DNA of 64,000 nt from Candidatus Hydrogenedentes bacterium ADurb.Bin170 (GTDB lineage: Bacteria; Hydrogenedentota; Hydrogenedentia; Hydrogenedentales; CAITNO01): contig MWCY01000014.1 in the NCBI GenBank assembly GCA_002070275.1, positions 1 to 64,000 on the forward strand, in the 5' to 3' direction. How positions within the stretch are numbered: the stretch's first letter is position 1; every line of letters begins with the position of its first letter. The position numbers and the translations under genes are program-made. The notes below the pieces were generated by a model, which did no database searches, was not told the DNA's origin, and saw only the letters and a list, made by a program, of their open reading frames with translations. Below are positions 1 to 64,000 of this stretch, one piece after another.

Positions 1-42
1 TAATGTAGAAGAAAATCAACCAAATGCTAAATGTTGCAAAAC

Positions 43-78
43 CGCAGAATACCTCCCCCCGGGGGGAGGTATTCTGCG
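43..78. terminator. Perfect 36-bp palindrome, possible bidirectional terminator
   Basis: Two 18-bp arms (43-60 and 61-78) are exact reverse complements with no spacer; the centre is a CCCCCC/GGGGGG junction. An A-rich stretch precedes it and TTTT follows at 80-83, so the transcript could fold and terminate in either direction. The gene it would serve lies outside the window to the left, or it may stop tRNA transcription running leftward. It could also be an extrusion or protein-binding palindrome. Confidence 0.5.
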
Positions 79-83
79 ATTTT

Positions 84-308
84 ATAATATTTAGTGCTTC
101 GCTGGTTTTCTTCAGGGATATTACCAGTCGGAACTGTATTGGGGAAGGAGAGGAGAGTACTGTGCGACCCTGGCGCTTTCCAGCGAGAAGCGAGGAAGCA
201 CCAAAGCAGTCACAAAGGGACCGGAGGGCGACCGGAGCAGTTTTTCGTGTGTTTGGGGCAGGAGGCGGGAGCCGTTGCGGAATTTCCTTGTGGGGCAAGG
301 GGAAGAGG
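84..308. other. Intergenic stretch, no gene seen
   Basis: Short open frames exist here, but none has a ribosome-binding site or a recognisable protein, and one runs through the tRNA gene in the opposite direction. I see no RNA family that I can name. Confidence 0.5.
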
Positions 309-395
309 TGGTGGGCGAGGCGGGAATCGAACCCGCACCCCCTTACGGGGAACGGATTTTAAGTCCGTCGTGTATGCCTATTCCACCACTCGCCC
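309..395 (-). tRNA. tRNA-Leu (anticodon UAA)
   Basis: On the minus strand the acceptor strands GGGCGAG (395-389) and CTCGCCC (319-313) pair perfectly, followed by discriminator A and a genomically encoded CCA at 311-309. The D-arm start TGGTGGAATAGGCA matches tRNA-Leu. The anticodon stem ACGGA/TCCGT encloses loop CTTAAAA with anticodon TAA at 361-359. A long variable arm (CCCCGTAAGGGG) marks it as class II, and the T-arm contains GGTTCGATTCC. At 87 nt with CCA it is the normal length for tRNA-Leu. It stands alone, and the 11-bp repeat array sits about 45 bp upstream of its 5' end. Confidence 0.96.
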
Positions 396-439
396 GTGGA
401 GGGAATAATAACACCGGTGCAGAGCTGTTTGCAACGAAA

Positions 440-571
440 CCCACATTAAGCCCACATTAAGCCCACATTAAGCCCACATTAAGCCCACATTAAGCCTACA
501 TTAAGCCTACATTAAGCCTACATTAAGCCTGCATTAAGCCTGCATTAAGCCTGCATTAAGCCTGCATTAAG
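440..571. repeat. Tandem array of twelve 11-bp units
   Basis: There are twelve complete contiguous units and a partial thirteenth at 572. They fall into three blocks: five CCCACATTAAG (440-494), three CCTACATTAAG (495-527) and four CCTGCATTAAG (528-571). Block-wise variants imply growth by successive local duplication. There are no spacers, so this is not CRISPR, and the 11-bp period breaks reading frame. It lies just upstream, in the transcriptional sense, of the tRNA-Leu gene. Confidence 0.95.
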
Positions 572-1005
572 CCCACACCAGCAAGCCGGCTGTTTTATTT
601 TAGGTACGGTTAAAAAAGCGTCTCTCTGCTTCCGGGACTGCTCCAAAAGCGATGCAGAAGGGGTTAGAGGGATCCGGAACTTTTGCTTTCCGGCAGTCGC
701 TACAGGCAGGCCTGCTTTTTATACGGCGGCACGAACCACAATATTTAGTGTATAATAGTAATAAATCTTCTATGTATAGTGCCGCTTTTTTAAAACTCCG
801 GGCTTTCCGGGAACTTTCCGTCCGGGCGAGGTATTAGAGAGAGAAAGGTACTTGTGCCTGTTTTTACAGATGGTGTCGGGCAGAATGCTGTGACGCTATG
901 GTATACTGACCTGTAAGATAAGGTGACATAAGTGATGCAGTCCGGTCCGGAACCGCTAAGAAAGAAGTCGGGGCAGCGGCTTCGGGACTGTTTCTGCAAG
1001 GACTA
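572..1005. other. Non-coding stretch with possible structured leader
   Basis: No protein or named RNA is recognisable. A weak stem-loop pairs CAGTCC (938-943) with GGACTG (985-990) and, inside it, CCGCT with AGCGG, directly before the ribosome-binding site of the next gene. It may be a leader hairpin. A TATAAT is present at 751-756 but has no convincing -35 partner. Confidence 0.4.
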
Positions 1006-1428
1006 ATGATGATTGAGAATAAGAACAGGTTTGAAGAAATTCTGATAATCCTGTTGATTTCACTGTATTTTTTTGCTTTCAGCGCACCTGCTATGGCAGA
1101 ATCAATGTCTATTCCTCCAGAAGCGGTTGATGATCAGCGGATCTTCTGGGGCACTGCAAGCAGTTTTGAGAAGCCCGGATCGGTGGATTACAATGCGGTG
1201 GTTTCAGCTACGACCGAGTATAAAGAGGCGGTAAAAGCTGAAAAAAACACCGCCCAGTACTGGCTTTTTATCAGCAAAGCCAATGACCGCGCCATCCGTG
1301 CGATCAGCAGTGTCGGCAGTGAAACGGACTTTGATCTGATTGTTCTCAAGGGATACCTTGAAGGATTGACGCCGCCCATTGCGACGGAAGATATCACAGA
1401 ACTGGCACTAGCAAAACTTTCCAAATAG
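1006..1428 (+). CDS. Small secreted protein of unknown function
   Basis: This is a 140-residue product. Residues about 10-31 form a hydrophobic stretch ending in APAMA, a convincing signal peptidase I site, so the mature protein of about 110 residues is exported. The mature part has no cysteine and no motif I recognise. AAGGA at 998-1002 lies 3 nt from the ATG at 1006 and 6 nt from a second ATG at 1009, which is the better-spaced start. It precedes the TPR lipoprotein gene by 16 bp in the same direction and probably shares its transcript, which would link it to the envelope proteins that follow. The coding frame is supported by the clear signal peptide; the function is unknown. Confidence 0.7.
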   Translation: MMIENKNRFEEILIILLISLYFFAFSAPAMAESMSIPPEAVDDQRIFWGTASSFEKPGSVDYNAVVSATTEYKEAVKAEKNTAQYWLFISKANDRAIRAISSVGSETDFDLIVLKGYLEGLTPPIATEDITELALAKLSK

Positions 1429-1444
1429 GACTTAGACCGGGTGC

Positions 1445-2476
1445 ATGAAGCAATCTATTAACCAGTGTTTCCGCGCTGCTGTTCTGGTTTTCCCGGCAGT
1501 ATTATGGCTGCTTCCGCTCTTTTCGGTTGTTGCCGGTTGCGCAACTCCGGGCTCCGCCAGCGGGCAGCAGGCTTCGCGGCCTGTCCAGGTCGGCGATGTT
1601 ATAGCCCGTGCGCCCGAAAGCAATTCAGGGAGTGCCGCCAAAGAACTTGCAGCAGCGCGGCGCATGATCAAAGCAGGCGAGTCGTCGCTCGTTATCCCTC
1701 GGCTGCAAACGCTTGTCAACACATATCCCGGCGATGCGTCCGCCATTGAGGCGCGCTTTTTTCTGGGTAAAGCTTTTTATACAGTAGGCGCCTATTCCGA
1801 TGCGCACCGCTGGCTGCAGGAATATCTTGTACTGGTTCCGGAGGGCGAAAACAGCGCCGAAGGCCGCCAGCTGCTTGAAAAGCTTGCGGGTGGCGGAGAA
1901 AGCGGAAAGGCAGCAGGCGATGATGCTTTTGCGGCTCTGGAAGCGGCGATTGCGGCAGATCCTGAAGCGATGGCACCCCGTCTGGACTATGCCAATACGC
2001 TGTGGGAAAAAGGTCGCTATGATCAGGCTGGCAAGGCCTATGACGAGCTGCTGAAGCGGTGGCCTCAGCTTGCCTCCGATGCAGCGGTGAGCCGTCGTGT
2101 AGAACGCGATGCGTCCGGCCGGCTTGTTATTCTAACCCCGGCGGAGATGGAGCGTCGCTATCAGGAAGCGGAGCCCTTACTTATATATAATGTGTCCTCC
2201 TTCCGGAGCGGTCGGTTTGAGGGCTGGCCCACGACCGCCCGTGAGAAGTTTTATAATGTAGCCGGCCAGGCGGTGAACCAGAGCGAAGCGCCGCTGGAAG
2301 ATGTTCGCATAACGGTTACGATTTATGGTTTCGGTCAAATGGTCTATGATACGCAAACGATATCGCTCGGCGTTTTGCGCCCCCGTGAGATTCGGGCATT
2401 CAATGCTCAATTTTCACGATTTGACGATATACACAATATAACGCGCCATGAATGTGTGGGCAGTTACCGGCGCTGA
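1445..2476 (+). CDS. Outer-membrane-type lipoprotein with TPR repeats
   Basis: The 343-residue product starts with a lipoprotein signal: a hydrophobic stretch, then the lipobox VAGC with Cys at about residue 32. After a short linker come helical TPR-like repeats (about residues 62-130, with GKAFYTVGAYSDAHRWLQEY, and 160-200, with YANTLWEKGRYDQAGKAYDE). The C-terminal 100 residues are beta-rich and include APLEDVRITVTIYGFG, resembling FxLYD-type domains. It is 16 bp upstream of two secretin-domain genes. TPR lipoproteins commonly act as pilotins or assembly factors for secretins, so a role in placing those proteins is plausible but inferred. A YfgL/YbgF-like scaffold role is the alternative. 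Confidence 0.8.
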   Translation: MKQSINQCFRAAVLVFPAVLWLLPLFSVVAGCATPGSASGQQASRPVQVGDVIARAPESNSGSAAKELAAARRMIKAGESSLVIPRLQTLVNTYPGDASAIEARFFLGKAFYTVGAYSDAHRWLQEYLVLVPEGENSAEGRQLLEKLAGGGESGKAAGDDAFAALEAAIAADPEAMAPRLDYANTLWEKGRYDQAGKAYDELLKRWPQLASDAAVSRRVERDASGRLVILTPAEMERRYQEAEPLLIYNVSSFRSGRFEGWPTTAREKFYNVAGQAVNQSEAPLEDVRITVTIYGFGQMVYDTQTISLGVLRPREIRAFNAQFSRFDDIHNITRHECVGSYRR

Positions 2477-2491
2477 ACTGGATCCAAAGGA

Positions 2492-3610
2492 ATGATAAAA
2501 AGATCTGTATACATCCTGGCTGCGCTGCTATTGTGCGGCTTTGCACAGGGGCAGGATCCGCAGCAAGTCAATGTATCGGTAAAGATCATTGAATTTCAGA
2601 CGACGAAAGGCGCAGAAAGCGGAATCAGCGCCTATTTCAAGAAACGGATTACCCCGCGTCCCTACGGGCTTGTCTCCACGGGCCCGGGCATTATTGATGC
2701 TGCATCGCTGGCATTTCCCAATCGATCCACGGCGGGCATCACCCTTTTTCTTGATCAGATCAGCACCTATTACGGTGATATAGAAATGATTCTGCAGGCG
2801 CTGGTGGATCAGAACCGCGCCTTTATTCTTTCGCAGCCGAAAGTTATGGTTTCCGTAGGTGCAGCCGCCCCCACCATTATAAAAACCACGCAGGATGTAC
2901 CCTACGAAAACACGGTGGTTGTGGGGGTGAATGCAGTACAGACGACAGCGTTCCGTCCTACCGGCGTGACCCTCACGGTCAGTGCGCTTCAGGTGGTGGA
3001 TGATGACGGCAATCCCAATACAACGGAGGATCAGTATATCCAGCTGAAACTTACGGCGGAAATTAATGAAGAAGGTCAACGGATTACCATTGCTCTTGCC
3101 GATACTTTTGCGAGTACCGGTGCTGTCGTGTCCCGTTCGACCAATGCCATCAGCGTGCCTGAGTTTGTGTCGCGCAGTCTGGATACGACAGTCTGGGTCA
3201 AAAACAATCAGGTGCTGATCCTTGGCGGACTGTACCGCAATACGAAGAATAAAAACGTTTCGACCCTTCCCTGGCTGACACAGGGGGAAGATCTGGTGAA
3301 CAACACGCTGGAGCGCCTTTCACCCTTTTCGGAGACACCCGACATTCCGCTGACTTCCGCTCTGGGCAATAAGCGTTCTTCTGAAACCCGGCGCGAACTG
3401 GTCTTTATGGTGAAAGCGGATATCTGGCGTCAGGCTTTTACTTTGTACGAGGGTTTCGGCGCTCCCGGGGGAGAAGATGCGGCACCGGAAGAGGAAGGAG
3501 AGGAAGATATTGTGCATCCTACGCCTCCGTCCGGCTTTATCGGCAGTCTTTTCGGGGGATCAAATACCGTGCCGAGCGGCGTGAGCGACAGTCTTGGAGG
3601 GCGTGAATAA
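2492..3610 (+). CDS. Secretin-domain protein without N-domains (copy 1)
   Basis: The 372-residue protein has an N-terminal signal peptide (cleavage near AQG-QDP, about residue 20). The remainder resembles the type II/III secretion secretin C-domain: about residues 78-115 contain ILQALVDQNRAFILSQPKVM, followed by a region reaching VWVKNNQVLILGGLYRNTKN (about 230-250) and a final RRELVFMVKADI strand. The usual N0/N1/KH periplasmic domains are absent; ordinary secretins are 550-750 residues. The signature PxLGxxPxLGxLF loop is not intact here (PWLTQGEDLV occupies the region). The tail is acidic. It overlaps the next gene by 1 bp (TAATG) and is probably co-translated with it. AAAGGA abuts the ATG, an unusually tight spacing. 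Confidence 0.8.
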   Translation: MIKRSVYILAALLLCGFAQGQDPQQVNVSVKIIEFQTTKGAESGISAYFKKRITPRPYGLVSTGPGIIDAASLAFPNRSTAGITLFLDQISTYYGDIEMILQALVDQNRAFILSQPKVMVSVGAAAPTIIKTTQDVPYENTVVVGVNAVQTTAFRPTGVTLTVSALQVVDDDGNPNTTEDQYIQLKLTAEINEEGQRITIALADTFASTGAVVSRSTNAISVPEFVSRSLDTTVWVKNNQVLILGGLYRNTKNKNVSTLPWLTQGEDLVNNTLERLSPFSETPDIPLTSALGNKRSSETRRELVFMVKADIWRQAFTLYEGFGAPGGEDAAPEEEGEEDIVHPTPPSGFIGSLFGGSNTVPSGVSDSLGGRE

Positions 3611-4695
3611 TGAACAGGCTTTTCTCTTTGCCCTTTGCGCTTGCCGGTCTCGCCCTGGTTTTTCTTGCGCTGTCTTCTTTTGCGGATGATGCAGCGCCTG
3701 CCGCCGCTCCTGCTGAAGCGGCGCCTGCTGAGGCGGCTCCTGCTGCTGCTCCTCCTGTCGATGTGCGCCAGGTTCAGATGAAAGTCTGGATCAGCGAAAC
3801 AAGCGAAGGCGGCGTCCGTGATCTGGGCGCCAATCTCGACTTTACCCGTTTTGTGCGGGGCCAGGAAATGACCGGCTCTGTCCAGCAGGTAACCACTTCC
3901 ACCATCAATCCTCTGTCGACTTTCGGTACGGTTGCGATGCCTTATCCTCATCAAGCACTGTTCGGAGCGCCTCTGCGTCCTGACCTGAACCCTGCCACGA
4001 CACAGTTGGAAGCCTACCCCGGGCTGGGTCTGGAATTCAGTATTCTGGATGCGGATTACGGCACCATAGACGGCATTTTTCAGTCCCTTGAGACACGCAG
4101 TGATCTGGATCTGATTTCCAAGCCGGAAATTATGGTTGCCAACACGCTTCCTGCCACGATTAAGGCAGGGGGTCAGGTGCCCTTTCAGGACGTGACTTTT
4201 CCGGCGGCGGCCACGCGTCTGCAGGTTTCCTGGCGTGACATCGGCGTCAATCTGAATTTGACGCCAACGATTATGCCCAACAATTTTGTCCAGCTTGCCA
4301 TCACCCAACTGGAAGTCTCGGATATCCTCAGCTATGAGAATCTCCGCGGCGCCGATCTTCCCGTGTTTTCCACCCGATCACAATCGGGAGTGGTGTTTGT
4401 TCCCGACGGCACCACCCTGGTCGTAGGCGGTTTGACCAGCCGTACTGTCCGCAAGACAGAGCGGCGCGTTCCTGTTCTGGGCAGCGTGCCGCTGCTCGGC
4501 ATTCCTTTCAGAAGCCGTAAGTCCGAGGCACAGGTTACCAGTCTGCTTGTTTTTGTGTCGCCCACCATTGTTGATATGCGTGCGCCGACACCTCAGGCGA
4601 AAACGGCGATGAATTTCTGGAGGGAACGGGGCGGTGAATGGACGAATCGCCCGCGTATCGACCGGGAAGTAGACGCCATGCAGACAGGCTTTTAG
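3610..4695 (+). CDS. Secretin-domain protein without N-domains (copy 2)
   Basis: The 361-residue product has a signal peptide (about residues 1-25) and then an Ala-Pro-Glu-rich linker (about 26-54). The secretin C-domain follows: ETRSDLDLISKPEIMVANTL (about 162-181), VPDGTTLVVGGLTSRTVRKT (about 265-284) and the diagnostic VPVLGSVPLLGIPFR loop (about 288-302), ending LLVFVSPTIVD. It is closer to canonical GspD/PilQ than copy 1 but also lacks the N0/N1 domains. Start and stop overlap with copy 1 argues for one complex. No ATPase, inner-membrane platform or pseudopilin genes are adjacent, so it may supply an alternative outer-membrane pore to a system encoded elsewhere, or form a stand-alone channel. 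Confidence 0.85.
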   Translation: MNRLFSLPFALAGLALVFLALSSFADDAAPAAAPAEAAPAEAAPAAAPPVDVRQVQMKVWISETSEGGVRDLGANLDFTRFVRGQEMTGSVQQVTTSTINPLSTFGTVAMPYPHQALFGAPLRPDLNPATTQLEAYPGLGLEFSILDADYGTIDGIFQSLETRSDLDLISKPEIMVANTLPATIKAGGQVPFQDVTFPAAATRLQVSWRDIGVNLNLTPTIMPNNFVQLAITQLEVSDILSYENLRGADLPVFSTRSQSGVVFVPDGTTLVVGGLTSRTVRKTERRVPVLGSVPLLGIPFRSRKSEAQVTSLLVFVSPTIVDMRAPTPQAKTAMNFWRERGGEWTNRPRIDREVDAMQTGF

Positions 4696-4861
4696 CCTGC
4701 GGATTTCTCTTCTTCCATCAGAGATGTCACTGCTGCTTTACGGGCAGACGGCATAGTATTTGTTGCTGCCTGAGTACCGGGTGTGCTGCGTCGGGGTGAG
4801 CGGTATTTTAACTACGACCGGATCAGGATCTTCGGATCTTTGCCCGAATCAGGAGTGACAA

Positions 4862-5788
4862 ATGCTGATATCTGCATTGAGTATTGCTGGGGGCGTAATG
4901 CTTTTGCTGGGTTTGCTGCTTGCGGCAGTGCTGGCGATAGCTAATAAAAAACTGTATGTTTATGAAGACCCGCGCATTGATGAAGTGGAAGCGCAGCTTC
5001 CATCAGCAAACTGCGGTGCCTGCGGATTTGCGGGGTGTCGTGCTTTTGCCGAAGCGGTGATCCGGGGCGAAGCGGCGCCGGGTCAGTGTACGGCTTCATC
5101 GGCAGATACCGTAGAGAGCATAGCGGCGTATTTGGGAGTTGATGCGGGTGTCGGAGAAAAGCGGGTTGCCCGGCTTGCCTGTTCCGGCGGTGATAATGTG
5201 GCGCGTCGCTTTGCGCACTATGAAGGCCGCTACAGCTGCCGGGCGGCGTCACTGGTGGCAGGGGGCGGCAAGCACTGCACCTTCGGCTGCATCGGCTACG
5301 GCGACTGTGTAGCGGTCTGCCCCTTTGATGCGCTTCATATGAATGAACATATGCTTCCTGTGGTGGATGAGGCGAAATGCACCGCCTGCGGGAATTGCGT
5401 GGTTGAATGCCCCAAACATCTTTTTTCCATCCATCCTATCAGCCATCAGTTATGGGTTTCCTGTTCAACCCGTCTTCGGGGTAAAGACGCCAAGGCGGCG
5501 TGTGCCGTTGCCTGTATCGGCTGCGGGCTGTGCGCCAAAGCGGCGCCGGAAGCGGTATCGATGGACGGCAACCTGCCTGTTGTGGATTACGGCAAAAATG
5601 AATTTGCAGTTCGTGAAGCCATCGAAAACTGTCCGTCGGGAGCGATTTTGTGGGTTGAGCGGGACGGAAGGCGTGTGCTGGGTGTGAAGGCTGCCGCTGC
5701 TTTGGAAAAAGTGCTGAATCCGCCTGAAGCGCCGTTGAAAAAAACGTCAGCTTCGGAAGCGGAACAAAAATCAGAAGTATCCGGGTGA
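4862..5788 (+). CDS. rnfB: Rnf complex ferredoxin-type subunit RnfB
   Basis: RnfB receives electrons from reduced ferredoxin in the membrane Rnf ferredoxin:NAD+ oxidoreductase. The 308-residue product has one N-terminal membrane anchor (about residues 5-27), then the FeS domain with C51, C54, C59 and C76 (NCGACGFAGC...C). Ferredoxin-type Cys clusters follow: CTFGCIGYGDCVAVCP, CTACGNCVVECP and CAVACIGCGLC. The length is typical. It is the first gene of an rnfBCDGEA operon, an order known from Bacteroidetes-type Rnf clusters, and the next gene starts 5 bp after its stop. The ATG is preceded by a GGAG-type site (CAGGAGTG). About 165 bp separate it from the secretin gene, with no clear promoter that I can name. 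Confidence 0.96.
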   Translation: MLISALSIAGGVMLLLGLLLAAVLAIANKKLYVYEDPRIDEVEAQLPSANCGACGFAGCRAFAEAVIRGEAAPGQCTASSADTVESIAAYLGVDAGVGEKRVARLACSGGDNVARRFAHYEGRYSCRAASLVAGGGKHCTFGCIGYGDCVAVCPFDALHMNEHMLPVVDEAKCTACGNCVVECPKHLFSIHPISHQLWVSCSTRLRGKDAKAACAVACIGCGLCAKAAPEAVSMDGNLPVVDYGKNEFAVREAIENCPSGAILWVERDGRRVLGVKAAAALEKVLNPPEAPLKKTSASEAEQKSEVSG

Positions 5789-5792
5789 TAGC

Positions 5793-7124
5793 ATGAAAAG
5801 TTATGTCAATTCTTTTCCCCATGGTGTTCATCCGCCCGATTGCAAGTATACGGCGGATGCAGTGATCGAGACCTTGCCGCTGCCGCCGGAGGTGACGATT
5901 CTGCTGTCTCAGCATATCGGCGCACCTGCCAAAGCGCTTGTGGCGAAAAAATCAAAAGTGATGCGGGGTGAACCGATTGCCGAAGCGGTTGGCTTTGTTT
6001 CAGTGCCCATGCATGCGCCTATTGCGGGCACAGTTACGGCAGTGGACTATGCTCTGAATCCGCGGGGCGAAATGGCGCAGGCAATCAAAATCAAAATAGA
6101 TCCTGATGCGGATCAGGAAGAAATTTACGGGACGCCCCGCGACCTGGCTTCTCTTACGCCGGATGAGCTGATCCGTGCCGTACAGGAAACGGGCACAGTC
6201 GGGCTGGGCGGTGCCGCATTTCCCACTCATGTGAAAATGAAGCCGCCAGCGGGCAAAAGTGTGGACACGCTGATTGTGAACGGCTGCGAGTGCGAGCCTT
6301 ATCTCACGACAGACTTCCGGATCATGGTGGAGGAGTCGGATAAGATCATTACAGGCATTCAGCTGGTTATGGAGGCCATGGGTGCCAAAGAGGCGTTCAT
6401 CGCTATTGAAAATAACAAGCCCGAAGCCCTGGAAAGCATGGCGAAAGCTATCCCGGCGGGTGCGCCCATCAGTGTGCGCAGCCTTATGACCAAGTATCCG
6501 CAGGGTGCGGAAAAGATGCTGAGCCGGGCGGTGCTTCATAAAGATGTGCCCAGTGGCGGGCTTCCGAGCGATATAGGGGTCGGGTGTTTTAATGTTGCCA
6601 CGCTGCTGCAGCTGGGTCAGCTGCTGCCGAAAGGTCAGGGGTTGATTGAACGCGTGATCACGGTGTCGGGCGGCGGTGTGGAACGGCCGGGCAATTACCG
6701 GATTCCGCTGGGTACCCCTATCCGCTACATTATGGAACAGGTGGGGATCCGCCCGGAGGCAAGAAAGATTATCAGTGGCGGTCCCATGATGGGCATGAGT
6801 CTGTCTTCTCAGGATATCCCGCTGACCAAAGGCATGTCGGGTCTGCTTGTGCTGACGGAAGAGGAGATGCGGGACGGCGGCGGTACGGTGTATCCCTGTA
6901 TCAAATGCGCCCGCTGCGTCGATGCCTGCCCGATTTTTCTGAATCCTTCTCTGCTGGGGCTTCTGGCGCGGAAAGCGCGCTATGAGGAGATGGCGGAGGA
7001 GCATCACCTGAATGACTGTTTCGAATGCGGATGCTGCACCTATGTGTGCCCGTCCAATATTCCGCTTGTGCAGTACTTCCGTATTGCCAAGGCAATGAAC
7101 CGGGAAAGGGAGGCTGCCAAATGA
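5793..7124 (+). CDS. rnfC: Rnf complex NADH-side subunit RnfC
   Basis: RnfC carries the peripheral NAD(H)/FMN site of the Rnf complex. The 443-residue product shows an N-terminal barrel region (HIGAPAKALVAKKSKVMRGE), then the NuoF-like Rossmann region with GTVGLGGAAFPTHVKM and NGCECEPYLTTD. Two [4Fe-4S] motifs lie near the C-terminus: CIKCARCVDACP (about residues 370-381) and CFECGCCTYVCP (about 410-421). The length matches the family. Its stop overlaps the rnfD start in an ATGA arrangement, indicating translational coupling. Confidence 0.96.
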   Translation: MKSYVNSFPHGVHPPDCKYTADAVIETLPLPPEVTILLSQHIGAPAKALVAKKSKVMRGEPIAEAVGFVSVPMHAPIAGTVTAVDYALNPRGEMAQAIKIKIDPDADQEEIYGTPRDLASLTPDELIRAVQETGTVGLGGAAFPTHVKMKPPAGKSVDTLIVNGCECEPYLTTDFRIMVEESDKIITGIQLVMEAMGAKEAFIAIENNKPEALESMAKAIPAGAPISVRSLMTKYPQGAEKMLSRAVLHKDVPSGGLPSDIGVGCFNVATLLQLGQLLPKGQGLIERVITVSGGGVERPGNYRIPLGTPIRYIMEQVGIRPEARKIISGGPMMGMSLSSQDIPLTKGMSGLLVLTEEEMRDGGGTVYPCIKCARCVDACPIFLNPSLLGLLARKARYEEMAEEHHLNDCFECGCCTYVCPSNIPLVQYFRIAKAMNREREAAK

Positions 7125-8206
7125 GCACAGAAGCCCGTCCGCTGATTATAGGCTCGTCGCCGCATATCCGTGTGAAGCAAAGTGTGCCGGATATAATGTT
7201 TCATGTGGCTCTGGCGCTGCTTCCTGTAGCCGCCTTTGCGGTCTGGTCTTTCGGACTCAGTGCACTGCTGCTGCTGCTGACGACTACGGCGGCATGTGTG
7301 GCTACAGAACATACTGCCTGCCTGATTGCACGCCGTTCCACCACCATCCGCGATTGGAGTGTGGTGGTGACCGGTCTGATTCTCGGTCTGACCCTGCCGC
7401 CGTCAACGCCGTTATGGATGGCGGTGCTGGGCAGTATTTTTGGTGTTTCTGTCACGAAATCGCTTTTCGGCGGACTGGGCTACAACTGCTTTAACCCTGC
7501 ACTGGTCGGGCGTGCTTTTTTGCAGATTGCCTTTCCCATCCCGCTGACGACCTGGACACCGCCCGACCTTCCCGGCAGATTTTCCAGCCTGCTCCCGACC
7601 ACGCTGACCTTTCCTTTCCTGCGCGCCGATACTGCGGCACTTGCGGATTATATACGCACGGCACTCGCCTCGGGCGGCGTGGACGGCTGGTCGGGTGCCA
7701 CACCCCTTTCCATGTGGAAGTTTGCGGAAGTGCCTCAGTTTGAGTCACTGCCACGGCTCTTTCTGGGTTCCATAGCGGGATCTACCGGGGAGACTGCCAC
7801 CTGGCTGATCATTCTGTGCGGTCTGTACCTGATTGCCCGGAACATGATGAACTGGCGCATTCCTGCGGGCATGCTTCTGGGTGCTTTTCTTCTGAGCGGC
7901 GCTTTCTGGCTTTCCGATAAAACCCACTATCCCAGTCCGATGTTCATGCTTTTTTCCGGCGGATTGATGTTTGGCGCCCTATTTATGGCGTCGGACATGG
8001 TCGCATCTCCCATGACATCGGCGGGCGTATGGATTTATGGTTTTTTTATCGGCATGGTGACAGTGATTATCCGTATTTTTGGTGCACTGCCTGAGGGTGT
8101 TATGTTTGCCATTCTTCTTGGCAATGCCGTCTCCCCTTTGATTACCAGTGCAACCCAACCCAGAACTTATGGTCTGGTGCGACAGAAAAGATGGATCAAG
8201 CAATGA
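7121..8206 (+). CDS. rnfD: Rnf complex membrane subunit RnfD
   Basis: RnfD is a polytopic ion-translocating subunit with covalently bound FMN. The ATG at 7121 overlaps the rnfC stop (ATGA) and has GGGAGG at 7108-7113. The open frame extends further upstream, but those codons lie inside rnfC and are not needed. The 361-residue protein has about ten hydrophobic helices, the family segment GGLGYNCFNPALVGRAFLQ and the flavin-attachment motif SGAT in DGWSGATPLSMW (about residue 190). It ends with another ATGA overlap into rnfG. Confidence 0.95.
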   Translation: MSTEARPLIIGSSPHIRVKQSVPDIMFHVALALLPVAAFAVWSFGLSALLLLLTTTAACVATEHTACLIARRSTTIRDWSVVVTGLILGLTLPPSTPLWMAVLGSIFGVSVTKSLFGGLGYNCFNPALVGRAFLQIAFPIPLTTWTPPDLPGRFSSLLPTTLTFPFLRADTAALADYIRTALASGGVDGWSGATPLSMWKFAEVPQFESLPRLFLGSIAGSTGETATWLIILCGLYLIARNMMNWRIPAGMLLGAFLLSGAFWLSDKTHYPSPMFMLFSGGLMFGALFMASDMVASPMTSAGVWIYGFFIGMVTVIIRIFGALPEGVMFAILLGNAVSPLITSATQPRTYGLVRQKRWIKQ

Positions 8207-8886
8207 GTGTTTCGGAAACCACCCCCCCTGTGGATCAGAAGAAAGACAATGCCGGAAGTCTGGCAATGCTTCGGACTCTTGGCGCAATTTCTTTTGTGTC
8301 GGGTATCCTGCTGTCTGTAGTGTATCAGGCGACTTTTTCACGCATTCAAACGAATACGGAAGAACGCATCCGGAGCACCGTTCTTGAACTGGTTCCGGGT
8401 TCGGTCATCCAGAAAGAATTTACGTTCTTTTCAGAAGCCAGCCCTGATGTTCCGCGTACTGTTTATGCGGGGTATGATGCGTCGGGTACTTTTCTCGGGG
8501 TTGCGCTGGAGGCAATAGATCTTGGCGGTTATGGAGGTGAAATCAAACTGCTCTACGGCTATATTCCGGATGAGCACAAAATAGTGGGCACCAAAGTGCT
8601 CCTGTGCAAGGAGACGCCCGGTCTTGGCGACAAGATAAAAACCGACGAGCATTTTCAAAAGAACTTTGAGTCTCTGTCAGTTCCTCTGGATGATTCCAGA
8701 CAGCATCTTCTGTATCCGTTGAAGCTGGTGAAGGCAGGAGCGGGCGGCGGACCGGGGCAGATAGAGGCGATTTCAGGAGCAACGATTTCCTCGACAGCTG
8801 TGGTGAATGGCATGAAAGAAAGCACAGAAGTGGTGCTCCCTCTTGTTCATCAGCACTTGCAGGAATTGAAGGAGCAGGGCAAATGA
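8203..8886 (+). CDS. rnfG: Rnf complex FMN-binding subunit RnfG
   Basis: RnfG is a periplasm-facing flavoprotein anchored by one helix (about residues 24-42). The C-terminal FMN-binding domain has the covalent attachment motif ISGATISSTAVV (about residues 189-200), in which the Thr binds FMN by a phosphoester in this family. I chose the ATG at 8203 because it reproduces the ATGA overlaps seen at rnfC/rnfD and rnfG/rnfE; an ATG at 8191 is possible and would add four residues. A run of seven C occurs near the start (8222-8228) but the frame is intact. Confidence 0.93.
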   Translation: MSVSETTPPVDQKKDNAGSLAMLRTLGAISFVSGILLSVVYQATFSRIQTNTEERIRSTVLELVPGSVIQKEFTFFSEASPDVPRTVYAGYDASGTFLGVALEAIDLGGYGGEIKLLYGYIPDEHKIVGTKVLLCKETPGLGDKIKTDEHFQKNFESLSVPLDDSRQHLLYPLKLVKAGAGGGPGQIEAISGATISSTAVVNGMKESTEVVLPLVHQHLQELKEQGK

Positions 8887-9539
8887 GTATGGAGAAAAAA
8901 GGCCCCTCTTCGTGGGATGTGTTTTTTGCAGGATTCTGGCGGGACAATCCTGTTTTCGTCATGCTGCTGGGCACCTGTCCGACACTGGCGGTGACTAACA
9001 GCGTGATCAACTGCTTTGCCATGGGCGTGTCCACCCTGTTCGTGCTGGTCATGTCAGGCATTCTGATTTCGATGCTGCGCAATTTTATTCCGAAACAGGT
9101 GCGCATAGCTTCCTTCATTGTGGTGATAGCCACCTTTGTGACCATTGTGGATTATCTGATTCAGTCCATCAGTCTGGATCTTTATGACAGTCTGGGTGCG
9201 TTTATCCAGCTGATTGTGGTGAACTGCATTATCCTCGGCAGGGCGGAAGCATTTGCTTCTCGCAACGGTGTTATGCGTTCCGTGCTGGATGCGATAGGCA
9301 TGGGCATCGGCTTTACTATTGCGCTGCTCTGCCTGGGAGTTGTGCGCGAAGTGCTTGGCAACGGCACGCTTCTGATGAATACGCCCTATGAGATTTCGCT
9401 GTTCGGTCCGCGCTTTGAGCCCTGGTCTGTCATGATACTGCCGCCCGGAGGATTTTTCGTCCTCGGTGTGGAACTTCTGTTTTTCAATTGGTGGCGTAAA
9501 CGCAAGGAAGCCCGGGCGCTTGCTCAGGCAAAAGCATAA
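8883..9539 (+). CDS. rnfE: Rnf complex membrane subunit RnfE
   Basis: The 218-residue polytopic NqrD/RnfE-family protein is related to RnfA. It has six predicted helices and the two conserved half-site cysteines in LGTCPTLAVTNSV (about residues 31-43) and VVNCIILGRAEAFA (about 113-126), which in Rnf/Nqr structures share an intramembrane [2Fe-2S] cluster with RnfA. The ATGA overlap with rnfG and its 12-bp gap to rnfA place it in the same transcript. A basic C-terminal tail (WWRKRKEAR) faces the cytoplasm. Confidence 0.95.
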   Translation: MSMEKKGPSSWDVFFAGFWRDNPVFVMLLGTCPTLAVTNSVINCFAMGVSTLFVLVMSGILISMLRNFIPKQVRIASFIVVIATFVTIVDYLIQSISLDLYDSLGAFIQLIVVNCIILGRAEAFASRNGVMRSVLDAIGMGIGFTIALLCLGVVREVLGNGTLLMNTPYEISLFGPRFEPWSVMILPPGGFFVLGVELLFFNWWRKRKEARALAQAKA

Positions 9540-9551
9540 GAGGCGAGCATC

Positions 9552-10133
9552 ATGAATCCTGAATCTCTTCCTTCCGTCTTTATTAATGCCTGTATCGTCA
9601 ACAACTTTGTCCTGAGCATGTTTCTGGGCATCTGCCCCTTTCTGGGTGTGTCCAACAAAAAGGACACAGCGGTACGCATGGGCATTGCCGTCACCTTTGT
9701 CATGCTGGTCTGTTCTGTGTGCACGTATGGCATCAACTTTGTGCTTGACAGCGTTGATGCGCCTTATCTGAAACTGATCTGCTACATCGTTGTGATTGCA
9801 TCGGCGGTGCAGCTGGTTGAAATGGTCATTAAAAAATACAGCCCGGCGCTTTTCCGTGCGCTTGGTATTTTCCTGCCGCTTATTACCACCAATTGCGCCA
9901 TCCTTGCCCTTGCCATGTTTCAGACGCAGAAAGAATACAACTTTATCCAATGCATCGTTTATGCTGTCGGCGCCGGTGCGGGCTATACGCTTGCGTTGAT
10001 TATCATGGCGGGCATGCGTGAAAAGCTGGAGCTTGCCGATGTGCCGGATGTGGCGCAAGGAGCTGCCATCACGCTGATTCTGGCAGGCATTCTGTCGCTG
10101 GCGTTCATGGGCTTTGCAGGTCTCGGAGGCTGA
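9552..10133 (+). CDS. rnfA: Rnf complex membrane subunit RnfA
   Basis: The 193-residue RnfA/NqrE-family protein has six helices. Its cysteines lie in LGICPFLGVSNKKDTAVRMG (about residues 24-43) and TTNCAILALAMFQT (about 114-127), the partners of those in RnfE for the intramembrane [2Fe-2S] cluster. The length is exactly typical. It is the last subunit gene of rnfBCDGEA. All six Rnf genes are intact, so the complex should function, generating an ion gradient from ferredoxin oxidation or making reduced ferredoxin by reverse flow. Ion specificity (Na+ or H+) cannot be read from the sequence. Confidence 0.96.
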   Translation: MNPESLPSVFINACIVNNFVLSMFLGICPFLGVSNKKDTAVRMGIAVTFVMLVCSVCTYGINFVLDSVDAPYLKLICYIVVIASAVQLVEMVIKKYSPALFRALGIFLPLITTNCAILALAMFQTQKEYNFIQCIVYAVGAGAGYTLALIIMAGMREKLELADVPDVAQGAAITLILAGILSLAFMGFAGLGG

Positions 10134-10138
10134 CCGGC

Positions 10139-10330
10139 ATGTTGCATGCACTTCAGAACGGGTTGCTGGGCGGCGGCATCTTTTTTCTGCTGGTCATGTT
10201 CTGGCTCGGCGTGCAGTATGTAATCCGGCGCGGGAAAGGGCTGGCTCCGGACTGCGATGTACTTGATGATCCGGATCATGCCTGCCTGCATTGCAGCAAA
10301 CATAAGGGATGCGGCAGCGCACGGCACTGA
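10139..10330 (+). CDS. Tiny Cys-rich membrane protein at end of rnf operon (NqrM-like?)
   Basis: The 63-residue product is one transmembrane helix (about residues 9-29) followed by a cytoplasmic basic segment and four cysteines at 39, 49, 52 and 58 (CX9CX2CX5C). GGAGG about 8 nt before the ATG and the 5-bp gap after rnfA make translation with the operon likely. Known relative in concept: NqrM, a small one-helix Cys-rich protein required to mature the Fe centre between NqrD and NqrE, the homologues of RnfE and RnfA. I infer that this could do the same for the RnfA/E cluster. The Cys spacing is not identical to NqrM as I remember it, so homology is unproven. Confidence 0.75.
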   Translation: MLHALQNGLLGGGIFFLLVMFWLGVQYVIRRGKGLAPDCDVLDDPDHACLHCSKHKGCGSARH

Positions 10331-10408
10331 TCTCCCCTGGGGAAAGAAGCATTCGGCCTGTCCCGGGCAGGCAGTACTGGTTGGGCTCCAACAACAGGAG
10401 AATGAGTC

Positions 10409-13400
10409 ATGTCGGTTTTTTCAGAGAGCATGATTGTACTGGGGCTGGCATCGCTGGGTTTTTGCGCATCAGCCGCCGCTGACCTGCAGGTTCTGGAATT
10501 GCGTACTGAATATCGCATCAATCCGGAAGGCATTGAAGAGAGGCAGCCTCGCTTCAACTGGCAGCTGCAGTCGGAGGAGCGCAACTGCCTGCAGCACGCC
10601 TATCAGATTCTGGTAGCAGATTCTCCGGAAAATTTGGCAAATGACAGGGGCACGCTCTGGGATTCCGGCAAGGTGGATTCCGGAGAATCTACGTTTATTG
10701 TATATGCGGGTGAGCCGCTGCAGTCCCGGATGCGCTGCTTCTGGAAAGTGCGGGTGTGGGACAATCAGAACCGCATGAGTGCCTGGAGCGATACGGCTTC
10801 TTTCAGTCTGGGTCTGCTGTGTGAGCGGGACTGGCATGCCCGGTGGATCGGCTTCAATGCCATTGGTGCGGAAGATCTGGATGCCGCCGCAGTCGCCCGT
10901 ATCGAGTCAGCACGCTGGATCGGCACTGCTCCGTCGGAAGATGAAAACGCAGAATCTGCAAAAACGATTTATTTCAGAAAGCAGTTTCAGTTGCCGGAAG
11001 ATGCGGTTATTGTCAACGCATCATTGTGGGTGACGGCTGAGGCTTCCTGTCAGGGCTGGGTTAACGGTTATCAGCTGAATCAGGGTCGCCCGCAAATGAA
11101 GGACTGGCACGAAGTGTACCCGCATCTGGTTGCGGCGCTGCTGCAGCCCGGGGAGAATGTACTGGCGTTTTCAGTGACTGCGGGAAAAGCGCAGAGCGGG
11201 CTTATCGCCGCTTTAAAGATTACATTGCGCGATGGCAATGTGATCGATATTACGACAGACAGCAGCTGGTTGTGCAAGACGGAAGAACCGGCGGATTCCT
11301 GGACGACAGGTGCTTCTGATACGGAAGGCTGGCAGCCTGTCACTGATATTGCCGGATACAACGAGGCGCCCTGGGAAGGCACTGCACCTGATCTGACGCA
11401 GTTCCGCCCGGTGGCACAGCTGCGCAAGGATTTCAGTACGCGCGCGGGCATCAAAGAGGCGACTTTATACGCGACGGCTCTGGGCTTGTATGAATTCCGG
11501 ATCAACGGAGAGAAGGCAGGAAACTGCTTCTTCACTCCCGGCTGGACAGATTACAAAAAACGGCTTTACTACCAGCGTTTTGATGTCACCGGCCTGATCC
11601 GCCCCGATGGGGAGAATGTGCTGGGTGCCCTTCTTGCAAACGGTTGGTATGCCGGACATATCGGTCTGAAAGGGTCGGCAGCTTACGGGACGAAGCCGGC
11701 TCTTTATGCTCAGCTGGAAATAGATTATGAAGACGGCAATCGCCAGATCGTTGTGACTGATGACAGCTGGCGTGCGGCTTTCGGAGAAATCCGGGGCAGC
11801 GATCTGCTTCAGGGAGAAGTGCGTGATTTCCGGAAGGCACTGTCGGGCTGGGACATGCCCGGTTATGATGCCGGTGCCTGGGCGGCAGTATCGATGGACG
11901 CGCCGGAAGTTGTCCCTGAGAAGCTGCAGGCTTATCCCGGTGCGCCGGTCAAAGCCTTTGAATGCCTGAAAGCACAATCCTGCAATGAGCCCCGTCCGGG
12001 TGTTTTTGTATATGACCTCGGGCAGAACATGGTGGGATGGCCACGCATAGAACTTGAAGGTCGTTCCGGGCAGCTGATCCGTGTTCGTCATGCGGAGATG
12101 CTGCAGGAGAACGGGACGTTGTATACCGATGCCCTGCGCAAAGCGGAGGCGACCGATTTCTATTATCTGTCCGGTCAGGGGAGGGAAATTCTTAAACCGT
12201 CCTTTACCTTCCACGGCTTCCGCTATGTGGAGATTCGCGGCATCGAGCAGGCACTGCCCTTGGAAGCGGTGACCGGGCAGGTAGTCAATGCGGACGTAGA
12301 TATTGTGGCGGATTTCAGAAGTTCCAACCCGCTGCTCAATCAGTTGGCGCACAATATTGTTTGGGGTTTGAAAGGCAATTATCTGGAAGCTCCTACGGAC
12401 TGTCCGCAGCGGGATGAACGTCTGGGCTGGACAGGCGATGCCCAGTTTTTCATGCCTACAGCGCTGTATACGGCGGATATTGGCGCATTCTTTACCAAAT
12501 GGCTGGTGGATCTGATTCAGGACAGCCAGCAGGCGGACGGCAGTTTTGCCCATGTTGCCCCCGATGTGATTCATGAGGGCGGTGCCGTTGCCTGGGGCGA
12601 TGCGGCGCTGATCTGCCCGTGGCTTATGTATCAGTTTTACGGGGATGTGCGCGTTATTGAAAAACATTATGACCAGATGGTGCTGGGCATGGCGTTTCTG
12701 GAAAAAACCAGCAAGGACTTCATCCGCGAAAAACTTGGATTCGGTGACTGGGTGAATCTGGGCGGCGGTGCTAAAGCAGAAGTGATCTGCACTGCTTATT
12801 ACGCTTATCTGGCAGACATCATGTCGCAGATGGCGGCACTGATCGGCAAGGAAGACGATGCCGCCGCCTATGCTGAGCTGCACAAAAATATAAAAGAAGC
12901 CTTTATCCGGAATTTTGTTGGTGATGACGGGAGTATTCTGGAAAGCAGTCAGACAGGCTATGCCCTTGCCTTCGCCTTTGATCTGATTCCGGAGAAGCTG
13001 AAAGAGGCCGCTGCCCGGCATTATGTGGAGGAGATTGCACGCTTTGACTGGCACCTCGCCACGGGCTTCATCGGTACCCCCCGGCTTCTCCCGTCGCTGA
13101 CCCGGGCGGGGCGGGATGACGTCGCCTATCAGCTGCTTATGAATACGACCTATCCCTCCTGGCTTTATCAGGTGACTCTCGGCGCAACCACCATGTGGGA
13201 ACGCTGGAACGGATGGACTCCTGAAAAGGGCTTTGAGACACCGGGCATGAATTCTTTTAATCATTACGCCTTTGGTGCCGTGGGTGAGTGGCTGTACAGC
13301 CGTGTTGCGGGTATCCGGCCTGAAAGCCCCGGATTTGCCCGCATGCGCATTGCGCCGCTGCCCGGCGGCGGGCTTACGGAAGCCCGGCTGGACTATCGGT

Positions 13401-13639
13401 CAATCCGCGGGCTTATTCATGCGGGCTGGGAAGTGAAAGACGGTATTTTATCTCTGGATGTGACTGTTCCCGCCAATGCTGAAGCCCTGGTATGCATCCC
13501 GACTTCAGATCCGGAATCAGTGAAGGAAGGCGGAAGTACACTTGAAGCGGCAGGTATTCCTGTTGCAGAAAGTGCGGCAGATCGTGTTACCTGTGCTGTC
13601 GGTTCAGGCACGTACCATTTCTCTGCCACTGTCCGCTAA
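10409..13639 (+). CDS. Secreted alpha-L-rhamnosidase, GH78 family
   Basis: This enzyme should release terminal L-rhamnose from plant or microbial polysaccharides and glycosides. The 1076-residue product has a signal peptide (about residues 1-24), a fibronectin-like N-terminal domain containing YRINPEGIEERQPRFNWQLQ, lectin-like beta domains (about 165-560) and the (alpha/alpha)6 catalytic barrel. The family signature TDCPQRDERLGWTGDAQ lies at about residues 663-679 and carries the acidic residues typical of the active site. A C-terminal beta-sandwich follows (GVKxx-type end). The size is normal for GH78. AGGAG precedes the ATG. It begins 78 bp after the rnf operon without a clear terminator between them, and a strong terminator follows. 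Confidence 0.93.
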   Translation: MSVFSESMIVLGLASLGFCASAAADLQVLELRTEYRINPEGIEERQPRFNWQLQSEERNCLQHAYQILVADSPENLANDRGTLWDSGKVDSGESTFIVYAGEPLQSRMRCFWKVRVWDNQNRMSAWSDTASFSLGLLCERDWHARWIGFNAIGAEDLDAAAVARIESARWIGTAPSEDENAESAKTIYFRKQFQLPEDAVIVNASLWVTAEASCQGWVNGYQLNQGRPQMKDWHEVYPHLVAALLQPGENVLAFSVTAGKAQSGLIAALKITLRDGNVIDITTDSSWLCKTEEPADSWTTGASDTEGWQPVTDIAGYNEAPWEGTAPDLTQFRPVAQLRKDFSTRAGIKEATLYATALGLYEFRINGEKAGNCFFTPGWTDYKKRLYYQRFDVTGLIRPDGENVLGALLANGWYAGHIGLKGSAAYGTKPALYAQLEIDYEDGNRQIVVTDDSWRAAFGEIRGSDLLQGEVRDFRKALSGWDMPGYDAGAWAAVSMDAPEVVPEKLQAYPGAPVKAFECLKAQSCNEPRPGVFVYDLGQNMVGWPRIELEGRSGQLIRVRHAEMLQENGTLYTDALRKAEATDFYYLSGQGREILKPSFTFHGFRYVEIRGIEQALPLEAVTGQVVNADVDIVADFRSSNPLLNQLAHNIVWGLKGNYLEAPTDCPQRDERLGWTGDAQFFMPTALYTADIGAFFTKWLVDLIQDSQQADGSFAHVAPDVIHEGGAVAWGDAALICPWLMYQFYGDVRVIEKHYDQMVLGMAFLEKTSKDFIREKLGFGDWVNLGGGAKAEVICTAYYAYLADIMSQMAALIGKEDDAAAYAELHKNIKEAFIRNFVGDDGSILESSQTGYALAFAFDLIPEKLKEAAARHYVEEIARFDWHLATGFIGTPRLLPSLTRAGRDDVAYQLLMNTTYPSWLYQVTLGATTMWERWNGWTPEKGFETPGMNSFNHYAFGAVGEWLYSRVAGIRPESPGFARMRIAPLPGGGLTEARLDYRSIRGLIHAGWEVKDGILSLDVTVPANAEALVCIPTSDPESVKEGGSTLEAAGIPVAESAADRVTCAVGSGTYHFSATVR

Positions 13640-13654
13640 AAATTAAAAACCTGC

Positions 13655-13691
13655 TCCCGGGCAGCGTTGCTTCTGCCCGGGATTTTTTTTT
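13655..13691 (+). terminator. Rho-independent terminator after rhamnosidase gene
   Basis: A perfect 10-bp stem TCCCGGGCAG / CTGCCCGGGA with an 8-nt loop is followed by nine T. It lies 15 bp after the rhamnosidase stop. Confidence 0.93.
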
Positions 13692-13783
13692 GTAAATGAC
13701 TAAAAGCATGAAGCATGTTTTTTTCGCCTGTCTCATCGAAGATTTATTACTATCTTCGTTTCTATAATAATTATATTTTTGAC

Positions 13784-13812
13784 TTGCTTATATTTCACGA
13801 TGCCTCTATAAT
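13784..13812 (+). promoter_or_regulatory. Sigma-70-type promoter for the giant surface protein gene
   Basis: TTGCTT (13784-13789) and a consensus TATAAT (13807-13812) are separated by exactly 17 bp. Transcription would start near 13819, giving a leader of about 110 nt before the ATG at 13929. It follows directly on the rhamnosidase terminator and an AT-rich stretch. Confidence 0.65.
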
Positions 13813-13848
13813 AAGAACTTCCCAGTGTAAGGGAAGAAATATCGGAGT

Positions 13849-13886
13849 GGCTGATATGAACCTTTAGGGCAATCAGCCGGAAGGTT
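13849..13886 (+). promoter_or_regulatory. Possible H-type pseudoknot in the leader
   Basis: Stem 1 pairs GGCTGAT (13849-13855) with ATCAGCC (13872-13878). The loop contains AACCTT (13859-13864), which is complementary to AAGGTT (13881-13886) just downstream of stem 1, so the two helices interlock. Both helices are perfect (7 and 6 bp). The ribosome-binding site GGAG is about 30 nt further on. I cannot match it to a named riboswitch class. Confidence 0.35.
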
Positions 13887-13928
13887 GAGTTGCGTTCATT
13901 TTTGAAAATCGGTAATGGAGCATTTGCC

Positions 13929-16900
13929 ATGTTAACCCCCCCCGTTTCATTTTTTGTGCACTGCTGGCGCTGGTACTGGCAGGCAGTGTTTTGCCGGCGC
14001 ATGCGGCGGATTGCGATCCGGATACAACAAAACCTGTACTGACGATTGTACAACGGGAAGACAGGTCTTCGTATCAAAACTATCCCGGAGTATTTTCCGG
14101 ATGGTTTTATGATGCAGTTCCCTGCGGATCGGACTGGGCGGCTGAAGGGCCGTCTTCGATCAGCGCTCTTGACAATTGTGACGGGGCTGTTCCGGTCACG
14201 GTCGTGATTCACGATGTGCAGGTTGTCGGTATGTCGCCGGTTTTTACCCCTATTGCCAATTTAGGTCTTACAGAGAGTACCTGGACGACCCGGCCCGGCA
14301 TGTACCGGCTGATCTACAGCGCCAAAGACGGGGCAGGGAATTCATCAAGTGAGACAGTCGGGGCACAGGTGCAGGAAGGCTGCGCTGAAGAAGGGGAACC
14401 CGTAGAAGGCGAGCCCGTGGTAGAAGGTGAGCCTGAACCGGGTGCTCCAGTCATAACGATACAGCATCGGGAGGAAAACGGAGGTTATTGCAATATTTCT
14501 TTGCTTGATGAGCCTGTTTTTGTTTACGACTCAATAGAATGCGGAGCAGACTGGGCATCAGTAGGGCCTCTCTCTGTCACCGCTGTTGACAGTGATAAGA
14601 ACCCTCTTACTGTCTCAATGTTAGTTTATGTTTACATGTATGATTCAGAAAATAAAGTGCTGAAATTAGTTTCTGTTTCAAATCAGGAGCCCTGGACGGC
14701 GTCTTTCGGTTATTACCAGATACGGTACAAGGCGACCGACAGCGGAGGTAAGACAGCACAAGTGACAGTGATGGCGATTCCCAGGAGTTGCGAAACAGGC
14801 GGGGAAATTATAGGCTGCCATCCTTTTATAGAGAAGCCAATACTGGCAGTCCAGCAAAATATGGAATACTGCACGCGGGCAAGCGGTTCCAATCATTTTT
14901 TGTATACACTCGACTGCTGGGATGCCTGGGAATTTTTCGGTCCTGTAACTGCCTGGGGACTGGATATATGCCGCAACAAACTCGATGTTGTTACGCATGT
15001 TGAATTTTGGCAGGATAACGGCGATGCCGGAGCCTGGGAGCCTATCGAAACTCTGGGCCTTAATATGAACACCTGGAGCAGTCGGCCCGGTTCGTACCGG
15101 GTGTTTTACATGGTTACGAATGGTGACCCGAAAGGTGTCTGGGTGTCGCGCTATGTTATTGCCGATGTAGCAGACAATTGCACCTACTATTCCGGCGGAG
15201 CGGGTACTGAAGGAGATCCTTATCTTATCGCTAACGTGCGGGACTGGCGCCGGCTCATGCTGAGCGAAAGCGACTGGGATAAGCATTTCCGGGTGATAGC
15301 AGATATAGATTTAACCCAAGTCCATGTGTTTCCCGTAGGCAACGCAGATGTGCCCTTTACCGGCGTTATGGATGGTCAGGGGCATACGCTTTCCAATTGC
15401 GCAGTGGAGAATGTCGGCGGCTTTCAGAATAATGTCGGACTTTTCGGCGCCGTAGGAGGAGGGGCCTATATTCACAATCTGCATCTGGAGAATGCCAGTG
15501 TGCCGGGAAATCAGGGTGGGGGCGGTTTAGCGGGATCAGTGACTGAGTCCCGTCTGGAAAATTGTTCCGTATCCGGCATAGTAAAGGGCACTACCTTTAT
15601 AGGCGCTTTAGTCGGGCATGCGATAAACAGTGAGATTACTTCGTGTTCCGCCGACGCCGAAGTGGAAGCATCAGGGCATGCGGGGGTGCTCATAGGTGTT
15701 GCTGAGGACTGCGCCGTATCCTTCTGCTCCTCTGCCGGCTTGCTGGTCAGCTATACGAGTGCCGGCGGCCTGGTCGGCAGACAGGTTGGCGGTATTATTT
15801 CAGACAGCACCTCTGCTGCTGAAGTGCAAGGTTTCGAGGATACGGGCGGTTTTGTCGGGACAATGCAGGGCGGAGAGATCAGTCGGAGCACTGCGACAGG
15901 GAAAGTCGTGGGCACTTATGCGAATACAGGCGGATTTGTGGGACACATGAACCAGGAAGCAATGATCTTTCTCTCTTCTGCCAGCGGTCAGGTTGAGGGT
16001 GCCCTGGCCGCCGGTGGATTTGCGGGTAAACTCTATCAGGCAACTATCCGCCAGTCCTCAGCGGTCGGATCAGTAACAGGTGAGCAGCGTGTGGGCGGAC
16101 TGGTCGGTCAATTGCTTGAAGGTTTTGTCCGAAACTCCTATGCGAGAGGTTCAGCAAGTGCGCCTCTGCGCTATGCGGGCGGATTGATCGGAACGCTCAA
16201 CTACGGTACTGTAAAAAATTGTTACTCCACCGGCGTTGCCGAGAGTAATATTCTGCCGGGCGGATTGATCGGCTATTACATAAACGGCTTTGTGCAGCAG
16301 TCCTATTGGGACACTGAAGCCTCCGGCCTGGCTGCGAGCGGTGCGGGCGAAGGGCGCACGACTGAGGAGATGACCGCGCCCCATGCTGAAAACACGTATC
16401 TGGACTGGGATTTTGGAGAAATCTGGATTGAAGATACGGACGGCACCGTCAATGACGGGTATCCCTATTTGCATACAGGCGTAGTGGACATTGATGATTG
16501 TGACCCGGACATCACACCTCCTGAAATCAAGTTTGAGCATCGTCCGGAGAATTCGCAGTGGCTGGAAGATATCGGTTTCTATGTCTATACGTTGAATTGC
16601 GGTGATGACTGGAACGTAAGAGGACCCATTTCTGTGGAAGCAGTCGATAACTGCGCAGGTTATTTTTTGCTGCACTCAGAAATTCTGGGGCTGATTGAAG
16701 ACGAAGAAGAAAATCTGGAGCCGGTGCCACTGGAAGATCTGGGCGTGGATATCAACTCCTGGACAGGCAGGCCTGGTTTGTATGTGGTTAACTACTCGGC
16801 GACCGACATTTCGGGCAACAGTACGGAAGTGCACGTTCTGGTGCTCATTGAAGACAACTGCTATGTGCCTGAAGGGGAGCCAGTCGAAGGCGAAATAGAA

Positions 16901-19108
16901 GGCGAAGACGAATGCGATCCCGATGAAGCGGCGCCTGAGGTTGTGCTCAGCCACCGCAGTGACGGGAAATGGGATGCCGTGCGGGGCATGGTTGTCTATA
17001 AGATCGACTGCAGCGATTCCTGGAGCGAAAAAGGCCCCAGCAAAGCGAGTGCTGTTGACAACTGCGACGTGGATCTGGTGCCGGTAATGACTATAGCAGC
17101 TCTTATCGGTGGCCTCGAGGTTCCTCTGGAAGAAGCCGGTCTGGATCCGGGCAGCTGGACACGTGCCTTCGGCGAATATGTGATTACATATACAGCGACA
17201 GATCAGGCAGGAAATACGGCGTTTGAAAAAGTCGGTGCCCTGGTGGCAGACAGATCCGCACCCGAGATTCACATCGTGCAGGCGGATGCGAATGTTGCCT
17301 GGGACAATGCGGCCAAGCGTTTTGTCTACACACTGGAAGTGGGCAGTGACTGGGAGGTTTACGGGCCCAAATCCGTGACGGCTGACGATAAATGCGAAGG
17401 TGCTCTGGAAGTTACCCGGCAAATCTTTGTTCTGGTTCCCGGACAAAACGGAGAGAAAATCATTACCTTGGCAGAGGCGGGACTGGACGAAGAAAACTGG
17501 AGTCGCACGCTGGGTACCTATCTTGTCCGTTATTCTGCCGAAGACGCCTCCGGCAATATCGATACGGAATCTGTGGCGGTGAAGCTCAGAGATACGACAG
17601 CCCCGGTGGTTGTGGTGACAAACGGCGAAAACGGCAGCTGGTCGGATGATGAGGTGCCGGTTTTTGTTTACAGTCTGGATTGTCAGGACGACTGGGCAGC
17701 GAAAGGACCGATTGACGTTACGGCAACTGACAACTATGACGGCGATCTTCCCGTGACGACAGTAATTAGAAAACTGCGTCTGCGGAACGGTGTGTATATT
17801 GAAGAAACCCTGGAGTCGCAGGGTCTGAATGAAAACAACTGGACAGGACATCCCGGTCTTTATCTGATCCGGTATACGGCAGTGGACAGCTCGGGCAATT
17901 CCTCCACGGAATCAATCCGGGCTCTTGTGGAAGACCGCTCGGCTCCTGTGATTACCATTGTGCACCCGACAGCGGGCGGCGGTGAAGAACCCTATGTGTA
18001 TACGCTGGACTGCGGAGACAGCTGGGAAACGCATGGCCCCGTATCTGTAACTGCCACAGACCTTTGTGACGGTGACAGACCGGTTGTTTCCGTGATCACA
18101 ACAGCGGACGGAACCGGCGTGCGTGACGGCTGGACAAAGATTCCCGGAAATTACACAGCAAAGTACACCGCGACAGACAAGGCAGGAAAAACTGCCACGG
18201 AAACGGTGCAGATCGTGATTTCCGACAAAACAGCACCTGTAGTGACGATAGCGCATCGTCAGGGCAGCAGCTACTCGGCAGATGAAAATCTGTACACACT
18301 TAACTGCGGAGACCTCTGGATAAACATCGGTCCTGTGAGCGCATCGGCGTGGGATCAGTGTGACGGTGTCATTAGCAAAGTGACATCGGTGATTACGGCA
18401 CTGGTGCCTGCCGGCGAGGGGTACGAGGAAGTGAGTCTGGAAAGCCTTGGACTCAACAACACTACCTGGGTGCGCACCCCCGGACTGTACCTTGTCCGTT
18501 ATACGGCGAAAGATGCGGCGGGCAATGTGGGCACAGCGGTTACCCGTGCGCTTGTTGACGACAGGATCCTTCCAGTTTTCACGGCAACACACCGTGAAGG
18601 CAACGGTGTGTGGCTTGAGGCAGGGTTGTTCCAATACACCCTTGAGTGTGGTGCTGACTGGCGGTCTCAGGGTCCGTCCCGTGTTGTCGCTTCGGATAAC
18701 TGCGACGGAAGTCTCCCGGTGTCCTCTGTGGTGGAAGCACTGGTTGACGGAGAGACGGTTCCTGTTGCCGACCCGAACAGCTGGACGAGTGTTCCCGGAC
18801 TTTATGTTGTTCGCTACACGGCAACAGACCGATCCGGAAACAAAGCCGAGCTGCTGGTTCAGGCGCTTATTGCAGACTGTGACGAAGTCGAAGGCGAAGA
18901 AGAGGATCTGAGCTACCATCCCTTTGATGGAAATAATAATAACCGGATCAATGGTTTCGAAGCTTCGGACAGCATACGTGCCTGGCAGAACGGCGATTTC
19001 CCCATGGAATGGGCGCTTCGGGCGCTTTACATTTACAAGCAGGGTGGTGCTTATCATTATGATGATGCCTTTGACCCGCCGCTGTGCTGGGTGCCTGACA
19101 AGAGCTGA
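13929..19108 (+). CDS. Giant secreted Ig-like/GLUG repeat protein, start off-frame at a poly-C tract
   Basis: The main open frame encodes about 1,700 residues: three Ig-like repeats, a GLUG-type block (about residues 420-800, repeated GGLVG/GGFVG with turn cysteines and serines), then seven more Ig-like repeats. Each repeat carries YTLDCGDDW-, SVTATDNCDGDLPV- and GLYVVRYTATDxSGN-type motifs. Glu-Gly-Glu linkers (EGEPVEGEP) separate regions, and the C-terminus is an EF-hand/CWxP domain. A good GGAG site and ATG at 13929 are followed by eight C (13936-13943). Read as written, this frame stops after about 37 codons, whereas nine or six C would give a classic signal peptide (MLTP...ALLALVLAGSVLPAHA) fused to the large frame. 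In the large frame the first start-like codon is TTG at 13991, already inside the signal peptide. Either a phase-variable OFF state or an indel error explains this. The role is probably adhesion or cell-surface matrix. Confidence 0.85.
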
Positions 19109-19140
19109 TGCCTGATCAGGCTGTACGCTGACAGGCTGCG

Positions 19141-19189
19141 CCGCCCGGTGTATCCGCTGAAAAGCGGCTGCATCGGGCGGTTTCCTTTT
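19141..19189 (+). terminator. Terminator after the giant surface protein gene
   Basis: The outer stem CCGCCCGGTG / CATCGGGCGG (one G-T pair) encloses an inner CCGCT-GAAA-AGCGG hairpin and is followed by a T-rich run (TTTCCTTTT). It separates this gene from the converging sensor operon. Confidence 0.7.
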
Positions 19190-19223
19190 CGGCGTCCGGG
19201 ATGGAAAGAGGGGGGAGAAAAGA

Positions 19224-20366
19224 TTAGCGGTTAGTGCTGTCGGCAGCACCGGCATCTTTTAAAATGACGGTGAAGGTTGTGCCTTCATCCGGGACACTGC
19301 TTACAGAGACCGAACCGTTATAGAGGAGTGCGATTTTCTTCACCGTGGACAGTCCCAGTCCGCTGCCGAGGATTCTGCTGGTTCGCGTATTTTTAATTCT
19401 TGCGAAGTCGTTAAAAATACGGGAGCAGTCTTCTGCACTCATGCCGATGCCGGTATCGGCTACCTGAATTTTCACTTCATCGCCTTTTTTATAAAAGGCA
19501 ATCTCCACTTTCCCCTGATCCCGGTTGTATTTAATGGCATTGGAAATGAGATTGTTCAGAATGATGTCAATTTCTGTATGATCAGCCAGTATGGATACAC
19601 GTCGTGTGTCCAATACCAGTTCGATACCCCGTTGCGCCGCCTCACCCGCCAGCGCATCCATTGCCAGCCGCGCCGCTTCGACCAGATTGCAGGGTTCGAG
19701 GGTGCGCGCCCGTTCTCCCGATTCGATGCGGGTGAGGTCAAGCAGATCGGAGATCATTTTGCGCATATATTCCGAACGTAAAAGGCAGCGGTCCAGATAG
19801 GCGTCATAGCTTTTCATATCCTCGCCCAGCGTCCGGTCGCGCATAACACGCAGATAGTTTTCGATGGCGTTTATAGGCACCTGCAGTTCATGCGCCAGCA
19901 CGGAAATGAATTGGAAACGCACACGTTTCTTTTCAGCGGCAAGCTCCCGGGCACGCCGTGCCATGATGACATGATTGGCGACTTTTTCGAGGACCCGCTT
20001 CAGTTCCACAGGCGTGAAGGGCTTCGGGAGCATGTCATAGGCACCCTGGCGGGCGGCATGAATGGCGTTTTCGATGGAGGCATACGCCGTGATCATGACG
20101 GTCTGAATGCCCAGATTCATGGCGGCAATCTGTTCGAGCACCTGAAAACCGCTGATGCCCGGCAATTTGTTGTCCAGCAGCAGAATTTCCGGAGGAGATT
20201 CCCGTATGAGCTGGAGTGCCTGTTCCCCCGTTTCTGCCTGCTCCACTTCAAAATGCGCTTCTGTTTCCTCTTCGGAGAGGACAATCGTCATCTTTTTAAG
20301 GATGCGGGCAATACTCACGCGGATGCCGATTTCATCATCCACCACGAGTACTTTGATGGTATCCAT
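19224..20366 (-). CDS. Response-regulator/histidine-kinase hybrid (receiver at N-terminus)
   Basis: The 380-residue cytoplasmic protein begins with a CheY-like receiver (residues 1-125: acidic pair D10/D11, phospho-acceptor D65 in LLLDNKLPG, conserved T/A switch near 93 and K115 in LPKPF). A HisKA dimerisation domain follows with H159 in FISVLAHELQVP, then a HATPase domain with NNLISNAIKYN, VADTGIGM and GSGLGLS boxes. There is no DNA-binding output domain. It sits 40 bp downstream of the hydrogenase-domain kinase gene and should be co-transcribed. A receiver preceding a kinase suggests that the upstream kinase phosphorylates it to change its own kinase activity, passing the signal to a regulator encoded elsewhere. 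The final regulator is not in the window. Confidence 0.93.
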   Translation of the reverse strand: MDTIKVLVVDDEIGIRVSIARILKKMTIVLSEEETEAHFEVEQAETGEQALQLIRESPPEILLLDNKLPGISGFQVLEQIAAMNLGIQTVMITAYASIENAIHAARQGAYDMLPKPFTPVELKRVLEKVANHVIMARRARELAAEKKRVRFQFISVLAHELQVPINAIENYLRVMRDRTLGEDMKSYDAYLDRCLLRSEYMRKMISDLLDLTRIESGERARTLEPCNLVEAARLAMDALAGEAAQRGIELVLDTRRVSILADHTEIDIILNNLISNAIKYNRDQGKVEIAFYKKGDEVKIQVADTGIGMSAEDCSRIFNDFARIKNTRTSRILGSGLGLSTVKKIALLYNGSVSVSSVPDEGTTFTVILKDAGAADSTNR

Positions 20367-20406
20367 GGGCTTCCGCCTTTCTTTCTAATGCGCCTTTCGG
20401 TTTATT

Positions 20407-22491
20407 TTAATCAGCGTGCAGAACCGGTGCTGCCTGTGCCGGATTTTCCCGGGTGTCCGCCTGAGTGGGCCCGGCGGGATTGCGTGGCAGAATCACGGTA
20501 AAGGTACTTCCTGTGCTTCCTGCTTCCGCATCTGTGCAACTTGTGACGCGCAGGTCACCACGGTGCATTTTGGCAATGCCGTACGATACGGCGAGTCCCA
20601 TGCCTGTGCCCTGCCCGACGTCTTTTGTTGTGAAGAAGGGCTCGAAAATGCGTTTTACATGCTCTTCAGGGATGCCACATCCGGTATCCTGCACGGAGAA
20701 GCGGTTGTCGTGATCACCGCATTGTGATCTGAGAGTGAGCACGCCGCCGTCAGGCATGGCATGGCAGGCATTGGTTAACAGGTTAATCATGAGCTGGATG
20801 ATCTGATCCCGATCCATATACACCTCAGCAGCGGGATTTTCATGGACAATGCGTACCTCGATATTTTCCGGAATGATCATCAGCTTCAGCAGATCTTCAA
20901 AAAAACGATGCACACTGACAAAGGAAAAAGAGGCCTTGTGCTGCCGTGCAAAATGCAGCAGGCCGCCCACAATATTTTTGCACCGGTCTGCCTGGGTGAT
21001 AACCATCTCCAGATCTTCCCGGACAGAGGGACCATCCGTTGCATGTTCCTCCATAAGCATGTGTGCATACATGAGGATCACGCCGAGGGGGTTGTTGAGC
21101 TCATGGGCGATTCCGGCGGCAAGATGCCCCATGCTGGCGAGTTTTTCCGCATGCATAAGCGTTTCCTGGGTCTGGGCAAGTTCTTCCTTGGACTGAGCCA
21201 GGTTTCTGACCGCTTCCCGCAACTGATCTATCACAAAGGGAAGGCACATTTCATGTTCAGCCAGATCTTTATAGATTGCCACGGCATGTTCGCGACAGGT
21301 GCCGTAACCGCAGGCGCCGCAGTTCAGCTCATCCTCAGGCGAAAATTTGCCCAACTGCTTGAGTATGGCTTCCAGATCATTCCGGGAAGGGTCAAAGATC
21401 CGCTGGTCGTCGGCGGCAAAAGTCTGGCTCAGATCGAGAGAGGAAAAACGTTCGAGATCCGCTTCCCACTGTGTCCGGTCGAGCAATTCCATTTCCTGGC
21501 GTACCTGAGCGCTGATCCGCTGGCGCCGCCGGAAAAGCGGATCGTCGTTGGAAATGCCCGGACCCATAATACAGCCTTCACAGGCCAGTATTTCGAGGAG
21601 ACGCGGACGGCATTGGCCCGCCTGAAACTCTTTGATTGCCTCAACAAAACCATGGCGCCCGTCTGTTGTGATAATGTCGTCTGAGGTCAGATCTTCCATG
21701 AGTCCGGCGGACTGAATGAGACCGCGGCTGAGAGGGAAGAGTCCGCCCAGGCCACCCAGAGGCGGATCAAAGGGCGATGCTTTAACCCGCCCGACAAATA
21801 TTCCCATATCAGAAGCAAGTCGCAGCATCTCTTCAAAGGTGAGGACGACGTCAATTTCCTGACCGTTGCCGGAGGTTCGCGCCTCTTCTTTCTTGGCAAT
21901 ACACGGACCGATAAAGACCACTTTGGCGTTACGGTCGTAATACTCCCGGACAACACGTGCCATGGCAACCATCGGTGAGGCAAGCGGGGCGAGGGCTCCG
22001 ACGAGATCGGGAAAAAAATGCTCCACATAAAGAACAATGGCAGGGCAGGTGGTGGCAATATGATGGGCCTGGGGCGAGCCTTCAAGCAGTTTGCGGTATT
22101 GGCGGGCGACCAGATCGGCGCCGAAGGATACTTCGCAGACCCGCGAAAAACCCATGGCGCGCAGAATGCCCACAAGGCGCTCCTGCGGAATATGCGGAAA
22201 AGCGGCGGGGAAGGATGGGGCAACAAGCGCAATCAGCGGATCGGAGCCCTGCATCAGCGTGCGGAGTTCCGGTGTTGAATCGTAGGCTTTCTTGGCGTGC
22301 TTGCCGCACACCTGAACACAATTGCCACAGCCGATGCAGCGTGCCGTAAGGATATCCGCTTGTGCGTCTGCGACCCGGATTGCTTTGGCAGGGCATTCCC
22401 GCACGCAGGTATAACAGACGCGGCACCTTTCCTTGATGGTTGTGACAAGCGGTATTTTTTCAAAGCTGTTCATGCCATGATTGTACAACAT
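20407..22491 (-). CDS. Hydrogenase-domain sensor histidine kinase (HydS-like)
   Basis: The 694-residue protein joins a hydrogenase-like sensor to a kinase. Two [4Fe-4S] motifs (C23/26/29/33 and C52/55/58/62) precede an [FeFe]-hydrogenase large-subunit domain that keeps all four H-cluster cysteines: C149 (TTCPA), C197 (GPCIAKKEE), C304 and C307 (ACEGCIMG). The second Cys of the classic TSCCP motif, the proton relay, is absent. A further FeS cluster motif of RnfB type follows (C391, C394, C399, C416), then a short coiled linker without PAS, HisKA with H463 (GIAHELNNP), and HATPase (NACHAM, DTGCGIP, GTGMGLA). It probably senses H2 or redox state rather than turning over rapidly. An internal ATG at 22473 is an alternative start. 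A Rex operator lies just upstream. Confidence 0.93.
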   Translation of the reverse strand: MLYNHGMNSFEKIPLVTTIKERCRVCYTCVRECPAKAIRVADAQADILTARCIGCGNCVQVCGKHAKKAYDSTPELRTLMQGSDPLIALVAPSFPAAFPHIPQERLVGILRAMGFSRVCEVSFGADLVARQYRKLLEGSPQAHHIATTCPAIVLYVEHFFPDLVGALAPLASPMVAMARVVREYYDRNAKVVFIGPCIAKKEEARTSGNGQEIDVVLTFEEMLRLASDMGIFVGRVKASPFDPPLGGLGGLFPLSRGLIQSAGLMEDLTSDDIITTDGRHGFVEAIKEFQAGQCRPRLLEILACEGCIMGPGISNDDPLFRRRQRISAQVRQEMELLDRTQWEADLERFSSLDLSQTFAADDQRIFDPSRNDLEAILKQLGKFSPEDELNCGACGYGTCREHAVAIYKDLAEHEMCLPFVIDQLREAVRNLAQSKEELAQTQETLMHAEKLASMGHLAAGIAHELNNPLGVILMYAHMLMEEHATDGPSVREDLEMVITQADRCKNIVGGLLHFARQHKASFSFVSVHRFFEDLLKLMIIPENIEVRIVHENPAAEVYMDRDQIIQLMINLLTNACHAMPDGGVLTLRSQCGDHDNRFSVQDTGCGIPEEHVKRIFEPFFTTKDVGQGTGMGLAVSYGIAKMHRGDLRVTSCTDAEAGSTGSTFTVILPRNPAGPTQADTRENPAQAAPVLHAD

Positions 22492-22516
22492 GGGGCGGCA
22501 TGAGGCAAGGCATTTT

Positions 22517-22534
22517 TTGTGAAACGCTGCACAA
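22517..22534. promoter_or_regulatory. Probable Rex operator
   Basis: TTGTGAAACGCTGCACAA fits the 18-bp Rex consensus TTGTGAA-N4-TTCACAA at 13 of 14 defined positions (one mismatch in the right half). It lies 26 bp from the start of the hydrogenase-domain kinase gene and about 245 bp from rex itself, in the divergent intergenic region. Confidence 0.75.
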
Positions 22535-22589
22535 TTATTTTGGTACTGCAGTTGTACGTTTTCGACGGAAAAAGTTTCTGCTAAAAGTG

Positions 22590-22618
22590 TTGCAATGTAT
22601 GTATTGTTATGTTATAGT
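22590..22618 (+). promoter_or_regulatory. Promoter for rex
   Basis: TTGCAA (22590-22595), a 17-bp spacer and TATAGT (22613-22618). The transcript would start near 22625, leaving a leader of about 150 nt before rex. Confidence 0.55.
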
Positions 22619-22667
22619 ATGAGAATCGTTATTTCTTTCACGACTATATTTTGATTGTGTCTTTATA

Positions 22668-22679
22668 TACCGAACGGTA
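22668..22679. promoter_or_regulatory. Palindrome in the rex leader, possible operator
   Basis: TACCGAACGGTA is a perfect 5-bp inverted repeat around AA, flanked by further partial symmetry (ATATACC...GGTATAG). It resembles TetR-family operators in style. It lies downstream of the proposed rex promoter, where a repressor could block elongation. Confidence 0.35.
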
Positions 22680-22742
22680 GGTATAGCAGACAAAACTTTT
22701 GTTTATGCCGCTGAACTGATCGAAGGTTCAGGACGACAACAG

Positions 22743-22759
22743 ACGGGAGTGACTCCCGT
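22743..22759 (+). other. Leader hairpin before the rex ribosome-binding site
   Basis: ACGGGAG-TGA-CTCCCGT forms a 7-bp stem with a 3-nt loop. It ends 4 nt before the GGAG site of rex and could tune translation or mRNA stability. Confidence 0.5.
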
Positions 22760-22778
22760 TTCTGGAGTGCGGTAAACG

Positions 22779-23486
22779 ATGTCTCTGGTTCGTGATATAT
22801 CGCCTAGAACGATAGAACGGCTCAGCCTGTACCGCAGGCTGCTCCTTCCGAGGCACGAAGGAGAAGGCAGTTATATCTTTTCTCATGATCTTGCGGAGTT
22901 GGCGGGGGTTACAGCGACACAGGTCCGGCGGGATTTCATGCAGCTGGGGTGCATGGGTGTACCGCGCACAGGGTACCGTATCGGGGATTTATTGAGCGGG
23001 ATCAGCAATATTCTTGACGCGCCGTCGGGGCAGCGGGCGGCCCTTGTGGGCGTGGGGCATCTGGGGGCGGCACTTTTAAATCATTTTTCCGGACGCTGGC
23101 GCTGGCTGCACATTCATGCCGCTTTTGATACGGATCCAGCAAAAACAGGGGGTACTATCCACGGCTGTCAATGTTTTCCGCTGACCGACCTGAGCCATCT
23201 GGTTCGCGAGCGGAATATCGAACTGGGCATTATTACCGTGCCTAAGGAGCATGCGCAGGAGGTGGCTGATCTTCTGATTACTTCGGGTGTGCGCGGTCTT
23301 TTAAATTTTGCCCCTCTCCGCCTTCGGCATCCCGCAACCATTTATGTTGAAAATGTGGATCTGACTTCGGCTTTTGAGACGGTGGCGTATTTTTCGCGTT
23401 CCCGTTCATCGTCTGCGTTGATAAGTGAGCCTCACCGCGGTTTCCCCTCATTGGACGACCGGAAACTTTCGGGAGGCTGTTTTTAA
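22779..23486 (+). CDS. rex: Redox-sensing transcriptional repressor Rex
   Basis: Rex binds its operator when NADH/NAD+ is low and leaves it when NADH rises. The 235-residue product has an N-terminal winged helix (about residues 8-80, with VTATQVRRDFMQLGCMGVPRTGY) and a Rossmann domain with ALVGVGHLGAALLNH (about 88-102), AFDTDPAKTGG and GIITVPKEHAQEVADLL, ending in the swap helix VENVDLTSAF. The length is slightly above the usual 210 because of a C-terminal tail. It is divergent from the hydrogenase-sensor operon and 50 bp upstream of the hydrogenase genes, so control of both is likely. Confidence 0.95.
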   Translation: MSLVRDISPRTIERLSLYRRLLLPRHEGEGSYIFSHDLAELAGVTATQVRRDFMQLGCMGVPRTGYRIGDLLSGISNILDAPSGQRAALVGVGHLGAALLNHFSGRWRWLHIHAAFDTDPAKTGGTIHGCQCFPLTDLSHLVRERNIELGIITVPKEHAQEVADLLITSGVRGLLNFAPLRLRHPATIYVENVDLTSAFETVAYFSRSRSSSALISEPHRGFPSLDDRKLSGGCF

Positions 23487-23495
23487 TTTTTAACT

Positions 23496-23517
23496 CCGGC
23501 ATCCGAAGGGATTCCGG
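23496..23517 (+). other. Hairpin between rex and hydrogenase genes
   Basis: CCGGCATCC-GAAG-GGATTCCGG forms a 9-bp stem with one mismatch and no T-run, so it is probably not a terminator. It may protect or process the mRNA at the rex/hnd junction. Confidence 0.45.
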
Positions 23518-23536
23518 TCAGCATGCAAGGAGAGCT

Positions 23537-24076
23537 ATGATGGTAGACAAAGCGCAGTGTTGCTGCAGCACGGAAGAGGCGACGGAGGAGGAATTGCTCA
23601 GCCGCCTTGACGAAGTGATTGCAGAATACAAAGGTAAGCCCGGCGCGCTGATTCCGGTGCTGCAGATGGCCCAGGCGATTTTCGGCTATTTGCCTGAATC
23701 GGCACTGAAAAAGGTTGCTCTGGGTCTGGACAAGTCTTACAGCGAAGTGGCGGGCGTGGTGAGTTTTTACGCCTTTTTCTCGACCAATCCCAAAGGACGG
23801 CAGACCATCCGTGTGTGCCTGGGTACAGCCTGTTATGTCCGTGGCGGCAAGCAGGTTCTGGAAGCACTGAAAAGCAAACTGAAAATCGAAGTGGGCGAAG
23901 CGACACCGGACCGGGAACTTTCTCTGGAAGTGGCACGCTGTTTCGGTGCCTGCGGTCTGGCTCCCACCATGTCCATTGGAGAAGAAGTCTACAAACGTGT
24001 GCGTCCTGCCAAAGTCGGTGAAATTATTGAAGAGTATTACAAGAACAACGTGTCTGTGAAAGGAGCAGCAGTATGA
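23537..24076 (+). CDS. hndA: NADH-linked [FeFe]-hydrogenase subunit A (NuoE-like)
   Basis: The 179-residue thioredoxin-fold [2Fe-2S] protein is homologous to NuoE and HydC/HndA. Cluster ligands are in CLGTACYVRGG (CX4C) and CFGACG (CX3C). The helical N-terminal domain contains LIPVLQMAQAIFGYLPE. AAGGAG at 23527-23532 leaves 4 nt to the ATG at 23537 and 7 nt to the ATG at 23540, so 23540 may be the real start. It overlaps the next gene by 4 bp (ATGA). It passes electrons between the flavin subunit and the hydrogenase subunit. The N-terminal QCCCS is an uncommon Cys triplet. Confidence 0.94.
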   Translation: MMVDKAQCCCSTEEATEEELLSRLDEVIAEYKGKPGALIPVLQMAQAIFGYLPESALKKVALGLDKSYSEVAGVVSFYAFFSTNPKGRQTIRVCLGTACYVRGGKQVLEALKSKLKIEVGEATPDRELSLEVARCFGACGLAPTMSIGEEVYKRVRPAKVGEIIEEYYKNNVSVKGAAV

Positions 24077-24474
24077 GCAAAGATATGAACCCGATTACCG
24101 GAATTGGAGATCTTCAGGCAATCAAAGAGCGCGTGTTGAAACAGACGGCACTCCGCAACGACGGCTACCGTACCTGTGTCACGGTGCATATGGGAACCTG
24201 CGGTATTGCGGCGGGTGCCCGTGATGTGATGGCTGCTGTCATGGACGAACTGGAAAAGAGCAACCGCACGGACATCCGGGTCACTACTTCCGGCTGCATA
24301 GGCATCTGCGTACAGGAGCCTGTGATGACTATTGAGACGCTGGACGGAGAGAGCGCACTGTACGGAAAACTGGACGACGAGAAAGCACGTCTCGCTTTTC
24401 GCGAGCATGCGCTGGAAGGCAAGGTCGTCACCCAGCTGATCATTGGTAAAGGCAGAGAACAAATAACGGGTTAA
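24073..24474 (+). CDS. hndB: [2Fe-2S] thioredoxin-like subunit HndB
   Basis: The 133-residue product has a thioredoxin-like ferredoxin fold with VHMGTCGIAAGA and TTSGCIGICVQEP. It matches the small HndB subunit of Desulfovibrio-type NADP-reducing hydrogenases, found between the NuoE-like and NuoF-like genes. Only three Cys sit at canonical positions (CG..., GCIGIC), so cluster binding is likely but may be altered. It starts within the hndA stop codon and ends 13 bp before the flavoprotein gene. AAAGGAG lies upstream of its ATG. Confidence 0.9.
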   Translation: MSKDMNPITGIGDLQAIKERVLKQTALRNDGYRTCVTVHMGTCGIAAGARDVMAAVMDELEKSNRTDIRVTTSGCIGICVQEPVMTIETLDGESALYGKLDDEKARLAFREHALEGKVVTQLIIGKGREQITG

Positions 24475-24487
24475 GGAGACTGGCTCT

Positions 24488-27400
24488 ATGAAGATTGCCC
24501 GAATGCATATGGTTATGTGCTATGGCACCGGCTGTGTTGCCAGCGGCTCGCCTGCTGTAAAAGCGGCGCTTCTTGCTGCACTCAAAAAAGCCGACCTTTC
24601 TGACGAAGTATCTGTGATTGAGTCCGGATGCAATGGTTTCTGCGCAAACGGCCCCATTCTTGTTGTGTATCCCGGCGGCATTTTCTATCACGACCTGAAG
24701 CCTTCCGACATGGAAGAGCTGGTGCAGGAGCATGTGCTGAAGGGGCGCCCGGTGGAACGGCTGATGTTCACTGATCCGGTGAGCAATAAGCCCGTTCCGC
24801 TCGTGAAGGATATTCCCTTCTTCTCCCGTCAGTGTGTCCGTGTTCTGTCGAACAAGGGGCGTATTGCGGCGGAAAGCATTGAGGAATACATCGCTTATGA
24901 CGGCTACAGCGCCTATCTCAAAGCGCTGATGCGGATGAAACCTGAAGAGATCATCGCGGAAGTGAAGGCATCGGGCCTGCGCGGTCGCGGCGGTGCGGGT
25001 TTCCCAACAGCCATCAAGTGGGATCTGTGCAGAAAATCGCCTGGCGATTTGAAATACATTCTCTGCAATGCGGATGAAGGTGACCCGGGAGCGTTTATGG
25101 ACCGCAGTATTCTGGAAGCGGATCCTCATGCGCTGCTGGAAGGCATGCTGATCGGAGCGTTGGCAATCGGCGCTTCGGAAGGCTACATCTATTGCCGTGC
25201 AGAATACCCTCTGGCGCTGGAGCGCCTGCGCCACGCCATTGCGGAATGCCGTGCCATGGGACTTATCGGCAAAAACATTCTGGGCACGGACTTTTCCTTT
25301 GATTTCCATATTGCCCAGGGATCGGGTGCTTTTGTATGCGGTGAAGAGACGGCGTTGATGCGTTCGGTGGAAGGCAAGCGGGGCGAACCCCGCCCGCGTC
25401 CACCTTTCCCGGCTGTGGCTGGCCTGTGGGAAAAACCATCTGTGCTGAACAACGTCGAAACATTTGCGAATATTCCGCTGATTATCCGCAACGGCAGTGA
25501 CTGGTATCGCAGCAAGGGTACGGAAAAAAGCCCGGGCACGAAGATTTTTGCTGTGACCGGCAAGATCAACAATATCGGGCTGGTGGAAGTACCCATCGGC
25601 ATTTCTCTCGGCGAGATCGTTTACGATATCGGCGGTGGTATTCCCAATGGCAAAGCATTCAAAGCAGCGCAGATTGGCGGGCCTTCCGGCGGCTGCATTC
25701 CTAAAGAGCATTTGAATGTGCCCATTGATTTCGAGACGCTGACAGAGCTGGGTGCCATCATGGGCTCCGGCGGTCTGATTGTAATGGATGAAGACACGTG
25801 CATGGTGGACATGGCGCGATTTTTCCTGGATTTCGTACAGGAAGAGTCCTGTGGCAAATGCGTCCCCTGCCGTATCGGCACCAAGCGTATGCTTGAGATC
25901 CTCGACAGGATCTGCGCCGGAGAAGGCGAGGAGGGCGATATTGAAAAACTGATCACCCTCGGAGAGCAGATTAAAGACACTTCCCTGTGCGGACTCGGCC
26001 AGACGGCTCCCAATCCGGTGCTCTCCACAATCCGCCACTTCCGCGAAGAATATGAAATCCATATTCGCGAGAAAAGGTGTCCGGCCGGCGTCTGTTCTGG
26101 CCTGGTTCGTGCCCCTTGTATCAGCGCCTGCCCGGCAGGCGTGTATGTCCCCGGGTTCGTGTCGCTTGTGGGCGAAAAACGTTATGTTGAAGCGCTTCGT
26201 GTGCACCGTGACAAGAACCCCTTTGCCTCTGTCTGCGCACGTGTATGTTTCCATGCCTGTGAACGGAAATGCCGTCGCGCCGATCTGGATGATCCCGTTG
26301 CAATCCGTGGCGTGAAGCGGTTCATGGTGGATCAGGAAGAAGCCATTCAGGTTCCTGAAATCCGTGAAAATGCCGTCAATGCGAAAAAGAAAGTTGCCAT
26401 TATCGGTGCCGGTCCTGCCGGTCTGACTTGTGGTTTCTTCCTGGCGCGGCTGGGTTACAAACCGACGATTTTTGAAGCGGCGTCCAAACCGGGCGGCATG
26501 CTGGTGCAGACAATTCCCGCCTACCGCCTGCCGAGAAAAGAGCTGGAACGTGAAATTGACATGATTCAGCAGATGGGTGTCACGGTGAAGACCAATCAGG
26601 TTCTGGGCTCAGACTTTACCCTTGAAGGACTGCGGGATGAAGGATACGAGGCAGTGTTTCTGGGCGTCGGCGCTCCCACCGGCACCCGGCTGAGCATGCC
26701 CAATGCGGATGCGGAAGGCGTGGACGATTCCCTCACCTTCCTCAGCCAGTACAATCTTACCGGCAGCGCACCTGTAGGCAAGAAAGTGGCGGTCATCGGC
26801 GGCGGTAACGCAGCCATTGATGCGGCGCGTACAGCGCTGCGTCTGGGCGCTGAATCGGTCACCATTCTGTACCGGCGCACCCGGGACGAAATGCCTGCCT
26901 TCAAGGAAGAGATTGATGCGGCGGAAAGCGAAGGCGTTGAACTGAAAACGCTGGTACTGCCTCAGGAAATTATTGCGGAAGACGGCAAGGTTGTCGGTGT
27001 GCGGTGCTTCAACATGTGGCTCGGCGATTTCGACAGCAGCGGCCGCCGCAGGCCTCAGGTCAGTGAAGATACGGAAGCCTTTATAGTGGAAGCCGATCAG
27101 GTCATTGCCGCCATCGGTCAGAAGCTCGACAGCAAGCCGCTGCTCGGATCGCTGACCGTGAATTTTGCGCCCAACGGCTTTATCGCAGCTGATCCACTGA
27201 CCGGACAGACATCGGTGCCCTGGCTTTTTGCGGGTGGTGATGCTGCTACCGGCCCGGCGTCGGTCGTCGAAGCGGTCGGTGCCGGAGAACGTGCCGCCGT
27301 AGGCATTGACAAATTCCTGAGCGGAGAAGAGCATGCCTTCTGGCGTGACGAATATGCCGTGGATTCGGATTACGATCCGGACGCTGACCCTTCCATGGAG

Positions 27401-27553
27401 GGCCGTGCGCAGGTCGAAATGCTGGCTGCAGAAGAACGTGCTCACAGTTTCGATGAAGTGGAACTGGCCTTCAGTGAATCCGTGGCGCTTCGTGAAGCCA
27501 AACGCTGCCTGCGCTGTGATTACCGTGCTCCCGGTCAGACTTCGTGTAAATAA
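24488..27553 (+). CDS. hndC: NuoF-like flavoprotein fused to GltD/NfnB-like oxidoreductase
   Basis: The 1021-residue subunit has three parts. Residues 1-110 are a [2Fe-2S] thioredoxin-like domain (C11, C16, C48, C52). Residues about 110-540 are the NuoF/HydB core with FMN/NADH motifs GLRGRGGAGFPTAIKW, NADEGDPGAFMDR and GSGAFVCGEETAL, and the [4Fe-4S] ligands ESCGKCVPCR...SLCGLG. From about residue 543, where HydB/HndC normally has a 2[4Fe-4S] ferredoxin tail, there is instead a full GltD-type module: Cys-rich N-domain (CPAGVC, CISACPAGV, CARVCFHACERKC), FAD site VAIIGAGPAGLTCG (about 636) and NAD(P) site VAVIGGGNAAIDAAR (about 766). A second pyridine-nucleotide site suggests coupling to NADP(H). 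No internal stop interrupts the fusion. Confidence 0.93.
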   Translation: MKIARMHMVMCYGTGCVASGSPAVKAALLAALKKADLSDEVSVIESGCNGFCANGPILVVYPGGIFYHDLKPSDMEELVQEHVLKGRPVERLMFTDPVSNKPVPLVKDIPFFSRQCVRVLSNKGRIAAESIEEYIAYDGYSAYLKALMRMKPEEIIAEVKASGLRGRGGAGFPTAIKWDLCRKSPGDLKYILCNADEGDPGAFMDRSILEADPHALLEGMLIGALAIGASEGYIYCRAEYPLALERLRHAIAECRAMGLIGKNILGTDFSFDFHIAQGSGAFVCGEETALMRSVEGKRGEPRPRPPFPAVAGLWEKPSVLNNVETFANIPLIIRNGSDWYRSKGTEKSPGTKIFAVTGKINNIGLVEVPIGISLGEIVYDIGGGIPNGKAFKAAQIGGPSGGCIPKEHLNVPIDFETLTELGAIMGSGGLIVMDEDTCMVDMARFFLDFVQEESCGKCVPCRIGTKRMLEILDRICAGEGEEGDIEKLITLGEQIKDTSLCGLGQTAPNPVLSTIRHFREEYEIHIREKRCPAGVCSGLVRAPCISACPAGVYVPGFVSLVGEKRYVEALRVHRDKNPFASVCARVCFHACERKCRRADLDDPVAIRGVKRFMVDQEEAIQVPEIRENAVNAKKKVAIIGAGPAGLTCGFFLARLGYKPTIFEAASKPGGMLVQTIPAYRLPRKELEREIDMIQQMGVTVKTNQVLGSDFTLEGLRDEGYEAVFLGVGAPTGTRLSMPNADAEGVDDSLTFLSQYNLTGSAPVGKKVAVIGGGNAAIDAARTALRLGAESVTILYRRTRDEMPAFKEEIDAAESEGVELKTLVLPQEIIAEDGKVVGVRCFNMWLGDFDSSGRRRPQVSEDTEAFIVEADQVIAAIGQKLDSKPLLGSLTVNFAPNGFIAADPLTGQTSVPWLFAGGDAATGPASVVEAVGAGERAAVGIDKFLSGEEHAFWRDEYAVDSDYDPDADPSMEGRAQVEMLAAEERAHSFDEVELAFSESVALREAKRCLRCDYRAPGQTSCK

Positions 27554-27574
27554 CCCATCAAGGAGATTGAAATA

Positions 27575-29347
27575 ATGGCAAAAATAACCATAGATAACGA
27601 AGTGGTGGAAGTGCCTGATGGCACCACCATTCTTGCCGCTGCGCGGCGGGCGGGCATTAAAATCCCCACCCTGTGTTATTTGGAAGACGTTCAGGCTATT
27701 GGTGCCTGCCGTGTATGTATGGTGGAAGTGGAAGGCGCCCGTACGCTGGTCGCGTCTTGTGTTGCGCCGGTGAGTGACGGCATGGTCGTGCATACGAACA
27801 GCAAAAAAGCGCGTGCCGCCCGTAAAATGGTGGTGGAGCTGCTGCTCTCCGATCATACCGGCGACTGCCAGGTGTGCGACCGCAACGACGACTGCGAACT
27901 GCAGGCGCTCGCACGGGATCTCGGCATCCGGGACATCACCTATCAGGGTGAAAAGAGCCGCAGACTTGTGGACGACAGCACCCCGGCACTGGTGCGCGAC
28001 AGCGCAAAGTGCGTGCTGTGCCGCCGTTGCGTTACCGTGTGCGCCGACACCCAGAGTGTGGGCGGTATTTTCCCGCAGGGCCGCGGTTTTGAAACCGTGA
28101 TCGGGCCCGCCTTTGCCGGTGAACTCGATGATATCGTCTGTGTCCAGTGCGGGCAGTGTGCCGCGGTATGCCCTGTCGGTGCGATTTCCGAGCGTGATCA
28201 GGTGCAGGAAGTCTGGGCGGCGCTGGACGATCCGACGAAAACCGTGGTCGTTCAGACGGCGCCGGCGATCCGTGCAGCACTGGGCGAATGCTTTGGCCTT
28301 GAGCCGGGCACCTTGGTGACCGGACGCATGGTGACGGCACTGCGCCGCCTCGGATTCCATGCGGTTTTCGACACCAACTTTGCCGCCGACCTGACGATTA
28401 TGGAAGAGGGTAACGAGCTGCTGACCCGGCTGAAAAAAGCACTGACCGGTGAAGGCGACGTGGCGCTTCCCATGTTCACGAGCTGCTCTCCGGGCTGGAT
28501 CAAGTACATTGAGTACTTCTATCCGGATATGCTGAACAATCTGTCCACCTGCAAATCACCGCAGCAGATGTTCGGTGCCATTGCCAAGACCTACTATGCC
28601 CAGAAGATCGGCAAGAAGCCCGAGGATATGATTGTCGTGTCGATTATGCCCTGCACCGCCAAGAAGTACGAGGCGCAGCGGCCCGAGATGCGCGACAGCG
28701 GTGTGCAGGATGTGGACTATGTGCTGACAACCCGTGAGCTGGGCCGTATGATTACGGAAGCGGGTATTGACTTCGTGAACCTTCCCGACGGGAAGCAGGA
28801 TTCTCCCATCGGGCTGGGCTCCGGTGCTGCGGACATTTTTGCCAATACCGGCGGTGTCATGGAAGCCGCACTGCGGACTGCTTGGGAAGTGGTGACCGGA
28901 CAGGAACTGCCCTTCGATAATCTGCACGTGACCCCGGTTGCAGGTCTCGACGGGATCAAGGAAGCCTCCGCCACCTTTACCAACTGCCTGCCTGAATGGT
29001 CTTTCCTGGAAGGCGTTACCGCAAAAGTGGCGGTCGCCCACGGCCTCGGCAACGCCCGGAGACTGATTGAAAAGATCCGTGCCGGTGAAGCATCCTATCA
29101 CTTCATCGAAATCATGACCTGTCCCGGCGGCTGTATCGGCGGTGGCGGGCAGCCCCGTATGACCACCAATGCCATCCGCAAAAAACGCATCGAAGCCATT
29201 TACAAGGAAGACGAAGGCAAGGCACTGCGCAAGTCCCATAAGAACCCTGAAATCCTTCAGGTTTATGAGGAATTTCTGGGCGCACCGCTGGGTGAGCTGT
29301 CTCATAAACTGCTTCACACCAAATATACGCCCCGTACCAAGGTTTGA
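27575..29347 (+). CDS. hndD: [FeFe]-hydrogenase catalytic subunit
   Basis: The 590-residue catalytic subunit reversibly reduces protons to H2. Domains in order: [2Fe-2S] (C34, C45, C48, C62), His-Cys [4Fe-4S] (H94, C98, C101, C107), two [4Fe-4S] (C146/149/152/156 and C189/192/195/199), then the H-cluster domain with L1 C304 in FTSCSPGW, L2 C360 in MPCTAKK, and L3 C516/C520 in CPGGCIGGGG. S305 replaces the usual proton-relay Cys of TSCCP. The C-terminal SLYE-type tail ends in KLLHTKYTPR. Subunit make-up matches NAD(P)-linked, often electron-bifurcating hydrogenases that use ferredoxin. AAGGAG lies 8 nt before the ATG. The HydEFG maturases are not in the window. Confidence 0.96.
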   Translation: MAKITIDNEVVEVPDGTTILAAARRAGIKIPTLCYLEDVQAIGACRVCMVEVEGARTLVASCVAPVSDGMVVHTNSKKARAARKMVVELLLSDHTGDCQVCDRNDDCELQALARDLGIRDITYQGEKSRRLVDDSTPALVRDSAKCVLCRRCVTVCADTQSVGGIFPQGRGFETVIGPAFAGELDDIVCVQCGQCAAVCPVGAISERDQVQEVWAALDDPTKTVVVQTAPAIRAALGECFGLEPGTLVTGRMVTALRRLGFHAVFDTNFAADLTIMEEGNELLTRLKKALTGEGDVALPMFTSCSPGWIKYIEYFYPDMLNNLSTCKSPQQMFGAIAKTYYAQKIGKKPEDMIVVSIMPCTAKKYEAQRPEMRDSGVQDVDYVLTTRELGRMITEAGIDFVNLPDGKQDSPIGLGSGAADIFANTGGVMEAALRTAWEVVTGQELPFDNLHVTPVAGLDGIKEASATFTNCLPEWSFLEGVTAKVAVAHGLGNARRLIEKIRAGEASYHFIEIMTCPGGCIGGGGQPRMTTNAIRKKRIEAIYKEDEGKALRKSHKNPEILQVYEEFLGAPLGELSHKLLHTKYTPRTKV

Positions 29348-29375
29348 GACTTCTGACCTGACTGGATGACTGCTG

Positions 29376-29415
29376 CAGCAGCCGGTGTGTTTTCGCGCCG
29401 GCTGCTGTTTTTTTT
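29376..29415 (+). terminator. Terminator of the hydrogenase operon
   Basis: A perfect 10-bp stem CAGCAGCCGG / CCGGCTGCTG with a 12-nt loop is followed by eight T, 28 bp after the hydrogenase stop. Confidence 0.92.
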
Positions 29416-29441
29416 CTTCGTCATTGCGGTATAGTAAGAGC

Positions 29442-30896
29442 ATGAATACACCTTCGGATAAACTGGCACAACTCAAGCAGGCGCTCGGTCTGAAATCTGG
29501 TGCGGATATCTCGCCGGGGAGTGCGTCGGTTCGGAAAAAGAAATCACCCGGCAAAGCGAAGGCACGGATATCCGCTTCAGATAGAGGAACAGAACCGCCT
29601 CTGTCTGGATCGGAACTGTCACAGCGGCTGTACCGTCATCTGGGGCTGGGGGAGCACCTCTCCGCTGTTTTTCCTGAAAAGGACTCGGGGGAAGCGGTGC
29701 CGCTGGAATCTCTGCTGGGCGGAGAGCTTGTGGAAAATGAAGAAGGTTCCTTTTATCTGTGGAAACGTTCTTTTCCCTTAACGTATCAGGTAGGAAAGGT
29801 GCCTCTTCTCGAAGGGCTTCGCTGCGGTGGTCGGGAGATAGCGCTCAGCGCCCTTGATGACAGCCTTTCTTCTTTCGATCCGGCGCGGGCGTGTTTTCTC
29901 GATGCGGAAACAAGCGGTCTGGCGGGTGGAGCGGGTACGGTCGCCTTTCTGATTGGCGTGGGTTATTACAGCGACAACGCCTTTACTCTGGAGCAGTGTT
30001 TTATGCGGGATTACGACGATGAACCTGCCATGCTCCGCTACCTGTCGGAAAAATTGATGCCCTTTGAAACGCTGGTCAGTTACAACGGGAAAAGTTTTGA
30101 TGCGCCTCTGCTCCGCTCGCGCTTTGTCCAGAATCGGGTTCCTTTTCCTCTCGATCGGGTGCCTCATTATGATCTGGTACATGCGGTACGCCGTCTGTGG
30201 CGTAGGCGTCTGAAAGATTGCAGCCTCGGAAATATTGAAGCCTCCGTGCTTCATTTCCGCCGTGAAAATGATGTGCCCGGCTATCTGATTCCTCAACTCT
30301 GGTTTGATTATCTTGAAGCGCGGGACGGCAGACCGCTGACCGGCGTGTTCATGCACCACGCCTGGGATATCCTTTCGCTTGCGGCACTGGCGGGGCATCT
30401 GGCAAACTGCCTTTCGGAAAAAGAGGGCAGCACGCTTTTTCATGCGGAAGATCAGGTGTCGCTGGTACGTCTTTATTTCAGAAAAAAAGAATACAGTCAG
30501 GCAGTGGCGCAGGGTGAAAAATTTCTGGAAGGCTCCCGCATAAACGACCTGCTGCGCCTGGATTGTCTGAAGCTCGTGGGAAAGGCTCATAAAAAACTGG
30601 GCAACTTTGAAGAGATGCGGATCAGCCTTGAAACGATTCATCGGGAATACCCGCAGGATCCTGAAGGTGCTGAACTGCTTTCCCAGTATTATGAACATCA
30701 CAGCCGCAATCTTATTGCCGCCAGGGATGTCTGCCGGGAAACACTCGATTGTATTGCCGCCTCGCCTGATGCGCAGCGTGGCCTGACTGATTTTTCCCAC
30801 TCTTCGCTTCAGGGAAGGCATCGGCGGCTGGAAAAGAAACTGGAGCGTCTGCGCGGGAAACACGAAGATCCTGATTTGCCGGATATGGATGAGTAA
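29442..30896 (+). CDS. YprB-like RNase H-fold nuclease
   Basis: The 484-residue protein has a basic, low-complexity N-terminus, then an RNase H-like 3'-5' exonuclease fold. Acidic metal ligands are visible in FLDAETSGLAGG (about residue 150), VSYNGKSFDAPLLRSR (about 209-224) and the HHAWDILSLAALA end (about 305-317), the DEDD pattern of the RNase_H_2/YprB family. The C-terminal third is TPR-like helical (VGKAHKKLGNFEEMR). The ATG at 29442 lies just beyond the hydrogenase terminator; upstream in-frame codons fall inside that terminator, so I excluded them. The substrate is unknown; a single-strand DNA or RNA processing role is likely. Confidence 0.85.
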   Translation: MNTPSDKLAQLKQALGLKSGADISPGSASVRKKKSPGKAKARISASDRGTEPPLSGSELSQRLYRHLGLGEHLSAVFPEKDSGEAVPLESLLGGELVENEEGSFYLWKRSFPLTYQVGKVPLLEGLRCGGREIALSALDDSLSSFDPARACFLDAETSGLAGGAGTVAFLIGVGYYSDNAFTLEQCFMRDYDDEPAMLRYLSEKLMPFETLVSYNGKSFDAPLLRSRFVQNRVPFPLDRVPHYDLVHAVRRLWRRRLKDCSLGNIEASVLHFRRENDVPGYLIPQLWFDYLEARDGRPLTGVFMHHAWDILSLAALAGHLANCLSEKEGSTLFHAEDQVSLVRLYFRKKEYSQAVAQGEKFLEGSRINDLLRLDCLKLVGKAHKKLGNFEEMRISLETIHREYPQDPEGAELLSQYYEHHSRNLIAARDVCRETLDCIAASPDAQRGLTDFSHSSLQGRHRRLEKKLERLRGKHEDPDLPDMDE

Positions 30897-30917
30897 GCGG
30901 AACAGGAGAACCACTCA

Positions 30918-31931
30918 ATGGCCGGATTGAACTATCGCCGCATGTTGCACGCCGGAACGGCCGGCCTGAAACTGCTGCGCGGCGTCCTCGGTCTGGGCAG
31001 GGTGCCGCTTTTTCTTTCCTGGAATATTACATTCCGGTGTAACCTGCGCTGTGCCTACTGCGGTGCTTCGGACGCGCCCCGACGTGAGATGTCGGCTGAG
31101 GAAATTCTTGCCGGCACGAAGGAAATGTACAAGCTCGGTGCGCGCTGGATCACGTTCGGGGGCGGAGAACCGCTGCTCAGATCTGATATCGGAGAGATTC
31201 TGCACGGCGCATCGGAGCAGGGTTACCAGGTGTTCCTCAGCACCAATGGTTCCCTCCTTCCTAAAAAAATAGAGTTGCTCCCTGCGGTAGATCATATTAA
31301 CCTCAGTCTGGACGGACCCCGGGAGATTCATGATCAGGTGCGCGGGGAAGGCGCGTTTGCCGGGATGATGAAAGGGGCAGATGCGGCGGCGGCAGCGGGT
31401 ATCTCCTATTCTTTTTTATGTACACTGGGTGCGCACAATCTGAACGTTGTGGAGGAGACGGTACGGATTGCCCGGGAGCGGCAGGTCTGGGTCATGTTTC
31501 AGCCTGCAACCCTTTGGCTCGATTCCTCCACCGCCGACAACCCTGTCGCAGCGCAGCCGGAGCAGTACAGAGAAGCAATGGAGCAGCTGATGGCGTTGAA
31601 AGCGGCAGGCGCACCCATCGCCAATTCCCGGGCGGGACTGCGCCATCTGGCACAGTGGCCGAATCATACCAAGATCCGCTGTCTTGCCGGACGCCTCTCT
31701 GTGGTGATTGAGCCCGACGGTACCATGCTTTCCTGTCACCAGTATGAAGTGGGTCGTTTTCTTGAGCAGACGGGTGGATCGGGTATCAGGATGGGAGAGC
31801 AGTTCCGGAATCTGATCCCGCCCCGTGGCTGTACACAATGCTGGTGCGCGCCGGTGGTAGAGCTTGCTCTGATCGCCTCGTTCAATCCGGAGGCGTTCTG
31901 GAACAGTTTCCGCCGTGTTTTTAAAGAATAA
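30918..31931 (+). CDS. Radical SAM protein with short SPASM-like tail
   Basis: The 337-residue protein has the radical SAM cluster motif C41, C45, C48 in FRCNLRCAYCG, the glycine-rich FGGGEPLLRSD strand and NLSLDGPREIHDQVRG. The C-terminal region carries further cysteines (IRCLAG, MLSCHQYEVGR, CTQCWCAP), a pattern typical of SPASM-type auxiliary Fe-S sites though shortened. GGAG precedes the ATG. It lies 21 bp after the RNase H-like gene and 41 bp before an aminotransferase gene in the same direction. Such pairs occur in biosynthesis of modified sugars, peptides or lipids; no precursor peptide is visible here. The substrate is not assignable. Confidence 0.88.
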   Translation: MAGLNYRRMLHAGTAGLKLLRGVLGLGRVPLFLSWNITFRCNLRCAYCGASDAPRREMSAEEILAGTKEMYKLGARWITFGGGEPLLRSDIGEILHGASEQGYQVFLSTNGSLLPKKIELLPAVDHINLSLDGPREIHDQVRGEGAFAGMMKGADAAAAAGISYSFLCTLGAHNLNVVEETVRIARERQVWVMFQPATLWLDSSTADNPVAAQPEQYREAMEQLMALKAAGAPIANSRAGLRHLAQWPNHTKIRCLAGRLSVVIEPDGTMLSCHQYEVGRFLEQTGGSGIRMGEQFRNLIPPRGCTQCWCAPVVELALIASFNPEAFWNSFRRVFKE

Positions 31932-31972
31932 CAATACACAAATGAATTTCGTCTATAGAACAGGAAACCAAA

Positions 31973-33166
31973 ATGATACCCAGACGTCTGGCACAGAAAG
32001 AAAAAGGGGAGTGGGCGCTCTTACAAAAATGGATGGCGGAAAGTGATGCTTCGGCAACGGCATTTCTGCAGGAATGGGAACAGAAGCTGGCTGCTTATAT
32101 TGGCGTGCCCGATGTGGCGGCGGTCAGTTCCGGACGCCAGGCGCTTCGTCTGATTCTTGAGCATCTCGGGGTCGGCGCCGGTGATGAGCTGATTGTACCA
32201 GCCTACACGCTGGGTGAAATGCTGCCTTTTGTTGCTTCTCTTGGCGTGACGCTGGTGCCGGCGGACATCGACCCGGAATCGATGAATATTACGCCTGAGA
32301 CTGTGGCGCATCGCCTGACCGGGAAAACACGTGCGATTCTGGCACTCCATATTTTCGGAGTGCCCTGTGATATTCAGGGGATCCGGGCATTGGCAGATCA
32401 CCATGGCGTGAAGGTCATAGAGGATTGCGCCCATTCACTGGGTGCACGGGTGCAGGGACGACCGACAGGATCTTTCGGCGACGCTTCTTTTTTCAGTTTT
32501 GAAATTACAAAAATGATCAATACATACGGAGGCGGGCTGGTTGCTTCGTCGACTCGGCCGCTGGTTGATGCGGCACGTGCATTCAACAACAGTGAGCCGC
32601 CGGGTTATACAACGTTGGAAAACAAGATGCAGGGCGTCCGCCTGGAAGAGAGCTTTTTCCGGCGGCGCCTCATGTATCTGCCTCTTTTTATGCTCGCATC
32701 TCCAGCCTGGCAGCCGCTCATGAACAGGCTGTACCGGAGTTCTCAGCAAAAGCAGAAGAAACGGGAGCAGTATTCTGATGTGCAGGCGCGACTCGGGCTG
32801 ATAAAACTGGCACATCTTGAGGAACGGACGGCGCTGCGGCAGGAGCGTATTGCTCTGATGAACTCCCTGCTGCATGAGGATATCAGGCCGCAGCAGGTGA
32901 GAGAAGGGGACAGTGCCAGCGGTTATTTTTATGTAGTGCGCCTGCCGGTAAAAGCAGCGGCGGTGCGGCGGCGGCTTCTCTTCCGCGGAATCGATGCAGG
33001 CGCGGGCAATGAGATTATGGACCACTGTGCAGCCCAGCTGGGTTACACGGACTGTCCGGGCATCGATACGGTTTTTGAGCATGCTCTGGCGCTGCCGATG
33101 TATGACGGAATCAAAGAAAAAGATTGCGAACAGGTGATCTTGACATTGAATAAAGTACTTGCCTGA
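31973..33166 (+). CDS. DegT/DnrJ/EryC1/StrS-family PLP aminotransferase
   Basis: The 397-residue protein has the family features: AAVSSGRQALRLILEHLGVG at the cofactor-binding start, DELIVPAYT, ALHIFGVPCDI, VIEDCAHSLGARVQGRPTGS and the PLP-lysine segment FSFEITKMINTYGGG with Lys at about residue 180. These enzymes aminate keto-sugars or related carbonyls. A basic stretch (SSQQKQKKREQ, about 258-268) is unusual and may face a membrane or partner. It is the last gene of the group started by the RNase H-like protein; a promoter for the next gene lies about 100 bp on. Confidence 0.88.
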   Translation: MIPRRLAQKEKGEWALLQKWMAESDASATAFLQEWEQKLAAYIGVPDVAAVSSGRQALRLILEHLGVGAGDELIVPAYTLGEMLPFVASLGVTLVPADIDPESMNITPETVAHRLTGKTRAILALHIFGVPCDIQGIRALADHHGVKVIEDCAHSLGARVQGRPTGSFGDASFFSFEITKMINTYGGGLVASSTRPLVDAARAFNNSEPPGYTTLENKMQGVRLEESFFRRRLMYLPLFMLASPAWQPLMNRLYRSSQQKQKKREQYSDVQARLGLIKLAHLEERTALRQERIALMNSLLHEDIRPQQVREGDSASGYFYVVRLPVKAAAVRRRLLFRGIDAGAGNEIMDHCAAQLGYTDCPGIDTVFEHALALPMYDGIKEKDCEQVILTLNKVLA

Positions 33167-33267
33167 TCCGGAGTGTTCGGCAGATTACGGGCGGATTGAA
33201 GCAAGGTCATTTCACGGGGATTTCCGAGGCGAAAACATGCACTTCCGGGCATCCGTCCGTGCCGCTT

Positions 33268-33296
33268 TTGATTGGTGCCGGATGATGGGATATAAT
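33268..33296 (+). promoter_or_regulatory. Sigma-70-type promoter for the Gfo/Idh/MocA operon
   Basis: TTGATT (33268-33273), a 17-bp spacer and consensus TATAAT (33291-33296), followed about 50 bp later by the AAAGGAG site and start of the oxidoreductase. Confidence 0.75.
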
Positions 33297-33345
33297 CAAT
33301 TTTCCTCTAACCGTCAACCCTGTCTTCATGAAAGGAGCACGCATC

Positions 33346-34596
33346 ATGTCCAATTTTAAACTGGGATTTATCGGTGCCGGTTTTATCGCCAACTTTCAGG
33401 CAAAGGCTGTGGCCCAGATCCGTGGCGTTGACATTACCGGCGTTTACTCGCTGAAAGGTGCAGAAGAATTTGTCGCCAACGTCAAGGCGCTGGGTGTCGG
33501 AGACTGTGCCAGTTACAGCTCTATCGATGAACTATGCCGTAATGTGGATGCCGTGGCTATTTTTGCGCCCAACTATGTGCGTATTGACATCATGAAAGAG
33601 ATTGCCGTATCGGTAAAAGCGGGCGCTGCGCTGAAAGGCATTATCTGTGAAAAACCGCTCGGAAGAACCGTGGCAGAAGCACGTCAGCTGGTAGCACTTG
33701 CAAAAGAGGCAGGTATTCCTACCGCTTATTTCGAAAACCAGATTCATATGAAAGGCATCCGGGCACAGATGCAGCAGCTGGCGCCTGTACAGGCGCAGAT
33801 GGGTCCGCTGGCACTCTCGCGCAGTGCGGAAGAGCATTGCGGCCCCCATGAACCCTGGTTCTGGAACCCGATCCAGCAGGGCGGCGGTGTACTGAGCGAT
33901 ATGGGCTGCCATTCCATTGCGGTGGGCTGGTTTGTGCTCACGCCTACAGGAAAGCCCATTACCTTCCTCAAGCCCGTTGCGGTCAGCGCTGTAACCTCTC
34001 TGCTGAAATGGGGTGTGCCGAAATACCGCCAGGAACTGCTTGACCGCACCGGCGTAGATTACAGCAAAACACCGGCAGAAGACTTTGCCACCGGCATGGT
34101 CACCTTTCAGAATCCTGAAACGGGGCAGCTGGTACAGGCGCAGTTCACCAACTCCTGGATGTACGATAAACAGGGGCTTCGTCTGCTCATGGACGGGCTT
34201 GGACCTGGCTACGCTTTCGAGTTGAATACCCTCCGTTCTTCTCTGGAAGTGTTCACCGGCGATCAGGCGGCGGAGTCCGTGGCGGACAGCGAAACGGCTC
34301 TGGAAAAGTCCACTGCCAGCCGGGGACTTCTCACTGTTGAGACCAACGAGCCCGATCTGTACGGCTATGTGGATGAGATTAAAGACGCCGTCGCCTGTTT
34401 CCAGGAAGGCAAGGACGGATTTCTGAACTTTGAATACGGTTTCGAGATCACCAGGCTCTGTCAGGCGGCCTATATGTCCGCGGAACGGGGCGTGACTATC
34501 GATCTTACTGATCCGAAGATTCAGGAAGAACTCGAATCCTACGTTTCGCTGATTGCACAGGGCAAAGGTGCGGATCTGCTCTACGGCAAGAAATAA
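33346..34596 (+). CDS. Gfo/Idh/MocA-family oxidoreductase
   Basis: The 416-residue NAD(P)-dependent dehydrogenase has a Rossmann start LGFIGAGFIANFQAKAVAQI (about residues 5-24), AIFAPNYVRIDIM, the catalytic-lysine motif CEKPLGRTVAEARQLV (about 103-118) and a beta-sheet substrate domain with DMGCHSIAVGWF (His/Asp-type catalytic pair). The ATG at 33328 overlaps the ribosome-binding site AAAGGAG itself, so the ATG at 33346 (9 nt spacing) is the real start. Downstream, 29 bp away, is a Tat-exported TIM-barrel isomerase-like gene. Such pairs are common in catabolism of cyclitols and unusual sugars in PVC-type bacteria. The substrate is not known. Confidence 0.92.
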   Translation: MSNFKLGFIGAGFIANFQAKAVAQIRGVDITGVYSLKGAEEFVANVKALGVGDCASYSSIDELCRNVDAVAIFAPNYVRIDIMKEIAVSVKAGAALKGIICEKPLGRTVAEARQLVALAKEAGIPTAYFENQIHMKGIRAQMQQLAPVQAQMGPLALSRSAEEHCGPHEPWFWNPIQQGGGVLSDMGCHSIAVGWFVLTPTGKPITFLKPVAVSAVTSLLKWGVPKYRQELLDRTGVDYSKTPAEDFATGMVTFQNPETGQLVQAQFTNSWMYDKQGLRLLMDGLGPGYAFELNTLRSSLEVFTGDQAAESVADSETALEKSTASRGLLTVETNEPDLYGYVDEIKDAVACFQEGKDGFLNFEYGFEITRLCQAAYMSAERGVTIDLTDPKIQEELESYVSLIAQGKGADLLYGKK

Positions 34597-34625
34597 GACT
34601 GTAATCTGTAGGAAAGGATGCAATC

Positions 34626-35504
34626 ATGACCCGGTCTTTTGACCCTTCTTTTATGAGCCGACGCACTTTTTTGCATACTGCCTCTGCCGCTGCGGCTGGT
34701 GCCATGCTTTTCTCTTCTACGGCATGTGCCTCGGCGCAAATGCCTCTTGCAGGGCGTATTAAAAAAGCGATCGTTTACAATATGTTCCAGTCTGACGCTC
34801 CTGTTGTGGAGAAATTCCGTGCCCTGAAAGAAGCAGGATTTCAGGGCGTGGAGGCGCAGACCAAAGCCCCTGAAGACCCTGCGGAAATGGTGGCGGCCGC
34901 CCGTGAAACCGGCGTGGAAATTCACAGCCTTATGCACGGATCGGTGGACAACATCCCCTCCGCTGTCGACCGTGCCAAAGCGCTCGGGGTCAATGTCATC
35001 CTGATCGTTGCCGGAAGAGTCAATGAGCAGAAGAGCTATCAGGACAACTACACGGAAACCCAGGCGGTGATCCGGGAAGCGCTGCCCTATGCGGCTGCTA
35101 ACGAAGTCACGCTGCTTGTGGAAAATGTATGGAACAATTTCCTTCTGAGTCCTCTGGAAATGGCACGTTATATCGATGAGTTCGAAAGCCCCTGGATTCA
35201 GAGTTATTTTGATGTGGGCAACGTGGTACGGTTCGCCTGGCCCGAACACTGGATTCCGGTGCTCGGCAGCCGGATCAAACGGGTTCACGTCAAGGAATAC
35301 AGCCGCGATAAGCAGATGAATGAAGGGCTGTGGAAAGGCTTTGATGTGGAAATGGGCGAAGGAAGCATCGACTGGGAACTTGTCCGTAAAGAACTGCTCG
35401 CCATTGACTATACAGGCTGGGTGACAGCGGAAGTGGGTGGCGGCGATATTGAACGGATGAAAGAAATTTCCCGGCAGATGGATTCCATTCTCGCACTCTG
35501 CTGA
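34626..35504 (+). CDS. Tat-exported sugar isomerase/epimerase-like TIM-barrel protein
   Basis: The 292-residue protein has a twin-arginine signal (SRRTFLHTA, then a hydrophobic stretch to ACASAQ, about residues 9-39). The remainder is an AP-endonuclease-2/xylose-isomerase-like TIM barrel: FRALKEAGFQGVEAQ, HSLMHG, LLVENVWNN (metal-binding Glu), QSYFDVGNVV (Asp), RVHVKEYSRD (His) and TAEVGGGDI (Glu), so all four expected metal ligands are visible. It resembles hydroxypyruvate-isomerase-like proteins. Export of this otherwise cytoplasmic family is typical of Planctomycetes-like genomes. It is co-transcribed with the Gfo/Idh/MocA gene and followed by a terminator. Confidence 0.9.
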   Translation: MTRSFDPSFMSRRTFLHTASAAAAGAMLFSSTACASAQMPLAGRIKKAIVYNMFQSDAPVVEKFRALKEAGFQGVEAQTKAPEDPAEMVAAARETGVEIHSLMHGSVDNIPSAVDRAKALGVNVILIVAGRVNEQKSYQDNYTETQAVIREALPYAAANEVTLLVENVWNNFLLSPLEMARYIDEFESPWIQSYFDVGNVVRFAWPEHWIPVLGSRIKRVHVKEYSRDKQMNEGLWKGFDVEMGEGSIDWELVRKELLAIDYTGWVTAEVGGGDIERMKEISRQMDSILALC

Positions 35505-35528
35505 GCCGTCCTGCCCAAGACTTATATT

Positions 35529-35564
35529 GTGCCCGTCGTTTAAAGCGGCGGGCACTTCTTTTTA
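35529..35564 (+). terminator. Terminator after the TIM-barrel gene
   Basis: A 10-bp stem GTGCCCGTCG / CGGCGGGCAC (one G-T pair) with a 7-nt loop is followed by TTCTTTTTAT. Confidence 0.85.
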
Positions 35565-35574
35565 TATCATCACT

Positions 35575-35604
35575 TTGCATAAAAAAATCATGGTGTCTCA
35601 TAAT
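35575..35604 (+). promoter_or_regulatory. Promoter upstream of the orphan EF-hand domain
   Basis: TTGCAT (35575-35580), an 18-bp spacer containing an A7 run, and CATAAT (35599-35604). GGAGG follows at 35641-35645. Confidence 0.45.
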
Positions 35605-35633
35605 AGATATGGCGGGCGGTCTAATCAGAAATA

Positions 35634-35906
35634 TTGGTTCGGAGGGGCGAGTGCGTAAAGGAAATCAACGTCGCAGGCATTGAACCGGCCGAAAGCGAGG
35701 TAATCGAAAATGCTCACCCGGATGACGAAGATGGAGACGGAGTCATCACAGAAGAGGAAGCAGCGGATGCGCTTCTCCGCTGGCAGACTGAAGGCGGATC
35801 GATGGCAATGGCGCCGCGTGCTTATTATATCCATCTGTCAGGCGGCAAATACTGGTATGACAGCAGTGCGTCCGGATCGGAGTGCTGGCGTCCTCTGATT
35901 GAGTGA
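35634..35906 (+). CDS. Orphan copy of the EF-hand/CWxP C-terminal domain, possible gene remnant
   Basis: The 90-residue frame aligns without gaps over its last 63 residues to the C-terminus of the giant surface protein at 13929-19108 (about 23 identities: HPxD, EF-hand-like loop, EAxD, WQ, RAxYI, GGxY, YD, CWxP). The loop DEDGDGVITEEE is a textbook calcium-binding EF-hand. There is no signal peptide, and the only start in frame is TTG at 35634, located before the GGAGG at 35641. A GTG correctly spaced from that GGAGG (35651) is in another frame and stops after ten codons. So this looks like the tail of a lost larger gene or a frameshifted small gene, though a real stand-alone protein is not excluded. 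Confidence 0.5.
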   Translation: MVRRGECVKEINVAGIEPAESEVIENAHPDDEDGDGVITEEEAADALLRWQTEGGSMAMAPRAYYIHLSGGKYWYDSSASGSECWRPLIE

Positions 35907-35946
35907 AGTTGTTCTGTGAAAAAGTGCTGCCCGGTGCAGGTTATGG

Positions 35947-35955
35947 TGTTATAAT
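35947..35955 (+). promoter_or_regulatory. Extended -10 promoter for the propeller/DUF4091 gene
   Basis: TG-T-TATAAT (TGnTATAAT) has no clear -35 box. The predicted transcript start is about 23 nt before the ATG at 35985. Confidence 0.5.
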
Positions 35956-35984
35956 CTGTGAATACATCAACCGGGGATTCAGCC

Positions 35985-38900
35985 ATGGCACATAAAGAGT
36001 GTTTTGTTTCTTTGCTGCTGCTTGCACTTCTTCTTTTTCCGTTCGGCACTGCCGATGCTTCGGAGCCGGAGGCGGTCTGGTCTTATGACACGGGCGCAAA
36101 GATTTATGCACCGCCTCTGGCTGCTGACCTGACTGGCGACGGGCGTTGTGAAATCGTGGTTCCGGCGTCCCGTGCCCGGCGGCTGCTCTGCTTTAACGGT
36201 ATCGGTGAAGTGTTGTGGGAATTTGCGCTGGATGATGACAATACGGACGGCTTTCACGCTGCCGTATCAGCCGTGGATTATGACGGCGACGGGCAGAAGG
36301 AACTGTTTTTTGTGACCCGGGGCGGCACAGCAGGCTGTCTTGACGCATCGGGGCATCTTATCTGGCGTGTCTGTCTGGGTGATCAGATGGACTACACAGG
36401 AGTCCTGGCGGCCGATATCAACGGGGACGGACGGGTTGAGCTTCTCTTCGGCTCGGAGAGCGGAACGCTCTACTGTCTGAGCGATGGAGGAGAAGTGCTC
36501 TGGCGTCATCAGCGGTGTGGTGCCATCCGGGGAATCCCTGCGGTGCTGCGTTTTTACGCTGGAGGTCCCCTTCGTGTTGTTGCTGTATGGAGCGGGGGCG
36601 ATGAAGCCTGTCTCGATGGCGACGGCAATGTAATCTGGGCATTCTCGGAACCTGCCGCGGCGGGAGAACGCCGATCCAGTGCGGCGGCGGGCGATCTTGA
36701 AGGCAAGGGGACGATGACCGTGCTGACCGCCACAGAGGACTATCACCTGATCGCCCGGGATGGAGAGAGCGGGTCGGAGAAATGGCGTTTTAAAGGCAAT
36801 GGCCGTATTGATCAGACCTGCTCCTTCGCTCTGGCTGACTTCGACGGCGGCGGGCGGCTCGATATTGTCGGCGGCGATTCCTCGGGTTGTGTGTATCGCA
36901 TCCGTGACGGGGCGGCGCTATGGACAGCGAATACAGGCGGCGGCATTGTCCAAGGGGCGGCTGTGGGCGATGCCGACGGGGACGGCATTCAGGATGTGCT
37001 GGTCTGTTCCCGGTCGGGCAGGCTGTTGTCTTTGAACGGTACCAGCGGCGACATTCAATGGTCTTTTGAAACAGCCGCTGCGCCGCTGACCACGCCTGTG
37101 CTGGCGGACGTGGACGGCGACGGAAAACTGGAGATTCTTTTCACCGCCAAAGATCAGCATCTTTACTGCCTTCGTGCAGGCGGATCTGCAAAAGGGGCAG
37201 AGACAGACTGGCCCATGATCAATAAGGATCTGCAGCTGACAGGGAATGCCCGGGGTGATGCCCTCTTCACAGCGGAGCCTGCCGTGGAACGTCCTGATTT
37301 TTTCCCGCCGCCTTTATCGGTTCCCGAGGAAGTAACGCTTCATTTCGGCAGAAACCGCATTTCTTTTGAATTCACGAATGACAGTTATCGGACCCGCCAT
37401 CTGGAAGTAAGGGCGGATCTGGTGTTTCCCGACGGGCAGACAGCTGTCCGGCTGTTCAGCACCTTTTGTGATCCCTACAGCCGCGAAGAGCGCACGCTTT
37501 CTTTTGACTGCTTCGACAGCGGGCGTTATGGCATCAAATGGGGATTGAGTGATCTGGGTACCGGCGAACGGCTGGCGACGATTTCACGCATTTTCAGTTT
37601 TACGGCCCTTCAGGAAGAAGATGCCCGCCTGCAGCGGCTTCAGGAAGAGGGGGAGCGGCGGCTTGCGCAGATTCAGGATACAGCATTGGCGCAGCGTGCC
37701 CGCTCCGCTTTTGACGACGCCCTGTTGCCTGCGCAAAAAGCCTGTGAGGCGGCGCACCAGGGGATGAGAGTGAATCCGGAGTCTGTCGCTGCGGCACACT
37801 CCGCCCTGGCACTGCTGGAGAAGACGGTTGCACCGCTAAGGGTGGTGCCTGAAGGCAAAGAGCAGGTGCTTTTCGGTGCGGCTGCCGTTTCGTCTCTTGT
37901 AAAAGTCTTTCCTGACACTGCTTTTCCCCCGCTGCCTGAAGAAGGTGAGGTTGCCCGGACGCTTTCCATGCATCTTGCACGTAATGAATATGAGTCGGCA
38001 CAGCTGGTGGTGGTGCCTCTCTGGGCGGAGCTGCCGGGGCTGACACTCCGGCCGGGTACACTGATGCATACTGCCGGAGCAGGGGTTATCGATGCGTCGC
38101 AGATTGCTCTGCATCGGGTGGGCTATGTGGAGATCGGGCTTCCTGAATACAGTTTTCCGGTGGAACGTACCGGCTGTTATCCCGATCCGCTGCTGCCGCC
38201 GGATGCTTTCACGGTGCCCGCAGAACAGACGGCGCAGCCTTATTATGTGACTGTTCATACCTTGCCCGACTCGGCACCCGGTCTCTATGAAGGAAGCATT
38301 ACTGTTGAAGCGGAAGGAGCAGCGGCGCTTCAGGTTCCTCTGAAAGTCTGGGTCTGGGATTTTGAAATTCCGAAAGAAAACAGCCTGACTACTTCCTTCT
38401 GGATGAATGAAAATTATATCCGTCAGTTTTACAAGTATCCGGATCGTCTGCCGGAAGAGATCCGCCGCCGGTACTATGATCTGCATCTGGAGTACCGGGT
38501 AGCGCCTTTGAAAGCCCTTCCGCTGGGTGGCGGCGATCTGGCGGATGATATGGATTATGTGCTTAAGCACGGGCAGCAGCAGTTTTTTGTGTCGCTGCCC
38601 ATTCTGAATACGGAAGAGAGCCGTGCGGACTATCAGAAAAAAATACGGGATACGCAGGAGCTGATCCGGCAGCGGGGCTGGACGGCTGATGTATTCTTTT
38701 ATACCCATGATGAGGTGGCGGTGGTCGGGCGGCATCTGATTCCGGAGGTGGTCACAGTCAACAGATGGGCAAAAGAAACGTTTCCTGAGTGGCCGCGGCT
38801 TCAGACCAGTGCGCCCGAACAGTCGCTGGTGGGCAGTGTGGATATCTGGTGTCCCACCATTGATCATTTCAATCCCGCCTTTCTGAAGCGGCGCATGGCT

Positions 38901-39407
38901 GCCGGGGAACGGCTTTGGCTGTACACCGTCTGGGAGCGTCCGGGCATCATGATTGAATTTCCCAATACGGACTACCGCATCATGTTCTGGCAGTGCTGGA
39001 AGTACGGTGCGGAAGGGTTCCTCTACTGGGGCACCACGCATTGGGAATACAACGTGCAGGGGGAAGAGCGCTGGCCTGCGGTACCCTGGATCACCTATAA
39101 CAGCCAGCCGGGTCATAACGGCTGCGGGTATCTGGTTTATCCCGGTACCGAGGGCACGCCGCTTCCGTCTTTACGTCTGGCGCTGGTTCGGGACGGCATT
39201 GAAGACTATGAGTACCTGCATCTTCTTGAAAAACGTTTCGAAGAAAAGAAGAGCAGCCTGACAGCCGCTGAACGTGATGAAGTGCATTCACTCCTTGCCG
39301 TCACGCCTGCCGTGATACAGGATCATCAGCACTACACCGACGATCCGGCAGTACTCAGCCTTGAGCGGGAGAAACTTGCCCGCTGGATAGAGAGGCTGGG
39401 GCGCTGA
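35985..39407 (+). CDS. Secreted beta-propeller plus DUF4091 glycoside-hydrolase-like protein
   Basis: The 1140-residue product has a signal peptide (ending about residue 24, GTADA), then a PQQ/FG-GAP-type propeller (about residues 30-410). The propeller has repeated calcium-loop-like turns such as DLTGDGRCEIVV, DYDGDGQKELFF, DINGDGRVELLFG and DVDGDGKLEILF, alternating with LYCL strands. A beta domain and a short coiled coil follow (about 540-600). The C-terminal half has the DUF4091 signature (RIMFWQCWKYGAEGFLYWG, PSLRLALVRDGIEDYEYL), which folds as a GH-like barrel. I start at ATG 35985 because it opens the signal peptide; an upstream GTG at 35958 would put nine extra residues before it. Polysaccharide binding and cleavage is inferred. 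Confidence 0.85.
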   Translation: MAHKECFVSLLLLALLLFPFGTADASEPEAVWSYDTGAKIYAPPLAADLTGDGRCEIVVPASRARRLLCFNGIGEVLWEFALDDDNTDGFHAAVSAVDYDGDGQKELFFVTRGGTAGCLDASGHLIWRVCLGDQMDYTGVLAADINGDGRVELLFGSESGTLYCLSDGGEVLWRHQRCGAIRGIPAVLRFYAGGPLRVVAVWSGGDEACLDGDGNVIWAFSEPAAAGERRSSAAAGDLEGKGTMTVLTATEDYHLIARDGESGSEKWRFKGNGRIDQTCSFALADFDGGGRLDIVGGDSSGCVYRIRDGAALWTANTGGGIVQGAAVGDADGDGIQDVLVCSRSGRLLSLNGTSGDIQWSFETAAAPLTTPVLADVDGDGKLEILFTAKDQHLYCLRAGGSAKGAETDWPMINKDLQLTGNARGDALFTAEPAVERPDFFPPPLSVPEEVTLHFGRNRISFEFTNDSYRTRHLEVRADLVFPDGQTAVRLFSTFCDPYSREERTLSFDCFDSGRYGIKWGLSDLGTGERLATISRIFSFTALQEEDARLQRLQEEGERRLAQIQDTALAQRARSAFDDALLPAQKACEAAHQGMRVNPESVAAAHSALALLEKTVAPLRVVPEGKEQVLFGAAAVSSLVKVFPDTAFPPLPEEGEVARTLSMHLARNEYESAQLVVVPLWAELPGLTLRPGTLMHTAGAGVIDASQIALHRVGYVEIGLPEYSFPVERTGCYPDPLLPPDAFTVPAEQTAQPYYVTVHTLPDSAPGLYEGSITVEAEGAAALQVPLKVWVWDFEIPKENSLTTSFWMNENYIRQFYKYPDRLPEEIRRRYYDLHLEYRVAPLKALPLGGGDLADDMDYVLKHGQQQFFVSLPILNTEESRADYQKKIRDTQELIRQRGWTADVFFYTHDEVAVVGRHLIPEVVTVNRWAKETFPEWPRLQTSAPEQSLVGSVDIWCPTIDHFNPAFLKRRMAAGERLWLYTVWERPGIMIEFPNTDYRIMFWQCWKYGAEGFLYWGTTHWEYNVQGEERWPAVPWITYNSQPGHNGCGYLVYPGTEGTPLPSLRLALVRDGIEDYEYLHLLEKRFEEKKSSLTAAERDEVHSLLAVTPAVIQDHQHYTDDPAVLSLEREKLARWIERLGR

Positions 39408-39441
39408 CCGGAAGCAACGGTGCCTGAGCCGGCTGTACCGG

Positions 39442-39645
39442 TTACAGTTTTTCCCAGGGCATGAACCGCTGGCAGCGATTCACGGCAGAGGTGGATTTGC
39501 TCGGGAAGGCAGCGCATTTGTAGGAACCTGATGTCGCCTTGACCCGGAAGGGCTTGTCTTTATTGAAGGTGATCTGCCGGGGCCCTTCCCAGAACCGGCA
39601 GGTGGCGCAGCGTTTGTCCGTTGTCGAGTAGGTACCGTAAGACAC
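39442..39645 (-). CDS. Small Cys-rich protein, probable zinc or Fe-S knuckle
   Basis: The 67-residue product has cysteines in CATCRFWEG (CX2C), then YKCAAF and NRCQRF, a four-Cys pattern that could hold one metal ion. I choose the GTG at 39645 because a perfect GGAGG (39658-39654) lies 8 nt upstream; an ATG at 39675 would add ten residues but has no ribosome-binding site. The ending RFMPWEKL and the CRFWEG motif look conserved rather than random. It stands alone between two plus-strand genes. The function is unknown. Confidence 0.65.
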   Translation of the reverse strand: MSYGTYSTTDKRCATCRFWEGPRQITFNKDKPFRVKATSGSYKCAAFPSKSTSAVNRCQRFMPWEKL

Positions 39646-39822
39646 AATAAATTCCTCCGGAGTGCAGTGACTCATGGTACTCTATCTTTTCATTATATAC
39701 AAAGGGAAGAAAAAATTCAACAATCTGTACCGGTCCGGAGAAAAGTTGAAATGCGAAAGAAGGAAAGGCGGCACTGCTCCCGCTGTTGACCCGCTCTGTT
39801 TTTTATGGCAAAATGGCGCCCT

Positions 39823-41091
39823 ATGAAGCCCTTTCCTTCAGATTTTCTTTTCGGCGTTTCCATCGGTGCCCATCAATGCGAAGGCGGTGATGACGGCAGC
39901 GACTGGTATCGCTGGGCGCTTCGCCCGGGACACATTCTGGACGGCTCCGACCAGAATCCCGGATCGGGGCACTGGCTTCACTTTCGGGATGATCTTGCGC
40001 TGGCGCATAAGCTCGGGATGAATGCTGTGTGCATTGGAGTTAACTGGGCGCGTATTCAACCGGCTCCCGATTGTTTTGATGCTGAAGCACTGGAGCATTA
40101 CCGCCAGGTGTTTCAGCTTGCTTCCTCGCTCGATATGACTGTGCTCGGTGTTCTGTATCATACCGCTTTGCCGCGGTGGATCGCGGATCGGGGCGGCTGG
40201 CAGGCTCCGGAGTGCCCGGATCATTTTGAGGCATACACACGGGAAACAGTTCGGATGCTTGGTGAATGGTGCCTGCACTGGATACCGGTCCAGGAGGCTG
40301 AATGCCTGGTGACACGCCTGTGCCGTGAGAAAAAATGGCCGGGCTCGGGGCTGGGTGTCCGGCATGAGGCTGTTTTGCGCAACACGCTGGCAGAAGCGCA
40401 TGTGCGTGCCGCCGAAGCGATCCGGGAAAGTATTTCGCAGGCGGTCATCGGGCTTTCTGTACGCGGTATCCCTGTCGAACCCTGGGACGAGCATAGTCCC
40501 TGGGATATGCGTCTGGCGGAAAAAGAGCAGGAACGCCTGAACAGGGCATTCCCGGAAGCGGTCTTCCGTGCATCCGGCAGTGACGGAGCTGATTTCATTG
40601 CGCTGAGTTATCAGGGTGTGCTTCGCACGCGTTTTGCTGCGGGGCGTTTCCGCTACGGTTTTTCACTCCCTGTGGATCAGGACGGACGTGCTGTTGATTT
40701 TGATGAGCTTCAGCCGTCTTCGGACGGACTCGAAGAAGTGCTTCTGCTCCTCTCCGCTTTTCAAAAGCCCATTGCAGTCACAGGTCTGGGCTTTGCAGCG
40801 GATGATGATCGGGAGCGCTGCCGGTTTCTGTGCGACCATGCGGGCCGCCTTCTTACGCTTGCGCGGAGAGAGGAGCCTTCATTGAAAATACAGGGTCTTT
40901 TTTATTCCCCTTTTCTGGATGGATTTGAATGGCATCACGGCTGTGCCAGACGCTGCGGGCTGGTGCACGTCAAGCGCCCCGGACTCGAACGGACGCCCAA
41001 TCCGAGCGCATGGCTGTGGAAGGACATTGCACAGCATCAGGAAGTGCGCCCCGGTACGGCGGCACGGTATTGCGGAGAAGAAGAGATATGA
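39823..41091 (+). CDS. GH1-family-like protein lacking the catalytic nucleophile
   Basis: The 422-residue protein aligns with family 1 beta-glycosidases from the start (PFPSDFLFGVSIGAHQCEGG; YRWA; GMNAVCIGVNWARIQP) to the end (FLDGFEWHHGCARRCGLVHV, PSAWLWKDI). The acid/base motif TxNEP is present only as VQEAE (E158 retained), while the nucleophile motif ITENG is VTGLG, with G321 in place of the essential Glu. Classical retaining hydrolysis is therefore unlikely; it could be a binding protein or use another mechanism. The ATG at 39823 matches family N-termini. A weak promoter (TTGACC at 39786, CAAAAT at 39809) would put the transcript start almost at the ATG, so translation may be leaderless. 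The stop overlaps the kinase-MurQ gene (ATGA). Confidence 0.85.
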   Translation: MKPFPSDFLFGVSIGAHQCEGGDDGSDWYRWALRPGHILDGSDQNPGSGHWLHFRDDLALAHKLGMNAVCIGVNWARIQPAPDCFDAEALEHYRQVFQLASSLDMTVLGVLYHTALPRWIADRGGWQAPECPDHFEAYTRETVRMLGEWCLHWIPVQEAECLVTRLCREKKWPGSGLGVRHEAVLRNTLAEAHVRAAEAIRESISQAVIGLSVRGIPVEPWDEHSPWDMRLAEKEQERLNRAFPEAVFRASGSDGADFIALSYQGVLRTRFAAGRFRYGFSLPVDQDGRAVDFDELQPSSDGLEEVLLLLSAFQKPIAVTGLGFAADDDRERCRFLCDHAGRLLTLARREEPSLKIQGLFYSPFLDGFEWHHGCARRCGLVHVKRPGLERTPNPSAWLWKDIAQHQEVRPGTAARYCGEEEI

Positions 41092-42905
41092 CAGCCTATA
41101 TACTGGTGGAAGGCGGCGGTTCCGGTACCCGTGCGGCACTGGTGAATGAAAAAGGACAGCGCGAAAAGGCTTACGAGAGAGGCCCCTCCAATCCGGTTGC
41201 CTACGGAATCGTGCAGGCGGCACAGGTGATTGTATCGCTGGCGAAAGAGGCGCTTGCCGGGCGTTCTGCCGAAAGCTGTGTACTCTATGCGGCGCTTGCC
41301 GGGGCGGCTGAAAAGGAAGTGCAGACAGCCCTCGCGCAGAGAATCGGAACAGCCTTGCAGCTGCGGCGTGTATTTGTCTGCCCGGATCTTCATGCAATGC
41401 TGCTTGCCAATGCGGGGGCGGAAGAAGGCATTCTTGTGATTTCGGGTACCGGCGCTTCGGTTCTTGCCAAAGACCGGCAGAACCGGCTGCTGAAGGTGGG
41501 CGGCTGGGGCGCTGTGCTGGGAGACGAGGGGAGCGCTTATAATCTCGCTGTATCCGCTTTGCGTACCGCTGCCCGTGCCGAAGATCAGATCGGGCAGAGT
41601 ACGATCCTGGCAGAGAATCTGACAGAAGCGGCGGGTCTTCCGGAATTTTCGGCTTTTTCCCGATGGATCAGCAGCGCAACGAAAAGAGAAGTTGCCGCAC
41701 TGGCGCCTGCTGTTCTGACAGCGGCGGAGCAGGGCGATCTTCCCGCACTGCAGTGTGTGGAAGAGGAAGCCTGGCAGCTGGCGCTCCGTGTTTGTGCCGC
41801 TCATGAGCAGCTGCGGCTCCGCCCCGATGCTGCGGTATATGAATACGGCGGTTTGCTGGAAGGCAGTATGCTGTTCAGGCAGTATTTTCACCAGTCGCTG
41901 GACTCGCTGCCGGAACTGAAATGCCAGCCCTGTGCCTGCCGCGGACTGGATGCCGTGTCTTATTTGCACACCCTTGAAAAATGTCCCGACTGGGCATCTG
42001 AATGGACGATGAAACCCGGTGCAGCAAAGGTTCCTGCCCTTCCGGATACGGAAAGGGCAGGCAAGGGAAAGACGCTTGATGAATTGACTCCGGAAGAAAT
42101 AGTTGCCGCCATGCAGCATGCCGATATGGAAGCGCTTCAGGCAGTCGGTGCCGCATCGGAAAGCATCGCTGCTGCCGTGGACTATGCCGGACATTGCCTT
42201 AAACAGGGCGGGCGTCTCATTTATACAGGTGCCGGGACAAGCGGTCGTCTGGGGGTTCTGGATGCGTCGGAATGCCCGCCTACCTTTGGTGTGTCGCCGG
42301 ATCGTGTCGTCGGGCTGATTGCCGGCGGCGACCGTGCTCTTCGCGACAGTGTGGAGGGGGCGGAGGATGACCCCGTGCTGGGCGCCGCCGATCTGGAGGC
42401 ATTGAATCCGGACGGGCGGGATTTCGTGATCGGCATTGCGGCATCGGGCACAACTCCGTACGTTGCCGGAGCGCTGTCAGCAGCAGCCCGGGCTGGTGCC
42501 CGGACAGCACTCATTACCAGCAGCACAGCCTCGCCGATTCCCTCCGATTATCCTGTGGTATTGAATACGGGTCCGGAAGTGCTTACCGGCTCCACCAGAC
42601 TGAAAGCAGGAACCGCCGCAAAGCTCGTGCTGAACCGGATCAGCACCGGCGCCATGGCACAGGCAGGGCTGATTTACAAAGGGCGCATGGTCGGTATGGC
42701 GCCTGCCAATATTAAACTGCGGCATCGGGCGGAGCGTATTGTGAGAGAACTGACAGGGCTGACACAGGAAGAAAGTGCTGTGCTCCTGAATCAGGCGGGC
42801 GGCAGGATTACGGCAGCAGTCGTTATGGGCATAAAACAGGTGCCTTTATCCGAAGCGGAGACTCTGCTGGAACAGCATGGAAACAGATTGCGCGAAATCC
42901 TGTGA
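41088..42905 (+). CDS. murQ: Amino-sugar kinase / MurNAc-6-phosphate etherase fusion
   Basis: The 605-residue protein is two enzymes in one. Residues about 1-300 are a BadF/BadG-type sugar kinase (ILVEGGGSGTRAALV phosphate loop, ISGTGASVLAKD, GGWGAVLGDEGSAYNL), like GlcNAc or MurNAc kinases. Residues about 320-605 are MurQ (LIYTGAGTSGRLGVLDASEC, SVEGAEDDP with the catalytic Glu, GIAASGTTPYVAGAL, LKAGTAAKLVLNRIST). Kinase then etherase would convert MurNAc to GlcNAc-6-phosphate and lactate. The ATG at 41088 overlaps the GH1-like stop (ATGA); earlier in-frame codons lie inside that gene. The context suggests peptidoglycan recycling or use. Confidence 0.93.
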   Translation: MTAYILVEGGGSGTRAALVNEKGQREKAYERGPSNPVAYGIVQAAQVIVSLAKEALAGRSAESCVLYAALAGAAEKEVQTALAQRIGTALQLRRVFVCPDLHAMLLANAGAEEGILVISGTGASVLAKDRQNRLLKVGGWGAVLGDEGSAYNLAVSALRTAARAEDQIGQSTILAENLTEAAGLPEFSAFSRWISSATKREVAALAPAVLTAAEQGDLPALQCVEEEAWQLALRVCAAHEQLRLRPDAAVYEYGGLLEGSMLFRQYFHQSLDSLPELKCQPCACRGLDAVSYLHTLEKCPDWASEWTMKPGAAKVPALPDTERAGKGKTLDELTPEEIVAAMQHADMEALQAVGAASESIAAAVDYAGHCLKQGGRLIYTGAGTSGRLGVLDASECPPTFGVSPDRVVGLIAGGDRALRDSVEGAEDDPVLGAADLEALNPDGRDFVIGIAASGTTPYVAGALSAAARAGARTALITSSTASPIPSDYPVVLNTGPEVLTGSTRLKAGTAAKLVLNRISTGAMAQAGLIYKGRMVGMAPANIKLRHRAERIVRELTGLTQEESAVLLNQAGGRITAAVVMGIKQVPLSEAETLLEQHGNRLREIL

Positions 42906-42950
42906 TTTGTGTTCCCCGGCGCAGCACTGTCGCACTCCCATGAAAGGCTT

Positions 42951-42959
42951 TGATATACT
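42951..42959 (+). promoter_or_regulatory. Possible extended -10 promoter for the SDR gene
   Basis: TG-A-TATACT, with no clear -35 box. The ATG at 43010 lies about 45 bp beyond the expected start. Confidence 0.4.
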
Positions 42960-43009
42960 ATGTTTATTCTGTGCTCTGTGTCCCCAACCTCAACATCAGG
43001 AGATCTGTT

Positions 43010-43768
43010 ATGCGTCTGAAAGATAAAGTTGCCATTATTACCGGAGCCGGTCTGGGAATGGGGCGTGAAGCCTCTGTGCTGTTTGCCGAAGAAGGGGCGA
43101 AGATTATCGGGCTGGATGTGAATGCCGCCGCTCTGGAAGAAACAGCTGCTTTGGTGAAAGCGGCGGGCAGTGAAATGCTTGCCGTGGCGGGTGATGTTTC
43201 CAAAGAAGCGGATGTGAAGAATGCCATTGCTCAGGGTGTTGCCCGCTTCGGTAAACTCGATATTCTTTATGCCAATGCCGGTGTACTCTGGAAAGATCGC
43301 GATTTTTCCGTACTGGATACAACCGAAGAAAACTGGGATATCGTTCAGGCGATCAATCTGAAGGGACCCTTTTTCCTGACCAAACATGGTATTCCTGAGC
43401 TGAAGAAAAGCGGCGGCGGTTCCATTATCCTGATCGGATCCATTTCCGCGCTGGCAGGCTTTGATCTGGCACAGGATTCTTATACCTGCGCCAAAGGGGC
43501 GCTGATTTCGCTGACAAAATCTCTGGCAGTGCAATTCGGTCCCGATAAAATCCGCGCCAATATCATTCATCCGGGCATGATTGACACGCCGCTTCAGGCA
43601 CCGTATCTGAACGATGAGAAAAAGAAAAACATTGCTTCGGGAATTCCGATTCGGCGTCTCGGTGTTGCCCGGGACATCGCTTATGCCGCCCTGTATCTGG
43701 CTTCCGATGAGTCTACCTTCTGTACCGGTTCGGAACTGGTGGTGGATGGCGGCTTCTATGCCATGTAA
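43010..43768 (+). CDS. Short-chain dehydrogenase/reductase (FabG-like)
   Basis: The 252-residue classical SDR has a cofactor motif TGAGLGMGREA (about residues 12-22), AGDVSKEAD, YANAGVLW (NAG motif), catalytic Ser in IGSISALAGF, YTCAKGAL (YxxxK, about residues 157-161) and IHPGMIDTPL. The C-terminus is VVDGGFYAM. AGGAG at 42998-43002 favours the ATG at 43010. Closest family style is 3-oxoacyl-ACP reductase or glucose-1-dehydrogenase-like SDRs; no fatty-acid genes are nearby, so a sugar or polyol substrate is equally possible. It is 54 bp before clpP. Confidence 0.92.
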   Translation: MRLKDKVAIITGAGLGMGREASVLFAEEGAKIIGLDVNAAALEETAALVKAAGSEMLAVAGDVSKEADVKNAIAQGVARFGKLDILYANAGVLWKDRDFSVLDTTEENWDIVQAINLKGPFFLTKHGIPELKKSGGGSIILIGSISALAGFDLAQDSYTCAKGALISLTKSLAVQFGPDKIRANIIHPGMIDTPLQAPYLNDEKKKNIASGIPIRRLGVARDIAYAALYLASDESTFCTGSELVVDGGFYAM

Positions 43769-43822
43769 GCGCCGGATCAAGCGCATTACGGTACCTGAAT
43801 AAAATACCTCGAAAGGATGACC

Positions 43823-44413
43823 ATGTCTTTTATAAAAGCGCAATGCGGCGCTGAAGAACCCGCAAAAGAATCTCCGCTTCTGGCGCAGCTGCTGCAGTCC
43901 AGAATTGTTACCATCGTGGGAGAAGTGGATCAGGAACTGGCGGAAGAGGTGATCAGCACACTGCTTCTTCTGGATGCCCGTTCGCAGGATCTGATCAAGG
44001 TGATCGTAAGCTCTCCCGGCGGACATGTGGATTCCGGTTACGCCATTCACGACATGATGCGTTTCATTAAATCTCCGGTGGCGGCTATCGGTGCCGGATG
44101 GGTGGCGAGCATTGCCGTGCCGATTCTTTTGGGAGCAGACAAGGACAAACGCTTCTCTCTTCCCAACACCCGCTTCCTGCTTCATCAGCCCAGCGGCGGT
44201 GCAGGCGGTCAGGCTTCAGATATCCGTATTGAGGCGCAGGAAATCCTTAAAATCCGGACACGGATCAACCAGCTGATTTCGGATGAAACAGGTCGCAAAG
44301 TGGAAGAAGTTGCCAAAGACAGTGACCGCAATTTCTGGATGAATGCCAAAGAAGCGCTGGATTACGGTCTGATCTGCCGGATTATTTCCAATGCTGATGA
44401 CATCACCTCCTGA
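43823..44413 (+). CDS. clpP: ATP-dependent Clp protease proteolytic subunit
   Basis: The 196-residue ClpP keeps its Ser-His-Asp triad: Ser in GWVASIAVPILLGAD, His in FLLHQPSGGAGGQASDI and Asp in SDRNFWMNAKEALDYGL. The usual GMAAS oxyanion neighbourhood reads GAGWVAS, a divergent form. AAGGA (43812-43816) abuts the ATG at 43817 but is 6 nt from the ATG at 43823, which is chosen. There is no clpX or tig next to it, unlike the standard tig-clpP-clpX order, so it may be an additional ClpP. It probably forms the tetradecameric cytoplasmic chamber with a Clp ATPase encoded elsewhere. Confidence 0.92.
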   Translation: MSFIKAQCGAEEPAKESPLLAQLLQSRIVTIVGEVDQELAEEVISTLLLLDARSQDLIKVIVSSPGGHVDSGYAIHDMMRFIKSPVAAIGAGWVASIAVPILLGADKDKRFSLPNTRFLLHQPSGGAGGQASDIRIEAQEILKIRTRINQLISDETGRKVEEVAKDSDRNFWMNAKEALDYGLICRIISNADDITS

Positions 44414-44430
44414 TTTTCTGAGCAAGGAAT

Positions 44431-44469
44431 AAAAAAACGGGCTGGAGCTTTTCACAGGCTCCAGCCCGT
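44431..44469 (-). terminator. Terminator for the ferritin gene
   Basis: A perfect 12-bp stem ACGGGCTGGAGC / GCTCCAGCCCGT with a 9-nt loop, followed on the minus strand by seven T. It may also stop clpP transcription from the other side, though without a T-run in that direction. Confidence 0.9.
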
Positions 44470-44494
44470 ATGCGTTTACAGGAGGGAACAGGGC

Positions 44495-45007
44495 TTATGC
44501 GCTGGGGGCGATGGTGATGCCGGGGCTCCGTGCGCCCAGTTCGCGGTTGAGCATGAAGAGTGCGCCCGGGGCGCCCTGAGCCAGTTTCAGAGTCTGAACC
44601 ACTTCATCCACGCTGGCTTCTTCTTCCACCTGTTCCGTGATGAACCAGCTCAGGAAAATGGCTGCCGCCGCATCGCCGGACTTGGTTGCCAGGGCATACA
44701 GCTTATTGATGCAGTCGGAAATGTAGCACTCATGCTTGTAAGCGGCTTCAAAAGCGGCAAGCGGGCTTTTCCACGTGGCTTCCGGTTTGCCGATGGCTTC
44801 CAGTTTCACTGCAACGCCGCGCTCATGCAGATAAGCGATGAGTTTCTGGGCATGGGTCAGTTCTTCCACGGCCTGCGCCTGCATCCAGGAGGCAAATCCC
44901 TTGAGATTCTGCTCTTCAAAATAATTGACCATGGACACATAGAGATAGGCGGAAAATAACTCTTCGTTGATTTGTGCGTTAAACGCTTTCTGGAGTTCAG
45001 CTTTCAT
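44495..45007 (-). CDS. ftnA: Bacterial non-haem ferritin
   Basis: The 170-residue ferritin stores iron by ferroxidase action in a 24-mer shell. Visible metal-site residues: Glu and Tyr in NAQINEELFSAYLYVS, Glu/His in AVEELTHAQKL and Gln/Glu in FITEQVEEEASVDEVV. The ATG at 45007 matches family N-termini (MKAELQKAFNAQINEE) and has GAGGAG upstream; longer in-frame extension is not part of the family. It stands alone between converging clpP and the secreted-hydrolase operon. In this anaerobe it would supply or buffer iron for the many Fe-S proteins and limit oxygen damage. Confidence 0.94.
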   Translation of the reverse strand: MKAELQKAFNAQINEELFSAYLYVSMVNYFEEQNLKGFASWMQAQAVEELTHAQKLIAYLHERGVAVKLEAIGKPEATWKSPLAAFEAAYKHECYISDCINKLYALATKSGDAAAAIFLSWFITEQVEEEASVDEVVQTLKLAQGAPGALFMLNRELGARSPGITIAPSA

Positions 45008-45169
45008 TTCATTCAGTCTCCTCGTTGTTGTACTCTTGTTGAACCCTTCGGGTTGATCCCCGTCCTTATATACCCAATAAACGTCATTTGGCGGATGAAT
45101 ATTCCGTCTGCTTTCTGCTGTGGAAACCATCGTCGGCAGGTCATTTCAGAGGGTTATTTCAGAAGGGGC

Positions 45170-46588
45170 TTACTCCACTACCGGTTCCAGCACACGCGCA
45201 CTGTAGCGCCGGAAGGGGACGGGCAGTACACCGTCGGTTACCTGATAGGTTTCACCTGTATGATGATCGCGGTAGCGGACTCCTTCCAGATTGCCGAAAC
45301 CGGAAAGGGTACAGGCAAGACCTTCGCTCCATTCATTTACAGTGATCAGCCAGGGAATCTTTCCGTAGGCTTTGGGCAGAACTACAGGCTTTCTGTCCAC
45401 AGAACCGAAAGTCGGACGATAGGATACGGTGATATCCAGGGCGGCGCGGGGTGCGGAAAGCACAGGCTGCAGTTCGTGCAGTTCTCTTATGACCCGCAGC
45501 AGTTCTGTGAGGAATTCGGACTCTTTCTCCACATAGGCAGTGCCCCAGTAAAGAATACCCTTTGCACCGCGCACAATGGCATCGTATGCCATGAAACGGC
45601 TTTCCCCGAAGTTCGGGCGCCTTAGTTCTTTGCGCACCTGTTCCGATTGGTTGGGTTGAATGTCACCCCACCCGAAACCCTGGAGAACCATCCAAACCGG
45701 CTTCCAGGGTGCTGCCGCCTGCATGCGTACCGTGTAATCCGCAACACTGCTGATCAGCGCATTGTCCAGATCGGAATGGGAGATGGCGGGATGGCGCGGC
45801 ACAGGGTAGATATCACAGCCGACGATGTCGGCACCCTCATTAAAAGCGGCAAGCTGGCTGATCTGGTTTCGGGGTGCATGGTTCATCCATACGGGGATAC
45901 CGGGCGCCATTTTCCTGGTCAGATGATATCCGTCGATCATGCCGCGGCACATAAGCTCCGCCCTTTCCTGAGCACGCGCCATGCTTAATTCCGGGTGGGG
46001 CTGTTCCAGTCCCAGTGCTTCCCAAAGCATATCCATGCGCTTTTCCCAGGTTTCATAATCGGCTATATCACGGTATGCCAGTGCGGCATTGACTTCTGCG
46101 AAGAGCTGTGCCCGCTTGTCATCATCCGCCACTTCCTTAATTTTCTGGCGGAGGGCTTCGGGTTCCTGATGCCAGCGCCACTGCTGCGGCTGATGCCAGC
46201 AATTCCACAGCGCTTCATCGGGTACCTCCCAGACCAGAAGGCGCGGATGGTCTTTCAGAGTTCCGACAAGTGCTGTGAGTTCTTTTTCCCGCTGCTCCCG
46301 GTTCACGGAAAGATCTATGCAGCTGCCTGTATTTACCCAGCCGTATACGCCATGGCGGTCGAGACGATCCAGTTCTTCCGCTTTAGGCTGCGCCTGTACA
46401 AGATTGAATCCGGCTTCTACCATCCGGGCGAGCTGCTCGTCTTCTTTCGGATTTTCATACAGACCCAGCACGAAGCTGCGCTCACCGTTAATGACGAACA
46501 TGCCGTCATCATCAATGGATACTTCTGCTGCCTGAATAAAAAAGGATGTAAGTATGCATAGCATGAAAAGAGGAAGCACGGATTTCAT
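45170..46588 (-). CDS. Secreted glycoside-hydrolase-like TIM-barrel protein
   Basis: The 472-residue product has a signal peptide (about residues 1-20, FFIQA-AEV). The mature part begins INGERSFVLGLYENPKEDEQ and proceeds as a barrel: MVEAGFNLVQAQP, WEVPDEALWNCW (a candidate Glu), VGCDIYPVPRHPA, WMVLQGFGWGD and GILYWGTAYVEK, ending in a small beta domain. It resembles GH2/GH5-like clan A barrels found beside propeller proteins, but I cannot name the family. It is downstream of the propeller/toroid gene with a 71-bp gap, so they probably form one operon acting on the same substrate. Confidence 0.75.
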   Translation of the reverse strand: MKSVLPLFMLCILTSFFIQAAEVSIDDDGMFVINGERSFVLGLYENPKEDEQLARMVEAGFNLVQAQPKAEELDRLDRHGVYGWVNTGSCIDLSVNREQREKELTALVGTLKDHPRLLVWEVPDEALWNCWHQPQQWRWHQEPEALRQKIKEVADDDKRAQLFAEVNAALAYRDIADYETWEKRMDMLWEALGLEQPHPELSMARAQERAELMCRGMIDGYHLTRKMAPGIPVWMNHAPRNQISQLAAFNEGADIVGCDIYPVPRHPAISHSDLDNALISSVADYTVRMQAAAPWKPVWMVLQGFGWGDIQPNQSEQVRKELRRPNFGESRFMAYDAIVRGAKGILYWGTAYVEKESEFLTELLRVIRELHELQPVLSAPRAALDITVSYRPTFGSVDRKPVVLPKAYGKIPWLITVNEWSEGLACTLSGFGNLEGVRYRDHHTGETYQVTDGVLPVPFRRYSARVLEPVVE

Positions 46589-46659
46589 TTTTGTTCTCCT
46601 GAGATAAAGTCAAAAGGTACGGTTAAAAAATTTCAAAACAGTTTTCGCTGAAGGGCGAC

Positions 46660-48915
46660 TCAGTCGGCAGCGCCTTCAATAAAGCCGAAGTAACGACCCA
46701 TCCAATAAGGCAGCAGCCAGTGTACACCTGTAGATTCGCGGTGACCGCCGTCGCCTGCCACCGCTTCATAAGGGTTTTTATCCCAGCGCATGGTGAAGCG
46801 CTCATCAGCGGGAAGAAGCCGGTCAACCTGCCATTTATCCAGCTCAGGCCATCTTACCAGGTTCAGATCTTCGCGCTGTCGCTGATCAACAGTCCACATG
46901 ATCAGATCCAGAGGCGAATCACGAAGATACTTCACGCAGGGTTCCGGATCAAAGTCTTCCACACCATAGGCGGCACAAATAAAATTGTAGAAAGGACTCG
47001 CCTGATCTTTGGTCTGGTTAAAAAGTTGGTAAAGTCCTTCCTTGTATACCTCACGGATGGCTTCATCCTTTTCCAGTGTCATCAGTGCCGGCAGGATCAG
47101 GACGAGCAGCGATGTATCAATTTCCGTGTGATCAGAGGGATCCATGGACTTTGGCGCACGGGCGTATTCCAAATAACCGTGGTCATTGATGAGCTGCCGG
47201 TACGCCTCTTCATATTTCGGGTTTCCGGTAACATGGGCGGTTATTTTCAGATACGCGAGCAGTTCCGTTGCATTGATGGCACGCTCGGAACGCCAGTCAC
47301 CATTTTTCAGCAGATGCTCCGGCGACCAGACACCCCATCGGGTACTTTCTCCGTCTATGTCTTTCCAGTTGAAACCACCTTCCATGAGATAGTCCATGAC
47401 CCTTCCGGCAAGATCGCCCACCTGTTTTTTCTCTGCTTCCGTTTTTGCGCCGTATTCGTGAAAGAAAAAATAACCGAAGAAATGACCGCACATTTCATCG
47501 GAGCTGGTATCGCCTTTCCACAGATGCTTTCCGTCGGCGCTGAGCCTCCACCGTTCTTCCACGCATTTCATGCGCGGATCGCGAATCTGTTTCTCGGCAA
47601 TTTCACGGGCTGTATAACTGCGGTTGCGATCATGGAATCTGTTGGGATTAATGTTTTCAGGGGAGTCCCACTCCACAGGAACAAAGGTGCGTGCGATAAA
47701 GCCGGAAGTGCCGGTAATGGTCTGAAACTGTTCCATGGTGTCCCGGGCTTTCCAGGCTCGTTCCAGCGCCACAGGATCTCCGGTTACCAGATGCCTGAAA
47801 AGTTCCATCACCATATAATGGTTGGTGAATTCTCCGTCATTGTCTTCGTCTTCGTGCACGGAACTCTCAACATCTCCCGGCGTTAACAGCCTGCTGATCC
47901 CTACGATCCAGGGGTCGCGCACTTTTCGCTTCAACAGAATGTCATAGTAGTAATCCGCTTTTTCAGCCAGCGTCATCGTCCGCCGGCGGATGGCGCTGAT
48001 TCCTTTGGCTGTGGCGACCCAGGCGGTTCCGTCTTTATCAAATGCGACAGCCCGGGTGTCATCAGAAGGGAGCCACCGCATACCGTGGCGAAGCGACCAC
48101 TGATTGTCTTTCAATCTTGCAGCGCCGAGAGCAGTGCAGACCCAAAGCGTTCCGTCCGGATGAAAGGCGAGGGCACGCACATCGCTGTTCGGGAGTCCTT
48201 CGCGGGAAGTATAGGACTGGATACGGCTGCCATCTTTGTACACATCGATGCCGCCCATGCCTCCGCACCAGATAGTGCCGTCGCCGGCAACAGCAACCGC
48301 CGTCTCTTCGCTGGCAAGGAGTTCATCACCCGAATAGAGGTGTCGCACCGGCACGGCATGGTTGAAGCGGTAGACGCCGTGTGCGGTGGCAGACCAAAAG
48401 ATTTCATCAGATTCAAAGGCAAGAGCGGCTGCAGAATTTGCCCAGGTGCCTGTGTGTTTTGTCCAGATGCCGTGCCTGTTGAGCCAAAGCCCTTGCGGTC
48501 CCTGAGCGGCTATGCAGCTCCGGGACGCAGCGACAGCACCGATGGGTTCCTGGATAGCCGGCACTTTTTCCAGCGTACCTTTGTCCGTGGTGTGGTAGAG
48601 TCCGTTCCAGGCGCCAATCCAGACCCGTCCGTCCGGTGCTGCAGCAGCGCTGAAGGAAGGACCTGCCTCTTCTTCTGTCTGCATGGCGGTGAAAGTCTTT
48701 CCGTCTTTAAGGGCGTAAATTCCTGCAGCCGTTGCCGCCCATACTCTGTTTTTGCCGTCCACGGCGAGGGCACGCACATCTCCGGCACGACCGTCCAGAG
48801 TAAAAAAGTCCCGGTATTCCTGAATGAAAGGCGTGTCCGGCACGGCAGGTGGTGCGGCAACGGCAGGCACTGCCAGAAAAAGGGCAATGGCGGAAAAGAC
48901 GAACGAATAACGCAT
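46660..48915 (-). CDS. Secreted seven-bladed propeller plus alpha/alpha-toroid protein
   Basis: The 751-residue product has a signal peptide (about residues 1-21, AVPAVA-APP), then seven propeller blades of the two-component-regulator-propeller type (about 40-320), for example RALAVDGKNRVWAATAAGIY, RVWIGAWNGLYHT, TIWCGGMGGIDVYKDG and TAWVATAKGIS. The C-terminal 400 residues are helical (YYYDILLKRKVRDPW, MELFRHLVTGDP, INATELLAYLKITAHVTGNP), suggesting an alpha/alpha barrel of lyase or glycosidase type. AAGGAG is 7 nt before the ATG at 48915; the longer upstream frame lacks a signal peptide at its start. No kinase domain is present, so this is not a hybrid sensor. Polysaccharide handling is inferred. 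Confidence 0.8.
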   Translation of the reverse strand: MRYSFVFSAIALFLAVPAVAAPPAVPDTPFIQEYRDFFTLDGRAGDVRALAVDGKNRVWAATAAGIYALKDGKTFTAMQTEEEAGPSFSAAAAPDGRVWIGAWNGLYHTTDKGTLEKVPAIQEPIGAVAASRSCIAAQGPQGLWLNRHGIWTKHTGTWANSAAALAFESDEIFWSATAHGVYRFNHAVPVRHLYSGDELLASEETAVAVAGDGTIWCGGMGGIDVYKDGSRIQSYTSREGLPNSDVRALAFHPDGTLWVCTALGAARLKDNQWSLRHGMRWLPSDDTRAVAFDKDGTAWVATAKGISAIRRRTMTLAEKADYYYDILLKRKVRDPWIVGISRLLTPGDVESSVHEDEDNDGEFTNHYMVMELFRHLVTGDPVALERAWKARDTMEQFQTITGTSGFIARTFVPVEWDSPENINPNRFHDRNRSYTAREIAEKQIRDPRMKCVEERWRLSADGKHLWKGDTSSDEMCGHFFGYFFFHEYGAKTEAEKKQVGDLAGRVMDYLMEGGFNWKDIDGESTRWGVWSPEHLLKNGDWRSERAINATELLAYLKITAHVTGNPKYEEAYRQLINDHGYLEYARAPKSMDPSDHTEIDTSLLVLILPALMTLEKDEAIREVYKEGLYQLFNQTKDQASPFYNFICAAYGVEDFDPEPCVKYLRDSPLDLIMWTVDQRQREDLNLVRWPELDKWQVDRLLPADERFTMRWDKNPYEAVAGDGGHRESTGVHWLLPYWMGRYFGFIEGAAD

Positions 48916-49019
48916 TATGTTCTCCTTACTTTCTTGGTGACACCGGCACTGCTCCGGGCCTGAGCCCGGTGAGATGCTGTTGCTGTTTTGTCCAGCAGCA
49001 CTCACGGCTGACCGGGAAA

Positions 49020-49058
49020 CTATAAAAAGAAACTGCACTGCCCGTGTGAAGGCAGTGC
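49020..49058 (-). terminator. Terminator of the HDOD gene
   Basis: An 8-bp perfect stem (GCACTGCC 49035-49042 / GGCAGTGC 49051-49058) with an 8-nt loop is followed on the minus strand by AGTTTCTTTTTATA. The other side reads TGTTTTCTT, so it may work both ways. Confidence 0.65.
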
Positions 49059-49094
49059 TGTTTTCTTAAGCCGGATTGCAGGCGGACGAGTCCG

Positions 49095-50657
49095 CTATTT
49101 CGCTGGTTCGGCCGCCGCCAGATAGGGAGATTTGGATAATGCCTGGGCGACATCCTGCCCGCTGGCTTTAAGATAGTCGAGGGGCCGTCCCAAATGATCC
49201 AGACGTGTGATATCCAATACGCCATCAGCACTTCCCAGCGCTGTTGCCAGATGGACGATGTAAGCGAGATCCTGAAAATCCGGTGAATTTTCAGGCGCCA
49301 GATAGTGCGTTATGCTTGAGGTGATGATTTCCGGAAGATTCCAGGCTTGGGCGAGATTCCAGCCTGCTTCCGTGTGCCCCATCCCCAGCGTTGTTTTTTC
49401 GGCTTCTTCCCGGGCGGATCCTGTCAGCGCAGCGTCGATTTTACTGTAAAGATCGGGGGCGGCGGCACCCAGCGCAAAACTGCCGATGCTGTGAAGCAGT
49501 CCGGCACAATAAGCCACATTAGGCAGCGCTTTTTCCGTAAAGGCGGCGAGGGCTGCGCTGATTTTGGCAACATGCCGGGTGTAGCGTGTCAGCTGATACC
49601 AGTCCCGTTCGCCCTGCAGAGACTGCTTGGGCGTTCCGGTGGCAACAAGGGCAATGGTTTCCGCGCCAAGCAGAGCCACGGCAACGGGCACATTGTCCAC
49701 TTTTCCTGACATACCGTAGGCAGTGCTGTTTGCCGTGCTGATGATACGTGCAGTCATGGGCGGTGAATTGGCGATAATTTGCGAAATCTTTTTGAGCCCG
49801 TCTTTATCGCCGCCCGGTACGGAGTCAATACGATTCATGATGCGCGCCGGAATTTCCAGCGTTTTCAGCTGACGCAGCTTGTCCGAGAGTGCGAAGGCTG
49901 TATCGGGAAGTTCAGCTTCTTCCTCATCGGCTGTGTCTTCGGGCACCGTCGCTTTGGTGACTTTAAAGGGTACAGGCGCATGCTCCTGAGGTGTATCTGA
50001 TTCAGCAGGTTTTATTAACCGTAATTCCGGACGCGTCGTTTTCGATTCCGGATACAGTTTTGCGCATGCCGCTTCAAAATCATCCCAGGTGCAAAGCATG
50101 GGCCGGATACGCAAACTTGTAAATTCTTCCAGCTCCTGAACGGCTTTTGTATCCATGGGGCATACCATGGCAACGGTCAATGATTTGCCCAGTTTGTCTA
50201 TAGGCAACACCATATGGGTGTCCACCATATCTTTTGGAATTAGTGCTGCCACGGTCTGTTCAATGGAAAAATGTGACAGACTGATGGACGCAGCTCCTGA
50301 TTCGCGTGCGAGGAATGCGTGCAGCTGCTCTCTGGTTGCAAAGCCCAGATCAATAATGGCTTGAAAAGTCTTTTTTCTGCTTTCTTTAGCAACAGCAGAC
50401 ACCTCTTTTCCCTGCTGCGGCGAAATCAGACCGCCGTCAACAAAGATTCCGAGGAGAGCGCTTCGCTGCAGCCCCCGCGCGGATGACAACTTCAGGTCGC
50501 TGCGCCTGATCTTTTGCGTGTCCTTTTTGCGTACCCCTTGTCGATCTACAAAGGAACCGCACTTGACACAGCGGAAATATTTGCTTTGCGAGTCGGCAGG
50601 CAAACGCATCCGTTGCCCGCATTCGCATTTGATGATCTCGGGTTTCTCTGTTGACAA
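49095..50657 (-). CDS. Zinc-ribbon / MshEN / HDOD signalling protein
   Basis: The 520-residue cytoplasmic protein has three parts. A short zinc ribbon (IIKCECGQRMRLP, then FRCVKCGSF) is followed by a GspE/PilB N-terminal (MshEN-type) domain (about residues 60-190, with LLGIFVDGGLISPQQGKEV and HMVLPIDKLGKSLTVAM). MshEN domains often bind c-di-GMP. An HDOD domain follows (about 265-480, with LRQLKTLEIPARIMNRI, HSIGSFALG and MGHTEAGWNLAQAWNLP). I take the TTG at 50657 as start because GGAGG lies 7 nt before it; an in-frame ATG further upstream lacks one. It is divergent from the coiled-coil gene, sharing its promoter region. A regulator of motility, pili or secretion is a reasonable inference. 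Confidence 0.85.
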   Translation of the reverse strand: MSTEKPEIIKCECGQRMRLPADSQSKYFRCVKCGSFVDRQGVRKKDTQKIRRSDLKLSSARGLQRSALLGIFVDGGLISPQQGKEVSAVAKESRKKTFQAIIDLGFATREQLHAFLARESGAASISLSHFSIEQTVAALIPKDMVDTHMVLPIDKLGKSLTVAMVCPMDTKAVQELEEFTSLRIRPMLCTWDDFEAACAKLYPESKTTRPELRLIKPAESDTPQEHAPVPFKVTKATVPEDTADEEEAELPDTAFALSDKLRQLKTLEIPARIMNRIDSVPGGDKDGLKKISQIIANSPPMTARIISTANSTAYGMSGKVDNVPVAVALLGAETIALVATGTPKQSLQGERDWYQLTRYTRHVAKISAALAAFTEKALPNVAYCAGLLHSIGSFALGAAAPDLYSKIDAALTGSAREEAEKTTLGMGHTEAGWNLAQAWNLPEIITSSITHYLAPENSPDFQDLAYIVHLATALGSADGVLDITRLDHLGRPLDYLKASGQDVAQALSKSPYLAAAEPAK

Positions 50658-50782
50658 CGTCTGACCTCCTGAAAAAAGGCTACAGTTCACAAACAGCACC
50701 GGTGCAGAGGAAGCCGCCGCGCGCTCTTTCGTGTAAGAACAGATCAGCCGGTTTTTCGCAATCTTGTACTGTAAGTCAAAAC

Positions 50783-50812
50783 ACTATAAAATAAAGTGTG
50801 CCTGTGCGTCAA
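50783..50812 (-). promoter_or_regulatory. Promoter for the HDOD gene
   Basis: On the minus strand TTGACG (50812-50807), an 18-bp spacer and TATAGT (50788-50783). The leader to the TTG start is about 120 nt. Confidence 0.6.
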
Positions 50813-50869
50813 GAAAGAAAAAGGCAAAAGGCTTGCACTTGCTTCTATGCGGGGTAAGGCTTTTTACTT

Positions 50870-50899
50870 TTGTCCCGCGGGAAGGCTTTTGAGTATGAT
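50870..50899 (+). promoter_or_regulatory. Possible promoter for the coiled-coil gene
   Basis: TTGTCC (50870-50875), an 18-bp spacer and TATGAT (50894-50899), about 40 bp before the ATG at 50938. The -35 match is weak. Confidence 0.35.
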
Positions 50900-50937
50900 A
50901 TGCATATTGTGTTTTATGGACCCAGCAGGAACATACC

Positions 50938-53900
50938 ATGCATCCAAGCGAAATAGAAAAGAATATTGAAAATGCGGTGAATCTGTGCAAACAGGAGCGT
51001 CACTCCGAGGCATTGGCACTTCTGGAACTGATCCGACCCCATATACCGAACAGTCCCGTGCTTTTGCATATGCGCATTGAGGCGCTCATGAAGCTGGACA
51101 GAACCGCAGAAGCACTCCATGACTGCGAAAGACTGTTTCAGCGTCTGGAGCAGATCCGCACGGCAGGCGATCAGCTAAAGCCTTTGTTTCAGGATGGGCA
51201 GACCGAGGGGCTGAGTGCCTACGTTTCCAGTCAGACAGATCAGACCAATGAACTGAAAGCGCTGCTCGACCAGCGCAAGTCTGATGCATTGGACAAAGAG
51301 ACATTGCAGACCACCGTGTCAAAACTGGAAGCACGGCTTCAGCAGCTGCTGGCACAGCAGGAAAAGGCCGCCCATGAGCAGACAGAACTTCTGGATGAGT
51401 TGACCAATCTGAGACAGAAAGAACGGTCCACTAGCGCGGCGTTGGAGAAAGCCTACATCGACCTGGATGAAATGAAGGAAAGCCTGCAGGCGCGGGAGGC
51501 TGAGGTGGCGGAAGCTGAATCCGAACTTGCGGAAAAGGCACGCCATGTCTCTCAGCTGGAAAGTGAAGTGCGCACGCTGCAGGAGCGTTCCGACAGTGCG
51601 GTGCATACAGAAGCATTGCTGAATCAGGAACTCGCCAAACTGCGTGAGCAGGGCGATGCCAAATCGGAAGAGCTGGAAAAGGCGCGGAACGAGCTGAGCC
51701 AGTTGCAGGCGTCTCTGTCTGACCGGGAAGCGGCTATTCAGGAGGCCCAGGACAATAACCGGCGCCACGAAGAAGCCATGGAAGCCATGCGGCAGGAAAT
51801 GTCCGCTATTTATGCCGAGGCGGATAAGGCATCCGAAGCCCGTGAAACGCTGAAAAAGGAGCTGGATCAGCTTCGTGCTGCTGAACAGAGCAAAAGCGAG
51901 GCGCTGGAAGCGGCGCGGTCTCAGCTGTCTGAACTGCAAAATGCCCTTTCAGACAGGGAGCAATCGGTGGCGGAGGCTGAAAAGCGGGCACGTGAAAATG
52001 AGTTGGAAATTGAGCGCGTCCGGGAGCAGCTTAACAATACCCTGAGGCAGGCGGAGGAAGCGGAGCGTTCTGAAGCCGCTCTGGCGGAAGAAGTGGCACA
52101 GCTGCGCCAGAATGAAGCCGCAAAAGCGGCCGCTCTGGAGCAGACGCGCCAGGAAATGGGTGCATTGCGTGAGGATCTGGAGAAACGTGAAGCCCTGCTG
52201 GCGGAAGAAACCCAGAAAAGAGAGATGAGCTCCGAAGAGCTGCGCGCCCTGCGTCAGGAAAGAGACGAAATGGCAAAACGCGCGGCTTCCTTTGCTGAAT
52301 CGGAACAGCAGCTTGCGCAGGAATTGGAGCATCTGCGGAAAAACGAAGAAGAAAAATCCAGAGTGCTGGACGGCGCCCGAAGCGAAATGGATACACTGCG
52401 TTCGCAAATGGCGAAACAGCAGGAAGCTGTCCTGTCTGCCGAACAGATGAGCTCACAGCAGGATGCTATTGTTCAGGCATTGCAGAAAGAGCTGGAAGCG
52501 CTTAAACTGCAGGCAACAACCGCCTCGACTTCTGAACAGGAGCTTTCCCGGGAGGTACAGCATCTCCGGGAAAATGAAAGTTCAAAAACTTCTGCCCTCG
52601 CTGCCGCACAGAAGGAAATGGATGCGCTGCGTCAGCAGTTGAACCTGCGTGAAAAAGATGCGCAGGAAGCGGAATCACTGAATGCGCAAAAACAGCAGGA
52701 ATTGGAACGTCTTCGCAATGAACTGAACGATTTGCGCACAAAGACTGCCGAGACGCTGGATATAGAATCTGTGCTTGCCGGTGAAATGGAAAAACTCAGA
52801 CAGAATGAGGCAAGCAAAAATGAAGAGCTGGAAAAATCCAGGCAGGAATTGGAGGATCTGAAACGGGTGCTGAAAACCCGTGAAGAGGATGCGGCAAAAG
52901 CATCCAGCGAGCAGGAAGAAAGCCGTGCCACCATCCAGCAATTGGAAAACGAGCTGGCGGCACTGCGCCATCAGAACCTCGAACAGCAGTCCTCTCAGCA
53001 GGCTCTTCAGGTGGAATTAACGCAGATTCACAATGAAGCGGAGCGTCAGGGTATTCTGCAGGCATCCCCTCAGGCGGCGCAGCTCAAAAAAATACAGGAG
53101 CAGCTGCTTGCTCTCAGTGTGGCGCAGGAGGATGCCCAGCAGACAATCCGGCTCCAGGCATCACAGCAAGTTCTGGATGAGCCGTCCCAAAGGCAGACCA
53201 GTCTGCAGGCGGCCGCCAGTGCGGAGGGTGAAGGCCAGAGCGATGGCAATCAGCTTTTTGCGTTGAATTACACCATGGGTTCTTCCTCGCAGCGTTCGAC
53301 GCAGCAAGAAGCGATGCGCGTAGCGCAACAGCCATCTGACCGCCAGACCCAGCAGAAGGCTGCCGATATTTTTACAGGGCTGGAAACCACCACGTCCGGC
53401 GCTGGCAAACCGGCGGCGGGTGGTATTACGCCTATTCAGCCGGGCAGACCTGCTCCTATCCAGACCCCGCTGCATTCCGAGGCGGGGATCCCGGGATTGT
53501 CGCCTGTGAATCCTCCGCGGCGACCGCACTCCGATTCCGATGATATCGACAGCGGCTTTGATGAAATGTATCCCAAGCCCCGGGACGTATCTTTTGTATT
53601 CCCCGACCAGTCCGTGTCTATTGCCGTACCGCGCCGGCGCAGCTCAACGCCGGTAATTATTGCGGCGATCGGGCTGCTCATCGTCGCTATTGTCGGGATT
53701 GCAGGCTTTGTTATCTTTCGTGCCGCTCCCAAAACAGCAGGCGCCCCGGCAGCGCCTGCATCGCCGGCTGCTGCCCCTTCCGACGAAATCAAAATGCTGA
53801 CGATGGAATTTCCGGCCGATCGCGTGTTCGGCACTCTCTATGACCCTTCCTCCCAGCCGGCAAGCGATGCCGACTGGACACCCTATGCGCCTGCGCAGGG

Positions 53901-54786
53901 GGTCGTCGAATATGCAGAGGGCACACGCTTTCATCTGGTCGTACGGAAAGATCAGGTTCATGATCTGTCGCCGCTGGTGCCGCTGCCGGACAAATGCATT
54001 GCTTCCTTGTGGCTGCCCGATATAGACATGGATCCGGTGAACCTGAATTATTTGCAGAACCTGAAAGGACTGGATATTCTGTATATTGATCAGGAATTAA
54101 CAGTGGAACAAAAGGAAAACATCCTCAAGGGCTTCAAACGGTCCGTTACCTTCAACTGCAAAAAACCGGGAAGCATCGCCAGAGACATGACACCGCCTGA
54201 AGAACGGGTTCTGGAATTTTCGGAGGACTATACGATAGGCCGTGTTGCTATTCGCCAGTGGAATGAAGCCCAGGCGCCCTGGCAGTTTCTGGAAATGGCG
54301 AGAGGAAAGGTGACTGTTCCCGCCAAGATGGAAATCCAGATTGAAATTAATCAGGCGGAAAAAAATTTGGAAGTGCTGAATACGCTGGATGAGATGGCTG
54401 TTCATACGCTGGTGCTCAAAGGCGAAACCATTACGGATAGCTGCCTGGATGCTGTCGCGCATCTGCGCGGATTGCTTGCTCTCGAACTGATAGACACAGC
54501 CGTCACTGATGAGGGACTGCAAAAAATCATCACCATCCGGGGGCTGCAGCAGATAAAATTGCATGGTATTGCCATTACGGATGCAGGCGTTAAAGCACTA
54601 CGCGAATTTACGCAGCTGGCGCGCATCGATATTTTTGATGCACCGGGAATCACGGCGGAAAGCCTGCCGGCCTTCCGCTCCATTATGGCGCTGCGACGCC
54701 TGAATCTTGAGAAAACTTCTGTTCCCATTGAGGCGCTCCGGCAGTTTGCCCGGGAAATGAGTTCCTGTTCTATTACGCCCAATTAA
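50938..54786 (+). CDS. Large coiled-coil membrane protein with C-terminal leucine-rich repeats
   Basis: The 1282-residue product begins with TPR-like helices (about residues 1-75: KQERHSEALALLELIRPHIP). A long coiled coil follows, of which residues 154-692 are seven tandem 77-residue units. A Gln/Pro-rich linker (about 700-890) leads to one transmembrane helix (about 905-927, VIIAAIGLLIVAIVGIAGFV). The C-terminal part holds leucine-rich-repeat-like segments (LVLKGETITDSCLDAVAHLR, LELIDTAVTDEGL, IKLHGIAITDAGVKAL). There is no signal peptide, so the coiled coil should be cytoplasmic and the LRR region periplasmic. A scaffold tying a cytoplasmic assembly to the envelope is inferred. It is divergent from the HDOD gene. 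Confidence 0.88.
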   Translation: MHPSEIEKNIENAVNLCKQERHSEALALLELIRPHIPNSPVLLHMRIEALMKLDRTAEALHDCERLFQRLEQIRTAGDQLKPLFQDGQTEGLSAYVSSQTDQTNELKALLDQRKSDALDKETLQTTVSKLEARLQQLLAQQEKAAHEQTELLDELTNLRQKERSTSAALEKAYIDLDEMKESLQAREAEVAEAESELAEKARHVSQLESEVRTLQERSDSAVHTEALLNQELAKLREQGDAKSEELEKARNELSQLQASLSDREAAIQEAQDNNRRHEEAMEAMRQEMSAIYAEADKASEARETLKKELDQLRAAEQSKSEALEAARSQLSELQNALSDREQSVAEAEKRARENELEIERVREQLNNTLRQAEEAERSEAALAEEVAQLRQNEAAKAAALEQTRQEMGALREDLEKREALLAEETQKREMSSEELRALRQERDEMAKRAASFAESEQQLAQELEHLRKNEEEKSRVLDGARSEMDTLRSQMAKQQEAVLSAEQMSSQQDAIVQALQKELEALKLQATTASTSEQELSREVQHLRENESSKTSALAAAQKEMDALRQQLNLREKDAQEAESLNAQKQQELERLRNELNDLRTKTAETLDIESVLAGEMEKLRQNEASKNEELEKSRQELEDLKRVLKTREEDAAKASSEQEESRATIQQLENELAALRHQNLEQQSSQQALQVELTQIHNEAERQGILQASPQAAQLKKIQEQLLALSVAQEDAQQTIRLQASQQVLDEPSQRQTSLQAAASAEGEGQSDGNQLFALNYTMGSSSQRSTQQEAMRVAQQPSDRQTQQKAADIFTGLETTTSGAGKPAAGGITPIQPGRPAPIQTPLHSEAGIPGLSPVNPPRRPHSDSDDIDSGFDEMYPKPRDVSFVFPDQSVSIAVPRRRSSTPVIIAAIGLLIVAIVGIAGFVIFRAAPKTAGAPAAPASPAAAPSDEIKMLTMEFPADRVFGTLYDPSSQPASDADWTPYAPAQGVVEYAEGTRFHLVVRKDQVHDLSPLVPLPDKCIASLWLPDIDMDPVNLNYLQNLKGLDILYIDQELTVEQKENILKGFKRSVTFNCKKPGSIARDMTPPEERVLEFSEDYTIGRVAIRQWNEAQAPWQFLEMARGKVTVPAKMEIQIEINQAEKNLEVLNTLDEMAVHTLVLKGETITDSCLDAVAHLRGLLALELIDTAVTDEGLQKIITIRGLQQIKLHGIAITDAGVKALREFTQLARIDIFDAPGITAESLPAFRSIMALRRLNLEKTSVPIEALRQFAREMSSCSITPN
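51397..53013 (+). repeat. Seven in-frame 231-bp repeats (77 residues each)
   Basis: Units start at 51397, 51628, 51859, 52090, 52321, 52552 and 52783. Each begins E-[LVM]-x-x-[LI]-R-x-x-E-like (ELTNLRQKE, ELAKLREQG, ELDQLRAAE, EVAQLRQNE, ELEHLRKNE, EVQHLRENE, EMEKLRQNE) and continues SK-x4-L-x3-R/Q-x-E-[ML]-x2-L. The period is exactly 77 residues, eleven heptads, with no insertion or deletion in any unit. A decayed eighth unit starts at 53014 (ELTQIHNEA). Confidence 0.93.
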
Positions 54787-55013
54787 TCAGCCGTTGCGGT
54801 GGAGCTTTCCCGGCACCGGGTTTGGATAAAGGAAAAATATTCTGATACACTGAAATTGCCTCTCCGGCTGGCGCAAAAACAGAGGAAAGCAACGGTGCCC
54901 GGGTGCCTGTGCTCTTCTCTCAGGCCCTTCCAGTGCAGCGCCTGTCGCCGGAAATTTGTATGGTGATTCACAACCAGTTGGTCTGACTAGAAACGGACCG
55001 GAGAACAGCGCAC

Positions 55014-56510
55014 ATGAATAAACGCGACAGCAGGCGTGAATTCTGGATCATTTTCAGCTTTTTTATACTTATGATGGGGGCCCTCAGCAATGCCTTTCTG
55101 CCGAGATTGTCAGCAGAGGATCAGGCTGTCGATGTCTACCGGGAGATTGAGCCGATCGGCGATGTGCTTGATATCGTGCTGCGTGAGTATGTGCGTGAAC
55201 TCAGTGTGGAAGAGACCGTGGAAGGGGCGATTTCAGGGATCATGTCAGCGCTTGATCGGAACAGTGCCTATGTCTCTGCGGAAGAACTCGAAGCGCTGCG
55301 TGAAGAGACAAAAGGCGAATTTGAAGGGATCGGCGTATCCATCAAGGAAAATGAAGACGGACAGATTATGGTATTTATGCCCATTCTGGGCTCGCCCGCA
55401 GCGGAAGCAGGAGTACGCCCTTACGACATCATTACTGCCATTGACGGAAAGTCAACGGAAGGGCTCGATACCTCCGGCGCCGCCAATCTTATCCGCGGGC
55501 GCAGAGGCTCCTATGTGAATCTGACCATCCTGCGCCGTACGGAAAAAGAGGACGGCACGCATACCGAAGAAACTTTTGATGTAAAGGTACAACGGGCACG
55601 GATTCCGCTCGAAAGCATCAAAGAATTTCAGATACTGCATAATCAAGTGGGTTATATCCGCCTGAATTCATTCAGCGATACGACTGCTGCGGATCTGGAA
55701 AAACATCTGAAAGAGCTGATCCAGCAGGGCATGCGCGCTTTTGTGCTTGATTTGCGCTGGAATTCAGGCGGACTGCTGTCCGCATCCGAAGAAGTCTGCG
55801 AACTCTTTCTGCCCAAAGGCTCTCTGGTAACGTACACCCGGGGCAGAAAATCGGTGAACGGCACCTCTGATAAAGATGAGATGCGGCTCTACACAACCCG
55901 GGAAGCGGTTCTTCCCTCCGATATGCCTGTTGTGGTTTTAACCAATTCAGAAACAGCCAGTGCCGCGGAAATTGTGACAGGTGCACTGCAGTTTTACCAG
56001 CGTGCCATTGTCGTCGGTCAGCGGACTTTCGGCAAGGGAAGTGTTCAGACTATTATCCCCCTCGAGCGGCCGAAAAATTCTGCGCTGCGCCTGACTACGG
56101 CTCTTTACTACACTCCTGCCGATGTGACCATTGATCATCAGGGTATCCTTCCCGATAAAGAAGTGGAAATGAGTCGTGATGAGGAGCTGGCTCTTGCAAA
56201 GCAGATGTACAGTTCTTTTGAGAACAATTATGAGAATCAGTACAAGCAGAATCACGGCAGCATGACGCCCGGATATGTCGCCACTGATGAGACGGCGGAA
56301 GATACGCCTCTGGCGGCGGCGGTTGAGATACTGTCTGAAAATCTTGACTGGCCTGCGCTGGTGGAAAAATATCACAAAGATATTCACGAGACACAGGTGG
56401 CTTCCGATTCCAATACCATCAATGATCCGAAACGTGCACTGAAAAAATCCGAAGCACCGGCTCAAAAGAAATCGCCTGAAGAAGTGCCTCCTGCGGATCC
56501 GGTGCCCTGA
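55014..56510 (+). CDS. ctpA: S41-family carboxy-terminal processing protease
   Basis: The 498-residue protein is anchored by an N-terminal helix (about residues 9-28). A helical segment is followed by a PDZ domain (about 97-185, with GIGVSIKENEDGQIMV and AGVRPYDIITAIDGKS) and the S41 protease domain: VGYIRLNSFSDTTAADLEKH, LDLRWNSGGLL, catalytic Ser in TNSETASAAEIV (about residue 311) and Lys in QRTFGKGSVQT (about 336). The C-terminal tail is Lys/Pro-rich. These periplasmic proteases trim envelope proteins or activate signalling factors. It is followed 12 bp later by rph. A 227-bp gap upstream separates it from the coiled-coil gene; I see no clear promoter there. Confidence 0.94.
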   Translation: MNKRDSRREFWIIFSFFILMMGALSNAFLPRLSAEDQAVDVYREIEPIGDVLDIVLREYVRELSVEETVEGAISGIMSALDRNSAYVSAEELEALREETKGEFEGIGVSIKENEDGQIMVFMPILGSPAAEAGVRPYDIITAIDGKSTEGLDTSGAANLIRGRRGSYVNLTILRRTEKEDGTHTEETFDVKVQRARIPLESIKEFQILHNQVGYIRLNSFSDTTAADLEKHLKELIQQGMRAFVLDLRWNSGGLLSASEEVCELFLPKGSLVTYTRGRKSVNGTSDKDEMRLYTTREAVLPSDMPVVVLTNSETASAAEIVTGALQFYQRAIVVGQRTFGKGSVQTIIPLERPKNSALRLTTALYYTPADVTIDHQGILPDKEVEMSRDEELALAKQMYSSFENNYENQYKQNHGSMTPGYVATDETAEDTPLAAAVEILSENLDWPALVEKYHKDIHETQVASDSNTINDPKRALKKSEAPAQKKSPEEVPPADPVP

Positions 56511-56522
56511 CAGGAAAAGTGC

Positions 56523-57242
56523 ATGTCACTAAGAATTGACCAGCGTACAGCTGCCATGGTTCGGCCGGTTTCCATTACCCGGCACTTCACAAAACATGCA
56601 CAGGGTTCGGTACTGGTTTCCTTCGGGGATACCCGGGTGCTCTGTACTGCTATCTATGCCGAAAAACCACCTGCCTGGCTGCGCGGACGCGGCAAGGGGT
56701 GGGTTACCGCCGAATATGCCATGCTCCCCTCGTCCACCCAGACTCGTATTTCCAGAGACAATGCCCAGCGCGGGCGGGCACAGGAAATCAGCCGGCTGAT
56801 AGGTCGAAGCCTCCGTGCTGTTACCGATCTGGAGGCGATGGGCGAGTGCATGATTCAAGTGGATTGCGATGTCCTGCAGGCAGACGGAGGCACCCGCAGT
56901 GCCGCTGTCACGGGAGCCTGGGTTGCCCTCCACGATGCGTTTGCCGCATTGACCGCCGAAGGCAGGTTTGAGCGCATCCCGCTCTTCGGTGCCTGTGCTG
57001 CTGTCAGTGTCGGCATTGTGGAAGGGCAGGCGCTTCTTGACCTTTGTTATGTTGAAGACGAGGCCGCGCAGGCAGATGTGAACATTGTCATGGATGATCA
57101 GCTCAGGCTGATCGAAGTGCAGGGAACGGCGGAAAGAAAACCCTTTTCCCGGGAAGTATTTCAGGAACTCCTGACTTTGGGGGAACAGGGGATTACCCGG
57201 CTTCTTGCCCTGCAGCAGAAGGCTTTGAATAGTGAAGACTGA
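56523..57242 (+). CDS. rph: Ribonuclease PH
   Basis: The 239-residue 3'-5' phosphorolytic exoribonuclease trims tRNA 3' ends. Motifs: GSVLVSFGDTRVLCTA, RGRGKGWVTAEYAMLPSST, RGRAQEISRLIGRSLRA and DCDVLQADGGTRSAAVTGA. The last of these replaces the usual GGTRTA with GGTRSA. The length is normal. It overlaps rdgB by 11 bp, and the two are probably translated in a coupled manner, a gene order common across bacteria. Confidence 0.95.
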   Translation: MSLRIDQRTAAMVRPVSITRHFTKHAQGSVLVSFGDTRVLCTAIYAEKPPAWLRGRGKGWVTAEYAMLPSSTQTRISRDNAQRGRAQEISRLIGRSLRAVTDLEAMGECMIQVDCDVLQADGGTRSAAVTGAWVALHDAFAALTAEGRFERIPLFGACAAVSVGIVEGQALLDLCYVEDEAAQADVNIVMDDQLRLIEVQGTAERKPFSREVFQELLTLGEQGITRLLALQQKALNSED

Positions 57243-57828
57243 TTTACTTATAGGCAGTGGAAACCTGAAAAAAGCGCAGGAACTGGCAGCACTGCTTGAG
57301 GGGCTGCCGTGGCGCGTGCTGTCCCTGCGTGATATGCCGGATCTTCCTGAGCCCGAGGAGACAGGCGCCTCCTTCGCCGAGAATGCCGCACTTAAGGCGC
57401 AATACTACGGCGATGCCTTTCAAATAGCCTGCATTGCCGACGATTCAGGGTTGAGTGTGGATTGTCTAGGCGGTGCTCCCGGCGTACGTTCTGCGCGCTA
57501 TGCGGGGGAGCATGCCACGGATGAAGAGAACAACGCCAAACTGCTGGAAGCGCTGTCTGACGCGCTCTGGCATGAACGGGGAGCCCGTTTCGTCTGCTGT
57601 GCCGCTTTTTATACTCCGGGCGGTCAGGTACATTTAGAAACGGGCGAGATTGCAGGACATATTGCTGTCGCTCCCTATGGCACGCTCGGCTTCGGCTATG
57701 ATCCCCTTTTTGTTCCCGAAGGAGAGGAACGCACCTTTGCACAAATGAAACAGGAAGAGAAGCAGAAAATAAGTCATCGGGGTATTGCTTTCCGAAAAAT
57801 GCGCCGTTTTCTGGAAGAACGTTCATGA
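57232..57828 (+). CDS. rdgB: Non-canonical purine NTP pyrophosphatase (RdgB/HAM1)
   Basis: The 198-residue enzyme removes ITP, dITP and XTP from nucleotide pools. Motifs: LLIGSGNLKKAQELAALL (substrate loop), ADDSGLSVDCLGGAPGVRSA with the catalytic Asp, RYAGEHATDEENNAKLL, LGFGYDPLFVPEG and SHRGIAFRKM. It starts inside rph and ends with a 4-bp overlap with the next gene. Confidence 0.95.
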   Translation: MKTDLLIGSGNLKKAQELAALLEGLPWRVLSLRDMPDLPEPEETGASFAENAALKAQYYGDAFQIACIADDSGLSVDCLGGAPGVRSARYAGEHATDEENNAKLLEALSDALWHERGARFVCCAAFYTPGGQVHLETGEIAGHIAVAPYGTLGFGYDPLFVPEGEERTFAQMKQEEKQKISHRGIAFRKMRRFLEERS

Positions 57829-58427
57829 ATATTGTCGCACCCGACGAGACAGGGCTGGCACAGGCTCTGGAAGCGCTGGCGTGCGATGAGGTTGTCGCCT
57901 ATCCCACCGAGACCGTTTACGGTCTGGCAGTGAATCCGCTGTCGGAAAAGGCACTGGATCGGCTTTTTTCCGTTAAAAAACGGGAACCGGCGTTTCCTGT
58001 GCTCCTGATTGTGGCAGATGAGACCCAGCTCCGGCCTTTTGCCGCGCATATTGATGACAGAACCCGCGCCTGTATGCAGCGCTTCTGGCCAGGCCCCCTA
58101 TCTCTTCTGTTTCCTGCAGCGGAGGGCCTTCCCCGGCGCATTCTCAGCGACAGCGGCCAGGTTTGCCTTCGTTGTCCCGAGGAGGCTCTCGCACGGCGGC
58201 TGTGCCTGCTAAGGGGCGGAGCGCTGACATCCACATCGGCGAATCTTTCGGGGCATGCGCCGGCACGGTCTGCCGAAGAGGCAGCACTGCCGGGGGTAGC
58301 CCTCGTGCTGGACGGCGGTGCACTTCCGCCTCGGGAGCCATCCACTGTTTTTGATGCGGCGGAAGGACGTGTTGTCCGGGCGGGTGCGCTCGCCGCTGAA
58401 CTTTTGTATGACTGTTGGAACGGGTGA
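57825..58427 (+). CDS. tsaC: Threonylcarbamoyl-AMP synthase (Sua5/YrdC family)
   Basis: The 200-residue protein makes threonylcarbamoyl-adenylate from Thr, bicarbonate and ATP for the t6A37 tRNA modification. Motifs: VVAYPTETVYGLAVNP, LFSVKKREPAFPVLLIV (KRP-type loop with KREPAF), FWPGPLSLLF, LRCPEEALAR and LTSTSANLSGHAP. It has only the YrdC domain, without the Sua5 extension. ATGA overlap with rdgB at the start; rpiB begins 19 bp downstream. Confidence 0.93.
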   Translation: MNIVAPDETGLAQALEALACDEVVAYPTETVYGLAVNPLSEKALDRLFSVKKREPAFPVLLIVADETQLRPFAAHIDDRTRACMQRFWPGPLSLLFPAAEGLPRRILSDSGQVCLRCPEEALARRLCLLRGGALTSTSANLSGHAPARSAEEAALPGVALVLDGGALPPREPSTVFDAAEGRVVRAGALAAELLYDCWNG

Positions 58428-58446
58428 CACAGAAAAGGATGTACTT

Positions 58447-58890
58447 ATGATTATTGCTGTCGGATCGGATCATGCCGGATATGAGGCGCCCGAACCCTTA
58501 TACAAACCGTCCGTGATCGCCCGTCTGGAAGCTATGGGGCACACTGTGATTGATTGCGGCACCAATGGTCCGGAATCGGTGGATTATCCCGACTTTGCAA
58601 ATGCTGTATGCAAAGAAGTGCTGGAAGGGCGTGCCCGGTACGGTGTGCTCATCTGCGGTACCGGCATCGGCATCGGCATGGCGGCAAACAGACACCCCGG
58701 CATCCGCGCCGCCACCTGTACCAGCAGGGAAATGGTGCATCTTGCCCGGGCGCATAATGATGCCAATGTGATCGCGGTGGGTCGGCGCATTCTGACGCTG
58801 GATCAGTGTCTCGACCTGATTACACTTTTTCTTGACACCGCTTTTGAGGGCGGCGAACGGCACTGCCGGCGTATAGCCAAACTGGGCTGA
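58447..58890 (+). CDS. rpiB: Ribose-5-phosphate isomerase B
   Basis: The 147-residue RpiB interconverts ribose-5-phosphate and ribulose-5-phosphate. Motifs: IIAVGSDHAGYEA, DYPDFANAV, VLICGTGIGIGMAANRHPGIRAA with the catalytic Cys, and ARAHNDANVIAVGRR. AAAAGGA precedes the ATG at 58447; upstream in-frame codons fall inside tsaC. The order tsaC-rpiB is a common bacterial arrangement. It closes the rph-rdgB-tsaC-rpiB group. Confidence 0.95.
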   Translation: MIIAVGSDHAGYEAPEPLYKPSVIARLEAMGHTVIDCGTNGPESVDYPDFANAVCKEVLEGRARYGVLICGTGIGIGMAANRHPGIRAATCTSREMVHLARAHNDANVIAVGRRILTLDQCLDLITLFLDTAFEGGERHCRRIAKLG

Positions 58891-58900
58891 CCCGGGATAT

Positions 58901-58938
58901 AAAAAAAGCGGCACCCTTTTTTAATGAAAGGATGCCGC
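58901..58938 (-). terminator. Terminator for the DUF1080 gene
   Basis: A 12-bp stem (GCGGCACCCTTT / AAAGGATGCCGC, one mismatch) ends on the minus strand in seven T. It lies between the converging rpiB and DUF1080 genes and can serve both. Confidence 0.75.
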
Positions 58939-58962
58939 CGGGGAAACTGTTATTTCAGGGGA

Positions 58963-60192
58963 TTACCGGTTCAGCACGAAAAGGTCTTTCCAGCCGATGC
59001 CGTCCGCCCCGCCTGTATGCAGCTGCAGCGCAAAGAAGCCTTCAAAGAGACACTGCCCCTCGTCCACGAGATCCAGTACCCGGATGCCGTTTATCCAGGT
59101 GGTGACATGATTGCCTTCGCTGCGGATTTCAATGGTATTCCACTTTCCCGGGCGCACTGCCACGCTTTGCATGCTTGTCGGATCCGGTTTGACCAGCCAG
59201 CCGCGTTTGTAGCTTTCATAGACCCAGCCGGAAGGCCCCGGATATCCGGGGTCCACTTCGCCCTGCAGCCCGGCGATCAGGGGATACCCGTCGTCCTCCC
59301 GCAGCTTGATGGAGGAATGATAGAAAAGTCCGTAGTTGCCGTCGCCGGTCATATTAAAAGATCCGCGTACCCGGAAGTCTTTAAAAATCTCATCCGTTGA
59401 CAGATATCCTTCGGAGCGTTTGGGTCCGCTTTTACCCCAGATAACGCCGTCTTCAACGCTCCATTTTTCCGAGCCCCATTCTTTCCAGCCTGTAAGGGTG
59501 GTGCCATCGAAAAGGGAGCGCCAGTTGCTGTCGTCCCGCAAATTTTTAATGCGCACATTGCGGTATTCAATTTCTGTAAAGTCTTCTCCGGCTTCATAGG
59601 GGAAAAGCTGCAGCGCAATGAATCCGCTGATAAACGCCTCGTCCTCAATTCGGGCGGCGAGCACATCATGGAGATACACTTCCACCACGGGTCCCTGCGC
59701 AAGGATACGCATGGTATTCCAGTCACGCTGCTTGAGCGTTTTAGCGGCATCGGCGGAAGGTTCGGCGAGGTAACCTCTGCCGTTTTCTTCCATAAGTGTT
59801 CCCGTTCCCAGACGCTTGCGTGTCTCAATGTTTGCCTGATAGCCATACATCTGGCGGGGCGCAGCGTTCACCTCTTCCCCTTCTGCCAGGGGCATGCGCG
59901 GAAGCCAGTGGGAGCGGAGCTGTACGCCGCCGTTTGTGGGAACAGGTGTGCGGAACTCCAGCGAGAGCTCAAAGTCGGAGAACTCTTCTTTGTCATAAAG
60001 CAGCCAGGAATTCTGATCTTTTGCGGCACGACCTGAAATTACACCGTCTTCAGACACAGACCATTCACCTGCGAGAACACGCCACCCCTCCAGACTGTTG
60101 TCCGGTGTAAGGCTGACCCAGTCAGCGGCAAAAGCGGGGGAAAGCAGCGCAAAAACGCCGAGAATTAAAAAAGAATGAAACACACGAGTCAT
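58963..60192 (-). CDS. Secreted protein with two DUF1080 (3-keto-disaccharide hydrolase) domains
   Basis: The 409-residue product has a signal peptide (about residues 1-22, SPAFA-ADW). Two tandem lectin-like DUF1080 domains follow, each opening with a SL-[TF]-[PD]-x-[NTG]-x-L-x-GW line (SLTPDNSLEGWRV at about 26; SLFDGTTLTGWKEWG at about 225) and containing GGVQLRSHW or YGLFYHSSIKLR and WNTMRI or WNTIEIRSEG strands. GAAGGA precedes the ATG at 60192; the longer upstream frame does not start with a signal peptide. DUF1080 proteins are abundant in PVC-type genomes and some act on 3-keto-glycosides. Which of the two domains is catalytic cannot be told. Confidence 0.88.
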   Translation of the reverse strand: MTRVFHSFLILGVFALLSPAFAADWVSLTPDNSLEGWRVLAGEWSVSEDGVISGRAAKDQNSWLLYDKEEFSDFELSLEFRTPVPTNGGVQLRSHWLPRMPLAEGEEVNAAPRQMYGYQANIETRKRLGTGTLMEENGRGYLAEPSADAAKTLKQRDWNTMRILAQGPVVEVYLHDVLAARIEDEAFISGFIALQLFPYEAGEDFTEIEYRNVRIKNLRDDSNWRSLFDGTTLTGWKEWGSEKWSVEDGVIWGKSGPKRSEGYLSTDEIFKDFRVRGSFNMTGDGNYGLFYHSSIKLREDDGYPLIAGLQGEVDPGYPGPSGWVYESYKRGWLVKPDPTSMQSVAVRPGKWNTIEIRSEGNHVTTWINGIRVLDLVDEGQCLFEGFFALQLHTGGADGIGWKDLFVLNR

Positions 60193-60446
60193 GGCAAATC
60201 CTTCGATTCTGGTTTGGCCGGAGGTTAACCGGCAATGCAGGGGGCGTTCTGACATAACCCGGTCAGACACCTTCTTGAAAACAGGGGGAAAGACGCACGC
60301 CTCTCCTGTATTTAATCATACCGAATCCTGCATCCGGGCGCAAAATAGATCCTTCCTTTTCTGACGGAAAAGGAGGGTGCCATACACACGACCAGTGTCG
60401 CGCCACCGCAGGGGAGTTGTGTCGCAGTGCAGGGGAGTCAGCTTTT

Positions 60447-61223
60447 TTATAATCCCAGTTGATCCATAACCCGGTTTTGGGTATTCGTGTGCTGATTGGA
60501 AAAATCCTGGGCGCTGCTGCGTGTGCGTGAGCCGGCGGCTGAGGCACCGCTTGTATTCATACGCCCCAGTTCCTGCTGAATGCCAATCCCTGTCATCACT
60601 TCGCCCATGGGCCCGGTGCCCCCTATCCCGGCGCTGCGGTTGCCTGCTGTTCTGGCAGGGGCAGTGGGAGACACCTGACCGGGCAGTGAGATCTGCCCGT
60701 TCTGGTTGTTATACACAAACTCCTGACCGGCGCTCGTTCGGGGCAGTCTGGTCATATAATTAGGATAGAGTGCATCCAGTGTAGGCGGGTAATAGCCCGT
60801 CGCTGTTCCGTAACGGGTAATGGCATTGCGGATGGCAAGCATCATCTCCTGATCTTGTTTGGAGGATGCTCCTGCCGGTGCCGAGGCGGAAAGGGTGCCT
60901 GTCGCAGGATCGTAGTAATAGGGGCTTCCGTCGGGTTGTACCGGTATCTGAGGGAGATAGCCGGGAACCAGCGCATCCAGCGTGGGCGGGTTGCTGCCAT
61001 GTTCCGCACGGTATGCCTGCACCGCCTGATCAAAGCTGACGGAGCCCATTTTGTCCTTCACATAAGCAAGCTGTTTTGTAGCTGACTTGGCGTTCTGCGC
61101 CGCCAGTTCGCCCTGCACAGCTGTGACGGTCAGGATTTCCGCACCGCAGCCGCTCAGCAGCATAAGCATCAGGCAAAGGGCGGGAAACAAAAACAGGGCG
61201 GACAGAGGGTGTGCGTTTTTCAT
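60447..61223 (-). CDS. Lipoprotein with two GspG-like pseudopilin C-terminal repeats
   Basis: The 258-residue product has a lipoprotein signal with lipobox LSGC (Cys at about residue 26). Two related segments follow: YRAEHGSNPPTLDALVPGYL...GSPYYYDPATGTLS (about 70-110) and YGTATGYYPPTLDALYPNYM...GQEFVYNNQNGQIS (about 138-180). These match the surface-loop part of type II secretion pseudopilins (PPTLDAL, YDPxTG) but lack the hydrophobic methylated N-terminal helix. The rest is Gly/Ser/Thr/Asn-rich and disordered. It may be a secretion-system accessory or a surface display protein. No pilin genes are nearby. Confidence 0.75.
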   Translation of the reverse strand: MKNAHPLSALFLFPALCLMLMLLSGCGAEILTVTAVQGELAAQNAKSATKQLAYVKDKMGSVSFDQAVQAYRAEHGSNPPTLDALVPGYLPQIPVQPDGSPYYYDPATGTLSASAPAGASSKQDQEMMLAIRNAITRYGTATGYYPPTLDALYPNYMTRLPRTSAGQEFVYNNQNGQISLPGQVSPTAPARTAGNRSAGIGGTGPMGEVMTGIGIQQELGRMNTSGASAAGSRTRSSAQDFSNQHTNTQNRVMDQLGL

Positions 61224-61414
61224 GGCGCCGTTCCTTTTACCTGTGAAAACACCGGATAAAGAAACACTATTTCTCGACAGCTTTTCTGCTGCTGTACGAA
61301 AATCCCGTTCCTGTTGATCCGGTATTTTACTGTATACTTAATTATACCTTATTTCCGAATCCGCCGCTGAAAAAATAAAGGCGGTCGTTTCTGCCTGAGC
61401 CGGAGTATTTTTTA

Positions 61415-62644
61415 ATGAACAGTCGCGAGCGTGTTCTTGCCGCTTTGAATTTTGAAGCCTTTGACCGGACCCCCAGAGATCTCGGTGGTATGCCGTCCAC
61501 CGGGATCAGCTGCTTCGCCTACCCGGCACTGGTGCAGGCGCTCGGGCTGCCTCCCCGAAGGCCGCGGGTCTATGACACCGGTCAGATGCTGGCTCTTCCC
61601 GATACGGATGTATTGGACGCACTCGGATGTGATGTGGTTACACTGCAGCCCGATGTCACCAATGCTTTTCCTCAGCCGGAACTGTGGCATCCCTATCATT
61701 TCAACAATCGGCTGGATGCGGAAGTGCTGGATTTGTCGCCTTTCTCCGCACTGCCCGACGGCAGTGTCCGGCAGACTCCACCCGGTTCAGTCATGCCGCC
61801 TCATGCGTATGTTTTTGACGTGGAGCACGCCGGTCATGCTTTGGTTCTGTCCGGTGATATTCCCCGGCCGGATCTTGATGAAATACGCGCTTCTCTGAAG
61901 AAGAGGCGCTGGAGCAGAGAGCGGAAAAAACAGCTGCTGGAGACAGCGAAGCGTGTGCGGGACACCTCGGATCGCGCTGTGCTGTTCAATGGGCTTCAGC
62001 CCGGAATGGGTATCACCAATTTTACAGGGCTTGCCCTCTTTCCAATGCTCTGTCTCACCGAGCCCGAATTTGTTGAGGAACTGCACGGGATGCTGCTTGC
62101 CTTTACTCTTGAGGCACTGGAAGACTGGCTGCCTGAGCTGGGGCACTGCATTGACATATACATGTGCAGCGCCGATGACTGGGGCACTCAGAGTGCGCTG
62201 ATTGCTTCGCCTCAAATCTACAGGACTCTTTTCAAGCCCTTTTACAAAAAAATGAATGATGCCATTCATCAGCTGGCGCCCGGCGTGAAAACTTTTCTGC
62301 ATTCATGCGGTGCCATTTATGATTTAATGGATGATATTGCGGAAAGCGGTTTTGACATTCTTAATCCGGTACAATGGACCGCAGGCGGGCACAGCGTTCA
62401 GGAATGGAAAGATAAAGCCCGGCATCGCATTGCCCTCTGGGGCGGCGGTGTGAATACACAGCATACACTTCCGCGCGGAACCGTGCAGGAAGTCGAGGAG
62501 GAAGTGCGTCGGACGGTTTCCTGCCTGCAGGAAGACAGCGGCTACGTCTTTTGCGCCATTCACAACATTCTTGCGGAGATTGATCCGGAAAAAATCATTG
62601 CCATGTACAGGGCGGCGGGAGACATGGCACCGACACGGCAATAA
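61415..62644 (+). CDS. Uroporphyrinogen-decarboxylase-like protein (corrinoid methyltransferase family)
   Basis: The 409-residue protein begins MNSRERVLAALNFEAFDRTP, the standard opening of the UroD-like clan. It carries ADDWGTQSALIASPQIYRTL and a zinc-ligand-type FLHSCGAIYDLMDDI (about residues 293-307), followed by NPVQWTAGGHSVQEWK and IALWGGGVNTQHTLP. Such proteins act as methylcobamide:CoM-like methyltransferases or on unknown substrates; a haem role is unlikely because several HemE substrate residues are missing. They are numerous in Lentisphaerota and related anaerobes. It stands alone. Confidence 0.88.
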   Translation: MNSRERVLAALNFEAFDRTPRDLGGMPSTGISCFAYPALVQALGLPPRRPRVYDTGQMLALPDTDVLDALGCDVVTLQPDVTNAFPQPELWHPYHFNNRLDAEVLDLSPFSALPDGSVRQTPPGSVMPPHAYVFDVEHAGHALVLSGDIPRPDLDEIRASLKKRRWSRERKKQLLETAKRVRDTSDRAVLFNGLQPGMGITNFTGLALFPMLCLTEPEFVEELHGMLLAFTLEALEDWLPELGHCIDIYMCSADDWGTQSALIASPQIYRTLFKPFYKKMNDAIHQLAPGVKTFLHSCGAIYDLMDDIAESGFDILNPVQWTAGGHSVQEWKDKARHRIALWGGGVNTQHTLPRGTVQEVEEEVRRTVSCLQEDSGYVFCAIHNILAEIDPEKIIAMYRAAGDMAPTRQ

Positions 62645-62659
62645 AGCCCGTGCCGGAAC

Positions 62660-64000
62660 TCAGTCGCTGATTGTCTCAGGCACATTGAAGCCCTGTACCC
62701 GCAGGCGGAGAGGCGCGGTACTGCCCGAAGACGTTTGTGCCTGTACAGTTCTGCTTTCTCCCGGGAAAAGGGTCACATAATTATCGCTCCAGTAAACGGG
62801 TGCCAGTGAAAGATCACTATCCGCCGGCAGCAGCGCGAGTTCCATCTGAAAGGCGATACGGTCACTTTTATTTTCCAGCGTGATGGTATGGTTGGTTCCA
62901 TCAGAGGTGATCCGGCTTTCGACGGATGTTTCCGGGAGTGTATTCAGCCCGCTGTAATCGGCAACAGACTTGGGGTGTGTATAGAATACAGAGTCTTTGT
63001 GTCCCGAGGCACCGGGGACGTCCGGTGTTGCCGAAAGCCAGTATATATTTTCCGACAGGATAGCGCCGTCTTTATTTTTCAGAAGCATTTTAACAAACCG
63101 CAGGTTTCCGGCGGATTCAGGTATGCGGAGCGCTCCCGCGCGGGTGCAGCCGTCGGCAGCGACGGATACGGTAAAGCTATCCTGAGAAAGTACGCTGCCC
63201 GCCGGATCCAGAACGATTACATCGAGAGAAAGCCCGTCCTGCGCCTCATACAGGCTGTTTACCACATACACTGCCTGCTCATGGGGATCCAGAAGGGCAT
63301 GCACCGGGGTGCATGCTTTTTTGGCACCGAAATAGGCAGCTGTGGGACGGGTGTACCAGTCCACATACTGCCAGGTGAGCGCTGCAGGCCAGGCGGCATT
63401 GTATTTCCACGTGGTAATGCCCAGCGCATCATATTTGAAACGGGCGTACGCCTCGAACATGCCCCGGGCACTGTTGTAGTTCATGGCGTAAAGCTTTCTG
63501 CAGAAATCATTGAAGTCCGCTGCAGCGCCATAACTCTGTTCCATTGCCTGAATCACGGCATTAAAATATTCCATACCCTGTGTTACCGTGTGAAACGACC
63601 AGCATTCATTCTGCTGAATCGGCCATAGCGCCGATGCGGGCATCATCTGGCGCAAGCTGTCCTGTGCAGCCAGAATGCCGCCGATCCCGCCGGATTGAGC
63701 AAAGCCCCAGGCGGAATCAAAACGGCGTTCCCGGGTGAAAAAATAGTGGGACGGCCCGGCGTAGGTCCACAGCTCCCGCGTCCCTGTGCGGGTACCGCCT
63801 GTCTTGGCGCGGGTCGCAATATTGAAGGTGCCTGAGTGCGGCTGATAGCTTCGCTTAATACGATGCTTTTCCAGCAGATGCTGATAAGCCGCATCCAGCG
63901 TATCGGTCGGAAAGGTTTCATCATGCCCCAGAAAATGCACAAGACTCGGATGGTTGCGGATGCGCAGCAGCGTATCTTCCACACAGGCGATCGCCAGCGC
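62660..64000 (-). CDS. Glycoside hydrolase family 2-like enzyme, C-terminal part (cut by window edge)
   Basis: About 446 residues are visible. The frame stays open to base 64000, so the N-terminal domains and perhaps the nucleophile region lie outside. The visible part includes barrel segments (RNHPSLVHFLGHDE, WTYAGPSHYFF, ARFKYDALGITTWKYNAAWP) and TRPTAAYFGAKKACTPVHALL. These match exo-beta-glucosaminidase or mannosidase-type GH2 enzymes (CsxA-like), followed by two Ig-like C-terminal domains. The general acid/base (NE pair) cannot be located with certainty in the visible part. It converges on the UroD-like gene with 15 bp between the stops. Confidence 0.8.
   Translation of the reverse strand, partial: ALAIACVEDTLLRIRNHPSLVHFLGHDETFPTDTLDAAYQHLLEKHRIKRSYQPHSGTFNIATRAKTGGTRTGTRELWTYAGPSHYFFTRERRFDSAWGFAQSGGIGGILAAQDSLRQMMPASALWPIQQNECWSFHTVTQGMEYFNAVIQAMEQSYGAAADFNDFCRKLYAMNYNSARGMFEAYARFKYDALGITTWKYNAAWPAALTWQYVDWYTRPTAAYFGAKKACTPVHALLDPHEQAVYVVNSLYEAQDGLSLDVIVLDPAGSVLSQDSFTVSVAADGCTRAGALRIPESAGNLRFVKMLLKNKDGAILSENIYWLSATPDVPGASGHKDSVFYTHPKSVADYSGLNTLPETSVESRITSDGTNHTITLENKSDRIAFQMELALLPADSDLSLAPVYWSDNYVTLFPGESRTVQAQTSSGSTAPLRLRVQGFNVPETISD

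Follow-up and report, generated by a model that had tools for sequence, protein, structure and literature searches.

The question raised by this locus is whether an iron hydrogenase joined to a histidine kinase within one polypeptide serves as an enzyme or as a sensor. In the window, the whole stretch of 64,000 nucleotides from Candidatus Hydrogenedentes bacterium ADurb.Bin170 that was analysed, the minus strand encodes at 20407..22491 a protein of 694 aa, referred to here as the hydS product. Our analysis indicates that it is a signalling kinase with a converted iron hydrogenase as its sensor half, and that it very probably works as a cellular gauge of hydrogen or redox state.

Domain architecture of the hydS product

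The protein is ordered as two [4Fe-4S] motifs, H-domain, FeS domain, coiled coil, HisKA and HATPase, with all features on the minus strand and all Pfam domain matches above curated cut-offs. The hydrogenase catalytic domain that the initial annotation assigned to this open reading frame is borne out by a match of residues 86-311 to Fe_hyd_lg_C (21559..22236; Pfam 8e-46). It is preceded by two [4Fe-4S] motifs matching Pfam Fer4 families over residues 20-66 (22294..22434), with the ligand sets C23, C26, C29, C33 and C52, C55, C58, C62, all invariant in alignment A1. It is followed by a C-terminal FeS domain of the form Cx2Cx4Cx16C (C391, C394, C399, C416; 21238..21327), which matches PF04060 over residues 389-418, as does the RnfB-like protein encoded in the same window, in agreement with the RnfB-type domain first noted there. 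The kinase half comprises HisKA at residues 454-517 (20941..21132; Pfam 3.4e-14), with phospho-acceptor His463 present in 104/104 relatives, and HATPase_c at residues 560-670 (20482..20814; Pfam 8.8e-24). Its His, N, G1 and G2 boxes are intact, and H463, N574 and G1/G2 are conserved. No PAS domain was matched by Pfam in the 694-aa protein at E<=0.001 and the kinase is fused directly, so the attached kinase and missing PAS domain of the initial annotation both stand.

A fold search, covering mainly residues 8-364 and so the sensor rather than the kinase half, gives CbA5H as the best match to the H-domain (Z 32.1, 348 residues at 3.0 A), and CpI entries also match at Z of about 29. Confidence in the structure model is low in the linker and over parts of the kinase half, with pLDDT below 50 at 430-470. 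Full length is kept in an 82%-identical orthologue and in dozens of relatives at 45-65% identity, which places the fusion far beyond chance.

Active site of the H-domain

CpI residue numbers were assigned to the family by motif. Motif 1, TTCP (22042..22053), supplies C149 (CpI C300) and reads 'ATTCP' with Thr148 at the position of the proton-relay C299, confirming the reported absence of the relay cysteine of TSCCP; among the 104 alignable relatives this position is T, D, S, P, A or N. Motif 2, GPCIAK (21892..21909), supplies C197 (C355) and K200 (K358), with Gly195 replacing M353, a substitution found in 104/104 relatives. Motif 3, EILACEGC (21571..21594), supplies C304 and C307. The four H-cluster cysteines C149, C197, C304 and C307 are invariant among the 104, and so are the equivalents of C300, C355, C503, S232, S323, P324 and K358, while Q325 has become Met and M497 Leu. 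The catalytic group A marks C299, M353 and M497 are thus represented in the hydS product by Thr, Gly and Leu.

The initial annotation was right that all four cysteines are kept, but it overlooked the spacing of the last pair. Motif 3 reads LACEGC and is therefore CxxC, as opposed to the canonical CxxxC of catalytic enzymes and the CxxxC (CEGGC) of a PAS-type sensor encoded in the same genome. All 104 kinase-type relatives have C-x-G-C here and the window protein offers CxxC only. In 58 of the 104 the motif is CCxGC, compatible with both spacings and the source of an apparent CxxxC in these relatives; inspected row by row, the alignment shows CxGC throughout. Selenocysteine was considered for several relatives with in-frame TGA codons and rejected, these being ordinary terminal stops overrun by the alignment.

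Introduction of M497L into CpI leaves [2Fe] not properly integrated, and TmHydS, with Ser at this position, matures well (PMC10055695). The genome also carries genes for the maturation proteins HydF and HydG. In Bacteroidota (L062, L067, L088, L101 and others) minus-strand PAS-type second sensors stand upstream of the operon; in most of them the K358 equivalent is gone, several also lack a ligand, the first Cys of motif 3, and the H-cluster itself may have been lost. That these second copies have mostly lost K358 makes its retention throughout the kinase-type relatives informative.

A fixed-length link to the kinase

A signalling helix with Leu heptads at 417, 424, 431, 438 and 445 runs up to H463 (21103..21243), and these leucines are found in nearly all relatives. 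C416 and H463 lie 47 residues apart in 103 of the 104 relatives; the exception, a Melainabacteria member, has 40, exactly seven residues or one heptad less. The C391-C416 spacing is 25 in 104/104, whereas the C307-C391 and H463-N574 distances vary. In the structure model a predicted helix spanning 417-433 begins directly after C416, the final ligand of the C-terminal cluster, and the link is presumably a rigid two-stranded coil starting at that ligand. Given the fixed C416-H463 spacing, the kinase seems to be under direct control of the cluster domain, and the 47-residue link suggests a way to achieve this without a PAS domain. Neither this helix nor the partner kinase described below featured in the initial annotation.

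Distribution and gene neighbourhood

A scan of named genomes returned at least 500 confirmed relatives, the best 80 of which were kept; among the matches listed are Hydrogenedentota, Bacteroidota, Planctomycetota, Lentisphaerae, Acidobacteria, Calditrichota and others, and many genomes from the same order encode full-length relatives. Judged by these matches, the kinase-fused form is a widespread bacterial family rather than a one-off fusion. In the phylogenetic tree a 100% branch separates the sensors from HydA, and the window protein and its lineage mates form a six-row clade, also at 100%. The placement that had been proposed as a check thus puts the protein outside catalytic group A, together with the PAS-type sensors.

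Divergent from hydS, on the plus strand, lie rex (22779..23486; NCBIfam NF003995, over cut-off), a nuoE-like gene (hydC/bfuC; 23537..24076), a 2Fe-2S ferredoxin-like, bfuD-like gene (24073..24474), a gene for a 1021-aa protein in which NuoF-type HydB is fused to a GltD-like module (24488..27553), and hydA, encoding a catalytic [FeFe]-hydrogenase (27575..29347; NCBIfam FeFe_hydrog_A6, 894 bits against a cut-off of 765). This gene order appears to resemble the BfuABDC (sub-type I) cluster of PMC11406978. The genome encodes five Fe_hyd_lg_C proteins, two of which are sensors; the second, PAS-type and of 579 aa (673-2409 of locus L005 on genome contig C35, minus strand), is preceded by a rex-like gene and has a further hydrogenase operon near (L140). 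Elsewhere in the window, plus-strand Rnf genes at 4862-8206 (RnfB-like, RnfC-like and RnfD/E-like) fit a ferredoxin/NADH-linked energy metabolism, and a 1705-aa protein at 13991-19108 (plus strand), in which similar domains recur alongside low-complexity sequence of the VEGEPVEGE type, has a surface or secreted look.

Across the wider family, 73 loci extend far enough upstream to be judged, and in 64 of them hydS comes immediately after hydA on the same strand. Rex is present in 34 of 44 loci, and rex and bifurcating hydrogenase genes are frequent neighbours of hydS. The initial annotation had placed the kinase next to hydrogenase genes that it might control, and in the window the two are indeed adjacent, though divergent. 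In the nearest lineage mates with readable flanks (L132, L135 and L136), however, no hydrogenase genes were found near the kinase pair, which adjoins unrelated genes in both of those checked. The adjacency in the window is therefore suggestive but unconserved within its own lineage. In L037 (about 7978-9657, minus strand) divergent NuoF-/NuoE-like genes lie by the kinase pair, where no HydA match was found, and the partner may be a different redox enzyme. In L111, labelled Thermoleophilia, the NuoE, HydB-GltD and HydA proteins are 68-72% identical to those of the window, for which horizontal transfer or a mislabelled bin are possible explanations.

A Rex-operator-like palindrome, TTGTGAAACGCTGCACAA (22517..22534), with one mismatch to TTGTNAANNNNTTNACAA, lies 25 bp before the hydS start codon. 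It is one site in the 287-bp divergent region and was matched by 26 of 5000 Markov versions of that region. In a check of the consensus, a site with at most one mismatch occurred in 7 of 45 rex upstream regions against 0.13 expected. The upstream regions of orthologous hydS genes lack the site, for which reason Rex control as a conserved hydS trait was rejected; such control would be local at best.

The partner kinase

Downstream of hydS by 40 bp, on the minus strand, lies a gene for a REC-HisKA-HATPase kinase of 380 aa (19224..20366). Among the 63 loci whose downstream sequence is long enough to tell, 59 have a partner kinase of this kind next to hydS. Of the 72 pairs identified, 56 are separated by an ORF, usually near 130 aa in length, which by its motif is a lone REC in 54 of the 56; the window pair has no lone REC between. 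Conservation of D65, K115, H159 and N276, along with the catalytic G residues, in the partner defines an N-terminal REC with a phosphorylatable Asp followed by DHp-CA, and the K115-H159 distance is 44 residues in 70/70. The recurrence of this gene next to hydS makes a second kinase the likely output. The cluster itself yielded no DNA-binding response regulator; further REC hits occur elsewhere in the genome.

A model for the sensor and its alternatives

A signalling rather than a catalytic role, as first proposed for this protein, is supported at the level of sequence by the fused intact kinase, the loss of C299, M353 and Q325, the retention of the [2Fe] pocket and the conserved kinase partner gene. 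We favour, with a probability of roughly 0.6, the reading that the hydS product belongs to the group C (BfuT/HydS) type and is a soluble histidine kinase sensing H2 or redox state, coupled through a coil and feeding a Rec-HK. The H-domain would hold a slow H-cluster, in which H2 binding or turnover shifts the redox or protonation state, and this change of state would reach the C-terminal [4Fe-4S] domain. As C416 caps the leucine-heptad helix running to DHp, movement of the cluster domain might then switch autophosphorylation at H463. Given that the C-terminal cluster of TamHydS is not reduced by H2 (PMC13104023), this transfer is more likely conformational than by electrons. The phosphoryl group would pass from H463 to the REC of the partner kinase, a Rec-HK of the LvrB type, whose activation could signal to a regulator encoded elsewhere and so adjust H2 or electron disposal. 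Within this scheme the domain anatomy and its conservation, the fixed spacing, the pairing of the two genes and the maturation genes are observed, and H-cluster occupancy, H2 as the ligand, the direction of phosphotransfer and the output are what we infer. The favoured reading draws on the domain set, the fold, the invariant pocket, HydF and HydG, the fixed spacing, the REC-HK partner and hydA adjacency in the wider loci, and has precedents in TmHydS and TamHydS (PMC10055695, PMC8163306) and, for a Rec-HK switched on when its Rec is phosphorylated, in LvrB (PMC13269768). Against it are the short CxxC of motif 3, Leu at the M497 position, the closest relatives with readable flanks, in which no hydrogenase genes are adjacent, and the low confidence of the structure model in the linker and some of the kinase half.

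The first two of these points would suit an H-domain that has no [2Fe] subsite and carries just a [4Fe-4S] cluster on C149, C197, C304 and C307, by which it senses redox, O2 or iron status; the published finding that H-cluster motifs are hardly found in Hydrogenedentota C1 proteins (PMC11406978) leans the same way. We regard this as improbable, since the K358 equivalent is invariant here, though mostly lost in the PAS-type second copies of Bacteroidota, and HydF and HydG are encoded. A kinase that kept its H-cluster might instead be charged from reduced ferredoxin or NADH-linked carriers via the N-terminal clusters and report on the cell's reductant and not on dissolved H2. Such a sensor of the redox pool is consistent with both N-terminal [4Fe-4S] motifs being intact, with rex and bifurcating hydrogenase genes often lying nearby and with the Rex-like site before hydS. 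It is nevertheless rather unlikely, as it leaves the invariant [2Fe]-pocket residues (equivalents of K358, S232, S323 and P324) unexplained. That the fusion is decayed or non-functional is hardly credible: altered motifs are all that speaks for it, whereas the ORF is intact and ligand, His and kinase motifs are conserved across many phyla.

It is possible, if on balance doubtful, that kinase-fused members have an H-cluster, or its remnant, with a shortened CxxC loop, that the kinase is switched directly via a fixed-length coil starting at a cluster ligand, and that a HydS to Rec-HK cascade carries H2 state to genes elsewhere. With sensor and kinase in one soluble polypeptide, H2-dependent autophosphorylation is assayable without finding a partner, and as the likely phosphotransfer partner is the product of the next gene, the sensory question becomes directly testable.

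Comparison with known systems

The hydS-type kinase is already known from the literature (PMC5037454, PMC11406978). HydDB names group C1 'histidine kinase-linked (putative)' and C3 'phosphatase-linked (putative)'; these share with the hydS product a proposed H2 sensing via kinases, although the group labels are themselves putative (PMC5037454). A review also describes the sensory role of these hydrogenases as putative for lack of direct physiological evidence (PMC8924675), and our literature search turned up no experimental work on a kinase-fused protein. Nor did the literature examined describe the REC-HK partner, the CxxC spacing or the heptad-fixed link to the kinase, although a wider literature may do so.

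Of the group C sensory traits, the two N-terminal [4Fe-4S] motifs with H-domain, the C-terminal Cx2Cx4Cx16C and the absence of C299 are all present, and the PAS domain that is part of the M2f definition is absent. The group D (M2e) mark is Ser or Thr at the M353 position, where the hydS product has Gly195. Since 83% of the sensory sequences in HydDB lack C299 (PMC10055695) and group D sensors have no PAS (PMC8163306), neither loss is distinctive. TmHydS, of group C and PAS-type, is alike in its lost C299, in M353 to Gly and in its sensory setting, and differs by its PAS domain, the lack of a fused kinase and Ser rather than Leu at the M497 position (PMC10055695). TamHydS, of group D, likewise has no PAS, carries a Cx2Cx4Cx16C cluster and has lost C299, and its gene is near a histidine kinase-like gene, but it has no fused kinase and has Ser rather than Gly at the M353 position (PMC8163306, PMC13104023). 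A CxxC ligand loop would set the kinase-fused members apart from both the catalytic enzymes and the CxxxC PAS-type sensors compared.

A close match is BfuT, the group C3 protein of sub-type V clusters published for Hydrogenedentota, which combines an [FeFe] H-domain with the histidine kinase domain also present in the hydS product (PMC11406978). An example genome of that study, CSSed162cmA_463, carries a 64% relative of the hydS product, whose HydDB sub-group, following the same paper, would be C3. The main text of PMC11406978 contains no occurrence of 'response regulator' and no REC-kinase partner. In sub-type V the bfuT gene is downstream of bfuA in a bfuCBA operon, whereas in the window the pair and a BfuC-BfuD-BfuB-BfuA-like operon point away from each other, with rex lying between them. 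For the partner kinase the prototype is LvrB, a Rec-HK activated by Rec phosphorylation (PMC13269768). It has the same REC-DHp-CA layout and likewise acts below another kinase, and it differs from the partner at 19224-20366 in its input.

Follow-up and report, generated by a model that had tools for sequence, protein, structure and literature searches.

A candidate surface-retention or docking module with a single calcium loop on exported proteins of Candidatus Hydrogenedentota

Described terminal modules and the calcium-loop domain

Type I dockerins are built from a duplicated F-hand motif and hence show internal symmetry (PMC4728124), while C-terminal signals of the exosortase and sortase type consist of a short motif, a membrane helix, and a basic tail (PMC11980579). 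We compared these systems with a domain of ~62 residues that occurs twice in a 64,000-nucleotide stretch of DNA from a genome of Candidatus Hydrogenedentota (the whole stretch is referred to here as the window), once at the end of an orphan reading frame and once at the end of a giant protein (Table 1). Like the type I dockerin (PF00404), this domain is a small calcium-loop module found terminally on many secreted proteins, with a helix directly after the loop, and its logic may resemble that of cellulosomes, where many proteins are recruited to one receptor. Unlike a dockerin, it has one conserved loop and an unrelated second half in which none is present (~105 copies). No match to PF00404 at E 0.001 was found among the best families listed for 87 carriers (for one list, the best 25 of 50), and neither the orphan nor the giant matched this model even at E 1. 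Likewise, a Foldseek search of the domain model against the PDB, where short models score weakly, returned nothing at E <= 0.001, with a double dockerin appearing only at E 6. In the literature, we found dockerins in Hydrogenedentes mentioned only in passing, and nothing on EF-hand and dockerin-like modules in Planctomycetes.

The domain shares with exosortase, sortase, rhombosortase, and MYXO-CTERM signals its recurrence as a terminal element on diverse exported proteins, and it replaces such tails on orthologous bodies; however, it lacks the succession of motif, membrane helix, and basic tail, and a quarter of its copies are N-terminal. The C-terminal domain of type IX secretion differs as well, being strictly C-terminal with a known profile, whereas the present domain has N-terminal copies and no NCBIfam or Pfam match. 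The resemblance to the EF-hand (PF00036) comprises a 12-residue loop conserved at positions 1, 3, 5, 8, and 12 and the helix that exits it, but the PF00036 score reaches 13.1 bits against a cut-off of 25.4. Sequence profiles matched EF-hand proteins of the PDB over the loop half only.

Conservation across ~105 copies is pronounced both in the loop (D1, 100%; N/D3, 96%; D/N5, 97%; E12, 98%) and beyond it, where W24, Y47, and W59 are invariant, Q25, A34, G44, P56, and C58 are retained in 92-99%, and an end motif of the form Y...P-x-C-W is conserved beside the EF-type loop. AlphaFold2 predicted a compact and confident fold for the orphan domain (mean pLDDT 94.9, pTM 0.82), with the loop followed by a helix (16-29), a second helix (35-44), a strand (48-51), a short helix (57-60), and a last strand (61-63). 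In this model a helix leaves the loop and none enters it, so it is not a helix-loop-helix. We infer from the loop residues that the module folds around bound Ca2+.

Table 1. Positions of the two domain copies and their reading frames within the window
Feature	Position	Strand	Basis
Orphan frame, 90 aa, TTG start, stop TGA, domain at C-terminal end	35634..35906	+	
Terminal domain, orphan copy, 64 residues	35712..35903	+	profile score and AlphaFold2 model
EF-type calcium loop, orphan copy, DEDGDGVITEEE	35724..35759	+	read from sequence
Giant protein from first TTG, 1705 aa, GLUG and bacterial Ig-like repeats	13991..19108	+	
Terminal domain, giant copy, 64 residues	18914..19105	+	alignment and profile search

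Copies in the window and across the phylum

The initial annotation had proposed that the orphan frame and the end of the giant match without gaps at about 37% identity, and this proved accurate: the frame is real, the last 64 residues of each protein are identical at 23 positions (36%) with zero gaps, and on re-reading all of the landmarks it had named (HPxD, the loop, EAxD, WQ, RAxYI, GGxY, YD, and CWxP) were correct. The ungapped BLOSUM62 score of the pair is 99, compared with a mean of -66 (sd 17) and a maximum of 25 among 20,000 shuffles. A profile built without both window copies gave 64.2 bits for the orphan and 76.5 bits for the giant, the top score for shuffled orphans against the same leave-out profile being 5.6 (n = 1000). 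The orphan carries a canonical 12-residue EF loop (D-E-D-G-D-G-V-I-T-E-E-E), and that of the giant is weaker (D-G-N-N-N-N-R-I-N-G-F-E).

The two copies differ in their surroundings. In the orphan, TTG is the sole in-frame start and a body is absent; a search by hydropathy found no signal-peptide-like stretch in it, nor did the frames just upstream (from 35506 onwards) or the neighbouring frames contain a carrier-like body. At the corresponding site of a same-genus genome lies a different gene, and the gene upstream is 87% identical between both genomes. At least three further copies (L025, L123, and L130) are likewise without a recognisable signal peptide. Most likely, the orphan is a stranded remnant, a copy without its former body, although it may instead be a small expressed protein. 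The giant, in turn, has a signal-peptide-like stretch just upstream of TTG 13991, inside an open frame beginning at 13916, and its domain is kept in a same-genus orthologue (L070). Within positions 13929-13990, eight consecutive C come after an ATG (13929) whose reading frame is not that of the body, and L070 starts in frame; we read this as either an assembly error in the homopolymer or a slipping tract by which expression is switched.

A search of the home genome with a profile of both window copies, the check that the initial annotation had proposed, recovered 14 copies rather than these two alone. Searched by profile only, the home genome thus holds 14 copies, compared with 16 in a genome of the same genus and 52, 43-44, and 1 in three genomes of a sister genus; in the remaining 63 of the 68 genomes of the phylum, the profile of the 14 home copies found none at E 1e-4. 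When 84,980 species genomes were scanned, every locus kept belonged to Candidatus Hydrogenedentota, although remote relatives outside the phylum could be missed, as the scan patterns came from the sister genus (set A5, real copies only). The domain matched no model in Pfam or NCBIfam, with sub-threshold EF-hand hits only. The searched libraries contain no description of the family, whose kind is already known. On one contig (C501 of G016; L075 and L076), three carriers follow in succession and a fourth lies on the same contig, forming a local expansion cluster.

The expectation that one domain recurs on unrelated bodies was borne out by the 14 home-genome copies, which sit on diverse exported proteins, but the expectation that it is always C-terminal was not. 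C-terminal copies, ending no more than 19 residues from the stop codon, make up 80 of 107; another 26 lie near the N-terminus directly after the signal peptide, and one is internal, flanked by EGEGE linkers and a DUF3160 body, so that 27 copies stand away from C-termini, an outcome that the initial annotation had named as refuting its reading. A signal-peptide-like hydrophobic segment, called by a hydropathy rule rather than a trained predictor, was detected in all 26 N-terminal carriers and, among C-terminal carriers whose 5' end is complete, in 58 of 64. The bodies comprise FGE-sulfatase-like (15 carriers), GLUG, papain, beta-helix, PKD, subtilase, GH113, and sulfatase types. Hydropathy gave no sign of a membrane helix within the domain: over the last 63 residues of carriers, the best 18-residue window had a median of 0.52 and a maximum of 1.51. 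Among carriers with a copy that is not C-terminal, one only (in G003) has an additional anchor-like tail. The last 45 residues of this protein (L117) consist of EGEGE linkers followed by a CC...hydrophobic helix...R arrangement, resembling cysteine-type sorting tails.

Terminal modules on orthologous proteases

For a first swap test, we removed the domain from a papain-type carrier (contig C12, locus L022) and searched the phylum with the remaining body. The orthologues recovered, 41-61% identical along all or most of the body, had differing terminal modules. Those of G000, G001, G013, and G016 end in the calcium-loop domain; those of G036, G029, G039, G034, G022, and G026 end in a double EF-hand domain with the pattern HSADQ...SELLRVIQF; and those of G006, G007, and G011 end in a hydrophobic stretch that is followed by basic residues in most cases. 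Partial homologues in G049, G059, and G047 have a hydrophobic tail as well. The same pattern was seen with another papain carrier (contig C44, locus L024): G000 and G001 each have one copy with the domain, and their own paralogues, as well as the proteins of ten other genomes, instead carry an Ig-like domain and a hydrophobic tail, often with LPxxG before the tail. Three such Ig-like/hydrophobic tails, compared with NCBIfam, either stayed below threshold against known sorting signals or matched nothing. Across the family, papain-type proteases (L304-L317, L328, and L329) show the same order of Ig-like domain, LPxxG, hydrophobic helix, and basic residues, and these tails are possibly an unnamed sorting signal, perhaps for an exosortase-H-like protein. 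In G008, a genome without the domain, a papain orthologue (L266) bears dockerin-like repeats and a cohesin-like stretch, with its frame running off the locus.

The double EF-hand module that occupies the same place on orthologous papains is itself a second undescribed terminal domain, with nothing beyond sub-threshold EF-hand matches in Pfam and NCBIfam. The evidence for it lies in the matches to our query, which reach up to 88% identity. It is C-terminal in the best ten loci. Some genomes of families f10 and f3 hold at least 77-82 copies each, whereas those of the home family seldom have it. In L240-L249, L268-L272, and L277, where it has the pattern HSADQ...SELLRVIQFxN, it shows two EF-type loops and conserved cysteines. 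Both domains occur C-terminally on exported proteins, and a profile comparison aligned them only over the 26 columns that surround the first loop (probability 87%, E 4e-6). The HSADQ domain differs in having two loops, several conserved cysteines, a second half without detectable similarity, and an expansion in other families of the phylum. The two thus have an EF-loop half in common and perhaps a role, but not a whole fold.

Since the calcium-loop domain stands where relatives have a membrane anchor or another calcium-loop domain, its role is probably surface retention. On the strength of these substitutions, the swapped modules may be functionally equivalent, although a swap falls short of proving equal function because terminal modules of unrelated function also shuffle.

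Surface retention, docking, and other explanations

The reading we favour is that the domain is probably a lineage-specific, terminal, position-tolerant module for surface retention or docking, which shares the logic of a dockerin without being one. Signal peptides, as judged from hydropathy, would take the carrier proteins out of the cell; the module, folded on Ca2+, would then dock to a shared receptor, located either on the envelope or within a surface matrix, and would there do the job of the membrane-anchor tail or double EF-hand domain seen on orthologues. Of the initial suggestion of a sorting or docking domain, docking or retention survives through the swap with membrane-anchor tails on orthologous bodies, and the C-terminal sorting signal fails. 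The module would function at either protein end, and so would be a folded docking module rather than a processed C-terminal signal.

Identity among copies bears on the receptor. Mean identity between sister-genus copies on different bodies is 64-68%, a uniformity that would fit either a lineage-particular receptor or gene conversion; between papain orthologues of the two genera, the bodies are 55-59% identical and the domains only 34-37%. In the home genus, copies average 39% identity, and as a result a single common receptor is not obvious there. The copy in G003, which resides in a protein already equipped with an anchor-like tail, is a counterpoint to retention.

One candidate for such a receptor is a cohesin. 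If the module were dockerin-like with a cohesin partner, a small exported protein of the home genome (L028, contig C55) could act as an adaptor whose cohesin binds tagged proteins while its own tag docks. Its architecture of signal peptide, domain, and cohesin is suggestive: PF00963 is over the cut-off, the only such case in the home genome, the cohesin half of its structural model matches solved cohesins (best E 3.9e-8), and a protein of G001 has the same layout, its cohesin being sub-threshold. We nevertheless judge this adaptor scheme unlikely. Cohesins are found, irrespective of the domain, in 58 of the 68 genomes of the phylum, with none or one above threshold in genomes that carry the domain, and the module, with its one loop and no fold match, is no dockerin. 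The model of L028, folded without remote cohesins because adding them misaligned them, is of moderate quality (mean pLDDT 69.8) and uninformative on contact between domain and cohesin.

Alternatively, the domain could be a partnerless structural cap, stabilised by calcium at the end of long extracellular proteins and serving to protect or stabilise them. Its terminal position, compact fold, and frequent shuffling are compatible with such a role, as is the dissimilarity of the home-genus copies, but the domain replaces anchor tails on the same bodies, and the (nearly) invariant W24, Y47, P56, C58, and W59, together with uniformity across bodies within one genus, suggest a common partner; we therefore rate a cap as improbable. 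A C-terminal sorting or secretion signal, processed by a protease or read by a membrane machine, is very unlikely despite the predominance of copies close to the stop codon and an exosortase-H-like protein in the home genome above its family signature cut-off, because the domain region has no membrane helix and exosortase-like proteins (weak PF09721 matches) occur mostly in domain-free genomes, and it is further opposed by the N-terminal and internal copies and by membrane-tail paralogues that form a separate class within the same genomes.

The initial annotation had also advised looking for a membrane protease or transporter family that co-occurs with the domain. The single membrane-protease candidate was the exosortase-H-like protein, which we rejected as a dedicated partner since it is present in most genomes of the family with or without the domain. 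Its gene (L258, 3092-4066, minus strand) adjoins one for a small membrane protein (2517-3137, minus strand) without an NCBIfam match.

Returning to retention or docking, a wider and more tentative proposal, which we hold to be possible yet somewhat doubtful, is that surface display in Hydrogenedentota follows a cellulosome-like logic for a large part of the secretome, with unrelated single- and double-EF-loop modules replacing anchor tails by lineage, each with a lineage-specific receptor. If true, the new module would display proteases, sulfatase-type enzymes, and adhesins. Small Ca2+-dependent tags of this kind could find use in protein display, and the naturally occurring pairs of tagged and membrane-anchored orthologues would be suited to direct tests of surface retention. 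If right, retention or docking would also provide a sequence marker by which some of the surface proteome of an uncultured phylum could be recognised.

Follow-up and report, generated by a model that had tools for sequence, protein, structure and literature searches.

A membrane-anchored rod protein with seven 77-residue coiled-coil units in the Hydrogenedentota

Introduction

Long-period coiled-coil rods are already known, and tropomyosin, with its seven quasi-equivalent repeats on actin, is the obvious one against which to set the protein described here (the rod protein). Actin binding by tropomyosin involves surface positions as well as interfaces that are Ala-rich and destabilised (PMC2710508). 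Like tropomyosin, the rod protein has a long-range period, is modular in whole repeats and contains destabilising Ala layers, and from its charge pattern a parallel in-register coil is predicted for it too. In contrast, its units have 77 residues, where those of tropomyosin have about 40, and it is a bacterial protein with a membrane anchor and with TPR-like and leucine-rich-repeat (LRR) domains. It has the destabilised interfaces of tropomyosin without the conserved surface positions, there being no conserved recognition surface at heptad positions b, c and f.

Three other systems offer partial likenesses. The arms of SMC proteins, whose lengths change in steps (PMC5344682), are also long, gap-free coils of discrete lengths. 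However, the rod protein lacks their ATPase heads and hinge, its ends carrying TPR-like and LRR domains instead, and it is internally repeated rather than an intrachain antiparallel hairpin. Its best NCBIfam coil similarity, to SMC_prok_B, reaches 50.7 bits against a family cut-off of 567.35, and the same genomes encode a separate Smc. Intermediate-filament-like CCRPs (crescentin and others) are likewise long bacterial heptad rods, and the 3-residue deletions of some rod homologues resemble stutters, but the rod protein differs in its exact internal repeat, transmembrane anchor and C-terminal LRR domain. Golgin-type tethers are long parallel coils with one end in the membrane and a head that reaches into the cytosol. 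Here the analogy is one of how the protein might work and no homology is claimed; unlike golgins, the rod protein has an ectodomain past the membrane and no known vesicle cargo.

Our literature search found no description of a comparable 77-residue coiled-coil repeat and none of coiled coils of Hydrogenedentes. In the libraries searched the family is new, with neither a Pfam nor an NCBIfam model. Using computation we establish its anatomy, period, heptad phase, conservation pattern and gene neighbour. The result is a membrane-anchored rod family from a little-studied phylum and an order-wide bacterial set of about 400 natural unit sequences in exact heptad phase with recurring polar core layers, which includes natural variants of 7 to about 18 units as well as 74-residue units. 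Whether the period or the mere continuity of the coil is under selection thereby becomes a question that could be tested by resizing one gene.

Anatomy of the rod protein

The rod gene (50938..54786, forward strand) lies in a stretch of 64,000 nucleotides of Candidatus Hydrogenedentes bacterium ADurb.Bin170, the whole of which was analysed and is called the window below. Its open reading frame, corroborated by full-length orthologues, encodes a 1282-residue single-pass membrane protein composed, in order, of a TPR-like head, the rod, a variable linker, a transmembrane helix and a C-terminal beta/LRR domain, all of them on the forward strand. No Pfam model matched the window protein, no NCBIfam model attained its cut-off, and a profile search of the PDB gave an SMC4 coil (E = 7e-5) as its sole match.

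The N-terminal head (50944..51195, residues 3–86) was modelled by AlphaFold2 as helices at residues 3–18, 22–35, 40–52 and 56–83 (model of residues 1–307, mean pLDDT 89.8). These form TPR-type helical hairpins at 3–35 and 40–83, the TPR assignment coming from the sequence pattern and not from a Pfam match, and the region has zero gaps among 23 orthologues. A degenerate unit 0 follows (51166..51396, residues 77–153), recognised by an in-register profile match, a continuous helix and the conserved motif DALDKETLQxTV. The helix of the coil begins inside it, at residue 88, and in the AlphaFold2 model runs as a single helix over residues 88–306, unbroken at the unit borders 153/154 and 230/231. Seven good units, delimited by repeat analysis and a unit profile, come next: unit 1 (51397..51627), unit 2 (51628..51858), unit 3 (51859..52089), unit 4 (52090..52320), unit 5 (52321..52551), unit 6 (52552..52782) and unit 7 (52783..53013). 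The rise of a coiled coil is 0.1485 nm per residue, at which the coil of residues 77–692 (about 616 residues) would be about 91 nm long.

The end of the coil and a low-complexity, proline/glutamine-rich linker occupy 53014..53652 (residues 693–905), where the heptad signal is lost and indels are many (within the family, 16 in residues 693–769 and 87 in residues 770–860), while in several families the coil continues directly into the transmembrane segment. In two homologues (L033, L034) much of this linker consists of near-identical short tandem repeats (QQQSKRQTQQDALKIA). Just before the transmembrane helix, at about 53575–53655 of the window, close relatives share a strongly conserved juxtamembrane stretch, YPKPRDVxFVFPDxSVSxAVPR. 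Hydropathy gives one transmembrane segment only (53653..53718, residues ~906–927; AlphaFold2 helix 904–929), with arginines on its N-terminal side (PRRR). The C-terminal domain (53794..54783) was modelled by AlphaFold2 as two beta/LRR modules (residues ~953–1065 and ~1090–1280) with middling confidence (mean pLDDT 66); its Foldseek matches are LRR domains, and LRR Pfam models match up to 15 of 22 homologues.

Seven diverged units in a single heptad phase

The seven consecutive, gap-free and diverged 77-residue units described in the earlier note were confirmed. Position 51397 is in frame and codes for residue 154, and 51397..53013 comprises exactly 7 x 77 codons (residues 154–692). Autocorrelation, by identity or BLOSUM, has its maxima at lags 77, 154 and 231, with 27–29% identity against a mean of 10.8% over lags. 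Identity from unit to unit averages 30.6% over units 1–7 of the window protein, falling to 12.5–15.9% when units are rotated in phase by 7n residues and to 15.7 +/- 0.9% (maximum 18.9% in 2,000 trials) when heptads are permuted within units, a procedure that preserves composition and coil phase. The similarity of the units thus far exceeds what shared heptad composition would give. At the DNA level the units are only 40–48% identical, which rules out a recent tandem duplication or DNA-level homogenisation. To the seven good units, listed correctly before, must be added the degenerate slot at residues 77–153, which the earlier list had omitted.

The hydrophobic period is exactly 3.500, which excludes a hendecad reading (77 = 7 x 11, period 3.667), and its phase is constant over residues 89–676 and across every unit border, beyond which, from about residue 676, the heptad signal is gone. 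Heptad continuity across the borders accordingly holds, as does the earlier length estimate of some 11 nm per unit, the coiled-coil value being about 11.4 nm.

Distribution and unit number among homologues

A profile built on the first 306 residues found the rod protein in 47 of the 68 genomes of the phylum examined. Full-length orthologues are 47–69% identical, the upper value being that of a close relative, Candidatus Hydrogenedens sp., over its entire length. With the same profile the protein was not found in a set of family f5 genera, nearly complete genomes included (G020, G038, G042, G051, G052 and G055, completeness 91–100%), so that it is either dispensable or was lost in this subclade. 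One scan of all species genomes, which reaches close relatives only, gave matches in Hydrogenedentota only.

Among the 40 proteins with a rod, every one from Hydrogenedentota, the unit profile yielded 365 unit spacings, of which 330 were of 77 residues, 29 of 74 and four of 84; the remaining two were irregular and lay close to the membrane end. The period of 77 residues is dominant in all 40 and, like the continuous heptad phase, is kept order-wide; homologues with variable unit length, of the kind that would tell against the strict period proposed earlier, do exist, as a minority. In the 23 seven-unit proteins, from seven families, units 1–7 show zero indels against approximately 6,400 substitutions relative to the window protein, while the C-terminal domain shows 80 indel events in 4,341 substitutions, counts that are pairwise against this one reference and hence not of independent events.

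Unit number follows lineage on the tree, with 7, 9, 11 or 13 units, and approximately 13–18 good units in family f4. The seven-unit form is that of all of family f1, and is also found in f2, f3, f7, f8, f9, f10 and part of f11. In comparisons within f1 the best match of a unit is the unit at the same position, and this is mostly so in f10 and f2 and more loosely in f3, f7 and f11, which places the duplications before the family at least, and probably before the order.

Interface layers, outer face and strand pairing

Conservation is concentrated in the interface. Over 314 clean units the mean entropy (in bits) rises from 1.2–1.6 at a and d through 2.1 at e and g to 3.0–3.2 at b, c and f, and the ranking is the same among orthologous positions. 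Each unit has 22 core layers, 12 of them large hydrophobic and ten not, the latter being Ala (positions 19, 40, 65, 68), conserved charge (E9, K12, R33, E72) or mixed polar (44, 47). The charged layers are kept in most of the 314 units (K12 in 87%, E9 in 78%, R33 in 77%, E72 in 74%), and clusters of destabilised interface, made up of these and the Ala layers, recur in each period. A three-fold (25.7-residue) sub-period of the strong core layers was found at p = 0.013, which is only a hint given that six periods were tested.

Attractive charge pairs between g and e' (i to i'+5) are diagnostic of parallel, in-register pairing. In the window protein 22 such pairs are attractive and 3 repulsive, and 0 of 2,000 shuffles did as well; the pooled figure (845 attractive, 144 repulsive) comes from related units and so is not independent evidence. 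These charges suggest that the rod is a parallel in-register dimer, an arrangement that fits a membrane anchor located at one end. An antiparallel register of almost full extent also scores well in one of the long homologues, L069.

On the outer face the picture is different. Variability is highest at b, c and f, among units and among orthologues alike, and these positions carry no conserved recognition residues once per period. Side-by-side packing through a period in outer-face charge was also considered and rejected, as no such period was present when outer-face charge was tested for it. The earlier proposal that partners are bound at fixed intervals is therefore not borne out. A single outer residue stands apart from this variability: the glutamate at window residue 433 (unit 4, position 49, an f position) is invariant in 23 of 23 seven-unit proteins.

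These data bear on whether the rod is a true molecular ruler, a reading modelled on tropomyosin on actin and myosin in its filament, in which partners or side-by-side rods would bind one site per 77-residue unit and the period would itself be selected. On the one hand, the period is maintained over an order, the destabilising layers (Ala19, Ala40, Ala65, Ala68 and the charged ones) return every 77 residues, and at the actin sites of tropomyosin an Ala-rich, destabilised interface is paired with a sequence for recognition (PMC2710508). Rod length also shifts mainly in whole units, which may be compared with the tolerance of tropomyosin for whole-repeat deletion (PMC5344682). On the other hand, tropomyosin presents b, c and f to its partners (PMC2710508), and these are the least conserved positions of the rod, whose outer charge has no period; the runs of 74-residue units and the control coils described below count against a ruler as well. 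We therefore regard such a ruler as unlikely, and if there is one it would possibly act through nodes in the core rather than through the outer face. The charged and alanine layers would then be nodes every 11.4 nm at which the coil opens or is gripped, and the rod a modular ruler from membrane to cytoplasm with its length set in each lineage by whole modules, a picture that we hold to be doubtful.

Departures from 77 residues

The exceptions to the period are of two lengths. Runs of 74-residue units occur in family f4, where the hydrophobic period is 3.525 (74/21) and most such units have a deletion at profile positions 7–9, at the charged E9/K12 layer. In four f4 proteins (L059, L065, L067 and L074), 5–8 units of 74 residues come after 77-residue units in the same protein, and these runs no longer have the charged core layer E9/K12 (consensus ELERFRSASAEAL). 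Elsewhere, two proteins from different families (L058, unit 7 of 13; L068, unit 8 of 14) have a lone 74-residue unit midway along an array that otherwise keeps exactly to 77 residues. Both have the deletion at positions 41–42, near the polar layers 44 and 47, and this may be a conserved kink point. It seems that the coil accepts a change of phase only near polar core layers. The 84-residue units are found in two proteins from genus g36 of family f5 (L071, L072). In each, the rod opens with two such units, which are built up from 28-residue sub-repeats nearly identical to one another (VLAKRDQMLREAEE...). Such exceptions count against a ruler rigidly fixed at 77 residues.

Does selection act on the period?

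The earlier note had taken the strict length of the units to mean that the period itself is selected. This did not survive comparison with other coils of the same genomes, where Smc arms show 1 indel in approximately 6,900 substitutions and the RNase Y coil 0 indels in 1,114, so that both are about as gap-free as the rod and gaplessness is no proof of a selected period. As controls these have their limits, the SMC coil being itself length-tuned (PMC5344682) and hence non-neutral, and the RNase Y coil shorter and more conserved than the rod; they strip the argument from gaplessness of its force without proving the opposite. Indel intolerance looks generic to continuous coils, and indel depletion with length conservation has been reported for the coils of synaptonemal complex proteins (PMC8598163).

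Taken to its limit, this similarity to SMC arms, RNase Y and the synaptonemal complex (PMC8598163) would leave the 77-residue pattern as a relic of an old duplication, maintained only because coils in general tolerate indels poorly. We consider this improbable: the charged layers K12, E9, R33 and E72 persist in 314 units despite turnover at b, c and f, and such unfavourable core residues would be expected to be lost if continuity sufficed.

The reading that we favour, with a probability of roughly 0.6, is that of a parallel, in-register, two-stranded, membrane-anchored spacer rod whose length changes mainly by whole modules. Its TPR-like head would lie at the free N-terminal end on the cytoplasmic side, held off the inner membrane by approximately 616 residues of unbroken coil (one degenerate and seven good units, about 90 nm). 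The flexible linker and single transmembrane helix would form the inner-membrane anchor, and the beta/LRR domain would lie beyond the membrane on its far side, a topology predicted by the positive-inside rule. The protein would thus serve as a spacer or tether. The 77-residue unit would be an ancient duplicated module, its number presumably changed mainly by recombination between like units that adds or removes whole modules. On this account two things would keep the unit at its length: an off-phase indel breaks the coil, and changes of length arise for the most part through such recombination. Most likely, the length of the module is kept to hold the two strands paired, not to space binding partners, and the interface pattern that returns every 77 residues (polar layers E9/K12, R33 and E72, and Ala layers flanked by Leu cassettes) determines how the strands pair and how flexible the rod is locally.

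Neighbouring genes

Beside the rod gene, on the reverse strand, lies a gene for a protein with MshEN and HDOD signalling domains by Pfam (49095..50699). It is adjacent and divergent at 21 of the 32 loci with enough upstream sequence, and each of the ten families that have an informative locus shows the adjacency. This neighbour, the TPR-like head and the LRR domain could point to signalling rather than spacing. In that case the LRR ectodomain would sense, and the coil would pass a change of register or rotation to the TPR-like head, with the MshEN/HDOD neighbour taking part. A conserved phase is what signalling coils typically show, their linkers being phase-dependent (PMC5344682), but the coil of family f1 is set apart from the membrane by a long linker rich in indels, which would uncouple any rotation. 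Furthermore, HDOD proteins are multi-copy and present in nearly all genomes, with or without the rod, which makes co-occurrence across genomes uninformative and the tie one of neighbourhood only. We think it quite improbable that the rod works in this way. For the favoured spacer rod, the conserved adjacency is a lead toward a functional partner, short of proof.

Downstream of the rod gene, a cluster of S41 protease and RNase PH genes is retained only in part of family f1. The MshEN + HDOD protein of the window carries an N-terminal CxC...CxxC zinc-ribbon-like stretch.
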